Of a DNA stretch of 64,000 nt, positions 1-64,000 are shown in pieces (position 1 is the first letter of the stretch; each line of letters opens with the position of its first letter). Where the stretch lies: positions 19,281,359-19,345,358 of the forward strand of contig JAJEKV010000019.1 in NCBI GenBank assembly GCA_021234155.1, read 5' to 3'. Both the position numbers and the translations under genes were made by a program. The notes below the pieces were generated by a model. It had not been told where the DNA came from, ran no database searches, and worked only from the letters and a program-made list of their open reading frames with translations. The stretch is from Isoetes taiwanensis (taxonomy: Eukaryota > Streptophyta > Lycopodiopsida > Isoetales > Isoetaceae).

Positions 1-59
1 CTGAAATATATACATACAGTTTTATCAATCAAAAAATGAAGTTGCTTACTCTTTAGCAG

Positions 60-540
60 ATAAATAGAATAGAATAGAATAGAATAGTTTTTTTAACGTC
101 CACGAAGACCAATAGGTCATGGGACCCATACAATGGGCTAGTACAATCATTACTACTAGGATTAAAAAACCCCTGCCTCGAAAGGTTTTCAAGGGAAAAA
201 CCTTTGCAGTAATGATGATACTAGACAAGCTTAGATAAAAAACCTCTGTTGCTGCGTCCGAAAGTTCCTCATGGATAGTAATATAATCCCCCAGCAATGT
301 TGACGTCACAAAAATGTTGTCTTCTCCTGCAAATTGCAATAGATGAAATGATGGTGCTTCTCACGGTGCAAAACACCGGTGATCAACATTCCCTTGCGCA
401 TTAGGCATCCCATTAAGATCTCCAAAGTCTCATCCGGCAGCCTCTGCCCTGCTCTTGCATGATTTTCCCTCAAGACGTAAAACTGTGAAGGCCCCATTTG
501 CAAAAACAACGCGCATACCCTTTTCACAGATGCTTCCAGC
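60..540 (-). mobile_element. 3' end fragment of a LINE (family 2)
   Basis: Read on the minus strand, this ends in a tail of the form CCTATTGGTCTTCGTGGACG, then an A-rich stretch and a pentamer repeat (CTATT)n; the repeat lies at 62-86 on the plus strand. The same tail closes the decayed LINE at 41.5-43.3 kb, and a shared stretch around CACCGGTGA and ACCAAC/ATCAAC lies further in. A short minus reading frame (about 306-527) may be the last part of the LINE protein but I cannot name a domain in it. Fragment only; the inner limit is approximate. Confidence 0.45.
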
Positions 541-2870
541 TCCCAGATGGCATGGCAGAATCAGACATCTATGTTTTTTTTCCTTGTTACCGTAGTTCAG
601 CCAAGCGCCATACCTGGATGCAAAAATATGGATTAAGCAAGGGGTTAAGCAAAGGGAAAAAAAACTGGATATAGCAAATACAGATATGAAGGCCCGAGCT
701 CCCTCAGTGCTCCGGATCCATCATCACCATGGAGCTCCGCCATCGCCATAGCTGGAAAGGGAAAGCAGGCGAAAAAATGCCCTCGAGCTCCGCCATCGCC
801 ATACCTGGAAAAGGAAAGCGGGCAAAAAAAAAAGGGTTTGAAAAGAAATGAGCTGGCAAAATTTAAAATTCCCCCCTTTGAAAGGAGCAAATTTTTTTTG
901 GAGTGTATAATCTCACATTTTTTGAGGCAAAATGTTAGACTTTTATTTTGACTATCCCTAACGTATCCCTAATTGTAATTTGTGAGACAATAAATAACAA
1001 GTCTAGCATAGATGTGGAGTTCAAGGTGCCACAATAACAAGTCTAGCATGAAAATTCAATCAAGCTATTAACTGTTAATCTTATTGCTTCATTTAATGCT
1101 AGAAAAGCACATGAATTTACCTGGATGCTATGCCAGTATTTTCTATAGCAGATTGAGCTGCACCAGGCTAGCCGACCATCAATTTCTTGGAATCAAAATT
1201 GCCCCAATTTCTTGGAATTACAATTGCCCTGTTTCTATTACACCAGGCCTGTCACCAACAACCGGAATGTATTTTGATTGCTCTGAAAACTCTTACATCT
1301 ATCTTGTATCAGAAAAATGATGTATCAATCTTTCACAGCTAGTTATGGCCTTAGAAAAATCCGCAGTTAGACTCCATCTCAGCAATCTGACCATATGCAT
1401 ATGTGGCTACTTGTTGTAGCCGACCAGAAGCCCTAACGTGCTTTAGGCCCTAATTTTTTATGCCATTTTTTGTGCCATTTTTTAAATGGCTTGGCCTTTA
1501 GAAATATAAAAATACAAAAATACTTTACTTTTAAGACATACCTTGCCATGGTATAGTAATGCTCAATGGCCCTTTTGATGCTCAATGCCCCTTTTGAAAC
1601 ATGTTAGGAGAAACGTAGCCTAATAAGAAAGCATTTTTCTCTCTCTTTTTACAAAAGCATTGCATGCATGTTGCATGCATGCCAAGAAACTCAAGTGGTT
1701 TATTTTTAAAGAATATTATTTGACTACTATGCCAACTCTTGCCCATAAACCAAATTATGTGCTATTGCAAAGGCTTGCACAGACTTTTACATGTAAAGTT
1801 CAACAATGTTTTTTCGCCATAGTGTGAAGTACAACAATATCTTTTCGACCATGAAGAAACCTTACCCAAGGTAGAATGTTATTGAGGTGTTTTCCATATA
1901 TGGTATCACCCATAGTGCCACAACACCATATTTTTTATGCCTTCATAGAGGCCTTAGGGAGATTTTTGCATTTTGAATTTAGTAGCCATTGCTTTTTTCA
2001 AGGGCTTGTAGCCAAGGCCATGTGGCCAAAATACAAGGCAAAATTTGCCCCAACTTATCTTTTACATAACATAGGGCATGTCTTACCCATATTCTTAACA
2101 CATGCTCTCGTAGAGTTGTAGGCTAAATGGTTATTTACACCATCAAACATTCAAGAATAAGCCAAACATTATGGCCATTTGCACATTTAGGCAAAGTGAC
2201 AAGTGGAATAAGGCAAGTGGCAACTTCGCTAGCCAATTTTTTCAAATGGCAAAATTCCACACCATTTTTATTCCATAAGACCGATGATCCCATTACTATT
2301 GGGTTCTACAACCTTAAGTGAGAATTATTTCCCCCATTGAATCGGCCTGAGCTCCACATGTGCCAGATCTAGCTCAATATGTAAAGCCAGGGAGCTTCCC
2401 ACCCATTACAAGTTTCGCTGGGAAACTTCCCACCATTCTAAGCCATGAATCCTCAGGCAGGGATGCTCGAAGCAGGGTCATGGAACAGAGGATTCAATGG
2501 TTGGATAGGGAAACCGAGCTTTGCAAGGGGGGGCATTAGCATACGGCCTTCGGGAGGAACGCTGCCAGGAAAGGCTGCCTCGGGAATGTTTTTGGGGTCC
2601 ATCTCCAAACATGTCCTTCAATTTTAATTGAATAAATTTTAGGAAACTATATTATTGGTTTGCATGCTTATGATTGTCCTTGTATGAAGCCTCATAGATA
2701 ATTTGGATACTATAGATGATAGAAATCAATTTAATTAATGAGTAAGTCATCTCAAGAATAATTCCCATCTTTCGAAGATCGTTATAGCATGATATTTTAT
2801 TTCTCATTACATGCTTGGCCATGGGATACTAAATTGGTATCGAAAAATGGAAACCATGATATAAACCTTA
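541..2870. other. AT-rich spacer, no recognisable gene
   Basis: Short open frames occur on both strands (for example 1084-1320, 1876-2121, 2445-2627 plus) but none shows a domain, splice signals or a compositional change that would support a gene. A purine/pyrimidine mirror of GGAGCTCCGCCATCGCCAT occurs twice near 732-800. Confidence 0.5.
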
Positions 2871-2879
2871 GTTAATATA

Positions 2880-2960
2880 AGATAAGATAAATTTTTACGT
2901 CCACACCACTATCCGATTGGACTCCATGGACGATAAAAAACATTCAATTCAATTCTATGC
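2880..2960 (+). repeat. isolated LINE family-2 tail
   Basis: The plus strand has ATTGGACTCCATGGACGATA followed by an A run and two TTCAA units. This is the same tail type as at 60-130 (minus), 41,490-41,540 (minus) and 53,440-53,480 (minus): ATTGG-TC-rich segment, GGACG, A run, pentamer repeat. No LINE coding sequence is visible upstream, so it is either a very short 5'-truncated insertion or a SINE sharing the tail. Confidence 0.4.
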
Positions 2961-3034
2961 TGGTTTTGCACTACGGAGAGCCATATTTGTGAACGATCAC
3001 CATGATTGAAACTACGCTATAAACTACAACCATT

Positions 3035-3095
3035 TTATAATACAAGAAATTTATCGCGGCGGCCTTGGCTGCCGCGAACATTTCTCTTTCCTCAC
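3035..3095. repeat. dispersed repeat with GC hairpin
   Basis: A GC-rich inverted repeat CGCGGC...GCCGCG (3055-3076) sits between ATACAAGAAATTTATC and AACATTTCTCTTTCCTC. The same flanks recur at 44,395-44,505 with a longer, decayed centre. It is probably a small non-autonomous element. Confidence 0.35.
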
Positions 3096-4324
3096 TCCTA
3101 TGTGTGGAATGGTCTAGTTCATTAGTTGCAATATAACAATAAAGAATTAGAGACAAAGACACTTTTAATGACGGAATCAAAAGTAAGGTTATTGGGGCAT
3201 GGTTAGGTTACTGAATATTATGTTAAAGGGTCCATAAAAAGATGCATCTATCCAAATATAAAAACGAACACTTCACAAACTAGAAATTCACCAGATTAAA
3301 AGAAGAAATGCAGTTGCATATTACGCTACACAAACTTTTGATGGTCGCTAATGTCGACAAACAATCAAGACTAAAGAAGGCTTTTATCAAGGGCAAATCA
3401 ACTTATAAACACAAGTCAAACTTGATTTTTTTTCTTTCTTTAGGTAATGCAAGGCCTATTCATGCTAAGCATAATATGCGTCCCTTCCTTATTGCCACCC
3501 TTATGCATCTTGTTAAGGAAAACAAACATGTTGTAAACGCCCATCATGTTAAGGTAACAATAAAGGACAATAATAGACCATGTTCAACTCGTTCAACAAC
3601 CAACTATTGCAAAAAAGCTGAAAATTCAGCAATAAACTAACTTGGAAAACATATCTAGATTTAACATTTGATGCTAATTATGGATAGCCTTGCAAGATCG
3701 CACGATGCTATGTCCAAGTAGACAAAATTCATTCAAATTCTTAAGCAAGAACATAATTTATATGAAACGGCTCTAGGTTAGAATTATCAAGGCTTCAAGT
3801 GTCACATGTTCCTTCACTATTTCAGTCTCCATTTCTATAATGTATTGGTGAGAAAATTTGACATCCACACATCATTTGTTTTAGGATTTAGCCATCTTAC
3901 CACATTTTCAACTAGATTTCTGAGAGCATTTGTAAACCCTTGGTACGCTGCATTACTAATTAAGCTGTCATTTATATCCACCTCCATCTGTATTAATTTT
4001 TACTTGTTCCAAACGATGGACTGTGTTAAAGCATCAAACTTGTTTACACGTTTGCAGCAACGCTGGCTTGTCAGATGACATGTGTTAAAGCATTGAACTG
4101 TATAGGAGGACGGAGGACGGAATCAAATAACTGTTTAAGTTGGTCATAGAGCACCGTCAACTGCTTTGTGAGGACTAGATGGGTAACTTTTTTATTGACC
4201 TACCCAGTTTTTTGACCATCACAGCACATATAAGCACCTTCACCAAATAATTTATGTCATCATCATTTGCACCACTAATATGCTCATTATATCCTTTATA
4301 TAATAGAAAATACTCATGATTTTT
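3096..4324. other. spacer without supported gene
   Basis: A 110-codon open frame at 3308-3640 (plus) and a 90-codon frame at 3806-4078 have no recognisable domain and lie in AT-rich DNA. I see no splice-bounded exon matching a known family. Confidence 0.4.
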
Positions 4325-4392
4325 TGAAGGGCAATGAAGGGCTATGGAAGGGCAATGAAGGGCAGTTTGAAGGGCAATGAAGGGCAGTCAGC
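4325..4392. repeat. short tandem repeat GAAGGGCAAT
   Basis: GAAGGGCAAT and GAAGGGC units recur six or seven times with small changes. Simple minisatellite; no coding role seen. Confidence 0.6.
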
Positions 4393-4633
4393 ACCTGTGC
4401 AGCACATGTGTCGCCCACATGCTTTTTTGAGTATGTGAATTAAAAAACCACCCAGATGCGCTTTATTAACATTATTTAACAAAACAACAAGGATAGAAAG
4501 CCAATATGTTCGGGTTTTATAATAGAGGAAGAATGCACCAATAACTTCTGCTCAAGCAATCAATCCAATGCCCTTTTTTTATCGTGTACCAGCTTCTTGT
4601 AAGGCTTTTTGGATGCTGTTGTGCTGGAGCCTC

Positions 4634-4770
4634 GATCTCTTCTTTGATCTCTTCTTTGATCTCTTCTTTGAACCTCATGTGAGAAGCTTTTCAATCAATA
4701 TGTATCAGACATTTGCGGAGGCATTTGTGCTCAATCAATATGTATCAGATATTTGGGAAGGCATTTGTGC
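4634..4770. repeat. two adjacent tandem repeats (12 bp x3, 40 bp x2)
   Basis: The unit GATCTCTTCTTT occurs three times in a row at 4634-4669. A 40-bp unit starting TCAATCAATATGTATCAG follows at 4691-4730 and 4731-4770 with four mismatches. A short open frame runs through both but looks incidental. Confidence 0.65.
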
Positions 4771-5260
4771 ATGGCATTCTCTTCAGGGGAGCAAAGTGCA
4801 TGCCGAAGGATGATTTTCAGTATCTTGATCCCCCTGTTCTATTGTAGAGATGCCATAGGGGTTACATGGGGTTGCTAGCTTAAACTTATTCTTTACCTCA
4901 TTTTTCTTTGCACATGAAACCCAGAAAACCTTTCTCTATCATCTCCATATATTCAACGAGGTCAGGCCTCCTAATCCAAAAAGATGGGACAAAATAATAT
5001 AAAGACCTGACTGAACAGTATAAAGATGCTATAGTCCATAATTTGCTGTCATTTTTATCAAGCCAAAATTTTAATATGAAATACTGTATGAAGCTGCATT
5101 TGCCCATTTTCTGGTCCCAAAATTAAGACCAATTTCGGGTGCAGTCTTTGACTAAAATTATTTCCAGAGGAACAAATGTCAACCATCTCCATGTTCTAAA
5201 ACAATTCATAATTTAGAATCTCAACGAAGGCCGTATCTTTTAAGCGACATTTACATGTTT

Positions 5261-5438
5261 GATCCCATGTCTAGGAAATAAAAGATAGACTGAAACATTT
5301 TTATGCACGTTGATAGACTGATCCATGGTTAGGAAATAAAAGATAGACTCAAATCTTTTGTATACATTAATAGGCTGATCAATGGATAGGAAATAAAGAT
5401 AGATTCAGCTATTTTTATACACATCGATCTGATGACTC
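5261..5438. repeat. three ~58-bp tandem repeats
   Basis: Units begin at 5261, 5320 and 5377 with GATC-ATG-TAGGAAATAAA followed by GATAGA and a T-rich segment. They lie just downstream (minus sense) of the ALDH22-like exons, in what would have been an intron. Confidence 0.6.
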
Positions 5439-5505
5439 TATAGACTCATCCTGTCAATAATAATTGCCTACAAACTTTACGGTGCAAAAGGACCTGTAAA
5501 AGGAC

Positions 5506-5830
5506 CTGTATTCAGGCTTTAACCAGCGCTCCCCCTCATCCAAGAGCCAACTAATCTTTTCGCACGTAGTAAGTATCTCTCCTAATGCTGCATTTGTCAT
5601 TGTCTTTCACGAATCTCTTTTTGAGACTGCATGCAGATATAATCTTGTCGAGAATATCACCACTGAATAATACAATCAAGTAATTCATGTTTCGATTGAG
5701 ACTTACTCACGAGATAAGCTCCTCGATGATCAAGGATGTATTTTAACATTATTCTAAGCAAATGGCTCCTTGAATGTACTTTTGCCCATTCCTTTTGAGC
5801 TTGTCTAGCCTGGTTCACATGGTCTCTAAC
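5506..5830 (-). pseudogene. ALDH22A1-like aldehyde dehydrogenase remnant, two exons
   Basis: Two exon-like blocks read on the minus strand. Block 1 (5830-5711) follows an acceptor ...GCTTTAAGCAG and ends before GTGAGTAAG; it encodes 40 residues including QARQAQKEWAK and LLRIMLKYILDH. Block 2 (5626-5506) follows ...CTGCATGCAG and encodes [15 protein letters not shown] and [11 protein letters not shown] before a GT donor. Known of the family: these match in order the N-terminal part of plant ALDH22A1, a membrane-associated aldehyde dehydrogenase of about 600 residues, in the region before the cofactor-binding fold. Block 2 has an in-frame TGA (5607-5609) where a glycine is expected just before KTM. 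The joint between blocks is out of phase by one base and block 1 seems two residues short. No catalytic-domain exons are visible on either side. A dead fragment; family call fairly firm. Confidence 0.72.
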
Positions 5831-5839
5831 CTGCTTAAA

Positions 5840-7030
5840 GCAAAAAAAGTGAATAAGTTGAAGACGATGCATAATGCCTTCATGCTTTAAACTATATGAT
5901 CAAGCCATGTATATAAAATAATGTACACAAGGCAAAATCCACAAGGTCAGTGCAACATGGGATCAAAGTGATATAACAGGAATGATCTTAACACGGGAGA
6001 AAAGCGATGGCATCTCGGGTTGTGGCCGCCCTGGACAAATTGTAGTTGGGGCCTTCGGTGGAGATCCACTGCTGTAAACATGGCAAGAAGAAGACTTGAG
6101 ATCATGAGAAACATAGAGGGATTTATCGGGGGCTCTGTGGCCATCAAGAACGGCGAGCAAGAATGCACATTGTGGCGTTTCTCTTCAGTTCGGATAGTTT
6201 TATCGGTGAATACAATTTGCAAAGGATATGAGGCGGAAGCCAAGCACAAAAAGCATGACATGCGGGGCCTCGAGAGGTCCGGGGAGGCTCATATGCCCGG
6301 CCAGACTCCTCCCTCTCCCGGACTAAAAATATGTCTATCTCTAGAAGCGAGTAGAGAATGCTTCCATCCCGGCCGAGCTCGAGCATTAGCAGCCGAGACT
6401 TATGCCCTTCGGCGTGGCGAGGAAGAGAGTGTTTTTTCGGCGGATCTCTCCCGGACCTTGATTTTCGAGTCTGCACAAGCCGTGTACACATAACCTTGTT
6501 TTGAAACTATCAAGGAATTTATGGCGTCGTCATGCGCTTGGACGGATTCTACACACTGGAGGTCGGAAACGCGCCAGAGTTTGAAGGATTTCTTTGGGCT
6601 TTTTCACTGCAACAGTTCTGCAAATCAATTTCCAACAACTAAGCCCATTTTCTCACAGTGGCAGTGAAAGAAGGAACAACAGTTCTGCTTGTAGCAATAT
6701 GCTGCGCGAATGCAGAGCAAGAAGCAAATGAATGGATGCACAGCTATGGCGAGATTTGGCTATGGCGGACAGAGCTAATCTACCGCCGATCTGCAAGAGA
6801 AAATGCCGCCAATCTGCAAGAGAAAGGTCGGATTGCATGGAGGGCGTTGGCGCTGGAATTAGATCTCGCTGAGGCAGGCGGGCGATTCTAGCAAAGAAAG
6901 CCCTGTAGATTTTTCTAGAACACATGGCCGTGGATGTGAAAAAAACATTAAACACAGTTTATTGACGACGGGGAGAAAATAATTTTTTTTTTGAGGCGGA
7001 CGGAAAAAATGAGAATGCTTTATATATGTT
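5840..7030. other. mixed spacer with open frames of unknown meaning
   Basis: 6020-6493 (plus) and 6144-6491 (minus) are overlapping open frames in a GC-richer patch, and 6658-6891 (plus) is a third. None shows a recognisable motif. The expected upstream exon of the ALDH22-like remnant was looked for here and not found. Confidence 0.35.
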
Positions 7031-7039
7031 TAGATAGAT

Positions 7040-7440
7040 AAACTATGATAATAGAAAACTAGCATGAGCAACCACCATGGCATTTAAATTGGTTAAAAAA
7101 CCACACCATAAAGTACTTTAGCTTTGTGTCAATAGAAAACCAACATAAACAACCATTACCATATTTAAAATGGTGTTGAAAAACCATGCTACAAACCAAT
7201 ATCGAATTAATAATCATGTAACATTAGAAAACCAACATGAATGACCACCGTTGATGTTAGAAACCATAAAATAAACTAGGTTTGGTTTTGAAAAGCCACG
7301 CTATAACAAAAAATCAACATGAATAACCATGTACTAGTTATAAAAACCACTATGTTATGTGGTTTTTATTAAGAATGAAATTTTTATTATAAAAAATCAC
7401 ATCTATAGTGGTTTGTCAGTGGTTTATTTTAGTGGTTAAA
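7040..7440. repeat. diverged tandem repeats around AGAAAACCAACATGAA
   Basis: Four or five imperfect units of roughly 80-95 bp share AGAAAACCAACATGAA-AACCA and an AAACCAC core (near 7051, 7135, 7227 and 7310). The array ends in an inverted AACCACTA...TAGTGGTT pair. A related AACCA/GTGGTTTT segment recurs near 53,200-53,300. Confidence 0.5.
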
Positions 7441-7853
7441 CTTTTGGGTGCCTTGTGGAGCAGGTGGAGCCGGATAGGGCTCCTGATAGTGATGAGGAGA
7501 CTGAGGCTGTGAGCAATGTTTGCACGCCTGAGGTGGAGAATTTGGACGAGACATGACACGAGGGGTGGGTGGCGCCGACTGAGACCTAGACCGAATGTGG
7601 CCTCCCTCAATGTCATAAGCAGATCCATACATGTCACGAACAGCTTCCCGTCGATGATGGCGCTCCAATCGAGACGCCGTCTGGGAAAGAAGTTCTTCTG
7701 GCGTGAAGTTTCGGACAGACATGGCGACAGAAGAAGGGAAAAACGAATCAGACCCGGCAGCGGCGACAGTGTTTGGGGTCTGGGTTCGGGAACTCCTGCA
7801 AGACAGCCCTCTGTGAGGACCCTTGGATCTAACAGGAGAATCCGGGGGGACTA
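7430..7853 (-). pseudogene. N-terminal gag-like frame after the LTR
   Basis: A minus-strand frame contains a likely start at about 7730 (MSVRNFTPEELLSQ...) and continues through RLERHHRREAV and a Ser/Pro-rich segment with CKHCSQP, ending near 7430. It begins about 125 bp inside the LTR end, as an element's first protein would. No known domain is recognised. Calling it gag is an inference from position and low-complexity composition; it is truncated and has no C-terminal half. Confidence 0.35.
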
Positions 7854-8369
7854 TGTCACGCGGGATTTGCAAGAAAAGAACAAGAAGAAGAAAACGGAAC
7901 AGAAAAGAACAATGAGAGGAAAATGATATGCTTCCTTGATATCACTGATGAACATACATGAGCTCTCGCAATTGAGAGAAGACTGAAAAGAGACAAGACT
8001 CAAAACTCATCTAGCCCTCATATGCTAGTTCTACTCATATATATAGTACAATGCCCTCTGGCCCAATATAGACACTCGGACTGATCTCGGTGCCGACTCC
8101 TGGAAGGAGGCCTGATTTGCAGTAATGTTGGCGGTGCCTCTTGAAATGCCTAGAATCACGCTGACGCTGACACGGGCGGTGACGGGTCATCACTTGTCTG
8201 AGCGGCGCCTCTTGTTGACTCCGGGACGCAGCTTTGATCTGCGTGGTCCGGCCGCTTTGGTCTTCATCGAGCCTTTGATGGCTAACCCATGCCTGCCGTG
8301 GATCCTTGAGCTTGACCTCGCCCGTCAGATGCATGAATAGTCCCGAACCAAGAGGCACGGGGACTAACA
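7854..8369 (-). repeat. single LTR, about 516 bp
   Basis: Minus sense: starts TGTTAGTCCCCGTGCC and ends CCCGCGTGACA, giving TG...CA limits. A TATA-like run ACTATATATATGAG lies near 8030-8046, with a transcription start expected shortly after. A polypurine tract sits immediately upstream. Only one copy is in the window, so the limits rest on these signals rather than on an LTR-LTR comparison. Confidence 0.5.
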
Positions 8370-8378
8370 CTCCCCACC
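8370..8378 (-). promoter_or_regulatory. polypurine tract
   Basis: GGTGGGGAG directly precedes the TG that opens the LTR in minus sense, the position where plus-strand DNA synthesis is primed in LTR elements. Confidence 0.5.
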
Positions 8379-8387
8379 AAATGACAC

Positions 8388-10804
8388 TCACCAAGAAAAG
8401 GTGGAAGTGCTTCCGGCGGGGGAAACCAGCAATCGGAAAGTGATCCTCACGGAATGAGGTCGGGCGCCATTATGATAATGAGCAATGAGGTCCCGGGCGT
8501 GTTTGAAGAGCGTCGGGGTGTTGAGCCCTAGGGCGGGATGGGCCTCAATGAGGAAGTGAGAGCGCATCATGTCTTCCGTGGCAGCATGGGCAAATAAGGA
8601 ACAAACCGGCACTCCATGAGAAGGCAAGTTTGAAGACCGAAGGCACTGACGCTGGCATTTGGATTGCAGTGAAAGATTGGACGCTGCCTATTTAAAGAGC
8701 TGACCAGGATGCATTTGAGAGCAAGCACGTAAAACCCGCTTGACGGCAGAATCAAGGATCCGTGAGGTGGCGGATTCTCGCAAGAAGGTGTCAAGACCAT
8801 TAAGAGCATCAGCAGGGCTTTTGCCGCCCACGCCATTACCGATGTAAATCCAATTTTCAGTAGTGTCCAAAGTGGCATTATCCTCCCAATTGAGCTGCCG
8901 TCGACAAATCGGGATCCCACCGGAGATCCGTGGAGATCTGAGGCGGAGTCGACCCAGCGTGGCCATCCATGACCTGCGTCCAAAAGGGAAGACGCCAATC
9001 AGAAGAAAGGAACCGTGGGCGGGGAGGGGCTCCTAAGGAAGCATATGGAGAGGGAATCATGCCCGTGTGCGTGGGTTGCAGAGCCATGTCCCTGAATGCT
9101 TGAACAAGATTTTGATCAAGAGCGTACACCAATGGTCCCATTCTCAAGTAGAGAGTAATTGATAGGCAGGGAGGATTGACCCAACCCGTGGGAATGGTCT
9201 TGCTTTCCAGAAGGCCACGGAGTTGATTGTAGCCTCCCAAGTGCTGCATATATATCTGAGCAAACTCAAGATCATCAGGGTGCTTCAGATTTTTGTTTAC
9301 CTGTTCCAACGTTTCAACCTGCCACAGAGGTAAGTGCTGAGCCAATTCAGGCATGTACTCTTGTTCAAAAGTCTGAGACTGAGCAGGATCCTGGAAATAT
9401 TTGTTGGTTGGTGATAATAACCAAGCAGCATTTGAGTTGCCTTGAAAAACACGATGGGCCTCATCCCGGAATTTATCCTGGAGATCCGCCAGGTAGAAGT
9501 CATGAAAACATAAGCCATAAATTTTGAACAACTCGGAAGATGACTAATTCAGGATCTTCAACCGTGAGCTGATCAAAGACTAAGAGTGCACAAAATAAAC
9601 CCTTGTCTTCTATAGAAAGATCCGGCCAGATTCGAAGGAAGTCCATACTTTTGAGTGGCTGTTGATGAACATTGCCATTGGCCGCGTACCATTTCAAAAG
9701 AAAGAGGTGCCGTCGGGCCACCACATAGTCAAGATAGCTGGAAGGAGTAGAGAAGTCCACCGGGATGTTGGTGGCAATGTCAAGATATCCCTCCTGTTTG
9801 GTTTGGGCCTCCTCGCCAGATTGAACCGCTGGTCGGAGCCGATGTTCAAGGTCACGGATCCGATGCTCTTTTTCTAACAAAAGACGGGACTGATCACGGA
9901 CCCGTTTTCCAGGAAGCGTGGCATGTGAAGAGGATTGCCCCGGGGTATGGAGGCGAAGCGTGGCAATCTCCGCGTCATCGATGACCTTTTGTTTCTGAGC
10001 CTCCAAAAGCTGAGTCTGGAGGGACGTTAACTGATTGGTGAGCGTGGAAAGCTGAGCTTCAAGGGAGGTGAGTCGAGCTTCACGCTCAGTGAGATTTTGA
10101 ACTTGAGGTCAGAATTGTCACAAAGCTTCTGAGTACAAGGTGTCTAGCTTAGCAATGTGTTTTTCCTTGTCACTCGAAGGGTATCTTTGGACTTGTTCTC
10201 TGTTCCAATAAGTCCTGAATTTCAGTTTGGAGCTGCTTCTGCCGACACGTGAAGTAGGCGGGTCCGATCCCCGTTAATCGGTGAGATCTATACGGGCCTG
10301 TAATAGAGCCCGCGTGCTTTTCTTGAAGTTGGGCTTCCGTGGTTTGAACATGGGCAAGGCAGCTTGAAGGTCTCTTTGAACAAAGATCGGAAGCCTCGAG
10401 GGACGCCTGAACACCGATCATGAGAGCCTCCCAGGGACGCATGGAGGCCGCAAGGCGCCGCTTGAACATCTTGCCGGAATTTGTACAGAGCCGCCGAGGA
10501 TGGGGAGGCGCAGGCCCCGTTGCTGCCTTGTCTCGAGATTGTTGAGAGGCATGACGGGAATTGGAAGGCGTGGCCTCAGAGGAAGAAGAGGAGACAGTGA
10601 CATGCGTGGTCTGATGTTGAACAGGACGAGGGGAGGTGTGGCGTGAAGGTACAGCTTGTTGAGTTGGACGCTGGGAATGCAGAGAGCGCTGAGTGGAGGT
10701 ATGGGAAGTGGAAGGGCTCTCAAGAACTGGAAGATAATGACGAATGAGGGCCTGAAGATGGCCACCCACGGAAATTTCAGAGACAGAGGAGGGGGTAGCC
10801 CGAA
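8388..10804 (-). pseudogene. gag-like coiled-coil protein, frameshifted
   Basis: Overlapping minus-strand frames (10,769-10,170; 10,006-9500; 9531-8878; 8998-8388) join into one damaged protein of roughly 750-800 residues. Order seen: a Ser/Thr/Pro-rich N-terminus, a charged heptad-like stretch (QKQLQTEIQDLLEQ; LEKEHRIRDLEHRL), a hydrophobic-rich central part (YLDYVVARRHLFLLKWYAANG, LADLQDKFRDEAHRVFQG), then NWIYIGNG and FLRESATSRILDSAVKRVL. It stops just before the polypurine tract. No zinc knuckle or pol motif is present. I do not recognise the family; a structural gag role is inferred from its place between coding start and polypurine tract. It could also be a captured host gene. Confidence 0.4.
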
Positions 10805-12922
10805 TGCGGTCTACTTCTTGAACCCTGAGGTTGCTTCATATATATTTCTTCATCAAGTTTGCCATTAAGAAATGCTGTCTTGACATCTGTTTGATGAACC
10901 TCAAGATTATAATGAGCAGCAAATGCAAGAAGAATGCGAATGCTCATCATTTTGACTACTGGAGAAAATGTTTCCAAGTAATCAATGCCATATTGCTGGT
11001 TGAAACCCCTCGCGGCAACCAAAGCGTGCTTTGTAGCTGCTGATGGTGCCATCAGGATGGAGCTTGCATTTGTAGACCCATTTGTTACCAACGACCTTCC
11101 GATCATGAGGAAGAGGAACCAAATCCCAAGTGCCATTTTGAACAATAGAATCCATTTCGTGGTCTATTGCCCGCTTTGCCAATGAGGTGCAAAGCACATG
11201 AAATAGCTTCACGATAGGCTGGTGGGTTCACCGATAATAGCAAACACCACAAAACTCCATAATCTTTGGGCATAATTTCGGCATAGAAAGCAAACCTTTG
11301 AGGAGGAAAACGCTTCCTTTTACCTCGACCAAGTTCTTCTTCAACTCCTCCTTGATCAAGATGATCAAAATCACCTCCTGGATCAGATGGATCAAGATCT
11401 CCTCCTTGATTGGATGTGTCAAGATCTGCGTCGTGATCAGGAAACAGGGTCTTTGTAAAGCACTGCAGTCCGAACCGCCGCTGCAGATGCTAGAACCGCC
11501 GCAGTCTTTGGAATATCAGAAACTGAGTCCGATGGATTGGAAGCTATGGCGTCATCTGTTATCCATGCAGAGATATCAAGAAATTCCATATTAGGAGTTT
11601 TTGAACCTTGCTGAAATGTCGAAACATCTTCATGAAAAATAACATCGCGACTAACACAAAGCTTCTTGGTATCCAGATCAATCAGCCTATAACCATGCTT
11701 GCACTGGTCAGAGAAACCCACAAAGATCATTTTCTTGCTGGTATGCTCAAGTTTCTTGCGATTTGCTTTGGGAATAAGCATAAAGGCAGCACATCCAAAG
11801 ACACGCAAGCGAGACAAATTTGGCTTTATGCCAGTGAAGGCTTCTTTCAGAGTCTGATTTTTTCAAAGAACGAATGGGCAATCTATTGAGTAGGTAAACC
11901 GAGTACCTTACCGCTTCAGCCCAAAATTGAATGGGTGCCGAGGATTGAGCGAGCAAGCAACGTGCCATGTCAACAATCTTTGCGATTCTTCCGTTCAAAG
12001 AACGCCATTATGTTGTGGAGTATGAGGCTCGGTAAGTTGGCGCTCAATACCATGATCGACAAAAATGATTGAATGCTTGACTGGTAAACTCTCCACCATT
12101 ATCGATCTCGAGCTTCTTAATCCGATGGGCTACTTGGTTCTCAACAAGCGCTTTCCATTCTTGAAATGGGCAAATGCATCATTTACGCTTCAAGAAATAG
12201 ACCCATGTTTTCCTGCTCAAATCATCAATGAATGTCAGAAAATAATAAGCACCCGAGAGAGAAGGAACATGAGTTGGACCACAAAGATCCGTGTGTACTA
12301 GTTCAAGAAGAGCAGTAGCACGAGAGCCAATGAGAGTAAAGGATCTGCGTTGCTGTTTGCCCAATGCACAAGCCTCACAACTTGCAAGAGTAGGGTGCTG
12401 ATGAAGATCAAAACCGTCTACAAGTTGAGGCAGCTGATTGAGTGCTTTAAGACTGATGTGTCCAAGCCTTTTATGCCACAAATCACAGGTACCATTACCA
12501 GCAGCTACAAGAACAACTTGGTCAGCATATTCTTGGCCCAAATGGTAGAGATTACCCGTACGAATAGCACGAGCAAGGCTTTTTCCTGTAACTTTGCTGC
12601 GAACAATGCGGTCATCACTATCAAAGGAAACTATTGTGCCCATATCAGTAAGACGTGCAACAGAAATCAGATCTTTACGCAAAGTAGGAGCATACATTAC
12701 CCCTTTTAGAGTGAAATTACCAAGACTTGTGGGTACTTGAATGTCACCCATTCCGCAGATTTGATGCTCACTATTGTCGCCAATTTGAACAATGTGATTG
12801 GAAGAGGTAGGTCTAAAATTTTCAAACCAATCTTTGTGCCAACTAATATGAGCTGTAGCACCAGAATCCATGATGAATTTGATAGAGCGAGGTCTGCTGC
12901 GGTATGATTGCCTTTCTTGCAA
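10805..12922 (-). pseudogene. copia pol polyprotein (protease-integrase-RT), broken
   Basis: Protease: FIMDSGATAHISWHKDWF (active DSGA, near 12,870). Integrase: the GAG-pre-integrase zinc finger with HKRLGH...CEACALGK (about 12,490-12,350), the core opening HTDLCGP, TFIDDLSRKTWVYFLK, then after frameshifts FWAEAV and VFGCAAFMLIPKANRKKL (about 11,930-11,760). RT: LVAARGFNQQYGIDYLETF and TDVKTAFLNG (about 11,020-10,880). The YVDD box and everything after it are lost at the junction near 10,805. Such a protein would cut the polyprotein, copy RNA and insert the cDNA. The frameshifts near 12,180, 11,830, 11,440 and 11,150 mean this copy is dead. Confidence 0.85.
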
Positions 12923-13708
12923 TAGTCACAAACCTGCTGCTTGGATGCTGTGCCTTTGCTGTCAGCACCCTTGAAGCCGCTGCTGTTACTGTTATTCTTC
13001 TTTTTCTTAGCCTTTTCATTCCCTTTTGCATAGGATTTAGGCTCAGAATGACCTGCAAAGAAAGCATTGTGCTCGTCTTTGATAATCCCAGCATCCTTCC
13101 TCATCATGATCTCCTCCTTGACGGAAGTGATTGCACGATTGAGATCCATGTCGGCAATTTGCATGAGATTGCTGCGCAAGGCATGGAAAGAATTGGGTAA
13201 GGATCTAAGAAAGAAAAATAATTGCAATGAAGGAGAGATCTTATTCTCTTCTCCAGAGGCTTCAATCTGCCGAAAGATGTTCTTCATGCAGTCTGCGAAT
13301 TTATCAAGACTCTCGGTCTCTTCCCAGCGCATATTCACCACTTCAGCATACATACAAATGCCCAATTTGTGTATGGGTCTTCTTTTCATGCTCTTGGATG
13401 AGAGCATTCCATAAATCATGGCTGTTCTCCTTCTGAACCTCATCAAGAAGAGATTCAGCAACAGAAAGCCCAATCGTAGCCATAGCCTTATCATCCCGGC
13501 GCTGCCAAGCATCAAGAACAGATTTATTCTTGCCATCTGCTGCAAGCTCGGGTGCTAGTTCTTGGCCACTAACAATTCCCCAAACTCCTTCAGCCTTAAG
13601 AATGAGAGTCATTCTTCTCTTCCATTGCTGGAAACCTGTGCCATCGAAGATTTGAATCACACGACCGCCAGGGAAGGTAATCTGGTTGTAGCTTGCATCC
13701 TTCTCCAT
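12850..13708 (-). pseudogene. copia gag, frameshifted
   Basis: It starts at ATG 13,708 (MEKDASYNQITFPGGRVIQI), about 40 bp inside the primer binding site. It carries the usual copia gag features: FDGTGFQQWKRRMTLIL, WQRRDDKAMATIGLSV, SHDLWNALIQ, then after a frameshift near 13,340 a segment with LDKFADCMKNIFRQI and LPNSFHALRSNL. A CDYCKKGNHTAA zinc knuckle follows but lacks its last cysteine, and the frame changes there into protease. These proteins form the virus-like particle. Not functional as read. Confidence 0.8.
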
Positions 13709-13746
13709 TGCTGTGTTGATCTTGAATCAATCTCAGCACACCTAGT

Positions 13747-13758
13747 GCTCTGATACCA
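13747..13758 (-). promoter_or_regulatory. copia primer binding site (initiator tRNA-Met type)
   Basis: Minus sense TGGTATCAGAGC, the standard plant copia primer binding site complementary to the 3' end of initiator tRNA-Met. It lies between the LTR and gag. Confidence 0.85.
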
Positions 13759-14103
13759 TATCAAGGTTGCACCAAGAAAGGGAGAGAAGGGGATGCACAC
13801 CAATATCCGAGAGCGCAAGCTCCCAAAACAAAGGCAAAATGGAATTGTATTAAACGTAAGTATGAATACAAGATATAAAAAAGGGCAGTAAATAATAACT
13901 GCTCCCGTTACCAACCACACATAATTATGCCGTAACTAATTAAGGCAAGTCGGTGCCGTAGCTAATTAAGGCAAGTGGGTGGGCTGGTGTAGGTGCTGAT
14001 GAAGTCTTTGATTCAAAGACATAGTCGCGACCTCCTCGCGGCCGAAGTGCTATCAGTGTCTTTCATCGACAAGATGGTGATCTCGATATCATATATCTCG
14101 ACA
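13759..14103 (-). repeat. copia 5' LTR, about 345 bp
   Basis: It runs from TGTCGAGATATATGATATC (outer end, 14,103) to the bases just before the primer binding site. It contains two GTAGCTAATTAAGGCAAG-like units near 13,930-13,975 and a TATA-like ATATAAAAAAGG near 13,870 (plus-strand reading). The outer limit is set by TG and by the start of Harbinger-like DNA at 14,104; the inner CA is not obvious. Confidence 0.6.
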
Positions 14104-14324
14104 CCTTCTTCAATTTCTTGTTCATGTCTTGTTATATCTGGCAATTCTAGAGAGAGGTAAAGAGAGAGAGAGAGGCCTCGAACACAGTGAGCTGAGAGAT
14201 CATGAGAGATGATTTGAGAGACAAAATGGAAGGAAAGATTATGAGAGAGATGCGAGAGTCCACTTAGTGGACTCTCGCATTTAGAGATAATTCGCCCCTA
14301 ACTGCTGTTAGGGGCATTTCCATT
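14104..14324 (+). mobile_element. Harbinger fragment and left end of copy H1
   Basis: 14,104-14,150 matches the 3' coding end of the Harbinger transposase (compare 31,618-31,680) with a small internal deletion. From about 14,160 a GA-rich run leads into the element's left end, which matches 28,300-28,455 of copy H2 (GAGAGATCATGAGAGATGAT, then ATTCGCCCCTAACTGCTGTT). The match stops exactly at CCATT where the tyrosine-recombinase element is inserted and resumes at 19,929. Confidence 0.7.
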
Positions 14325-14327
14325 AAT

Positions 14328-14460
14328 CGCATCGATCCGAGCCATCGGATCGCCATTCTGGGGAGGGATGAGCCACTATATAAGGCTCTTTCCCCTTCAG
14401 CAGCGGTTATCGGCGTCTTCTCACAGCAGCTTCCTTCCTTCTCCGAGCTTCCCTCCCTTT
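14328..14460 (+). repeat. A1 terminal repeat with TATA box
   Basis: 133 bp nearly identical to A2 at 18,930-19,062 (a few substitutions). It starts CGCATCGATCCGAGCC. TATATAAG at 14,377-14,384, with a pyrimidine-rich stretch and TCTTCTCACAGCAGC about 30-50 bp downstream, looks like a core promoter for the element. Confidence 0.75.
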
Positions 14461-17400
14461 CCAATCCTTTCTTGCCCTTTTGCTGATCTGATCCCTTTCC
14501 TGTGACTAACGATAATTTCTTACTAAACTTTTCCATACGTTTGTAGCAAACATCTGCTCAATTCCTCTTCTTCTTTTGTGATTTCCATTGCTGTCTTCTA
14601 GGAGCTCATGCTCATCTACATCGGATTGCGCAAACTACAGGAGCATCGAGTACCTCTGTTGTTGGATTTAGATTCATACATTATTTGATGGGGTAATGCT
14701 ATTGTTGGATTCGTGCATGCTTTCCGCATGTTTTTCTGTTCTAACTTCTTATTACATGGTAATTTGCGGAAGCATCCGATAACTTGTTGTGAGATTTCGT
14801 TTCCCTCGATGATACGTTATTGGATTTGTGTTACACATTGTCATCGGCCAGGTTCATCATTGCATCATGGTTTCATCATTGCGGCAGTTCAATGCTCTCG
14901 GTGTCACAAAAGTTTTCCTTCACCCAATTCTTTTGTCTTGTGCGATCGCGATAACCCCATCTTGCGGTGAGTATTTTTGTTTGTTTCATTCGCTTGATCT
15001 GCAGCCCACAATCACCAGTTTTCTTCATATTCGCCATCGAATCAGATGAATCGAGCCAGATCTGGCTCTGTATTCCTGAGGTAGGCCGTTGCCCATCGCT
15101 TATCTTCCTCTAATCTCTGATCTGCTTTGCTTTTTCGATGGGCTCCAAATTTGCACAATTCTGCTCTTGTCATTTTACTCAGTCGCCTCCTGCTTGGATC
15201 TCCTTCCATGGCGTTCCAACGGTTTTTATTTTTGCGGATCTCGTGGTACCCGGGTTCGTTTTACGCTATTCCTTGTCTCTTATTCACACCAGACTAATCT
15301 TCTACTCTCCCCCTTGGGCTCCAGACCTTGCATGCATTCTCATCCCCTACCCTGGAATCAGAGCAGCAGATCCGCCAATCTTTTTCTATGCTTCTGTTCG
15401 CTGGGCTTCTCCGATTTTTGTTTTTTTTTTTTAGGGGCGAGCGACGGAAGGAGCGGTCGGATTCTGGGTTCGGCATGCAGCTTCTGCTGCCGGCAGGGAG
15501 CTCCCTGGGCTGCGCAAATCCGCCATGCAACATTCGGTTGGTTTTTGCTCTCCTCTCTTTCTGCACCTGCCTCATCAGAGCTGCTTTCGGTGAAAGAAAA
15601 CCTCTTCTAATAGTTCTCCATGCCCTGTTTTGCTTATAACATAACCCTGTCTGCTTCTGACGTAAAGGCTTTTCCTTTTTTGTGAGCTCCAAACCTTTAC
15701 ACTGGTATAGGCACATTTTCCTTAGGTTCCTATTTATCTTATGCCCTTGTATTCATTATCATGGCTTTTTAATAGCCTTTGATATTTCTAATGGTTATAT
15801 AGGTTATCCTATGCCCCTTTACATATACACTTGGAACAGCATTAAGAGTAACATTTACATTATATTTTCCATCATTTAGGTGGACCCTCCCCATGCTTGC
15901 TCCATATCGGTATGTCATCTCCGTTGTTTACGATATTGTTACCTGACTTGTGTATGCCATCTTAGTTATTTTGGATATTGCTGCATGGCTTGTGTTCCAC
16001 GTATTCTATATGTTGGGGGTTTTTGCTTGGGGTCATGTCGATGATTGTTGTTCACATATTTACTATGGTAAGTCCCTTTGTAGCATTCTTTTACGATTAT
16101 TGAGAGCTGACGATTTTCTTGTCTTCGAATGGGATCAATGGAAACATTTTTTGCATCGTATGGTGCCTACTCCATTTTGTCTTGATACATGCATCTTTTC
16201 TATTTGTTAAATGATTTTTATTCTCTTCGAATTGGTTCTTTATTGGCTATCCTAGGAATATGCTATATCCTATATGTTTGGTGTTTTTTCTAACTTTCTG
16301 CTAGTTGACACATTCAATTGACGAACTTGCCTCATGGCTCTACGTTGATGGACCGATATCTCTGCCGCCATTTCATCATGTGGTGGCCCACTCAATTTTA
16401 TCTAGATACATGAATGTGGGTATTTCTCATTTTCTATAGAGGGATTGGTTAGTTGTCATGAATTGCCGCTTCTAGACTGTGTCGAGATATGTCCCCAATA
16501 GAAACAATGTAGAGACAATGTAGCGACCATGTCTCAGTCATTATTTTTTGTAGGAGTCTCTTGTTTTCCTCCCTTTCTCATTGACTTCGGGTATTTCTAA
16601 CCTACCCACCACCATAACTTTGGTTAACATTGCATTTGCTTACCCCTTCATTTTTGTTAAGCCTAAGGCTATTGTCATGGCTTCCCATCTTGTTTTGGTT
16701 CAGGGATCCTTTTTCAATCCATTATTTATATTTGCATTTAATTTTGTGTTTGGTATATCCTCATTCACATTTTTGCTTATTGTACCCCTTCTATTCTATT
16801 AGCTGTTTATCATTTACACATATTCATTTGACCCAAGATATTTAGGGTTTGCAATTGGGACTTGATTTTCTGCTTAGTCTGCTTGCTACGTTATCCGACT
16901 CATTTGTTCCTACTCAATGGAATTTGTTCCTGCTGATAATTTTTTGGGATTTTGCGGCCTCATTTATTGTCGGACATTCATCTGTTCTAACCCGTAGTTT
17001 GCCTACAATTGTTATTTAAATTTATCATGCCAGGACATTTTTTAGCACATCATTTTCGCGATTTTGGTAACAGAGATTTTGTTGGGATGGGTGTTTCAAT
17101 TTCCAGGGTTTGTATCTGTATTGGATTCTGTCAGCACACATCTTTAATTTGAGGCTCGTCTTGTTAATGATTGCAAAATCTTGTTCTAAGCTTGTTTGAG
17201 TATCTTCGACGGAAGGCTATGCTCTTTGGGCTTGGGCACTATTTTCGTTGTTTCTGCTAAGTCCCATGTTACCTATGCAATTATATACCATTTCCTTAGC
17301 TAACAATTTATTCTAGACCATTGTTTAAGGGGATTTGTCATGCAATTGGATTAGGTGCCAATTTTTCCTTATTCCATTTGTCTCCAGAACACTTTATATG

Positions 17401-18558
17401 CGGGGATTTTTACGTTCTTAGGGAACCTTGGAGCTGCGCATGAGGTAATTTATTGTTTGTTAATTTCATTTGGGACAGGGACTTTTTTGCGCTCCTTTTT
17501 GCTAAAGTTGTTTGGGATATGTTTAGTAGCCATTACAATACGTTGTAGGTTCATTATGTCATTTGAGTGATTTCTTCGTATTGTTCTTCCGTCGTTTCGA
17601 GTTTTTGATGCTATTGACATGGGTTGTATGTGGCAACTTTGAGCTGTATCTTTGTGGACATGTATGGTGGACCTTATGGACATTGAGCTTTGAGTATCAG
17701 GGGGGAGCGTGTCTTCTTTTCTTTTGATTAGAATCTATTCTATTCTATTCTATTGGGCTTTCTCACATGTTGTATTGCATACTTCTTTTGCATATTTTCT
17801 ATTGGTTTACGATCATTGGCTCTATCTCAAATTTGTTTCTAACTTTTCCATGTATGCATGTATTGGGTTGTCATTTTTTGTGTTGAGATTTGCAAGTGGA
17901 TTTGTCTAGTATCCGTTTACATTTGGTGCGAGTTCTTATTCTGTTTTGCTACCCTTTGGTTGGACATTTTGCTTCATACTTGGTTTTCATGCATTTCCTT
18001 TGTTGTCCTGGTACTCTTGACCTCTTGATATGTTATGTTATGGATTTGTCATCTCTCGATATGCCCATTTATTTGTCCAGAGTAAGTCTTTGTTAATGTT
18101 TATCATGCGTTGCCTTATTTGTACCTACATATGGCATGCTATCATTTTCCACATGACAAGATGTAGTTGTTGTGTTCCCATTACCCATTTCATCACTTGG
18201 TTATTGGTCTCACCTCGTTATTCCTCCCCGACCCTTGGCCCTCTCAACCTCCATCTCCTCGATATCCTTGGCCGTAACTTTTACCTTTGACTTGGTTTTC
18301 ATACTTGACCTCCTCCCTTCAAGCTTCACCATCTTACCATTCTATCGACTTAGGTCTCTTTTCCCTATATCTGCGATGTCTTTTGGCTAGGAGCAGCTCA
18401 CGCGATCTTGCATGATGTGCTCGTTCTCCGTAGTTGCTTGATTTCCTTTCTGCCCTCTTGTCTAGCGCTTGCCTCTTACCATTTCACTGCTGGACTTCGG
18501 ACATTGGTATACTTTGTTTTATTCTCTGGCCTAGGGCACGTTTTTTAGTCGGTATCTC
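14461..18558 (+). other. interior of the tyrosine-recombinase element, T-rich
   Basis: About 4.1 kb of T-rich, intron-like DNA. Possible splice signals are present (for example GCGGTGAGTATTTT near 14,966 and a T-run ending TTTTTAG at 15,434). Short open frames such as 15,089-15,610 have no domain that I recognise. I looked for DIRS-type reverse transcriptase motifs (a YLDD/YVDD-like box in a coding context) and found none that I would defend. The (TATTC)n run at 17,729-17,755 is a simple repeat. Confidence 0.45.
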
Positions 18559-18870
18559 TTGCAAATGGAATTAAAGGTGACATTGGCATTGTTTTTCCTG
18601 GTGAGAATTGCATTTAGGATATTGTTGGTCTCTTATCTATGCACTTATTCACACCTAGTACATAGTTATCCTACGGCTATAGGCTTGGACCCATCTCTTT
18701 ATGGTACGCATTCTGCTCGTCGCGGCGGGGTTTTGGCAGCTGCGGCTCGCGGGGTTCCACATGATGCAGCTCGTGCTCACGGTCGCTGGCGTTCCTCTTC
18801 TTCTCACTCTCGCTACGTGCTTCGTGACCCGTCTCAACATTTGGAGGTTTCGCGGCGGTTGGGCTTATAG
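18559..18870 (+). pseudogene. C-terminal tyrosine recombinase domain
   Basis: The frame encodes a DPSLYGTHSARRGGVL segment, then AAARGVPHDAARAHGRWRSS and SHSRYVLRD. This is the C-terminal half of the DIRS/Ngaro/Crypton-type tyrosine recombinase: the H-x-x-R box (THSAR), the GRW motif standing in for the second His/Trp, and the nucleophile Tyr in RYVL. The enzyme would cut and rejoin the circular cDNA and target. The first catalytic Arg and the N-terminal core are not visible in the upstream 500 bp, so this is a partial exon or a remnant. The first ~45 codons of the open frame are probably intron. The stop lies 20 bp before repeat B1, the usual place for the recombinase gene. Confidence 0.72.
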
Positions 18871-18889
18871 TTAGGAAGTTCTCTGGTAG

Positions 18890-18928
18890 TCGGCCGGTTT
18901 TGTGTCTAGTGCCAGTCCCTTCCCAGAA
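18890..18928 (+). repeat. B1 repeat
   Basis: 39 bp beginning TCGGCCGGTTTTGT and ending CCCTTCCCAGAA, 2 mismatches from B2 at 19,892-19,930. It joins A2 directly through AAT. Confidence 0.78.
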
Positions 18929-18929
18929 T

Positions 18930-19062
18930 CGCATCGATCCGAGCCATCGGATCGCCATTCTGGGGAGGGACGAGCCACTATATAAGGCTCTTTCCCCTTC
19001 AGCACCGGTTATCGGCGTCTTCTCACAGCAGCTTCCTTCCTTCTCCGAGCTTCCCCCCCTTC
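18930..19062 (+). repeat. A2 repeat with TATA box
   Basis: Second copy of the 133-bp A repeat; TATATAAG at 18,979-18,986. Differs from A1 by few substitutions, suggesting a fairly young insertion. Confidence 0.75.
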
Positions 19063-19146
19063 CCGCCCTGCTCAGGGGGACACGTCTGTTTCATGTTGTT
19101 CACTTTGCATTTACTATAATTCATTTTTCATATGTTGTTTTTATTT

Positions 19147-19323
19147 CCACCTTGAGGGTGATGCTATTTATTTCCACCTTGAGGGTGATGCTTTTTTTTT
19201 TTTCACCTTGAGGGTGATGCTATTTTTTCCACCTTGAGGGTGATGCTATTTATTTCCACCTTGAGGGTGACGCATACTTAATTGCCACCCGCTGGGTGAT
19301 GCTTTTCCACCTTCTGGGTGCTG
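19147..19323 (+). repeat. array of seven small hairpins
   Basis: Seven units with the form CCACCTTGAGGGTGATGC, near 19,147, 19,173, 19,203, 19,229, 19,257, 19,284 and 19,307, separated by T-rich spacers (step about 26-28 bp). CACC and GGGTG in each unit can pair, giving small stem-loops. The last two units vary the loop (CACCCGCTGGGTG, CACCTTCTGGGTG) and keep the stem. They lie between A2 and B2. Confidence 0.75.
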
Positions 19324-19891
19324 ATTTTTATGTTCTAATTTGCTCTTCTTTGCAGGGGTTGATTGTGCGGCTTGCCTTGTCCATGCCATGCATGTTAGTT
19401 CTTTCTAACCATTTACGGGTATTTTTAGGGTTCTTTTGAGTTGCTGCAGGTTTTTTGCGGTCGTTTGGGGGTCCTGCTTTTCGACGACCGCCATCGACCA
19501 CGTCTCCGCCGTCTCTCGGCTTCCGCCATCTTACGGGGTCTTGCTAGATTTGTGTTATGACACATCATCTTTTCGGTTCTCCGGGCAACACATTCGGGGC
19601 TTACGCCCGTCCTCACGGGATCCTGCTATATTTGGGTTCGCCGTCCCTCCATCTTCTTCGGTTTTCCAGGCATCACATTCAAGGTTGTTGGCGACCATTT
19701 CTCATTAGGGTTTTCCTCGAAAACCCGAAAGGGTGGGGTTTTTTATCCCGGTGAGAAGTTGTCGCCATTGCCCTTCTATGTTGCCTGTGCACATTTCTTT
19801 TTATGGGGTAGTCCGATATTGTTCCTATGGTCGGCTACCCCTCTCTATTCTTCAAACCATTGTATACTGCTGCTGTGATGAATGACAAGCC

Positions 19892-19930
19892 TCGGCCGGT
19901 TTTGTTTCTAGTGCAAGTCCCTTCCCAGAA
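19892..19930 (+). repeat. B2 repeat, right end of the element
   Basis: 39 bp matching B1 and ending CCCAGAA. The following bases continue Harbinger copy H1 as in H2 (28,463 onward). Confidence 0.78.
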
Positions 19931-20274
19931 TAAAATATTCGTTAAGGATAACGTCCCGAAAAATTTATGGAGCCAATTTTTGGAGGCCGGAATTTTTGAC
20001 CTTAATTTCGGCCTTTGTTCAAGGTGGGCGGGCTCCAAGAATCGAAACTCCAAAATTGTTCCCTCTTAGCATCGCATTCAGCACCAATTGTGAATCCGGT
20101 AAGCATTTCTTGCATTTCTTTAGATCAATTTGTGAAATGCTTTGTTAATAGCTACATTCTTAGCAACTGCCTACTTGATAAATCAGGCACAAATTGTCTC
20201 AAGAACATGACGAAGGCAACCAGATCGTCTTTGCCGAATGCTAAGAAGCCTTTTGTTCCCCTAGGACCGAGAAA

Positions 20275-21381
20275 TTGGCTCCAAGAAGAACTAAGAGGAT
20301 GATTGGATCAGTTTCCCAATCTGTGGCCATTGAGATAAATTCCGAGCCTGCAAGGGCTTCCAATTGCAATCTAAGGGGAAGGAAGAGGGATCAGCCAGAA
20401 GATGGATTACCTAAGGTTCAATCTGAACCCCTCCCCAATGATTTAGCCTTGGTTGTGCACGAAAGCAATTCTGTTGCTCTTAACCGGGCCAAGAAAAGGA
20501 AAACTCCTGTAGATTGGTCGGACAATGCAATCTCCACCATGCTTGCTTTGATGAAGGAGTACAAGGTGCATAATAATGGAAGTATCAATCTTTCTTCAAG
20601 CCAATGGAGAGAGATTATGGTGAAATTGCAACCCACAGTTCATGGCCTTGAAGACTTGAGACAGTTAAGAAACAAGTGGGATAAATTGCAAATAGAATTC
20701 AGGGATGAGAAAAAAGCATCCGAAAGAACAGACTCTGAGCCATCTAGTTGGCCATGGTTTGTAGCTATAGAAGATCTAAAACAAATGAAAGGGACATTCC
20801 AGGTGCAGGGGATGATGGGGAATTTGGGGCCGAGGCATTTGAGAATGCTGGTATGTTCCCAAACACATTGATGCCTTCTATGAGACAATTGGAACAAATG
20901 CATCTTTTGTGGAACAAGAATTCATAAGCATTGCAGATGATAACCCTGTCAGCCCTGTTGCAAATGAAGGAAATGGTAACAAAGATAATTCAAGTGCTCA
21001 GGAGAAAATTCCAGCAAAGATACTCCAAGTACTTTCAATCCTTCTAACACCAGTCCTCGGTCTGCTGCATGCAATCAGCCTGGGGTTAGCGGTAAGCCAA
21101 CAACAAAAAAGAGATCTCTGGTTCACATTGATGAAAAAGTTGCAGCTGGGATATCGAACATGGCAAATAGCTTTGGAGAGAATGAAAAAAGGAAGCTTGA
21201 TTTCATAAAAGAAGAATCTGTTAAAAAACATGAATTGATCAGGGTGTCGGTGTCCATGAGATCAGCTAATACTTTGAAGATTGCTCAATCAATGGCTACA
21301 ATGACAGAAAACATATGCGAAATGACAAAGGATACTCTACTGGAGATTGCTAAACTTGCTACATCGAAGCAAACAAATTAA
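20275..21381 (+). pseudogene. Harbinger Myb/SANT-like protein, copy H1 (frameshifted)
   Basis: The start MAPRRTKRMIGS is followed by a basic segment (RGRKRDQ, RAKKRKTPVDWSD), then a Myb/SANT-like helix set with SSQWREIMVKL and LRQLRNKWDKLQIEFRD (about residues 75-150). The C-terminus in H2 is an acidic linker and a helical tail. PIF/Harbinger elements carry such a second protein, which helps bring the transposase to the ends and into the nucleus. In H1 the domain itself is intact, including the Trp lost in H2. A 10-bp loss near 20,785 relative to H2 shifts the frame, and further small deletions near 20,865 and 21,008 follow. The remainder (20,909-21,381) is readable only in other frames. Confidence 0.8.
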
Positions 21382-21706
21382 TATCAATTTCAGAGGTATT
21401 CTTCTTACTTTTGTCCTGTACTGTCGTTTTCAATTTTTTTGTCTTTCTGTTATTTTTTTGAGCTTCTGCAAGATAGTTAGAACAGTATGTTCTGTTTAAG
21501 TTCAGCTTCAAGTTTGTAAATGATTAGAACAACTTTCATGTGCTATGGGGATCTAATATCGATTTTAAATCTAGTATGATATAATATTCGTGATCCTGAC
21601 TACATAAATAGTATAATTTCATAAAGGTTTCATACGACGTCCCTTAAAATTCCATAATGCATGTCTCTATTCCTGCGCACTCCAATTTATTGTAAGCTGC
21701 TCGAAG

Positions 21707-21907
21707 GTGGCAAGGCGCAAGGTTCTGGTCTGGCACCATTTCCCTGTTTACTCTTCTTCTAGTGAGGATTCTGCTATGGCCGTGGCAGCTAGTTCGACTT
21801 CAAGCAGCCTGACAGTCGAATCGGCCGAGATTGTGGAGCTCCAGCACAGGAGCTTCCATGCTAGTGTGAGCCAAAAATGTCAACAAATGGAACAACATTT
21901 ACATTGA
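21707..21907 (+). pseudogene. passenger frame in Harbinger H1, truncated
   Basis: Starts MARRKVLVWHHFPVYSSSSE and runs on with a Ser/Ala-rich stretch and ELQHRSFHASVSQ, then hits the H1 deletion joint. It is the truncated counterpart of the 102-codon frame at 30,254-30,562. No domain recognised. Confidence 0.4.
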
Positions 21908-21945
21908 GTACAGATGTAAGTAATTTCCTGAAATGAATGAAAGAA

Positions 21946-22681
21946 TCAAACTAAGTTTTTTCCATCTCTTTTTTGGAAGATGACATGTCTTATCAAGTCT
22001 CCTTCCTTCTTCAATTTCTCGTTCATGTCATCAGTTTCATAATAGTTTTTATCTAGCAATTCTACTTCTAAGGGCAACATTTCCAATTCTAAGTCCTCCA
22101 TAATGCAGAAATTCCACAAAACACATGCTGCATGAATTATCTTGGCTGCCCTGCCTACATGAATAGGCAAAGCCTTGAGGATCCTGAACTTCTCTTTTAC
22201 TATGCCAAATCCATTTTCTACACAAACTCTGCCCTTGCAAATCCTCTTGTTGAACCTGCCAGAAGCCCCTGTGCCATCTGGAAATACCTTCATCAAAAAC
22301 CTTCTGCTTGGATATGCTGAATCCCCTAAAAGCATTGGTGGAATAGTAACTGTCACATATGCATCCAGTATTTCACCTCCTGTTAATCTTTTTTCCAGTC
22401 ATTTGGACAGTAGATTCCCGCAAAATCTGCTTTGATGCTAGCCTATTATATAATAGACTCTTCTTGAACTAATTGGAATCATGCACAGATCCTGTTCTAC
22501 CAACACACACATTGATAAAAATTCTAGAGTGTGTTACTACACCTTGCATGAGGCAGGACTGCCTCTTGTGTCTGCTATAATAATCATCCCCTTTGTCTTT
22601 CCTCCAAGGCTTCCTGTATAAGGAAATGTGAGAACCATCAACAACACCAAAAATACTAAGTAAACCTGTGGCATCTTCAAA
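21946..22681 (-). pseudogene. Harbinger transposase H1, C-terminal part
   Basis: Minus-strand pieces of a DDE_Tnp_4/HARBI1-type transposase. Starting at the Helitron joint: IFGVVDGSHISLYRKPW with the first catalytic Asp (codon 22,637-22,639), then GSVHDSN with the second Asp, LLGDSAYPSRRFLMKVF, and VENGFGIVKEKFRIL with the catalytic Glu. All three acidic residues are therefore present in H1. It is inactive because of a stop (22,469-22,471, CAG in H2), a one-base loss in an A run near 22,400, and the Helitron that separates it from its N-terminal half at 27,327. Confidence 0.88.
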
Positions 22682-23448
22682 TCTTTATACTACTATATTA
22701 TAAAATTATCTTGTAAGTATGTATGTCATGTATCAAACATGGACGGCTCAGATTGTGCCAAGTGGCATGCCAAGTGCTTGTTTTAATGCGAAAAGGTGCC
22801 ATAATCACTCTTGAAAAGGTGTGTCGACCACATGGAGAAATTTTTGAAAGACAACAATTTTTTGTTTGGTTTTTTTCCATTCTAGCTATGCCCCCTCTGA
22901 AGCCTTCGTTCTTTCTATTCCGGCGTCCTGCCCTGTCCAATAATAGGAATTTCCAGAAATTCATCATAAAATTTACATATAGACGAGTATGTTTTCATTC
23001 AAGTCTTTCTGGAGTATGGAGCCATGGGAGTAAACCCATTTCAGCATACTTTATATACAGTAATTGTGCATTGTTCCGGCGATGGAGAATTAAGCAGCCG
23101 AAATAAGGAAGCCCAAATGGGCTCTATGAGGAATTCCCTGTGGCGGTTGGAAGGTCACCAAGACGATGCCATTGTGCAATTCGCGGCTCCGCTGTTTTTG
23201 GTTTTTTGGAATATGCCTGAAGATATCCTGGTTCTTTCACTCAAAAGGAAATTGCTTAGTTAGCGTTCTGCTCGAAGGTGGGTGGGCAAAGGAACTGTCT
23301 GCGATTTCTTTATATAGGCACTTTTTGAATAGAAAAATGGTCGTGCATTCTTGTGGATTTCTCTGTACTTGGGATATTGAGGTTAGCCAATTTTTTAGTC
23401 ATACAGAGAGTGGGTCAGAGCACAAGATCATTGTAGAGGAACAAACAA

Positions 23449-24800
23449 ATGAAAAGCTTGGCATCAGCACGGCAAGCTCATGCTAAGCTTCTTAAGGCCC
23501 ACGTTAAGCCCAACATCATTTCATGGAACAATCTTATGAACATGTATGCCAAGTATGGTTACTTAAAGGCTGCATGTGAAATATTTGATAGGATGTTGGC
23601 ACATAACGTGTTTAGTTGGACTATACTAATTACAGGATATGTACAAGATGGAGGAGATACTGAGGCACTTCAATGTTTTTTGCAAATGCAACAGGAAGAT
23701 GTTCAGCCAGACAAGGTAACCTTTGTTAGCTGTGTAAGTGCATGTGTTATGCTTCAAGATTTAGCAAATGAAAAGCTGGTGCATTCCAACATCCTGAAGT
23801 GCCAATGTGGTTCATATATTCCTTTGGTGAATAATTTAATTAACATGTATTTTAGATGTGGAAACATACAAGATGCTTGCCATATATTCGACGTGATACA
23901 TGTGCGTGACGTTGTGGCTTGGAGCGCCATGATTGCAGGATATACCCATCATGGACAAGGTAGAGAAGCACTCAAACTTCCAGAACATATACAACTTGAA
24001 AACATTAAGATGAACAACTTTGTATTATCTGGGCTTCTGATTGCATGTTGTGCCGTTGCATCTCTTTCATATGGTAAATGGTTACATTGTCACGTTTTAC
24101 AAAGTGGCTCTGAAGCTGATTTTATTTTGTCAAATGGTCTGGTTGACATGTATACAAAATGTGGAAGCATCTATTATTCTTGCATTGTCTTTGACAAGTT
24201 GTCTATACAAGATGTTGTATCATGGACTGCAATAATTACTGGATTTGATTATTCTTTGGATGACAAAGAGGGATTTAAACTTTTTCAACAAATGCAACAT
24301 GTTGGCGTGGAACCAAATGAAATAACATTTTAAGGCATCATGTGTGCATGTGCCAATGAGGCCGCTCTAGGACAAGGTAAATTTGTTCATACCATGACCT
24401 TAAAGCCAAAATAGTTTTGGACCATTATGTAGGTAATGCTCTCATCGATATGTATGTAGAGTGTCAAAGCATGCGTGACGCCTGCAAAATCTTTGACCGA
24501 TTGTCTGGGCGTGATGTTGTGTCATGGAGTGCAATGATCGCAGGGTCTATACAGTTTGGTCAGAAGAAAGATGTGCTTAAGATATTTAAACACATGGATC
24601 CGGAGAATGTGGAGCCAAGTATAGTAACTTACATAATTGCAATGAATGTATGTGCAGTTTTAGGAGACTTTGAAATGGGAAAAAACCTTCATGCTAAATT
24701 TATTGAAAGTGGTCAAGAATTGGATCTGTTCCTTGGAAATAGCCTTATTGATATGTATGCTAAGTGTGGGAGCCTGGAGAGTGCCCTCCAAGAAAGCTGA
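23449..24800 (+). pseudogene. PLS-type PPR protein fragment captured in Helitron
   Basis: About 440 codons of pentatricopeptide repeats: NNLMNMYAKYGYLKAACEIF, DVVAWSAMIAGYTHHGQGRE, NGLVDMYTKCGS, DVVSWSAMIAGS, DMYAKCGSLESAL and others, roughly a dozen 31-36-residue units alternating P, L and S types. Plant PLS-class PPR proteins bind organelle RNA and often guide C-to-U editing, but no E, E+ or DYW tail is present here. Damage: TAA at 24,331-24,333 where Leu is expected, a one-base frameshift near 24,400, and truncation after 24,790 where PLATZ intron sequence begins. No signal for an organelle targeting peptide is apparent at the 5' side. It is a captured gene fragment, not a working gene. 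Confidence 0.88.
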
Positions 24801-24877
24801 AAAAATATTGGGTAGCTAAAAAAAATATTGAAAAAATTGGGTTTTGATCATTTCGATAACTTGAGCAGACGAATTAC

Positions 24878-25383
24878 CTTGCATCCCAGAGAACAGAAGC
24901 TAAATCTATCAAGCAGGCTCTTGGAACACATCTCGCAGGTGTTTGTAACTCATTTTGCGAACCGAAATTGAGGCCTTTCGTTAAGAAAAACGACCTTGGC
25001 GCTGTTGATTATGTATGTTTGAACTCCGATAAGGTCCAAATACTTGTGAATTTCTGAAACTCTGATAACATCATGGTAAGAAGACCACCTAGTCTGTACA
25101 AAACCAAGCAAGAGGATCAGACTTGAGCTTTGAAAGCTTGAAAGGCAAGAATTGATCGAATTGGGTTTTAATTTACCTGCACAATGCGATGGTTTCTGTG
25201 ATCATAAGTGCAGGAAGAACAGAGCACTCCAGAGGTACAATCTAAGCAAAACATGTTGCATTCGCTTTTTTGGAGGTCGTTATGAAGTGGGCAAGGCCCA
25301 AAAAAGCCTGTTAATAACAGCAGCACAAGCCATGGCAGCCCTAGCTGTGATTCTTCTCCAAGCGTAGTAATCATAGTCGCAAC
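24878..25383 (-). pseudogene. PLATZ transcription factor fragment captured in Helitron
   Basis: Two exons on the minus strand with intact splice borders. Exon 25,383-25,177 follows TTTCAG and encodes LPWLVLLLLTGFFGPCPLHN, KSECNMFCLDCTSGVLCSSC and HRNHRIVQ before GTAAAT. Exon 25,092-24,878 follows TACAG and encodes [38 protein letters not shown], then NTCEMCSKSLLDRFSFCSLG CK before GTAATT. These are the conserved Cys/His zinc-binding blocks of plant PLATZ proteins, AT-rich DNA-binding repressors. A TGA (24,950-24,952) replaces Gly in the PGKG segment. The last exon is missing: the intron runs into PPR sequence at about 24,800. Introns show capture at the DNA level. Confidence 0.9.
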
Positions 25384-26167
25384 CTGAAATTTGAAATGTG
25401 CATTTGAATCAGAACCAGAAACCCAAAGACTTTCCATGACTTTCAAGCAAAATCTCCTGTCCAATTCAAGCACCAAATTGCCAAACCAACACAAATTCTT
25501 CAAAAAATGCAAAATTCCGCCAATCAGATGCAAAATTCCGCGTACCCAATGGGTAGGAAGTTTCAGGCTTTCAAATTCCATGCAAATTGGTGCAATGAGG
25601 GAAGAGCTGGGTGCAAATTGAGGCATAAATATGGAATTAAGGCAAGGAGCCAAATGTTGGTTGAAGAATTAGGCTGCTATTCTAGCAGAAGTAGTAACTT
25701 CGACGCCGTCAGTTCTTCGAGCATGTTAAGCTGGCTCTGTCTCTGTACTTTGGCGGCCCTTTTTTCCTTTTCAAAGCCGCATTTCCGACAGGCCAAGTAG
25801 TGGGTTGAATTGGTTCTCTTACTTCCACCTGCTTGTAGAATGCATCTGTCTTTCTCTGTGTTAATTACATGCCTGAGCCAGTCTGAAAAAAGTCCGAATG
25901 TGAAAAAAGAAAAGGGGAGCTCTGTTTGCTGATGGAATATTGGATTGCTACAATTTGCTTATAGATCTATTTCATAGAGCATCTTGCCCATTTGCAAATT
26001 TGTTTCAAAGCAGATGCCTGCACATGCTATTTCAAGTTGCAATTAAAATAGTTTAGACAGTGGGAAAGCACCATGCCAGGACATCTTGAAAATTTTGAGA
26101 CACTTGGTATTCCTTTTTGGTTTTCAAATGTGCAATGTCTCATGTTCTCTCTTTGATTTTATTGTAG

Positions 26168-26227
26168 GTCCTCTTGGCCAAGAATGCGCAAATGTTGTTG
26201 GAGGAGCGTCTTGCGGCCGCGAAATAA
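26168..26227 (+). pseudogene. possible captured terminal exon
   Basis: A pyrimidine-rich tract and TTTATTGTAG precede a short frame VLLAKNAQMLLEERLAAAK ending in TAA. It looks like a last exon of a third captured gene, but 19 residues are too few to name the family. The surrounding 25,400-27,300 shows no other coding match. Confidence 0.25.
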
Positions 26228-27299
26228 CAAACCTAATCGACCATGGTTGATCATTACACGTAAACACCTAGCTATATGCACTAATGATATTGGTTGATAT
26301 TCTCATTTTTCTTGAATAACAGCACTTAGTTGGTGTTGATTTTGGAAACATCACCAGTATTTCTTAGTCGTGTGTTTCAAATGTGAGTAGATGTTAATTG
26401 CTATGTTGTGTATCCTTTCTCTATATCTACAATTGCCTTTTTTGCAGCTATTGCACTCTTCATGACGTAACATAGAAGGAATTTGAAACGAAGCTGAATC
26501 ACTTGCTGGGCATTAAGGCCTACGAAAGCCCATTGCACTATACGCATTCCACATGCTTTGTAAAAATACTATCTATCTATCTAATGTTCGCATGCCTTCA
26601 TTGGTTAAAGTCTGCCATCAGAGGTTCTTCTGTTGATGAAATCGTTTCAGAAAATTGGCATGTCACAAATTCTTTTACTTTTCTACATATAAATGCAGCA
26701 CTGGTCATGCCTTCATTATCTTGCTTTTAATTTTTTCTCTTCTACTTCAGTATTGTGGAGGTTGTTCCTTTAAAAGAAAAGCAAGCCTTTTTTTAAGGTG
26801 CATGCTAAGTTAGATGAGTTTTGTCTTCTATAAAAGACAAAGGATGCAAGAAATAGCTACCAATCGCTTCTACTATTCAAACATGTTTCCAGTTATTGAT
26901 TGTCGATTACATTATTGATTGTCCATTACAGGTTCCCATGCCCTACTTGATTTGCGATCATTTTGCAAGTAAAACCAGTAAGTACCTACATATTTGTCTT
27001 CTACACATTTGTCTTCCTAATGCTTGCACCCCCTAAGTCTATGTTGATTTGATAAGATTGAATCAATGGAACTAGATAGATGCTATTTTCTATTTGTATC
27101 TAATCATTGTGTTGTATGGAATGTTTTGGATTATGAGTTCCAATGTTTAAGCAATGCATTACAACCTAATAGTTCCATGTTTAAAGAAATTTAACGTAAA
27201 CCAACCTTTAAACCTAAAAATCTAAATAACTCATTCCGAGTATTGTTCAAGTAAACAATCACATGGAATAATCATAAAAGATGAACAATCACATGTAAA

Positions 27300-27326
27300 G
27301 CTCACCAACGGTGGGCAATTTACTAG
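27300..27326 (+). other. Helitron 3' hairpin and CTAG terminus
   Basis: GCTCACC-AAC-GGTGGGC forms a 7-bp stem (one G-T pair) with a 3-base loop, followed by AATTTA and CTAG. This is the usual Helitron termination structure. Confidence 0.88.
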
Positions 27327-28290
27327 TTCCTTCATGATATCAAGGAGTCTCTGACCCGAGGGTAAGACATTGAATTTTTTGTATAGCATGGTCTTGGATG
27401 CTAAAATTAAAGTCACTTTCTTGGTGTATTTTTTGACTGTGGCTTTTCCAACATAAAACCTTTGACCAACATGCAATGGCATCTCACCATGAGCAAGAAA
27501 ATAGAGTACCATAGCTACTGCTTTCCTAGGATCTACAGGGGGCCTGACCTTCTGGCCTGGTCTGATCAGGTATGGCACAATAAGGCCAACCAGTTTTTCA
27601 AATGACCTTCTCTTCATTTTGTAAGACTGATGCCACACATATCATCTTCGAATGAGGGAAGACAATTCCAAGCATGATTGTCAATGTTATCCCATTGAGT
27701 GATCTGTCTGGGACAAACCCAGAATCTTCTCGGCGGTCTTCTTAATCGAGATGTTGTAGAGCCAAGAGTAAGATGGAAGATGCACATGGAAAACTAATGT
27801 TGTCTTCTTGAAAATCGCCATAGGATCCTCGAGCTCGTTTTCTTGGATGAGATCCAAGTAAAATTCCTGCATTGCTAAACCTAGCACAATAGCCCTACGA
27901 AGCATTGCAATCATACCTAAAATGACCGGATCCATGCTTGAATGACGCTGTCGGTGATTATTTTCTGCCTCAATGGTGTAGGGAATGGATTTTTTACAGA
28001 AATCAGCTTGAAATGGGACGCAGGAAGTCTCTATGGGCAAACTCGCAATATCCCATATCATTCATTTTGAAGATTGAATGAAGAAAGAATTATCCCATAT
28101 GGGATGGCCAGCCGGAATCAAATTGGAGGGAAAAAATCCGGCGGGGAGGAAGAAAACTACCCGAAACGGCCGCTGTTAAGGCTCGAGAGAAGGTCATCTC
28201 TGATCTTCTCTTGAGCTATACTGTATATTTTTTGTCTCTCGCCGTATACGACGAGAGACAAAAAAATTTCAAGCATGTGGCCGACCTAAG
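27327..28290 (-). mobile_element. Harbinger copy H1, right segment with transposase N-terminal half
   Basis: Minus-strand frames at 28,061-27,687 and 27,638-27,327 encode the N-terminal and helix-turn-helix part of the transposase: SMDPVILGMIAML, MKRRSFEKLVGLIVPYLI, GQKVRPPVDPRKAVAMVLYF and QRFYVGKATVKKYTKKV. They collide with the Helitron at the codon after DIMKE. Frames shift near 27,640-27,690. The end of the copy is CATGTGGCCGACCTAAG at 28,290, the same as the right end of H2, and copy H2 begins at once. Confidence 0.82.
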
Positions 28291-28797
28291 TGAGACAGAG
28301 AGGGAAGGAGGGAGAGAGCGAGAGAGAAGCCTCGGCCACATGTGAGCCGAGAGATCATGAGAGATGATTTGAGAGACAAAATGGGAGGAGAGATTATGAG
28401 AGGTGAACTCTCGCATTTAGAGATAATTCGCCCCTAACTGCTGTTAGGGGCGTTTCCATTAATAAAATGTCCGTTAAGGATAACATCCCAAAAAATTTAT
28501 GGAGTCAATTTTTGGAGGCCAGAATTTTCGACTGGCCTCTGTTCAAGGTGGGCGGCCTCCAAGAATCGAAGCTCCAATATTCTTCCCTCCTAGCATCGCA
28601 CTCAGTGCCAATTGTGAATCCGGTAAGCATTTCTTGCATTTCTTTAGATCCATTTGTGAAATGCTTTGTTAATAGCTACATTCTTGGCAACTGCCTGCTT
28701 GATAAATCAGGCACAAATTGTCTCAAGAACATGACGAAGACAATCAAATCGTCTTTGCGAATTCTAAGAAGCCGTTTGTTCCCCTAGGACCGCGAAA

Positions 28798-29922
28798 TTG
28801 GCTCCAAGAAGAACTAAGAGGATGATTGGATCAATTTCCCAATCTGTGGCCATTGAGATAAATTCCGAGCTTGCAAGGGCTTCCAATTGCAATCTAAGGG
28901 GAAGGAAGAGGGATCAGCCAGAAGATGGATTACCTGAGGTTGAATCTGAACCCCTCCCCAATGATTTAGCCTTGGTTGTGCACGAAAGCAATTCTGTTGC
29001 TCTTAACTGGGCCAAGAAAAGGAAAACTCCTGTAGATTGGTCGGACAATGCAATCTCCACCATGCTTGCTTTGATGAAGGAGTACAAGGTGCATAATAAT
29101 GGAAGTATCAATCTTTCTTCAAGCCAATAGAAAGAGATTATGGTGAAATTGCAACCCACAGTTCATGGCCTTGAAGACTTGAGACAGTTAAGAAACAAGT
29201 GGGATAAATTACAAATAGAATTCAGGGATGAGAAAGAAGCATCCGAAAGAATAGGCTTTGAGACATCTAGTTGGCCATGGTTTGAAGCTATGGAAGATCT
29301 AAAACATGGTGTGACAAATGAAAGGGACATTCCAGGTGCAGGGGATGATGGGGAATTTGGGGCCGAGGCATTTGAGGATGCTGGTATGTTCCCAAACATA
29401 TTCATATCTGATGCCTTCTATGAGAGAATTGGAACAAATGCATCTTTTGTGGAAGAAGAATTCATAAACATTGCAGATGATAACCCTGTCAGCCCTGTTG
29501 CAAATGAAGGAAATGATAGCAAAGATAATTCAAGTGCTCAGGAGAAAAATTCCAGCAAAGATACTCCAAGTACTTTCAATCCTTCTGATACCAGTCCTCG
29601 GTCTGCTGCATGCAATCAGCCTGGGGTTAGTGGTAAGCCAACAACAAAAAAGAGATCTCAGGTTCACATTGATGAAGAAATTGCAGCTGGGATATCGAAC
29701 ATGGCAAATAGCTTTGGAGAGAATGAAAAAAGGAAGCTTGATTTCATTAAGAAAGAATCTGTTAAAAAACATGAATTGATCAGGGAGTTGGAGTCCATGA
29801 GATCAGCTAATACTTTGAAGATCGCTCAATCAATGGCTACAATGACAGAAAGCATATGCCAAATGACAAAGGATACTCTACTGGGGTTTGCTAAACTTGC
29901 TGCATCGAAGCAGACAAATTAA
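28798..29922 (+). pseudogene. Harbinger Myb/SANT-like protein, copy H2 (one nonsense codon)
   Basis: Same protein as in H1 and open from MAPRRTKRMIGS to KLAASKQTN (374 codons) except for TAG at 29,128-29,130, which replaces the Trp (TGG in H1) inside the Myb-like helix SSQWREIMVKL. Downstream: LRQLRNKWDKLQIEFRDEKE, an acidic region (PGAGDDGEFGAEAFED), a Ser/Thr/Pro linker with KPTTKKRSQ (possible nuclear signal) and a helical tail ELESMRSANTLKIAQSMATM that may mediate dimer or transposase contact. That only one change breaks a 374-codon frame shows recent activity of the family. Confidence 0.85.
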
Positions 29923-30253
29923 TATCAATTTCACAGGTATTCTTCTTACTTTTGTCCCCTGTACTGTCGCTTTCAATTTTTTTTTTTCTTTCTGTTATTT
30001 TTTTGAGCTTCTGCAAAGTAGTTAGAACAGTATGTTCTAATTAAGTTCAGTTTCAAGTTTGTAAATGATTGGAACTTAACTTTCATGTGCTATGGGGATC
30101 TAATATTGAATTTAAATCTAGAATGATATAACATTCCTGATCCTGACTACATAAATTGTATAATTTCATAAAGGTTTTGTACGACGTCGCTTAAAATTCC
30201 ATAATGCATGTCTCGATTCCTGCGCACTCCAATTTATTGTAAGCTGCTCGAAG

Positions 30254-30562
30254 ATGGCAAGGCACACAGTTCTGGTCCGGCGCCATTTTCCTGTTTACTC
30301 TTCTTCTAGTGAGGATTCTGCTATGGCCGTGGCAGCTAGTTCGGCTTCAACCAGCCTGACCATCGAATCGGTCGAGATTGTGGAGCTCCAGCACAGGAGC
30401 TTCCATGCTAGTGTGAGCCAAAGAGTTATTCTTGGCTACATGTCCATGGAAGAAGTTTTTGTGGAGGCTGAATTGCTTGCATGGACTGAGCAAGCTCCTT
30501 TCCGGCAGAGAGCACATGTAGAGCTCATCAATATCAAACATCATGGAAGGTGGTGTCTTTGA
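30254..30562 (+). CDS. 102-residue passenger protein of Harbinger H2, unknown
   Basis: Starts MARHTVLVRRHFPVYSSSSE, then a Ser/Ala/Thr-rich stretch, IVELQHRSFHASVSQRVI, MSMEEVFVEAELLAW and KHHGRWCL. The first 55 residues are conserved in H1 (21,707). No family recognised and no membrane segment or zinc motif seen. It could be a third element gene, a captured host fragment, or a chance frame over a conserved region. No promoter signal is evident. Confidence 0.3.
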   Translation: MARHTVLVRRHFPVYSSSSEDSAMAVAASSASTSLTIESVEIVELQHRSFHASVSQRVILGYMSMEEVFVEAELLAWTEQAPFRQRAHVELINIKHHGRWCL

Positions 30563-31164
30563 GAGGTCCAAATCCCATCTGTAGCTTGTGAAAACTGCCC
30601 TGAATAGCCTTTTCATGTGAAGAAACCTTTTCCTTGTGCCTACTCTGAAACTCAAACGTTTTTTTTTTTTTTTTGTTTGTTAAAACTTTTTGTAGCAATG
30701 TATGATATGGAACCCGCCACAGGCCTTTTGTGTACTCAGACCTTTTTGTGTACTCAGACCATGAAGAAATGGTATTTTTGTAAACCTTGACATATGAATA
30801 CATTTTATTTTATCTGAAATGGATAATCCTGACTTGAGTTGTCTTTCATTTTAACTAAAACGTAGTTTAGGTTCTTATAGTTTTCTGAATACTATTCTTA
30901 CAGATTAAGAAGACGAGAAAGATGAAGGTTATGATGACATGTATTGTTTAGATCTTAATTTTTAGCATTTCAGGGACCACAGGCATATCTGTGTGATTCT
31001 AGTCAACAAGTTTGTACTCTTCTATTGGAAATGAGTTCATGTAACACATTTGATATTAATAAAGAATAATCTGTTTATTATCTTCTGCACTTCTCTACCC
31101 TGTAATGCTAATAATCTGTGATGTCACTGTAATGTTATTACTGTGAGAGAAAAAAATGTGAACT

Positions 31165-31420
31165 TTTGTAGTTTTTCATTGACATAATTAACACTTTCAT
31201 TGTTTAGTTATTCATTCATGGTTTAGTTCATATGACCTCAAAACCTTGGTACTTTAAACTTTTGGTATGTTCTGCAATCTTAAATCTAAACTGATGTAGT
31301 TGTTCATTGACAGAATTAACATATTCATTGTTTAGTTATTCATTCATGGTTCAGTTCATGTAACTTCAATAAATTGGTACTTAAAACTTCTGCTCTGTTT
31401 TGCAATCTTAAATTTGAACT
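31165..31420. repeat. 128-bp tandem duplication inside H2
   Basis: Two diverged units containing ATTGTTTAGTTATTCATTCA and GCAATCTTAAAT, offset by 128 bp. The segment is absent from H1, where it falls within the 1.07-kb deletion. Confidence 0.6.
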
Positions 31421-31560
31421 GCATTACGTAAAATACATCACTGAACTGAACATAAAGCTGGACCAGAAATTGGGATCTCGAAAATCTATTAATGTCAACA
31501 AATGGAATAACATTTACATTGAGTACAGATCTAAGTAATTCCCTAAAATGAATGAAAGAA

Positions 31561-32734
31561 TCAAACTAAGTTTTTTTCATCTCTATTTTGGAAGATGACA
31601 TGTCTTATCAAGTCTCCTTCCTTCTTCAATTTCTTGTTCATGTCTTCAGTTTCATAATAGTTTATATCTGGTAATTCTGCTTCTAAGGGCAACATTTCCA
31701 ATTCTAAGTCCTCCATAATGCAGAAATTCCAGAAAACACATGCTGCATGAATTATCTTGGTTGCCTTGCTAACATGAATAGGCAAAGCCTTGAGGATCCT
31801 GAACTTCTCTTTTACTATGCCAAATCCATTCTCTATACAAATTCTGCCCTTGCAAATCCTCTTGTTGAACCTGCCAGAAGCCCCTGTGCCATTTGGAAAT
31901 ACCTTCAACAAAAACCTTCTGCTTGGACATGCTGAATCCCCTAAAAGCATTGGTGAAATAGTAACTGTCACATCTGCATCCAGTATTTCACCTCTTCTAT
32001 TAATCTTTTTTTCCAGTCATTTGGACAGTAGGTTCCTGCAAAATCTGCTTTGATGCTAGCCTCTTGTACAATAGACTCTTCTTGAACTGATTGGAATCAT
32101 GCACAGATCCTGTTCTACTAACACACACATTGATAAAAATTCTAGAGTGTGTTACTACACCTTGCATGAGGCAGGAATGCCTCTTGTGTCTGCTGTAGTA
32201 ATCATCTCCTTTGTCTTTCCTCCAAGGCTTCCTGTACAAGAAAATGTGAGAACCATTAACAGCACCAAAAATACTAGGCAAACCTGTGGCATCTTCAAAT
32301 TCCTTCATGATATCAAGGAGTCTCTGACCCGAGGGTAAGGCAATGAATTTTTTGTATAGCATGGTCTTGGATGCTAAAACTAAAGTTACTTTCTTGGTGT
32401 ATTTTTGGACTGTGGCTTTTCCAACATAAAACCTTTGACCAACATGCAATGGCATCTCACCATGAGCAAGAAAATAGAGTACCATAGCTACTTCTTTCCT
32501 AGGATCTACAGGGGGCTTGACCTTCTGGCCTGGTCTGATCAGGTATGACACAATAAGGCCAACCAGTTTTTCAAATGACATTCTCTTCATTCTGTAAAAC
32601 TGATGCCACATATCATCTTCGAATGAGGGAAGGCAATTCCAAGCATGATTGTCAATGTTATCCCATTGAGTGGTCTGTCTGGGACAAACCCAGAATCTTC
32701 TCGGCGGTCTTCTTAATCGAGATGCTGCAGCCAA
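31561..32734 (-). pseudogene. Harbinger transposase H2 with first catalytic Asp changed to Asn
   Basis: Two frames (32,734-32,000 and 31,971-31,561) of a DDE_Tnp_4/HARBI1-type transposase, about 390 residues together. Order: MKRMSFEKLVGLIVSYLI, GQKVKPPVDPRKEVAMVLYF, RFYVGKATVQKYTKKV (helix-turn-helix region), IFGAVNGSHIFLYRKPW, GSVHDSN, LLGDSACPSRRFLLKVF, CIENGFGIVKEKFRILKALP. The family has Asp in the DGSH box; here codon 32,255-32,257 is AAT (Asn), while H1 keeps GAT. The second Asp and the Glu are present. A frameshift near 32,000 separates the halves. N-terminal sequence continues upstream to about 33,060 in broken frames. Cutting activity would be lost even without the frameshift. Confidence 0.88.
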
Positions 32735-33271
32735 GAGTAAGATGGAAGATGCACATGGAAAACTAGTGTTGTCTTCTTGAAAATCGTCTTCCTCACTATT
32801 GCCATAGGATCCTCGAGCTCGTTTTCTTGGATGAGATCCAAGCGAAATTTCTGCATTGCTAAAACTAGCACAATAGCCAAAGAAGCATTGGAATCATACC
32901 TAAAATGACCGGATCCATGCTTGAATGACGCTGTCGGCGATGATTTTCTGCCTCAATAGTGTAGGGAATGGATTTTTACAGAAATCAGCTTGAAATGGGA
33001 CGCGGGAAGTCTGTGTGGGCGAACTTGAAATATCCCATATCATTCATTTTGAAGATTGAATGAAGAAAGAATTATCCCATATGGGATGGCCAGCCGGAAT
33101 CAAATTGGAGGGAAAAAATCCGGTAGGAAGGAAGAAAACTGCCCGAAACAGCCGCTGTTAAGGCTCGAGAGAAGCTCACCTCTGATCTTCTCTCGAGCTA
33201 TACTGTATAATTTTTGTCTCTTGCCGTATACAACGAGAGACAAAGACATTTCAAGCATGTGGCCGACCTAA

Positions 33272-33903
33272 GAAGTGAAGTGAATTGTATTAATTCATCT
33301 TGTCAGACCATCAGGTCTATAAGACCAATTACAGAAATATGTACATCAAGAAACAAATATCATGTCATCCGGCAAGAACTCATCATCGAGTAACTCGCCA
33401 TCGCTCTCTGCCATCTCATCTCCACTAGATTCAATAATCTGTTTGATTGCCACCTCTCTCAAATTCAGCAACTCCAACAAAAAGCTTCCAACTATAGTGG
33501 CAGGCATATCAAAAAACTGCAGTAAGCTAGATGCCTCAATGTTGAATCGGGCTCTCAAAGACTGGTATGCTGGGCAGACTATTATTGCATGTTCTTCATC
33601 CTCTACATCATCCGAACCGCATGCCCTGCAGGTCCGGTATTCACGTTGTATGTTGTACCATCTGTCGACTTCTATACTCAAGTGGTGGGCGCTAAGGCGC
33701 ATCCTACAGATGGCATGCCTCTTAGCCAAGGAGATATTCTCATGCAGATATCCCATTTCTCGCAGCATAGGGTTCATTTTCTCCCGGTAGTGTGACATTT
33801 TGATTCCAGGTGCATGCCAAATTCTCTCTCGCACTTTTTCTTGCACCCAATCCCTAATCCTGTCCCTGTTGCTTAAGCTCCCTAACCTGCTTAGATATGT
33901 TAA
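33272..33903 (-). mobile_element. 5'-truncated LINE, last ~600 bp (family 1)
   Basis: Minus strand. The frame 33,846-33,346 encodes the end of ORF2: VRERIWHAPGIKMSHYREKM, ISLAKRHAICRMRLSAHHLS, then a C-x2-C...H-x4-C knuckle (CRACGSDDVEDEEHAIIVC) and an acidic tail. The 3' untranslated part has the hairpin GGTCTTATAGACC (minus sense; 33,314-33,326) and ends in GTGAA/TTCAC repeats at 33,272-33,287. Very close to the copy at 63,435-64,000. The insertion touches the right end of Harbinger H2. Confidence 0.88.
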
Positions 33904-34084
33904 TAGGGTTTGCTACTAGATGTTAAACAATCTTTCTTTCATTGCAGATCAAGAACAAACTTACACCTACATTCTCAATTGTATATTATTATTAAATAGC
34001 AGATTAAAATTAGTCAAGTGATTAACATAATTATCTGTTTAGTCGAAGATTTTTGAACTTCTGAAACTTTGCATTTGCATGAGG

Positions 34085-37000
34085 ACAATGTCAACTCAGA
34101 TTTGGATGAAGCAGAGATTGAATGGATGGAATCTGAAGAGAGCTTGTTTATGTTTATACAAGTGGACGCACTGAAAGCCAAAGGTCTCTATGCATAAAAT
34201 GATACTTAAGTCATGGTTTTCTTTATCGCCTTATTATATTGTGATTAGTGTCCATTAGTTTGTTGTAGAATATCACTGACTTAGGCTTCAGCTGAGGATT
34301 TAATGGTTAGAAGTATTCAAATGTGGGTTTGTAATGTTGCAATAATAGTGGATAATTTTGAAATATGTTTATATATCTACATTATTAGTGTAATTAGAAA
34401 ATTAGACATATACCATGTCAATGCTTATTATAGATCTTATATACCTCTGCTTCCTAATGTACAAGCAACCCGAATGAGAGAATAATATTGCAAATAAAAC
34501 ACTGACGCTGGGATGGGAGTCTGCCTAACAAGCTGAACTGCTGGTTCAGAAGAAGTCTGGAGGAATAGTTCAATAAATTATATACCTAAATTTCCATCTA
34601 AACTCTTCACGCTTTCGACCAGATTATGAGGGTACTTAACAGCCTACATGAATACTTCAAGGACATCGCAAAGATTAGTTTTAAAAATATCCCATTTGAA
34701 TTAGATAGAGATTATTCTTCAACTTCAAAGGACTAGTGGAGTTGGTATTCATCCGCTTGCTCTATGAGTTACATTCCTTGTTCGTTTTCTAGAGACCTGT
34801 TGATAGTAAATAACTACTGTGGCCATCGATAGCAGAAAATGTAGAAGGGCTTCATCTGCACCAGACCTCTATGCTACATTTGATCGCTCATGAGTGTTTG
34901 AATTTTATTGTTCAAATCTCGACAACATTCTTTTAGCATCTGCTTATGCAGAGATGGATGTTTCCATCTCGCAAAAGTGGTTAGATTGGTGGAAGTTCTA
35001 TGCCTGTTGCATTGATATTTCTCCTTGGTACTGTAGGGTCTTGTACATACAGTTGGGGTTACATGGTGTATGCTGTCTCTAAGACCAAAATACTGTTTAG
35101 TCCTCGTTCACAGGATATTTTCTGGTTAGGCTCTTAGATATTCACGCTTATTAGAAATTCCTCACTTGTTGGGAGAATTCATCATACCTAAGTGGTATGC
35201 AATTTTAACAAGGTGCAACTGCTGATTATTGGATGGATAACAGGGCAACACATATGTGGTATAAGGGACCATTTCTTAACAATGCAACCACGGCTATCTT
35301 TTGAAGGGGTAAGTAATGAGGTTTTATCTTTGTAAATGTTTCAATCTGATATTTTAGCTTTTTCTTTTCTTTTTTAATAACTTTAATATCATATGTAATA
35401 GATTCCAACATGGCCTAATGCTGGAAGATGTTGGGGATGTTGACAAACTTAAGGTGACGGTGTTCTACAGCACTGCCGACTTTTAATAGGTCACTTGAAT
35501 CACATGGGAATGAGGTATAAATATTACTGGAAATGCATGCAAAATATTTATCTTCCCGCCATAGTTTGTGTATGAACACCCCCATGCAACTGACTACTCA
35601 GAAACTGATTGTGATGACATGGAACTTAGGCAATATAGATAATTTTTTTTTATGTATGTTAAAGATCATATCCTGACTCATGGATACAGATTGGATTTTT
35701 AGTGAGACTGCAATTGATTTTTTCTTATCTTCCCCTCATGGCATTCATGTAAGGAGACTGAATTGATGGGGATTTTGCCTGTCATTTCAGGCTTTTATCA
35801 TGGTATCAGGTGTTGAACTCATAGAAAGTAATAGAACTTATGACAACAGGCATAAAATCTTAACAACATATTCCAACACTCCCGTTAATTGGCATGGCCA
35901 GTCTGCTTTTCCATTCTCATTTGTCCCGATGGACTTGCCCTTCAATTGGGACATAGACAAATCAATCTTGGCTCTGATATGAGAAACTGAGATGGATGGG
36001 TATCGAACCCAGGCGTGCTTGTATACAAACAAAACGCCCTACCCTGGTCCCAACAGGATCATGCTGTGCCTCATGATACATGGAAACATGGATTTTCTAA
36101 TGCCTCCTAGCAGAAAGGGTTTGATAATAACCAGCTGGGTGTAACCTTTGTTCTTAACAATCTCTAAAATATATAACTAGGACCCTGAGGTTCTTTTGGC
36201 CCCATCTTCAAAAAGAGATACAAGCTATGCCCCATTGTTCCCATCCTAGTGCTTAGGTGTGTTCCATAGCCTGTTGATGTAAAAACTACTCTGATATGAT
36301 CAGGTTTGAAGAATAAAAATGCGCTATGTTGCATATATTATGCTAAACTTTAATGAAGAAAATGGCTGAGATTTGTGATTTTTACGTTTAATAGCGATGG
36401 GAATAAGGATTTGATGAATAAGAATTTAATCTTTTTTTATTATTTTAGGTTATGAGTATGTTGTCACTCGGTTGTATAAGAAATTGACTGACAAAGATAG
36501 ACTATAAAACCTTCATTTATATGGAAGATGTTGTGATTTCATGGAGACGGAGAGTTTGTATGGGTTCTTTCTTTCTGCCTTTTCTTCCTTTTAGTCCTTT
36601 GAAGGACAGAAAGATTGTAACATATTGGAAGTTCTTTTGAAACTCCCTTTTAAATAAGATGAAATTCTTAATGGGGCACTCCCACGGTCTTCTCATCATC
36701 AGCTGGAAAGTGGGCTGGGACGTGCTAATAATCTTAGCTGAGAGGATGTGGAAATGTAAATTTTTTATGCAATTTGGACATGGTGGAGATGGAAGAGCAT
36801 TTCATTCTTTAGCTGCCTGCCTATTACATCATAAAGAGCAGATATCACTGTCTTTCTAAGAAAAGTAGCATCCCCAAGAGTAGATACAAAAGCCCAGTGT
36901 CTCAAAAGTAAACAGAAATTTTCTTCATTACTTCTTATTGATGAAGAGGCACAAGGTTGGAATGATTGGCGGCTCCCAAAAGAAAAAGGAAACTTCATGA

Positions 37001-39710
37001 TATTAATGGGTGACCTGCAAGCAAAACAGAACATAAGATTCCTTTCAGGAGAGAAGACAAGATAGAGTTAGAAAAGCCAAATGCTGATAGCAGAAAATTT
37101 CTTGAGCTAGAATGGCGGTTGTATCTTCTTCTAGGAATCTTCACATTTATAATGGTTCTTTTAGTATGACTTTTTAAATATCTTGAGTATGTTCAATTCA
37201 TATTTCATGTGCAGCTTTTGGCCATAACCTACGTCATCATGTGACATGTGTTGCTTTTGGCAGCATGTGGAGAAGTTCTCAAGATCCAGTCACGGTTACT
37301 AGCTACAGCTGGCGAACCAATAGAGCCAGGCTTGGAACTGGTACTTCTCTGTTGTTGGAGTGAAAGAGATATTGCCATTCTTGGATACATGGTGGCAGAC
37401 AGAGACTGGTGGTGTAATGATCACACCTCACCAGGACTTGGCCATTCTGACCTGGTTCTGCAACTTTACCCTTCTTTGCGTGGAGGTACCTTTTTTAGTC
37501 AGGCTGGTGTTCTTAGCATGTCTTTTTTTTAGTTGATATTTCTGGGGAATAAAATTGATCCAGGCGGTGGTGTTGGACCAACAAGGAAAGTTGATGGAAG
37601 GCCCTTGTGAAGGATATCTATGCATCAGGAGACCATGGCCAGGAATTGCAAGCACAATATATCAAGATCATGAGCGTTATGAGAGTACTTATTTTGGGAC
37701 ATGGCTAGGATACTACCAATACTGGCGATGGCTGTCATGAGATTCACAAAACTATATATATTACACCACCGGGGTCGTGTGGATGATGTGATGAATGTCA
37801 GGTATAAAATTGTGGAAATGAATAATGATTTATTTATGGTTATGACTATGAATCTTGTCTTTTCTGTTTGAATGGTATCTAGTGCAAATTAGTCCCTTGC
37901 ATAACCCTAACCTGATGTGGAAATGTATTACCTTCAATCTGTCTCAAAGGGAAGAATCTTCATGGATTGGGCACAAGTTCTTCAGTTCCTTGGGCAACAA
38001 CTTCATAGATGATTTTGTAATGGTTTCGAATCAGATCCCAGTGTATATAAATCCACAGGGTATTTGAATGAATGCGTGGAGGAAGAAAGGTCAGAAACTT
38101 GTATTGCTATGGAGATTGCACTAGAATCTTTTATGAAACTAAGTCAGCGCCCATCTCTATTAAGTATAGAAATTCATATTGAATCCTGGCTTTAAAACGA
38201 ACTTCAGTGTGTTCTACTCAATATATTTGGTCAAAACCATATTGTTGCAATTTTGTTCTGTGCTCCTTACAATTTGATAACCAGTTTGTCTTATTTAGGT
38301 CTCAGTGGACATAGAATACCGTACTGGTGAAATTGAGTCTGCTTTTGGCAACACATGCTGCATGCGCTGAAGCAGCAGTGGTCGGATATGAACACCATGT
38401 AAGTAATTATCTTGCAGGCCTTATTTAGTCGTGAGTTGGCACAATGCTGATGTGGAGTTTTGGTTCTGCGAAGTAGTTAGGGACCATAGACTATTTTTCA
38501 AGTTATTTTAAGTAGTAATGTCAGTTTATAGCCATAGTTAGCTATCATATGGATTGGATCTTATCGCTCATAGCTTATTTTTCAGGTGAAAGGCCAAGGA
38601 ATATATATACCTTTGTTACACTCATAGATGAATATCAACCCTCTCAAGATTTAAAGAAAGCTCTTCAGGATTCCGTAAAGAAAGAGGTTCTATTCATCTT
38701 GGCCTTGTTTTGATGCATGTACTGCTTGTGAGGATGTCTATGGCACCTTTGGAATCTTATTAAAATGAAAGAAGGGGAAAAATTTGTGTGTTGGTACCAC
38801 CATTTTAATTTACTTATTTCGAAGACTTCATTTTATGACCTTAAATGCTAATGATTTTTTTAACATTATACACTGAAGCTTTTCTTAATCGCTTTCAGAA
38901 TGGAAAGCTATTTCCTGATGTTACTTCTCAAGCACACACAGTTAATTGGAATGCTGAAACATTGATGAGGAGGATAACTGGACTTTCTGAGCCAGTTTGC
39001 CAGATTAACTGCTGAGGCCTTGAACAAGTGATAATCCATCCGATGATTATTCAGGTTAGCTGTGTGATGATCGCTGTAACTGCCTTGGCTGCACTGGCAT
39101 ACAATGGTTAAGTAGCTGTTGTAAATGGATCTAATGGAATTAGGTTATGCCACTTCTATGCTTTACATGAGCACATTATATGATTGTTCTATTAGTTATG
39201 GTGGCTCAGAAAGTTCATAAATGCCTCCTCATTCTTGACTTTGTGTTCTTGTCTGAATTATTACTATTGTCAAGGACTTTGCTTATACTGCAAATTTCAT
39301 GTATCTTATTTCCAGATTGGAGCCTTTGCAAGTCCAGATTATGTACAATGGTTTGTTCCAGGGTTGCCTAAGACACGAAGGAAAGGTTATGAGGCATATT
39401 TTACGTAAAATAGCCTCCAACAAATTGGACGCCCTGGTAGGTTATCTGTGTTTTACTCATGGTAGGAACATTTGCACATGAAATTTATATTGAAATAAAG
39501 GGATGCATCATCTGAATTGCTTGTTGTATGGGTGGCCTCATACCTAGGCTCTCAAGTCTAGTATTAATTTTGTCTGGTATCGTGTTAATAATTGTCCATG
39601 TAGCTTTGCAATTCTGAATTTTTGTCAAATTATGCTGTTGTAGGGTGATCTAAGTACACTTATGATCCTTCAATCATATCACAAATTGTAAATACAAGGG
39701 CAATCTAGCC
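34085..39710 (+). pseudogene. acetyl-CoA synthetase (ACS) pseudogene, many exons
   Basis: Decayed exons in correct order for plant acetyl-CoA synthetase, the AMP-forming enzyme that makes acetyl-CoA from acetate. Seen: 34,085-34,197 EIEWMES and a shifted YTSG-KPK (AMP-binding loop); ~35,195-35,310 WITG, GPFLNNATT; 35,402-35,518 PTWPNAGRCW, KVTVFYSTA; 37,263-37,485 [33 protein letters not shown]; 37,564-37,801 GPCEGYLCIRRPWPG, YQDHERYESTYF, RVDDVMNVSG (shifted); 38,301-38,397 GEIESAL, HAACAEAAVVGYEHH; 38,586-38,685 VKGQGIY, IDEYQPS; 39,316-39,436 IGAFASPDYVQW, KVMRHILRKIASNKLDAL with the Lys region; 39,644-39,700 GDLSTL. Nearly every exon has a stop or one-base indel, yet splice borders remain. 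The N-terminal exons are absent; LINE and Harbinger insertions sit where they would be. Confidence 0.88.
35830..36055 (-). repeat. tRNA-like SINE candidate
   Basis: Minus sense: GGACCAGGGTAGGGCG, then GCACGCCTGGGTTCGATACC (B-box type GGTTCGATACC at 35,999-36,009), followed by TATCAGAGCC and a body ending near GTTGTCATAAGTTCTATT. The B box is textbook, the A box is weak and no cloverleaf closes, so a tRNA-derived SINE is likelier than a tRNA gene. It lies in an intron of the ACS pseudogene. Confidence 0.4.
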
Positions 39711-41485
39711 CTACTCAAAGGTAATTCCTACCTTGTGATGCAATATAAGTATTCCCCAATGTAAGGGGTTCAACATGTATTATATATTCTTTATTTTGAA
39801 CATAATCTTTAGTATATTCTTTGAGATACATTTGCATGTGTACATAGCTACATACAAGTCCCTTGTTGTTTGTTAGAGTCCGTGTGAAGTGTTATGGTGT
39901 GCAAAAGTGTCCTTAAATATCACATTTTACCTTCGAGAACTGTGCAGAATTTGGTGTGTAGAGCTTATGAAGTTGCATCTTTGTCTTGAAAGAGCCATGC
40001 ACATTGTACAGCACAACACATATAAGCTATATAACACTTCAATTATGTGTATGATACTTAGGTGCAGCCTCTTCTACGTTGATGTATTGATTTAAAATCC
40101 TTGTGTAGGGAGTTAGAGTGTTGTGAGTTTACAAAATATAAATATCATAAATCGTTGTTGGAGTATGTGAAGGAACTTTTCTTAAGTAGGCTATTCTAAA
40201 GCGTAACTTTTAGACTGAATCTCAATATTCAGTATCTTGTTGTACTTTGTTTTAAAGATGAAGTAATATTTGAGGTAACGTGGTAGCATGGTTAGGTCAA
40301 AGCATGTCTATACTAGTTTCTATCTACATAGCCAGCATGGGATTCTAAAACTGAGGCTGAAATACTGAAAAGTAAATATCCCCCATCTAAATGGAAAGAT
40401 TTTGAGGGAATTCCATGCTAAATTTATAGAAAAACGTACTGAATGTAAGACATAAGAAACATCACGACTTGGCTCTAGGTTGTGTAGTCTTTAACCATGT
40501 AGTTGAACTTAAAACACAACAAAAATATAAGAAATATTACATGTGCTATATCTTCTAATCGTTGAGTTTGCAAGTAATGCATTGAAACTAAACGTTAGAG
40601 CACGCATAAGACTAAAAAGTTTGATGAGGTGTCACGCTGATGTACTTTGCATATATTTTTATGAGTTTGATGTAGACTCTTTTTCGTGTTCCTTTGAACA
40701 GCTAAGGCATAATTTTTCCCTTTCATTTCTAGAAATCATCTTCATCGTATCTTGAGTGGGATGGACCTTCATTCAAAGCTCATGCTCACAGCCCTGCCCT
40801 TGTAAGGAGAATATACAATGTGATCATTACGTGATGTAACTAAGGAGGTGGACCTTCATTCAAAGCTCCCGTTCACAGATCTAACCTAATAACTGTCTTC
40901 AAGTCATCCCTTTCAAGTCATCCCTTGCAAGGAATCATTCTCCCTAAATAAAACTTTAGTCGATGTCATAGTCCGCCCTGTTTATCTTTGTTTTGTCACA
41001 AAGATTCCACAACTCGATTTATGTATGTTTTGTCACAAAATGACAATGTGAATAACATGAAATCTATATATGCATAATTGTAAGACATGCTTGAAGAGTG
41101 GCCATACTATCTCCTCTCAAGCACAAAATGCACATACAATATTCTAGTATCTCTGGCTGTTCAACTTCTAGATTATTATTTAACAACATGTGGAATATGT
41201 CAAACAACTAGAAAAACATGATCTTGTTACGCGGAAGTGTATGTTTCAATGCAAAGATTCAATCTTATTAACATCATAATTGAAGGGTCATTTATCAAAG
41301 AGGCATTCTAGAAATAGTGAGATGAAACTCGATAAATCATTATTTGTTCTAATCTATTTAAGCTTACGCTCGCTAAAACAAAGGGTAGTTCATTTGTTCA
41401 ATTTGCTCACAGCATCATACCAGTTTTTATGATGCATGGATTTCTATATTAGAAGAAATATAATAAATTAGATTCAAATGAATTG
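39711..41485. other. AT-rich spacer, nothing recognised
   Basis: Short frames (39,889-40,095; 40,543-40,755) without domains. A short direct repeat GGACCTTCATTCAAAGCT occurs at about 40,763 and 40,852. Confidence 0.4.
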
Positions 41486-43290
41486 AATTGTATGGATTTT
41501 TATTATTGTTCACGAAGACCAATAGGCTTATGGACCTAATCAAAGAGCATAGCAAGCGATTATTTGTCCTAATTGAACCTCCTCCCTCAAGGGCTTTTGA
41601 GGGGAAAAACCTTGGCGTTAATACCGCATAAACGATATATTATAGTACATTTTAATACGTTGTCTTAGAACATAGTCGAGCATGACCTCTAGAGATAGGA
41701 TCCCAAACGATCAAGACATGGAGCGCACCGGTTAAGCGGTGACCAACCTACCATAGGAGGGCCTGGATGTGGGCTTAATGTCTAGGGTTCTCAAGAGTGT
41801 CCTCAATGAAACGCCACGCTGGCAACACTAACAAAGCCGGGTCCTCATGCTCTTTGAGCCCATCCGCCTGCCTCACACCGGAGGCGATGTGCACTTCGGG
41901 AATTGAAGCTATAAACATGCGCTTCTTCATGGGAACATGCGTATGCGTAACTTTTATGGACCCTCTCGTAGCATGGGATTGATCCGCATTGGTAGTATAA
42001 TGTGTTGGCTTGTTTTAGGGCACCAAGATCCCGCTTGCCGAGAGCAAGCCGCTAAGGTACCGCCGTGATGATGGTGGTCTTCTCGCTTGTACCCAGATAC
42101 ACCGCTGCTCCCGCGACATTCCATTGAGAGAACCGTTGAGCTCGCTCTTCCTTCCAAATTCGCCTTGAGGCACTACATAGCCATGGCCATGGTATAAACA
42201 AGGTTGGGGAAAAGACCATTGCCCATACTAACTACCTTTTTGAAAGTAGATAATGTGGCTTATCGAGTATGGCTCTCAGAGGGGTAAGAAACCGTACCTC
42301 GCAGTAAGAATCGATAAGGGAGAGTGTCTATCTATGGTGATATGTCCTCCATGGAATGGCCCCTTATGGTGCAATCCAACTACGGATTAAATATTTAAAA
42401 TTTTCTTCCTTTTTCAAGATTTTCTTTAAGTCTAAATAAGTTTTTCTTTTTGTGGTAGGCGTAAATCCAATGGACATGTGGTAACACAAAGAGCTTCTAA
42501 TAAGCTTTTTAATTTGAATGTTCATGTGCCTCATTTTCGGGGGAATCGGGAGTGGACCATAGAAGGGCATGTTGGTGCACCATCAAAAGCAAAAAGGAGT
42601 CTAGGGTCTAATTATCTCCCATCTCGTGGTCGTTGGTAGAACAGCCCATTTCAAGGCATCCAATGAACCATACTTGGTCCAATTCTTATATGTGAAAACC
42701 TCCAATGATCCATTTTGGCCGAACCGATAAATGGTTCAGGAGCAACGCCCCTTATAGGATCAGTAGATTTTACCCCAAGTGCTCAAGCTAAGAAGGCTTC
42801 TCGCGACCTGGCCCCCCATATAGAAGAATGGACACCATCAAAACCCCTCAACAAGTGTGAGTGATGGGTCCAATCATACATACCGCCTTGTGATTATTAT
42901 TCTCATTGCATACAATGCCTTCCAACTCTCATTGCCACCTATAATCGGATAGAAGTGTCTCCATATGTGATAGAAAGAAATTCTATACTCAAATACTTGT
43001 AGGTGGTGCTACCTCTATATTTTGCCCCGCTAAATGAAGGAGGGGAGCCCCTATCGGCACAAAGATGAGATGAAACTTGCATTCTAGTAGCCCGCGAAAG
43101 TATCCAGTGGCATCTAAATGGCAATCGCATGTCATCCGATTTTAGGCTAAGATGTCCACATCATCGATGTATATGAAGTGTCTAATAATTTGGTGCACAA
43201 GCCGAAATCCGCCACCTCCGCTCAACAAGCCACTCTTCCAATTGATCAATATAGAGACCAAACAACGTTGGAGAGAGTGGGTATCCTTAG
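41486..43290 (-). mobile_element. strongly decayed LINE (family 2) with RT remnants
   Basis: Minus strand. GYPLSPTLFGLYIDQLEEWL (RT domain region before the active site) is readable at about 43,275-43,215, and HFIYIDDVDIL (the xxDD box, normally YADD) at about 43,185-43,150. The 3' end near 41,490-41,540 has the family-2 tail CCTATTGGTCTTCGTGAACA, A-rich DNA and two AATTC units. Between them no frame stays open for long. Orientation and class are clear, but the protein is beyond repair. Confidence 0.72.
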
Positions 43291-44187
43291 CAAACCCCAA
43301 TACGACTTTTGACAAGTTGTCCTGCTACTCTGCCACAAATCAAGAAGTAAATCTATCAACCACAAATTAGCACCAGTCGACAAATGCACTATAAATCAAT
43401 AACTAAATCTATCTCGCCACAAATAGTCGAGTCTTGCTACCTCATGAGGGGGGAGATTCTTTTATGGGTAGCCTACTTAAATAAATCGATAAATCATCCA
43501 ATGTCTGCACAAATGCATAACATGCATAAATCATTTAGAAAGTGTACCTCTACATTGCTTGTACCCTTCATTCTTAGAGATAGTTTGGATCTAGCCAAAC
43601 AGATCTCCTTAATTCAAGAGGCGAGCATGATACTATGTTAAAGGTGCAAATGAAATTTGGCATTAGGATCCTTTGCTAAGTGCTTCCATGACGAATTCTT
43701 GAGATCCTAAAGTTTGGACAAACTATAGGATGAACATGCAAACCCCAATACGACTTTCGACAAGTTGTCCTGCTGGTCTGCCACAAATCAAGAAGTAAAT
43801 CTATCAACCACAAATTAGCACCAGTCGACAAATGCACTATAAATCAATAACTAAATCTATCTGCCACAAATAGCTGAGTCTTACTACCTCATGAGGAGGG
43901 GAGATTCTTTTTATGGGGTAGCCTACTTAAATAAATCGATAAATCGTCCAATGTCTGCACAAATGCATAACATGCATAAATCATTTAGAAAGTGTACCTC
44001 TACATTGCTTGTACCCTTCATTCTTAGAGATAGTTTGGATCTAGCCAAACAGATCTCCTTAATTCAAGAGGCGAGCAGGATACTATGTTAAAGATGCAAA
44101 TGAAATTTGGCATTAGGATCCTTTGCTAAGTGCATCCATGACAAATTCTTGAGATCCTAAAGTTTGGACAAACTATAGGATGAACAT
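43291..44187. repeat. 448-bp direct tandem duplication
   Basis: 43,291-43,738 and 43,739-44,187 match base by base with only a few differences (for example TTTTGAC/TTTCGAC and CTACTCTG/CTGGTCTG). The start coincides with the LINE RT segment upstream of GYPLSPTLF (SRIGV), so the duplication took in part of the LINE and its flank. Matching open frames at 43,384-43,641 and 43,891-44,091 are by-products. Confidence 0.85.
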
Positions 44188-46700
44188 GGCTAAAATAAAT
44201 GCTAGATATAGATTGAGACAAAATCAATGACAACTAGCTCAAATCACTTACCTTTTCCTGCAACAGTCTTAACTTAAAGATTATGCAATGATCTCAGCTT
44301 AATGATTATTTTCTCGATGCATCCTTGTTCTGAGTAGAAAAAGCACAAGACTACCAAGCCTTATCTTTAACCACATCTCCGGCAAAACAAATAAGTCATA
44401 CAAGAAATTTATCAGCGACGACCTTGTTTTCTTTAGTGACCTATGCTTGCATTTGCAAATATTTGGCTTTGGCCACTGCTAACATTTCTTTTTCCTCGAC
44501 TTGCTTGGTCAGCTGCAAATATTTCTCTAAAAATAAGTTCCAATATATGTTCTTGATAGCGGGGCGATTATTTTAGGCAACGGCCTTACCTAGAAAGAGA
44601 CCACTACTAAGGGATTTAAACATTATTATTGCTTTATTAATTATTTCCGCTTTTTAGGTATGAAAATGGTAAGTTACAAATAGCCCCCTCTTAGACCAGC
44701 CTTGAAGGGCGTCTGGTTGCTCTTTCTTCTCTGGTGAGTCCAAGATGGTTCTTGCCATATCTGCAGACGACCCACCAGGTATTATCGGATCTCCAGTAAC
44801 CCATAGCAACAAAGCAACCGGTTTAAGAGGCAGTAGATAGCAAGGCAGGGTTTATTTTGAGCAAGGCAGGGTCGACTTTGATTTTCAGAGGCAGTAGATA
44901 GTAAGGCAGGGTTTCAGAGGCAGTACATAGCAAGGCAGGGTAGATGGCTTCCAGATATTACAAAGCTCTCATATCTTTGAAATACAGCTTGCCGAATTTC
45001 CTGAGAAAGAATAGGAACTACTCTGGTTTTCAGATATACCCAGGCATAAATAATATTTCGGACTTGAAGGAGGAGCATGAGCAAGCATTTACTATTTTTG
45101 AAAATGAAAATACACAGAGAGTTTTTGTTGATATTTAAAATAAGCTAATAGAAACCTTGTATAGTCTATGCAAGCAGACATGTGCCATGCTGCAAGCTTG
45201 AATTGATCTGGCAAATGAAGAAATGATGGCAGCAGTAACAGAAACAATGTTGTTGATTCAAAACTCGGCCCAAGGATTTGTCCCTTGCATGATTATTGTC
45301 GGAATAGCCATTCCGACGAGATAGCGATGGCTTCAAGCTTGATCAGGGCCAGAGCAGAGTACTTGCAATTTGTCTCAAGGCCAGAATAAGACGTGAGATT
45401 TGGCTATAGGGCAAGAACAAATGCATGTGATTTGGCTAGGCTAGAACAGTGCATGTTAGATACAACAAATTGGGGTTTGTATTATGCCACCATGTTCCCC
45501 TTATGTGAGGCACCACTTCCAAGGGTTAAAGCAAGAATCAATATCTGCGAATGCATATATTAGATAAATCGATATTGTGGTGTATGGCTATGGTGGTGCT
45601 CTCAAATTTGCATCCATCTCATGGAAGGCTTTGTTTATCGACCTTGAAGGTGTTAGTCCCGGTGCCACTCAGGCATCGGACTATTTTCGAAAACACAATA
45701 CATGCCAAAGGCAATGGTCAAGGTCAAGCGCCAGAAGCGCACCCACGGCTCAAGAGAAACCCACGCCCATCAAAAGAAGAGGACCAGCAGACAAATGACC
45801 ACCTCGGGAATATGGGCCTTACATTAGGGGGATTTGGGGTCTCAAAATGGCCCATATCTTGGATGCCGTAATTCCACGCCATGTTTCTCGCGACCAATGA
45901 TGTTTTATGCATTTTTTTCCAAAGTCAGATAGTTGGCAAGTAGAAAGAGGAGCAGGCTTACTTGGCATCCACATGGTGAAATTTCATAGGACATGTTTGT
46001 GCATTCATTGCAACCACATTAATGGCCCGCATTTTTTCAAAAATCGTATCGCGGACCAAAATAATGGCTACTTTTCCGCCTCATCGTGCACATGCCCACA
46101 TGCACCAACCACCTTATCAAATTTTGGCACCAAGATTTCCATTGTTCACATTAGCCGCCGTGCATCCTCTCCGCTTCTTCCGCTCTTCATTTGGAATCCA
46201 AGTCTCTAATAGCGCCTCGTTTTTTTTAAGGGCGAAAGCATAGAGTTAGCAACAACGGGCAGGCGATGTGACAAGCAAATGTCGCTATATGCCATGTTTT
46301 TACTACCCAAATTTTCATTCTGAAGTTTTCCTACTTTTCAGCTCTTCCCATTCATCGTATTGCTCCCTCGCCATTCATTCTACAATTCAACGACCGTCAG
46401 TATCTCTAATTGCATCCATCATTGCTCCTAGTACTCCTACATTGCTTTCAAGTAGTTCATCACTTACAAAACAATAAAGGCATGACGGTGGAAGGATATC
46501 TATCCATAGGCTCGTGGGTGAGAATGCTATCCTTAATCTAAGGGTGACTATGGAGTTACCGCCCGAGCGACATTCATACGCAATGAATAGGTAGAACTAT
46601 AGGAGGGTTCAAAATAAATGCTATGGATAGTATATTGCAAAAAAAAGGGAAGGGGGGGGGAAGGGATTTGAAGAGGAGGATATTTGCAAAATTTGCACCC
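44188..46700. other. spacer with repeat patches
   Basis: Contains the dispersed repeat at 44,395-44,505 (shared with 3035-3095), and at 44,826-44,943 four units of AG-GCAG-AG-TAAGGCAGGGT type (AGAGGCAGTAGATAGCAAGG). Open frames 44,944-45,138, 45,551-45,871 and 46,268-46,477 show no domain. Confidence 0.45.
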
Positions 46701-47299
46701 CTCAATAATACATGGATCACACCATGCGAAAATGCATATGCACTTTGTAAATGTGTAGTGAGATTTCGCGGCCATGTGATCCTTGCTTCTTTTTTTCTTC
46801 CCTCTTCTTGATTTATATTCACTCATTGAATCAAATATTTTCTTTGGGCTATATTTATCGGATGTCTGGGATTTGAGACTAGGGAAAAGCATTACTAGCA
46901 TCGTTATTGTCCAACATATGGACATAAGAGACATGCTTTTCCAAGATATACATTCAGGGCAATGGGCATCTAGTTTTACGTTGTAAAGTTGTGGGAGCCG
47001 GAGCTTGAAAGTCGTCCCATGACCTCTTTTGTTTAATTGTGCAAGCCTTATGAGAATGGTGTCCTTGCAATGAAGAAATGTTTGATAAGGCGGCATCCGT
47101 GGTTGTTGAAAAAATGAGTTACAAAATATTTGCTCCATTAGAGGTGTTTACTAATGCCACCCGACACAAAAGCTCCAAAGATATATTGTATAAAATGTCG
47201 CTTTCATGAGCCTTTGGATCAGTTAACTCAAAGTGTCACATATGGAAACATTGTTAGGTTTGATAAAATAACATAAAAATCTTATTTAATAAAGCTTTG

Positions 47300-48150
47300 G
47301 TTGTTGGTAAAGTGTTGGCTTATTGATTAAGTGTTTGTACTTTGCTTTGGGACCCTCTTTGAAAAAGTTTAGTTCATAAAACATAATATAACTTGGAATG
47401 ATACATATTTTATATGCAAATGGGAGACTATTGATGAGGGACTTGGTGTTATTATCTATTGACAACAAACAAGAAAATGGATCACACCATGCGAGTTTAG
47501 TATATTCCAACCTTTTAGCTTAAACAAAATTCGCTTGGTGTGATCTTTTTGGAAAAAGATGACTTCCTATAGTAAAATTACTTTGATTATCTTTTAATAA
47601 AAGAAATATATATGTGTCTTATTTGAAGTTAAGTGTGGATATGTGACGTGCTCATTTATTGATAAAGTGTTTGCTTTTTGAAAAAGGCTAATAACTTTAT
47701 GTAAAACTAGAGTTGGTAAAGTATTTTAGATGCAAATAGGATGCTTGATGTGATCCTTCTTAAAAAAAGATATGCTCTTTGAAAAGGACTAATAACTTTA
47801 TGCACTTGGGGTGGTAAAGCATTAAATGAGAAGGGGTACTTGTGTTTAATTTTAATTTGACAACAAATAAGAAAGTGGATCACACGATGCTTAATTTAGT
47901 GTGTTCCATTTTTTTTTGCATATGTACTATTCGCTTGGTGTGATCCTTCTTGAAAATAATATGCTCTTTGAAAAAGGGATAATGACTTATGTACTTAAGA
48001 GTGGTAAAGCATTTTAGGTACAAATAGGAATGAGTACTTGTGTTTAATTTTAATTTGACAACAAAATAAGAAAGTGGATCACACCATGCGTAATTTAGTG
48101 TGCTCCTTTTTTTTGCATATGTATTATTCGCTTGGTGTGATCCATCTTGA
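47300..48150. repeat. ~199-bp satellite with palindromic core
   Basis: Cores at 47,479-47,546, 47,877-47,946 and 48,076-48,143 each start GGATCACACCATGCG and end CGCTTGGTGTGATCC, which can pair as a ~15-bp stem around a ~40-base AT-rich loop with GCATATGTA. Core spacing is 398 and 199 bp; a damaged fourth copy lies near 47,745. Between cores the units share CTCTTTGAAAAAGG, GGTAAAGCATTTTAG and TTTAATTTTAATTTGACAAC. A lone left arm is at 46,712. Possibly a MITE amplified in tandem. Confidence 0.75.
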
Positions 48151-50280
48151 AAAAAAAAAAAGCTTTCAAGTAAAAGGAAAGAAAGAAATATCTTATTTAA
48201 AGTATAAAGTGTTAGTATGTAAAGTGTTGGTTTATTAAAATACTATTTGTTTACGCTAAGTTGTAAGTTCAATATTTGTGTTTCTATTTACTTTTTTACG
48301 CAAGGATCACAACGGTTAATTTCTTATATGCAATTATACAAGCGGAAGATTTCGTGATCATATGATCCTCTTTAAACAAGGATGGCTTTGACCTTCAATG
48401 TTCATAAATTTTATGAATGTTTGCATATAAGAATGTGACATATCATATTTTCTTAAAAATGGTCATCAAATGGATAACTAGTCAAAGAGTTCTCTACTAC
48501 TTAAAGAGTTTCAAGACTCATTTTTGCTATAATTTAAATAGCAATAGATTTTTAAAGGAATCTATTGTGAAAAGTAGTCAAAGACTTCTTGTATTAGAGG
48601 TATCTAAACACAAACACCATAACCTTTGTACTTCAAGAATGTATAAACCCTTCGCATTGCAAAGTATAATGTCATTTATTAGCATCTTCACGGACATTTC
48701 CCCTTCCTTATCGGAAGCAGCTCATCTCAAGGAACTGTATTCGATTCAATGCCTTCATCCTCTCCCAATCTCACAATATCCTGTAGAGGCCGAGTTACCG
48801 ATCACCACAAAATTGGACTAAACTTGAAACGCCCCGAAATGACGGTTTCTTGCCACCAACGGATCCAATGGATATAAACCGCCATCCGCCGGAGATGTCG
48901 ACACTTTTGAGCCCGCAAGGCCTTAAACACGCCGAGGTCTAAGTTCTTATTTTTAGACCTCCTTTTTTTTGCGCATTGAAGACTGGAGCATATTCGCGGA
49001 GTCAGTTGGATCCTTATCTACACATCATTTGGACCTTCCATATTGCGTGGATCGCCGCGGTGCGAAATGAAGGTGTACAATTTGTATGCCCCAAAGACAA
49101 CCCGTGTCGGTAGAGCGTAACGTCCGCATTTTAACCTCGCTTTTTGAAATTTGCAACGTGCATATGGAAATCGAAAAGTCCATTCTCATACAATCCATGC
49201 TTTTATACATTAAGCAAATTCAAATTTCGAATTGTAGGGCGGAAGTATTGGGATGAAGTAAAGATCCCGGTTAATGCCGGGTTCACATGGACGAACGCGG
49301 TAACCGACTTAAACCCCCGGAACTTAACTGAGGCAAAAAAATTCAGCCCCGTTTTGGAAAATCAGCCCTCTTAAGATCCAACTTGCGCGATGATGGCAGC
49401 AGCTGAATTTTTAATCGAAGGCCGACGACTTTAACTCGGCCGGAGGGCCTAAACTTCTCCATGTGAACCACCCATAAGGAAAGGCCGCGACAGCGGCCTC
49501 GAAATGAAAGTTCGATACAAAGCTTCAACCTACACATTCAAAATTTTGAAATGTGGAAGGCGGGAAGTTTGTATGGCCATGGCCTCTAAATGAAAATAGC
49601 TTAAGAATCGGGTGGACGCGACGCTTTGGTATCTGACAAACCAAGAGACACCGTCATAAGTTGCCGGTATGCTATAATGCAAGTGGCTTTTTAGAAGCGC
49701 CACGTGTTGCATCAGTCTGTCTGACAACCAACAGAATTAAATACATATGGCACCATGAATGCGCGATCCCCCTTATTCTGGGAGAATATTCCAAGTAAAT
49801 CTGTAATGATGAGATTTTGGTATCCTAGGTGGCATGGGAAAAAAGGAGCGGAAATATGACGTGGAATGGCTGATAGGAGGCCATTTTCAGACCCCAAATC
49901 CGCCCTAATGACATAGCGGGATTCCAGGCACTAATGGCAGCACTGCAAAGATTCCCTCAAATCAAGCATATGATCCAGGAGTTGGTAACCGAGATCACAA
50001 TGGCTCTGCCATATGTCTATTTTGGGCCCAAGGCCATTATATTATATATATCAGTAGAGTTAGATCTCAAGTTTTTAGGTGAGACTTAGTATTGTCTTGT
50101 TTCAAGTTTTGTGTCGAAGCACCTCGTGAGACCTGATTCCCAATTGCAAACATTGTTCTCAACTGCAATCACGGCATCATCACACTCCTGTGCATCACAC
50201 TCCTCATTACTTCCAAATGCCAGAGAGTACTTATATTTATATTCCCTCAGGCGAGACACCCTTTGCCTTCGACCATCTTC
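48151..50280. other. spacer, no recognisable gene
   Basis: A GC-richer stretch at 48,830-49,750 differs in composition from its AT-rich neighbours and may be old retroelement DNA, but I recognise no motif. Open frame 48,417-48,821 (plus, 134 codons) has no domain. Confidence 0.35.
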
Positions 50281-50289
50281 CCCACAACA

Positions 50290-51110
50290 CAGTATGGGCT
50301 ACACTCAGGTTTCTTTTGAACCCAACCATGTCCAAGAATTTCGGTCTTCACCCTCTTTTCAACCTCCTGTCAATGTATACAATATTGATGATCTCAAATT
50401 GAACGAGGATGGCACACAAGGGATACTGCCTAATGACCCACTATTTCTGGACCTCCTGGGTTTACTGTACCTCCGCCATTGCATTGCTCACAGCCCTCAG
50501 ATGTGCCTCACGGGCCTGCTTATTCTCATGTCCCTCCGCTTTCTACCCAGGTTTCCCTGATTCCTTCCGTCCACTGCTCACAATCTCAAACTCAGATATC
50601 CCATTTATGGGAATGCGAAAGGGAAACCTATCCTCAATCAGAGTGCTCATGTGCATATGGAAGAATTTGAAGCCCTTGCTATTTTAAATGGACAGTCTCA
50701 GCCCCAAATCAAGTTCCACATTTTCTCCACGCTCTATGAGGAGCACCATATCAGTGGCTCATGGCCAATAAAAGTCATTGGAAACAAAACTGGCAAGAAA
50801 TGAAGACGGCCTTTTTGTCACATTATGGTACCAGATGATGATCAATAACTTCTCAAGCAACTCAATGATCTTCAACAACAACCACCTGAATCGCTTTGTG
50901 ATTTTTCTTTGATCGATGCGCATATCTTGATTAGCAAGCTCAAAGAGTATCCCACGCAGAGTCAGATCTTGGTCTGGTTTCTGCAAGGACTACCTCCTGC
51001 TATTCATCTTATGACTGAATACTTGCAACCCAAGGCGCTGGACCACGCTATTGAACTGGTCAATCATTCTGTCAATGTGTTCTCCCATTGGTGTTCCCCT
51101 CACAGATCTC
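50290..51110 (+). pseudogene. Ty3/gypsy-like gag remnant
   Basis: Across frames the plus strand gives GAPYQWLMANKSHWKQNWQE, MKTAFLSHYG, DDDQLLKQLNDLQQQPPESL, then LISKLKEYPTQSQILVWFLQ, GLPPAIHLMTEYLQPKALDH and AIELVN. This is the retrotransposon gag core: a W-rich helix, a LL-x-x-L-x-x-L-x-Q segment, FLxGLPP and the closing AIELA-like helix. A Pro/Gln-rich N-terminal segment precedes it (50,300-50,560). At least three frameshifts; no protease or pol follows. Confidence 0.72.
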
Positions 51111-51513
51111 CCTTTAATTCCTCATGTCATGGTTCCACAAAACATGGTCCAATCTCATCATTATGTTCCACAACAAATGACGTCAAACCGGGTGTCACAT
51201 TTGTAAGTATCAAGGCCATCGGTCCAATGTTGTTAAAAACTCGTTTTTATTTTTAAAGTACCTCTTTAAAAATCCTCCCATTTTTCAAAGGATTTTTTTA
51301 TGATTTGGTATGGTAAAAAAAAAAAAAATTGCACATTTTTGTAATCGCTTTATTGGATATATTTGCTCTTGTTAAAATACACATTTTTGCTACAAGTTAC
51401 AAGACGTAGCATGCGAACAAGTAAATCGAAGTTTATGCTTGCTATTGGAAACTATTAAATTCAAGTACAAAGGTATCATTACGAAAGTTCAGAAACACGT
51501 TATTATAGAGGTT

Positions 51514-51616
51514 AAGAGGAGGGTTAACCCTCCCTCCAGATGATTATGCAAAATAACCCTCGAGGCCGAGAGGGTTATTATTTGCATAATCATCGAGAGG
51601 GAGGGTTGACCTCCTT
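51514..51616. repeat. 103-bp foldback element
   Basis: Arms of about 48 bp read AACCCTCCCTC..GATGATTATGCAAA..TAACCCTC on the left and the reverse complement on the right, around a loop of about five bases (AGGCC). A near-perfect cruciform or transcript hairpin. Confidence 0.85.
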
Positions 51617-51772
51617 AATTCCGTGTCCCGATTAACGGAACAAGAAGAAGTAATGCAAAAAAGAAAACATGAAGCTCGGAAGACTTTGTTATTTGTCTTG
51701 CTTACCGACCGCTTTTGCTCGTAACCATATCATCTAAGAGCCCAAAAGTGAAGAAGTGAAGACATGCAAGTT

Positions 51773-51840
51773 AACCATCAAATCTGCACAAATCCGGTAG
51801 CTATGGAACCATCAAATCTGCACAAATCCGGTAGCTGTGG
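51773..51840. repeat. 34-bp tandem duplication
   Basis: Unit AACCATCAAATCTGCACAAA... occurs at 51,773-51,806 and 51,807-51,840 with a single difference. Confidence 0.8.
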
Positions 51841-52289
51841 AGTCTTTTTCCACATTTGCATCTGTCATTCATGTACCTGCTCAGAAAATCCTTCAAGCAA
51901 GTCGAATATATCTCAATTCTAAACATCCTTGAGATGCGACTATAGAGATGTATATTGATTGCAGTTCACATACTGTGAGGCAAGTCAAGACATGCTTGTT
52001 CGATCCCATATTCTTTGCAGGAATGGTCTAGAGTGCCCAACATAGAATATTCCCCATAAACTACTGCAATCTAATGGCCTCGAAAAAAATTAGAACATGC
52101 GAAATAATAATACACCCTACAAATAATGGAATATGACAAACTGCCTATATGTAGAGACGAGACAAATAGTAAGTAGATTTCAAAGTTAGTTACAGTTTGT
52201 GTACATTCTCATATACAGCTATAGTCCCGAGATTTTGTTTGTACATGACCACTTATACCGACAAATTAAGATCATGGTACTCAATGAGA

Positions 52290-52792
52290 TTCAACATTTG
52301 CGCGATACTGTTTATACGATAATGATACTGGAGCTGGGTACCTCTGAGAGCATTGGTAAGAGGGAGGTGACCTTCTGGCGTAGAATCCGAAGCATCCCAG
52401 TAAAATTCCGTGGGGAATTTCTTGTAGGCGTCATTACGCTCATCAAGGGCTCGCGTCCACCCGACTTTTCTGAAGAAAAGGTCCCAATCTCTGTTACAGC
52501 TCTTCCAAATCCGTCTCTAGATACTACCAAATTTATCACCGCTGCAGGAACGCCAAAGAGCATCGATGGCTTTGAGATCAGATTCGGGGATGAACTGGAC
52601 CTCGAAAAAGTAGACCCATTTGCACTTGGTCACAAGGGGTCGGGCCAATGTGAGTAGTTGGCGGGTAAGGGCATCGGCAGCTTCCCATTCGCCGGATTCG
52701 AGCTTCTGGCGGAGGGCTTGGAAGCTAAGATCTGGGTCGGAATTATCGATGAGAATGCCCTCTGTGCTGCTGATGGTTGCCCCTGTTTCCAT
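52290..52792 (-). pseudogene. GUN4 tetrapyrrole-binding protein pseudogene
   Basis: Minus strand. LSFQALRQKLESGEWEAADA, TRQLLTLARPLV, KWVYFFEVQFIPESDLKAID and ALWRSCSGDKFG (52,735-52,525) are followed past a stop by RRIWKSCNRDWDLFFRKVGW, YKKFPTEFYWDASDSTPEGH and LPLTNALRGTQL. This is the whole GUN4 core in order. GUN4 binds protoporphyrin and Mg-protoporphyrin and stimulates Mg-chelatase in chloroplasts. Damage: TAG (52,517-52,519) where Gln is expected in the FGxSVQR motif, one residue missing just before it, and a C-terminus that diverges after GTQL. No transit peptide is recognisable upstream. Otherwise intact, so a fairly recent loss or a single nonsense allele. Confidence 0.88.
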
Positions 52793-53383
52793 ATGCCCTC
52801 TTTGCGCTCAATCCTGCTGCCGGAGGCTTATGCTCCGCATTTGCATTGGCATTGGCATTGGCAATTTCTGGTACGCATTGCCAATTAGATGCTAGAATCA
52901 TGGTACTACAGGTTTCAGATAGAAGAAAAAGGATGCAAGAATCAACAAAATCATGCAGAAAAATGCAAAAATCGATTTGATACAGGTTGCAGAGGAAGAA
53001 ACAAAGGTAAAAATGCTAGAAATCATTACCAGAAGTGGAAAGAGAGAATAGAATATACCATGATTTTTCTTCGGATGGGAAGATCTTTTTTTCTTAAAGC
53101 CCCTATTTTTCCCCCCCGGAAATACGTGGCAAGCATCAACCCGAGTATGCTCACGGCATCTTGCCCATGAGAGTTATATATGTTAAGATACAAAGATAGC
53201 ATTGATAACCATGATACAAACCATTATCAGTTTTGAGAACCCACTATAGCATGTGGTTTTCTTCTGTCAAATAAAATCCTAACTAAATAACCACATATAC
53301 TATGTTTTTTAGATGATATGATACACTATTGAAATACTGTTTCATTTTTTGGGGGCTTTGTGTTAGAATTAAATTGATTTGTA

Positions 53384-53490
53384 TTTGAATTGAATTGAAT
53401 TGAATTGAATTGAATTGAATTGAATTGAATTGAATTGAATTGATTTGATTTTTATCGTCCGCGGAGACCAATTGGCCTATAGAGAAGAAG
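53384..53490 (-). repeat. (TTGAA)n array and LINE family-2 tail
   Basis: About eleven TTGAA/AATTC pentamers (53,384-53,442) abut the minus-sense tail GGCCAATTGGTCTCCGCGG and ACGATAAAAATC. The arrangement equals the other family-2 tails. No LINE coding is visible beyond 53,490, so it is a very short truncated copy. Confidence 0.6.
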
Positions 53491-53809
53491 TATAAATATT
53501 AAAAAGGCAACAAAAAACTCCAAAGAGATAAGTTGTGAAGTAAGGCAAAAGAAAGGGAAGATTTTGTCCAAAATGTAGAGGATTAAAATCTATTGTTCTA
53601 TTACTATCACTCAGAACAAAGTTGACAAGGAGAGGGATGATTTAGTTTGGTGTGTGTTAAATATAAACTTAGAAAACTTAGGAAGGACATAATATCAAAG
53701 CACAACAAAATCCACCAAGTTAAGCGAGAAAAGATTCAGTATCGAGCACTAAAAACAAAATTTAAAGTAATAACAAAGATGCATATATTGACAAAGGAAT
53801 GGTTTTATG

Positions 53810-55080
53810 TCACATGCTAACACAATTTGCAGGTGCAAAAGAGACAAGAGAGTTTCCACGATCATATAAGAACTGGTAATTTTGTTGCATGAGATTGCCA
53901 ATGATACTAACAGGCAGTCCATTAGTGGAAGCCATGGCAAGGCAAACTATGTTAGTATCTTCATCAAAAGAAGCAAAGTAATTAGATGAGGGCGGATTAA
54001 AAGTAGCTCCATTGAATTTTATGGTTAGAGATGGGAACTTATAATTCCTCTTTGAAGCCTTATTATAACAAAGGTCGAGACCAGACTCACTATTGAAGGC
54101 AAGGGGGAGGTCAATAGAAAGCCGCAAGGCAATAACCATTGAGATATACATAGAAGTTGGTAGGTAAGTAAGTGTGGTACCAGAGTCCAAAACAGTAATG
54201 CCAGGGGAACCAAAGGGGTTCCCATTGAGGAGCATGTTCTGGACATCAACAATGTAATAAGAAGGGTAGGTAGAGCTGTGGACAATAGGTGTGGATTGGA
54301 CATCAGAGCTAGTAATCACAGCGGATGCGCCGAAGAAGAGGGGGCTAGAGAAGGAAGAGTTTGTGATATCAACAAGGCAGTAAGAGAACTTGCTAGATAT
54401 GTTAGGACTAAGTTGTGAAGTGAGAGAAAGGGCGCCTTGACCGAGACCGACAATACCTTGAAAAGAATGAAGGCCATAATTTGAGTTACCATTACCAATA
54501 GCAAAGTTATAGAAACGTTGGGCAGATCCAGATGTGGTGGGCAGGGAGAGAGACTCGGTAACCAACTGCCCGGACGTCTGCCCGCTACCATAGGAATACG
54601 TATATCTACAACTAGACTGAGACCCACAAGACGATTTTTTTGAGTTTGCTACAGAGTGAAGAGTTACAAGGTACTGACTTGTATGTAGAAGATTTAGAAG
54701 GGTAGAAAAATGATGGTACCACATAAAGAACAGGGGTCAGCCTGAAACCATACAAGGTCGCTGCCCGTATCTGCAACTGCCCGGAAGGACTGCCCGGGAT
54801 TGCCCACTGTGATATCCATTGTATATCCGCCCCCAAAGGGGGAGAGGTGCGACTGGTAACTGCCCGTTGATGCCGCTGCGGCAAAAGCTTGGGCTCTGGA
54901 ACGGCTCTGATTCACTACGTACTGCACCCTGTGGTGCAGAGATGGATAGAATGCTGCCAGCGGCGAATCTGGGGCAGCCCAATGCTTGAGCTTCATTCTC
55001 AGACCGGCATCTGCCCGTATTGGTGCTGCCCATAACACCGTAGTTAAGATGCCTACCATTACCATCCGCCATAGCTCCAT
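53810..55080 (-). pseudogene. nepenthesin-type aspartic protease, two frameshifts
   Basis: Minus strand, about 420 codons from ATG 55,080. N-terminal MELWRMVMVGILTTVLWAAP looks like a signal peptide. A prosegment-like region follows, then GGYTMDITVGNPGQ, the first active site AVADTGSDLVWFQA (54,757-54,771 for DTGSD) and the Cys-rich insert DPCSLC...YKSVPCNSSLC...SSCGSQSSCRYTYSYGSG typical of nepenthesins. GIVGLGQGALSLTSQL, the second active site TVLDSGTTLTYLP and a C-terminus IIGNLMQQNYQFLYDRGNSL ending in FAPANC complete family A1 clan B. Such enzymes are secreted or vacuolar. Frame changes lie near 54,700-54,720 and in a run of seven T (54,635-54,641, plus strand). Both catalytic Asp boxes are intact, so sequencing error in a homopolymer or a very young pseudogene are both possible. 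Confidence 0.88.
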
Positions 55081-55164
55081 TCTCCTCCCCCTTATAGCCT
55101 TTCTTCCCGACCAATTTCTTAAAAGGATTCCACAGCCTTTTCAGCGGCTTGGATCTTACCACGT

Positions 55165-56250
55165 GTCCCCATCTCGCCCACGAACCCTGCAGTTTTTACA
55201 ACACAATGGTTTCAAATGCTTTTGTTTTTCTCTGCATGCACATGGTCCACAGACACCGAATATTAAATTTTTCCTCTTTATGCTTGTACTCTTGTATTAT
55301 TGATTCCGGATCTTTGGATCCAAGGCATGAAATATCCAAAGATCTACAATCTTGGGCCTCTAACCTAACATTTGATGGGGTCAAACGATGATGTGGCTCT
55401 ATTTTTTAGGGGCCCCTTAATCATGGAAATTGCATTAGACCTGGTCTTTTGTACAGGGATACAAGTACAAATATCCTCACTAGATTTAGAAACCATTATG
55501 GCACCTGCACAGAATCGCAAAGGAGATGCATCCTGGGGATTTGAACCTCTCAAAATCCAGAAAACACCATTCCGGATAAGATTCATGACAAATTTATAAG
55601 GGGATTCGAACCTCCTGCAAAAATAGGCAGCATCGGGCTTACAACATCAAAGTCCTGTGATTGATCAACCGTCTAGTAACACAAAAACCAAAACCTAGCT
55701 ATGACAGCAGAAACACCTTTGTATGCAGTGTAAGTTGTGCCATGTAAAACTAAATCACAGATTCACGCAATAGAAAGCAAAATAGGGCATCTGTCTTTCC
55801 ATTATTGAACTCGGAAGTTTTGTTCAAGATGTTAGAGCGACAAGGATTGTAAAGCTGGCCTTCTTCATCAAAAACATGCATCTTCTAAAACCGGCCTTCT
55901 GGACCTCGATAACAACATCCTAGCTTTCAAAAACCTGGCCAAAGCTAGTTGCTTCAAAGACTGTAAGAAAGCTCAGCTGCGAATCCACGCAAATTGGCCC
56001 ACGCCTCTCAGATCACCACCACCAAGTAGATCAATCCCTCTATACACCAAATTATCCACTACATCACTGCTCTCAAACACAATCACAACCATGTTTTTTG
56101 TCAATAACTTGATAGATTGAAAAGGATAGAGCTAAAGAAACCATAATAAACGAGCCAAACAAATATGAAATTGCAAAAATTCTAGATTATCACCAATAAA
56201 GTATCCAATCATTATACATGAAGATAAATCCTCAGCACATCTGATGGTCC
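55165..56250. other. spacer with weak tRNA-like boxes
   Basis: Minus sense GGAGGTTCGAATCCCC (about 55,595-55,612) and GAGAGGTTCAAATCCCC (about 55,535-55,552) resemble pol III B boxes. No tRNA cloverleaf closes around either. Otherwise no gene seen. Confidence 0.3.
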
Positions 56251-56254
56251 ACAC

Positions 56255-57497
56255 GACTATCTAGGTATATGGTTTTGCTCTTACTATATGCAGATGATGT
56301 GGTTTTGCTTTCACGTAACGTAAATGGATTACAGAAGCATCTAGATGCATTGTACTCTTTCTGCAATGTCAAAAGCATGCATGTAAATCTGGCTAAGACA
56401 AAAGTCGTAGTCTTCGGAGCATCCAAAGTCGATCATGTTAAGATGTATTATAATGATGAGTTAGTGGAAGTTACAGATCATTACAAATATATCGATTTGG
56501 TGGTAGATAAAAGCCCCAATTGGAATCAGGCAGTAGACCAAAAAATTAATGCAGAGCTTAAAGCCTTATATGCAATGCAGCGTCACTGTGTAAGGGCTGA
56601 AATTTGGAATTTCAGCACGAAAAAGATGCTATACAGTACATTGATAAGATCTGTCATATTGTATGGTTGTGAAATTTGGGGGCGAGGGTTAGCTTCTGAT
56701 ACATGGAAGAAGGTAGAAAAAGTACAAAAGAGGTTTCTCAGAACAGAGCTAGGGGTCAAGGTGCAAACCCATATGATATGATGCTAGTTGAGTCTGGAAT
56801 GTTAACACTTGAAATGATTTGCCCAGGATGGCTTTGGAGGAGACTCGTGCTAAAGGTTGGTTTGTAGAGGTGGAATTGTGGATGGCAAAATGGGGAATGC
56901 ATATGCAGGACTTACTATCAAATAAAGATGACATAGAAAAGTTGGTGTCAGGAAGCTTTTTTCGTTGCAGCTGGAGAGATGGGGGAGTAAAGAAAGAATT
57001 TTATAGAACTCAAATCAACCCTAGTATGCAGGCAGGTAAATATCTGGAAGAACACATAAATACCAGACATAGACATGCTATTTGCAGAACTGGTTGAGCT
57101 CTTTTCACTGAACTTGAGGTCGAGGTTGGCAGGTGGAATAATATTCCACATGAGTTATGCCTTGCCTCTGTGGAAGTGCTAAAGTCGATGAATTGCATGT
57201 CCCTGTTGGACTGCCCCGGCGATATATAAATGTCGAGAGAAGCATCAAATTTATGCGCATACACTTGGTAGAGTTTTTTAGCCTTCGAGGCATAACTATG
57301 GGACGCATATATAGAGGATGTAATGGATTGTAGAGAGAAAAACTTAAGATGTTGAATATAGCTGAACCGGGTGAGTTGGATGAGGGAGGGACTATTGCAT
57401 TTCCATCCGAGGATGCATTAGATGAATGGTTGTATGGATGATGTACTTGCAGGATGTCCTATAGACGGCCGGTCTCCACTGAAATAATAAATACAAT
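56255..57497 (+). mobile_element. LINE-A, 5'-truncated (family 1)
   Basis: The frame 56,269-56,781 encodes the second half of RT: LLLYADDVVLLSR (active-site YADD), HVNLAKTKVVVFG, DHYKYIDLVVDKSPNWNQAV, then SVILYGCEIWGRGLASDTW and KVEKVQKRFLRTELGVKVQT. The rest (56,800-57,340) is frameshifted, with RHRHAICRTG recognisable. The 3' tail contains GTCCTATAGAC (57,456-57,466) and AATAATAAATACAATTTC before a CT microsatellite. Confidence 0.85.
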
Positions 57498-57498
57498 T

Positions 57499-57617
<119 letters not shown>

Positions 57618-58171
57618 CTCATGGAAAAACCTAGAAAGAAATCGAGAGAATTTGGGTCTTCAAAGGAGGATCCGTCGTATAAGTAGTCCCAAGAGTTACA
57701 CTACTTGTGATAAGTTCCAAGAAAGGTAAAACGAAGGTAAGAATATGGGCGGAAGGTAAAATGGAGGGCAAGGTATCGGTGTGACCGGATCTCGCTAGTT
57801 CAAATGATGGTGACTTGATGCGAGAGAACCAGAGCAGGAATCGCCAGAAAAAGATTAAAGAAACACTTGTGCAGGAGGATGTCAGCAGCGATGATTTCGA
57901 TAGCTCCTCCTCAGCCACTGACTTAAACAGGGGAGCTCCAGTCATGGCCGATTTTGCAACAGGCTGAGGGCAGCCAGGCCGCTTCCCTGTGAATGGCGGT
58001 TTTCTTTGAACAGTACGGAGGACCCCACAATAGTTATGAATCGTGGAATTTGTTTGGGGAGCTCCAAATTCGTTTGGAAACATCCGTGCCGGAACGCATG
58101 GTAGCAAATCCAGTTAGAATTTGACTGCACACTTAGGGCAGAGTTTCGGATTTGGGGATGCATAAAACACC

Positions 58172-58903
58172 ATGATACAAGGGCAAGAAACCGGGTTGCA
58201 GTTTATGATATGCCAAATGCTAAACGAACTGGCTGCATCAAGAACCATGATGATGAAATTATTCGAAATGATGGAGCAGTCCAGACAAGAAGCAGCGGCA
58301 AGAGAAACGGAGATGCTCAGGCTTTTACAAGGTATGACTGAAGCTTTTTCTACAATTAAATCTGAAAATGCCAGCATTAATAGCCAGCTAACAAATTTAA
58401 AAGACATTGGAATGCCACAGCAGCAGTATTATGAAGGTATGGATGAACCGGGAAAAGAAACCTTTGTACAGGTTGTAACAAAGCTCCATGACCGAGTTAA
58501 TGATTTAGTCGAGAAGCAAGAGAGACAGAAAAAAGCTTTGAATGTTCGCATTGCAGGATTACCTGAAAGTGATAATGAAAATACTAGAGATCTTGTAGAG
58601 GACCTCTTCACTCAGAAGATAAAAGTGCCATCTGTAGGTATTCTAGAGGCCTACCGGGTAGGAAAGAAGAATGGATATAATAGGAATGTGTTGGTGAGGT
58701 TTGTAAGTGAAGGAGATAAGATGAATGTCCTGAGACAATGCAAATCACCAAGCGGGGAGAAGATTTGGATAAATGAAGACCTGACACAAATGCAATATGA
58801 GCAAAAGAAGGGAGAAATACAGAAAATGAAGGAAGCAAGAAAAGAGGGAAAAAAGGTTTCTTGGAGAGGGGACAAGGTGGTTATCGAAACTACATCTGAA
58901 TAG
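58172..58903 (+). CDS. LINE ORF1 protein (coiled coil plus RRM-like, nucleic-acid binding)
   Basis: 243 codons. Residues ~10-80 form a heptad-rich coiled coil (LNELAASRTMMMKLFEMMEQ, EMLRLLQGMTEAFSTI). The RRM-like region runs from VRIAGLPESDNEN (about 125) through LVEDLFTQKI, GILEAYRVGKK and NVLVRFVSEGDKMNVLRQCK. A C-terminal part follows with IWINEDLTQMQYEQKK and a basic end. This is the layout of L1-type ORF1 proteins, which form trimers, coat the element's RNA and act as a chaperone. ORF2 starts 22 bp downstream of the stop. The frame may extend upstream: readable sequence with stops runs from 57,820. No defect is visible. Confidence 0.78.
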   Translation: MIQGQETGLQFMICQMLNELAASRTMMMKLFEMMEQSRQEAAARETEMLRLLQGMTEAFSTIKSENASINSQLTNLKDIGMPQQQYYEGMDEPGKETFVQVVTKLHDRVNDLVEKQERQKKALNVRIAGLPESDNENTRDLVEDLFTQKIKVPSVGILEAYRVGKKNGYNRNVLVRFVSEGDKMNVLRQCKSPSGEKIWINEDLTQMQYEQKKGEIQKMKEARKEGKKVSWRGDKVVIETTSE

Positions 58904-58924
58904 GAACTAGAGACCATCAGAGTC

Positions 58925-59848
58925 ATGGCATGGAACATTAACCATTTGACCAGCAAAAAAGTTGAGACTATGGCAGATGTTCTAGCATCAATCGACATGG
59001 TATTTTTCTCGGAAACTTGGGAGCATGAAGAGAGTGGTTTGCCGGAGATTCAAGGTTTTAGTGTTGTACACTCAGTATGGAACAAAAAAGGATGGCGTAG
59101 AAGAGGATACGGTGGGATTGCTTGTTACGTTAGGAAAGAAATGGCACACTTGGCTAAGGTGGTAAAAAAAGGGGAATCTAAACAATATATTTGGGTGGAG
59201 TTGCCTGGGAAGCACCGAAAAATCTTCTTTGCCGGATGCTATTTTCCACCATTAAAAAGAAGCACATACCAAAAGTACAATTTGGATGCAGACGATCCGT
59301 TCCAGCAACTAGGGCAGGACAGTTTGGGTCTTATGAGTTTAGGGGATATTGTTTTGATCGGGGATTTCAATGGTAGAACGGCAGGGAAGCAAGCATCAAT
59401 GGTTAGCAACGTTGGGGACCCCATCTGGATGGATCAACTTGAGGCTCATGAGCTGGAGGCTGCTGGGTGGAAGCGAGCTTCCATGGATGAAGACAGGTGG
59501 CCTACTCCCATGGGAACACATGTCTTGAATATGTGTTGTAGTTTAGATCTGCTTATTTATAATGGCATCAAAAGTTTTTCTAGCACAGACCGATGTACAT
59601 GCAGGGGGAAAAGTATTGTAGATTACTTTATTGCATCAGAGCAGTTTATAGAACAGGTTCAGGGTTTGTGCATCCCAGAAGCGAGAAGTGAATCAGATCA
59701 TGTACCCATAATAGCACATGTGAGGATTACAGGATCCGCAGGGGCATCAGAACAACAAAGAGAATATGGCATACATGTTAACAAATGGAAGGCAGAGAAA
59801 TATCAGGCATACTGTGAAGCAAAAGTGGCAAATGCAGCTTGGCCATAA
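58925..59848 (+). pseudogene. LINE ORF2, endonuclease domain (intact) before early stop
   Basis: 308-codon open part of ORF2 with a complete APE-type endonuclease: AWNINHL (Asn), FFSETWE (Glu), GYGGIACYVRK, FAGCYFPP, VLIGDFNGRTAG (Asp, Asn), LNMCCSLDLLIYNG, SIVDYFIAS (Asp) and SESDHVPII (Ser-Asp-His). This domain nicks target DNA to prime reverse transcription. TAA at 59,846-59,848 ends the frame, but the same frame continues with LILEAASTCF and GWFDEECQHKRK, the normal linker to RT, so the stop is a mutation. Confidence 0.85.
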
Positions 59849-62180
59849 AGTGCCGCTGGGAAAAGTGAGGTTTTGACCTCGCTGATACTAGAAGCAGCAA
59901 GCACATGTTTTAACTCAGGGCACAAGAAAAAAGGATTACCTTGCAAAGGGTGGTTTGATGAGGAATGCCAACACAAAAGAAAGAGTAGAGTATAAAAGTG
60001 CCCATGGCCTGGAGAGAGCACGGCTAATCAAAGAGTTTAAAACTCTCACCAAATGCAAAAAAAGGGAATTCTTACGTCACAAACAGCATGAGCTGGTTGT
60101 AGATCTAATGAGAGATCCGCAAAAATTCTGGAAATGCATGAAACAAGGCAAGTAAACCCAGCAGCACTTAAAGGTGGAAGATCTCATTGCACAGGTGAAG
60201 AAGCTTTATCACGTGAATGACATCAAACAAGAACTGAATGGTATTACAACAGATCTTGTATTCACATCTGAGGATGTGCAGCAAGGGCTAGAAAAGCTAG
60301 CAAATGGAAAAGCGGCGAGATACCATGGGGACTGGTGGCGAAATGCTCAAATGGGCGAGGAGAGGGGTCAAGGAAAAATAACTGAAATGTTTAATGTGGC
60401 GGCGCAAGAAGGGTTCCCAAAAACATGGCGGATCAATAGGGTGGTTCCCATACATAAGTCGGAAGTGAAAAGCGGGGATAAGTAACTATCGCATGATTAT
60501 GGTGAGCAATCTCGCCATAAAACTTTTTTGCAACTATTGTAGAGCATAAGATAAGTGTTTGGGCGAGGCGCATGATGTGCGATGCTAAAGGGCGAGGCGG
60601 GCTTTAGGCGAAAAAATCCACAATAGTCCATTTGGTAGCGTTCGGGGCTATGATGGACTCGATGAAAGGAACTTCGAAAACGCTATTTGCAGGCTTTGTT
60701 GACTTTACTAAAGCATTTGATCTAGTGAGTAGGGATAAAAGGCGTGGGAAAGTATGGGCCGAATTGATGTGCCTAGTCACCTAAGGGCTTGGTGAAACTA
60801 TTATCACGAGAAGGTGTTGGTACAGCTCTCCCTCCCATACATTGAAGAGTGTGATGAGCGGTGGAGAGTAATATAGGAGTGAAACGGGGCTGCCCCTATC
60901 CCCTACTATGTTTGGCATTTTTATTGATGGCGTAGAAAGATGGATAACCACTCTTGGAGGGTTGGCACCCAAATCATGAGGGTATGCTATACGTGATACG
61001 CTATATACCCGATGATATAGTTACGCTACTTGCTTGATAGAGGGGATGCAAAAACATTTAGATGTTCTAGCATCTTTTTGGGAGACAACGGGGATCTGAG
61101 ATAAACTTGATGAAGACTAAGATTGTCTTTGTTTGGAACCCTGCTTGGATCAGAATTTTGCATTCACATACAAGGGAGACAAAGGTGAAATAACCACGAC
61201 ATATAAGTACTTGGGGCTGATTGTAGATAAACACTTGGATGAAATCAAGCGGTGGAACAACGGGTAAATGGGGGTAAAAGCTCTATTTGCTATGCGAGAA
61301 AAAGTGCTTGAAAGCGAAATTTGGAGATTTGAATTAAAAAGATGCTCTCTAAAACCCTTATGCAGTTTGTAGTGTTATATGGATGTGAGGTGTGGGGGGC
61401 CGGGGACTATCTCTAGAACTATGGCAAAAGATTGAGAAGATACAAAAGAAATTTCTACGACCGAGCTTGGAGTCAAAGTACAAACACCATATGAGATGAT
61501 CTTTGGTGAGAATGTGGCATGATGCCCTTAGAATGTGAGGCCACTGTGCGATATTTGAGTGTATTTAAGTAAGCTTCGGAGGGCTAGAAAAGAAAATAGT
61601 TATCCAAGGTTAGCATTGAGGGAGACGTTCGAGAAAGGGTGGTATGCGGAGGGTTTGATCTGGATGCACAAATGGGGGCTTAAGATAGAAGACCTCGGTG
61701 TTAACAAAAACAGAATTTATGAATGGGTTAAGGAGACAGCACTGGCAAGGATCTGGCATAGTCCTGGAGTGAAAATGTCTCATAAGAAATGAGCTACCTC
61801 AATGAGAGCATGTCCATGAGCAAAAGACATGCAATATGTCGAATGCGGTTAAGTGCACATCACCTGGGGGTAGAAGTAGGACGATGGTACAATATACCAC
61901 GGGAATACCGAACATGTCGGATGTGTGGAAGCGGTCGGTAGAAGATGAAGAACATGCAATCATTCATTGCCCGGCATACCAAACTCGAGGGGATGCCCTT
62001 GGCATACATAAGCGACATCTGCGATTTTTTGATTTGCCAGCTACAATAGCGGGTAGCTTCCTGATTGATATGATGCAGATGAGAGAGGCAGGAATTAAGG
62101 CTATAGAAATGTACTTGACAGACGAGGAAAGAGAGGAAAGTGATGACGATCCCCATGAGGGGTTGTCAGATGATAACTAG
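59849..62180 (+). pseudogene. LINE ORF2, RT and C-terminal parts, heavily decayed
   Basis: In changing frames: FWKCMKQGK, DVQQGLEKLANGKAA, EGFPKTWRINRVVPIHK, NNYRMIMVSN (RT fingers), then many stops over 60,540-61,550, where remnants of PLSPTMFGIFIDGVE-like and KYLGLIVDKHLD segments can be sensed. After that LRRARKENSYPRLALRETFE, RIWHSPGVKMSHKK and SVEDEEHAIIHCPAYQTRGD (C-terminal knuckle) with a final acidic tail. Small deletions dominate. The decay contrasts with the intact endonuclease upstream. Confidence 0.82.
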
Positions 62181-62244
62181 GAATCTATATTATGTAATTG
62201 GTCTTATAGACCTGATGGTCTCAAAAAGACGCAATAAAACACGT

Positions 62245-62274
62245 CACTTCACTTCACTTCACTTCTCTCTCTCT
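62245..62274. repeat. (TTCAC)n(CT)n tail of LINE-B
   Basis: Four TTCAC units followed by five CT units, then LINE-C begins with GGCTGAAAAAATACAGG. LINE-B also begins with GGCTCATGG after CT. Confidence 0.85.
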
Positions 62275-64000
62275 GGCTGAAAAAATACAGGAGATGTTAA
62301 ATACGGTAATGCGAGAGGGGTTTCCATCATCTTGGCAAATTAATAGAGTTGTCCCAATTTACAAGGCAGGGGATGTTCGGGATCAAAATAACTATCGCAT
62401 GATTATGGTAAGTAATATATTTGCTAAACTTTTTGCTACTATTCTTGAGCAGAAGATAAGCACATGGGCTGAGCTGCATGAAGTGCGAGCTAAGGGCCAA
62501 GCAGGTTTTAGACCCAAAAAGTGCACCATAGACCATTTGGTCACATTCAGATCAATGATGGATACAGTTAAGGGGACCCGAAAACCACTTTTCGCGGGCT
62601 TTGTAGATTTCTCTAAGGCATTTGATATGGTGCCTAGGGGTAATCTATGGGAGAGTTTGGAACGAATAAATGTGCCTTTGCAGCTGAGAGATGCAGTGAG
62701 GGTATTGTATGATAAGGTGATGGTGAAGCTATCTTTCCCGTTTGATTGTGTAGAACAAGTAGAAAGCGCCCTCTTTCACCCACGCTCTTTGGCATTTTCA
62801 TTGATGACCTAGAGAGGTGGATCTCTATGCAGGGTGGGGGAGGCATTCAACTCGCGGGCTATGTCATTCTCATCTTACTATATGCGGATGATATTGTCCT
62901 CTTATCCAGGAGCAAAGAAGATATGCAACAACATTTGGACATACTAGGGAGATTCTGTGATGAAACAGGTATGAAAGTAAATCTTGAGAAGAGTAAGATT
63001 ATGCTATTTGGGACAAACCTAGATAAAAACTATGAGTTCACCTATAAAGAGGAGCCGGTAGAGATCACGGATTCCTACAAGTACTTGGGGCTCATGGTAG
63101 ACAAGCATTTTCGCTGGAATCGCACAGTAGAGCAAGCAAAGGGTGAATGGGGGGGATTAAAGCATTATTTGCCTTGCAAAAGCAGTACCTAAAAGCTGAC
63201 ATCTGGAACTTTGGACTCAAGAGAACACTTTTCAAATCACGCAGTCGGTGGTTCTGTATGGTTGTGAAGTTTGGGGGCCGGGACTCTCGCTAGAGTTATG
63301 GCAAAAAATTGAAAAAGTACAGAAAAAGTTTCTACATAATGAGCTTGGGGTCAAAATGCAAACACCATATGAGATGATCTTGGTAGAGTGTGGGCTGATG
63401 CAATTAGAATGTGAGGCTATATGCCATTACTTAACATATCTAAGCAGGTTAGGGAGCTTAAGCAACAGGGACAGGATTAGGGATTGGGTGCAAGAAAAAG
63501 TGCGAGAGAGAATTTGGCATGCACCTGGAATCAAAATGTCACACTACCGGGAGAAAATGAACCCTATGCTGCGAGAAATGGGATATCTGCATGAGAATAT
63601 CTCCTTGGCTAAGAGGCATGCCATCTGTAGGATGCGCCTTAGCGCCCACCACTTGAGTATAGAAGTCGGACGGATGGTACAACATACAAGCGTGAATCTG
63701 GGACCTGCGGGGCATGCGGTTAGGATGATGTAAAGGATGAAGAACATGCAATAATATGCGCCTTGACATACCGGTCTTTGAGAGCCCGATTCAACATTGA
63801 GGCATCTAGCTACTTGCAGGTTTTTTTGATATGCACGCCACTATAGTTGGAAGCTTTTTTTGTTGGAGTTGCTGAATTTGAGAGGTGGCAATCAAAGCGA
63901 TTATTGAATCTAGTGGAGATGAGATGGCGGAGAGCGATGGCGAGTTTTCGATGATGAGTTCTTGCGGATGACATGATATTTGTTTCTTGATGTACATATT
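62275..64000 (+). pseudogene. LINE-C, 5'-truncated, RT and C-terminus, runs off the window
   Basis: 62,294-62,760: REGFPSSWQINRVVPIYKAG, QNNYRMIMVSNIFAKLFATI, GQAGFRPKKCTIDHLVTFRS and FAGFVDFSKAFDMVPRGNLW (catalytic Asp). After a frameshift near 62,760: LSPTLFGIFIDDLERW, LLYADDIVLLSR (YADD), KVNLEKSKIMLFG and YKYLGLMVDKHFRWN. After another near 63,170: MVLYGCEVWGPGLSLELWQK, IRDWVQEKVRERIWHAPGIK and the CHCC-type knuckle region in broken frames. Sequence from 63,435 matches the minus-strand fragment at 33,272-33,903, and the window ends about 90 bp before the expected hairpin tail. Confidence 0.88.

Follow-up and report, generated by a model that had tools for sequence, protein, structure and literature searches.

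What kind of mobile element carries its terminal repeats in the order A1...B1-A2...B2, and how it enters a target with which it shares a single triplet, is the question raised by a locus of the quillwort Isoetes taiwanensis, found in a stretch of 64,000 nucleotides (the window, numbered from its first letter, all features lying on the forward strand). The copy in the window is very probably a deletion derivative, non-autonomous and inserted by recombination of a circle, within a high-copy split-direct-repeat tyrosine recombinase (YR) retrotransposon family of the quillwort genome, and the best explanation includes a B1-A2 joint that serves as a putative attachment site with a conserved two-stem inverted-repeat architecture. 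The left repeat A1 (14325–14459, left core AAT at 14325–14327) matches A2 (18927–19061) over 135 nt with 97.8% identity (E 1.7e-61), and B1 (18890–18929, terminal core AAT at 18927–18929) matches the right end, B2 (19892–19931, right core AAT at 19929–19931), over 40 nt with 95% identity. The repeat order, both outer ends, the joint and the empty site proposed in a preliminary description are confirmed to the base, as is its AAT crossover; B1 and A2 overlap in AAT alone (18927–18929) and the same triplet occupies the empty site at 28461–28463. A TATATAAG motif in A1 (14377–14384), identical in A2 (18979–18986), is presumably a TATA-like box, and comparable stretches occur in many joints of relatives. 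The T-rich interior (14460–18675) holds no recognisable domain: the longest frame of the window (15080–15607) has no Pfam match, and inspection of the frames by eye, in agreement with the preliminary description, detected no reverse transcriptase (RT) in this copy. A search with 14325–16000 showed that the interior up to 16000 is shared with other copies. The A2-B2 segment includes six tandem copies of a CCACCTTGAGGGTGATGCT repeat (19144–19334, repeat family D2), the left-end type of A1 has 114 exact matches genome-wide, and solo A-B units were also found.

The point of exchange was located by comparison with uninterrupted targets. Both flanks of the window copy match a second, uninterrupted copy of a host repeat (28308–30422), the left flank (14154–14327) aligning with 28308–28463 at 83% identity and the right flank (19929–21875) with 28461–30422 at 93%; the joined flanks read ...TTTCCATT-AAT-AAAATATTCG and the empty copy ...TTTCCATT-AAT-AAAATGTCCG. 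This host repeat, which we take to be PIF/Harbinger-like, encodes a DDE_Tnp_4 transposase (E 1.7e-12). Empty sites were recovered for 11 of 23 paired insertions (that of the window, nine of 17 pairs and one of five), the remaining 12 having none in the 40 places that each search scored, most of which came from one repetitive flank in the search with 17 pairs. The target triplet is AAT at nine of the 11 sites, AAC at one and ATT at one. Of the two points that the preliminary description proposed to check, the lack of target duplication holds up, while AAT is the usual target triplet and not a universal one. Insertion C1078 (target AAC) has AAT on its left side and AAC on its right, and C959 (target ATT) has ATT on its left and AAT on its right, as judged against empty copies that are related rather than allelic (87% and 98% identity, respectively). 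With these unlike triplets the crossover falls at AA^T, in contradiction to a 3-bp target duplication. Of 114 left ends, for which an intact CGCATCGATCCGAGCCATCGG and a non-G base before the triplet were demanded, the first 100 in the list have T as their third base in 96 cases and a first pair other than AA in 31, although some of those without AAT (AGAT, GAC) may be joints that have mutated. Of 628 right-end matches, which include some B1 joints with a mutated next base (e.g., C610:35018, the L059 joint), the first 100 in the list differ from AA at the first two bases in two cases and from T at the third in two. Judging from these sequences, T at the third position is a nearly strict need, and the first two bases can be derived from the target.

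The C-terminal YR domain predicted at this locus corresponds to a stretch of about 64 residues, the 3' part of a YR gene (18676–18870), which reads YGTHSARRGG...HGRW...RYV and ends at a stop immediately 5' of B1. It contains the HxxR, HGRW and Tyr motifs, whereas the LRISE Arg and the Lys, whose place is upstream, are missing; for all of these we assume the roles customarily given to them. By itself this stretch has no Pfam match, and it was identified as a YR because of the sequences of its relatives. The genome offered 1412 YR candidates, of which 150 matches were scored, 21 of them in frames of at least 320 aa. In one relative, L071, the YR lies upstream of the same type of joint and is recognised as Phage_integrase (29.5 bits, cut-off 27.1), accompanied by RT (RVT_1, E 1.5e-6 and 4.5e-4) and RNase H (RVT_3, E 0.0022) matches below their curated cut-offs. 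L071 is the fuller relative that had been sought, and with its RT, RNase H and YR it supports the earlier placement of the window copy as a non-autonomous relative of PAT/Ngaro-like elements. Frames 5' of its RT have no Pfam match and may be called Gag-like by position only, while six translated pieces of L071 gave no methyltransferase match. Searches with the YR returned a single weak PDB match (Tre recombinase, E = 1) and only weak Xer matches in NCBIfam, and none of the seven and six pattern matches of the L071 RT and YR queries, respectively, to IMG/VR viral contigs was confirmed. Split repeats with a B-A joint are present in many relatives.

The RT-RNase H region of L071 is spread over three frames, its RNase H frame ending at 6515 and the YR exon starting at 6585, and in relatives this region lies within one intron-like interval flanked by good splice sites. 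The preliminary suggestion of an intron-rich element is therefore right in a limited sense, for this one interval. One genomic copy, L072, is an exact spliced product, although its YR part is changed around HGRW, and a genome-wide search for the spliced junction found this copy only, so that the case for splicing rests on one retrocopy together with the conserved donor and acceptor sequences, the predicted junction lying at GAAG|GTAAG ... GGCAG|CTACC.

Membership in the YR retrotransposon order is well supported by the split repeats with their joint, the YR, the shared triplet without duplication and, in L071, RT and RNase H. The family is of the Ngaro/VIPER/PAT type with split direct repeats, and the methyltransferase result, from L071 only, favours Ngaro/VIPER over DIRS/PAT. 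In the accessible parts of PMC8547959 and PMC6681497, Ngaro/VIPER elements have the order A1-[ORFs]-B1A2B2, and solo A-B repeats are reported for Cafeteria Ngaro; the quillwort family is similar in repeat order, RT-RH-YR gene order, solo A-B repeats and the lack of a detected methyltransferase. It differs in residing in a lycophyte, in the intron-like interval enclosing RT-RH and in its one spliced copy, while its two-stem joint goes unmentioned in those parts, 'hairpin' occurring 0 times in PMC8547959. PAT-like elements (Pat1, TOC, kangaroo) also have split direct repeats and occur in green algae; as far as the accessible text of PMC3266345 and PMC4157794 goes, PAT falls within the DIRS group, whereas Ngaro and Viper are kept separate because they lack the methyltransferase, and it is by this domain content, not by phylogeny, that the quillwort family is distinguished from PAT. 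DIRS1-like elements, in the same portion of PMC3266345, likewise integrate without target duplication through a 3-bp triplet common to circle junction and target, mostly ATT, the complement of AAT, but they have inverted terminal repeats and a methyltransferase.

The joint itself is predicted to fold into a two-stem hairpin (18915–18971), in which outer arms (18915–18929 and 18957–18971) set AAT opposite ATT and inner arms (18935–18942 and 18947–18954) are separated from them by an asymmetric internal loop, CGCAT/CC. Within the outer stem, the crossover triplet takes the innermost position. None of 200 shuffles was as stable in either the RNA (z -5.86) or the DNA (z -5.81) calculation. Arm sequences vary between families, with complementarity largely kept and compensated changes in seven of 12 outer pairs; in nine chosen representative joints, 11 of 108 cells are unpaired. 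Parsing of 58 stretches yielded 33 distinct joints (L035 and L055 could not be parsed), 21 of which have an outer-stem score of at least 10 and 12 a lower one, the latter including the misparsed L095 and L097. Among 13 divergent stretches L095 does fold, L097 lacks such a fold and the outer stem of L093 is poor. The complete fold is absent in seven of a set of 20 joints, in the search of which L125 and L127 stop after the left half, L128 shows none and no fold appears in L131–L134, a separate clade; shuffled controls reached outer 9 and inner 5 in two of 390 cases. The architecture is strikingly like that of integron attC sites, in which, according to the available part of PMC2727003, the fold is conserved and the sequence variable, letters being kept only in the AAC/GTT triplets. 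Both have complementary triplets (AAT/ATT in the quillwort joint, at the outer-stem boundary), an unpaired spacer and an unlike partner site in recombination. However, attC is bacterial and works without retrotransposition, its single-strand use is proved where that of the quillwort joint is inferred, and no extrahelical bases were identified in the latter.

In the mechanism that we propose, the YR would recombine the B-A joint of a cDNA circle with a weak target, preferably TAAT and frequently followed by T seven bases further on. Exchange between the second and third bases of the triplet would leave a left end composed of target NN and element T and a right end composed of element AA and target T, without target duplication, and the window copy would presumably have been mobilised in trans. 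The recombinase may bind the joint as a folded single strand or as a duplex. A realistic possibility, to which we give somewhat less than an even chance, is insertion in the manner of integron cassettes: the YR would use as its substrate a cDNA joint folded as a single strand, the eukaryotic counterpart of attC, and exchange one strand at AA^T with a weak target in duplex form before resolution by host replication, and removal of RT-RNase H from the shared transcript by splicing would fuse the recombinase to the upstream Gag-like frame. A credible though rather doubtful alternative is that the hairpin is a mere dyad, its duplex arms bound by the YR for ordinary two-strand exchange. Inverted repeats are the general form of YR sites, inverted sites for protein binding would show arm covariation just as well, and two subfamilies have fixed T.G wobble pairs. 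Yet from AAT to ATT the outer arms are separated by 27 nt, rather than 6–8 bp, and the asymmetric internal loop beside the triplet recurs in families with the fold. Moreover, with target identity of 1–3 bp a staggered exchange would give mismatches and left ends often shifted by several bases, whereas all 24 non-joint left ends in tables read by hand (including two pairs that each duplicate one insertion) begin within the first three bases.

Action of the hairpin in RNA instead of in recombination, through strand transfer in reverse transcription, packaging or 3' end formation, would suit a joint lying within the expected transcript and the stability of its RNA fold, but it does not predict the constant position of the crossover triplet and its complement seen in families having the fold, and we consider it unlikely. 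That A and B are pieces of LTRs, or that the element is a DNA transposon with a 3-bp target duplication, is extremely improbable, even though AAT flanks both sides of most insertions and solo A-B units look like solo LTRs. The side triplets of C1078 and C959 are predicted by crossover and forbidden by duplication, and together with the A1...B1-A2...B2 order and an enzyme of the YR class they dispose of the concern, voiced in the preliminary description, that the repeats might be fragments of an ordinary LTR retrotransposon; the expected hallmark of such an element, long direct repeats at both termini together with a 4–6 bp target duplication, was not found.

To our knowledge, the joining of cDNA to the genome by YR retrotransposons (the DIRS order) has never been demonstrated biochemically. 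Among the papers listed by our literature search, none ties these elements to an attC-like hairpin and, judged by titles, none treats spliced introns in DIRS/Ngaro; for DIRS with Isoetes a single paper was listed, on Gypsy elements, and the word DIRS is absent from the main text of two Isoetes genome papers. A repeat listing for the fern Ceratopteris does include elements labelled DIRS (PMC6890710). The present analysis documents an abundant YR retrotransposon family in a lycophyte, whose splicing device, if real, would decouple YR expression from RT expression. Because its crossover is resolved to the base, its attachment site is defined and strongly conserved in structure, and its natural variants are numerous, the quillwort family makes single-strand versus duplex recombination directly testable. 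Action of the recombinase on DNA folded as a single strand is a testable hypothesis that, if true, would connect retrotransposons of eukaryotes with the chemistry of folded sites in integrons.

The element at 14325–19931 carries split direct repeats (A1 14325–14459, B1 18890–18929, A2 18927–19061 and B2 19892–19931), with B1 and A2 overlapping in the AAT at 18927–18929 to form an internal joint. Comparison within the window found the preliminary description's positions for all four repeats, for the joint and for the empty site to be exact, and bore out its crossover claim, in that the flanks, once joined, have a single AAT in common with the empty copy (AAT 28461–28463) and match it on both sides. 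The element is inserted in a repeat that carries a DDE_Tnp_4 transposase; we label this repeat PIF/Harbinger-like, and its second copy in the window is without the element. Near the insertion the repeat contains a near-perfect palindrome of 31 bases (14250–14280). By eye, the neighbourhood includes Copia-type LTR retrotransposon remains in several frames immediately left of the host repeat (10777–13726, minus strand), broken-up pentatricopeptide-like repeat frames (23437–24800, plus strand), and LINE-like remains with endonuclease and reverse transcriptase (RT) frames, in part duplicated (56245–63733). Window positions 33336–33903 match 63431–64000 inverted. Because a further copy of the element is found some 13 kb past the right end of the window in the opposite orientation and with the same left flank (G000:C1007:19358713-19363982), the window region and its rightward surroundings are probably an inverted duplication.

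Searches of the whole Isoetes taiwanensis genome (1,658,258,908 bases) extended the crossover analysis to other insertions. Both ends were sought for 20 insertions, three of which were left out when the right end was not found; uninterrupted matches elsewhere were obtained for nine of the 17 joined-flank queries and then for one of five more, giving empty sites, the window included, for 11 of 23 insertions (at C1036, the 304 bases aligned with one empty copy are 100% identical). The expectation that every target contains AAT held in nine of these 11, the target being AAC in C1078 (left core AAT, right core AAC) and ATT in C959 (left core ATT, right core AAT), while the expected lack of duplication is upheld by these same two: a target duplication would make the triplets equal on both sides, and here the sides differ. 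In both, the second base stays with the 5' partner and the third with the 3' partner, which places the exchange point between these two bases of the triplet, AA^T. End sequences elsewhere agree with such an exchange: the third base is T in 96 and the first two bases are not AA in 31 of the first 100 listed of 114 exact left ends, as against two deviations in the first two bases and two in the third for the first 100 listed of 628 right-end matches, joints among them (left versus right, first two bases, Fisher P 1e-8). Since the right-side T is near-constant, the target itself nearly always supplies it. Among the matches listed, T precedes the triplet in 47 of 69 AAT left ends (by a pattern that leaves out G) and occupies the seventh position past it in 27 of 35 distinct right flanks, compared with 28% following AAT within the window (P 3e-9, for a position chosen after inspecting 12).

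The B1–A2 joint itself is foldable, with an outer stem GTCCCTTCCCAG-AAT / ATT-CTGGGGAGGGAC, an internal loop CGCAT / CC and an inner stem-loop CGATCCGA-GCCA-TCGGATCG, and equally stable folds occurred in 0/200 shuffles both as RNA (z -5.86) and as DNA (z -5.81). A scan of the window for AAT/ATT sites, set to require 9 or more of the 12 outer pairs, found this joint to be the only one whose inner stem reached at least 6; the remaining six matches were a simple repeat at 53400, and five shuffled windows gave no match in the same scan. In one subfamily the B side reads GTCCTTTCCCAG and the A side CTGGGAAAGGAC, and divergent families keep the plan in different letters: CCCATCCTAGG-AAT with ATT-CCTTGGATGGG (inner stem GGTTCTATTGC), GTCTCTCACCAG-AAT with ATT-CTGGGGAGAGAC, and CCTTTCCCTAG-AAT with ATT-CTAGGGAAAGG. 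Across nine representatives of our choosing, compensated changes on both sides were seen in 7 of the 12 outer-stem pairs that lie past the triplet, and 11 of 108 cells were unpaired. The fold recurred in 13 of 20 further stretches, which form four arm sets (seven, four, one and one) rather than 13 independent cases; 11 had at least 10 of 12 outer plus 6 inner pairs, a level attained by 0/390 shuffles (2/390 at 9 and 5). In the other seven the complete fold was missing, two being broken off, one absent and four of a separate clade, and the main family includes joints with lower fold scores.

With the terminal piece 18880–19931 as query, 48 matches were found (40 candidates scored of 3500), and the 61-aa tyrosine recombinase (YR) end gave at least 150 (150 scored of 1412 candidates), 21 of those 150 having frames of 320 aa or more. 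RT and RNase H, sought in fuller relatives, are present in L071, a locus where they and YR lie upstream of the same joint; all three have Pfam matches, which for RT and RNase H fall below curated cut-offs. No methyltransferase was found in L071, whose RNase H–YR gap is too small for one, and its two frames upstream of RT are without a Pfam match and are termed "Gag-like" solely from their position. Preserved in the YR alignment are the LRISE Arg, HSK Lys, HSARR, HGRW and Tyr motifs, which we take to be those expected of catalytic residues (HGRW is absent in L072, a spliced copy). Homology of the window copy to the L071-type YR gene begins only at 18676, so that the first catalytic Arg is missing and any movement of the copy, rightly suspected to be non-autonomous, must occur in trans. 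Other copies also contain the initial part of its T-rich interior; in two of them (C1034:20117122 and C963:19437769) a YR end is present as well, its frame being short (62 and 76 aa), which points to a non-autonomous lineage that has replicated. Eight places among the 40 scored candidates (L024, L025, L030, L034, C8, C1067, C941 and C1056:245473) start, as read from the table, at A2 rather than B1 and by their sequence are solo A–B units, some shortened on the right, a form shared with Ngaro elements of Cafeteria as described in PMC8547959. At L069 (C1054:5296000-5304500) a 330-aa YR frame adjoins end sequences in opposite orientation, apparently a rearranged or nested copy; inverted YR is reported for some PAT elements (PMC3266345). 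Loci L131–L134 form a YR clade 58–60% identical to the second YR query, in which the AAT hairpin is absent from the ~185 bases after the gene and a CAGCATTGT...TGGAGATG block is common to most members.

In L071, GAAG|GTAAG (4069/4070) follows the upstream frame and TTTTTTGGCAG|CTACC (6584/6585) precedes YR, with RT and RNase H in between; in L072 the two sides are fused at exactly these points into a single 534-aa frame. Within 3 mismatches, donor sequences occur at four collected loci (L044, L045, L052, L071), acceptor sequences at six (L047, L049, L055, L056, L059, L071), and the spliced junction once genome-wide. The simplest reading is that alternative splicing of the transcript fuses YR with the frame upstream, and that a single spliced RNA underwent reverse transcription and insertion.

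Beyond what can be read directly (repeats, empty sites, crossover, fold conservation, the relative's genes and one spliced copy), transposition would involve transcription from a TATA-like box in A1, a cDNA circle with the B–A joint, YR supplied in trans and a single-strand exchange. The last step has rivals in a staggered two-strand exchange and a duplex reaction always resolved in the same way; indirectly, the staggered exchange is disfavoured by shared bases of only 1–3 and by 24/24 tabulated non-joint left ends (two pairs of them duplicates) beginning within the first three bases. Alternatively, the hairpin may have an RNA role. A single-strand exchange would resemble that at attC, the folded recombination site of bacterial integrons, where exchange falls between A and C of AAC. 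The Isoetes joint has AAT/ATT at the inner edge of its outer stem, a similar two-stem fold, exchange at AA^T and a weak partner site. As described in PMC2727003, the R-box triplets AAC and GTT are the only conserved letters in attC, the rest being structural (an unpaired central spacer, extrahelical bases and a terminal structure), and the folded bottom strand recombines with a duplex attI site. The likeness concerns how the joint works and not identity as an attC site, which is not claimed; attC's extrahelical bases were not identified in the joint.

The AAT rule itself is not new, since use of a 3-bp triplet with no duplication was already known for DIRS1-like elements (PMC3266345). No description of a foldable attC-like joint in YR retrotransposons was found in the literature searched, mostly judged without full text, and the word DIRS has 0 occurrences in the main text of the I. 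taiwanensis (PMC8566536) and I. sinensis (PMC10541799) genome papers. The Isoetes element is a new YR retrotransposon, set apart as a variant by its intron-like interval and by its joint.
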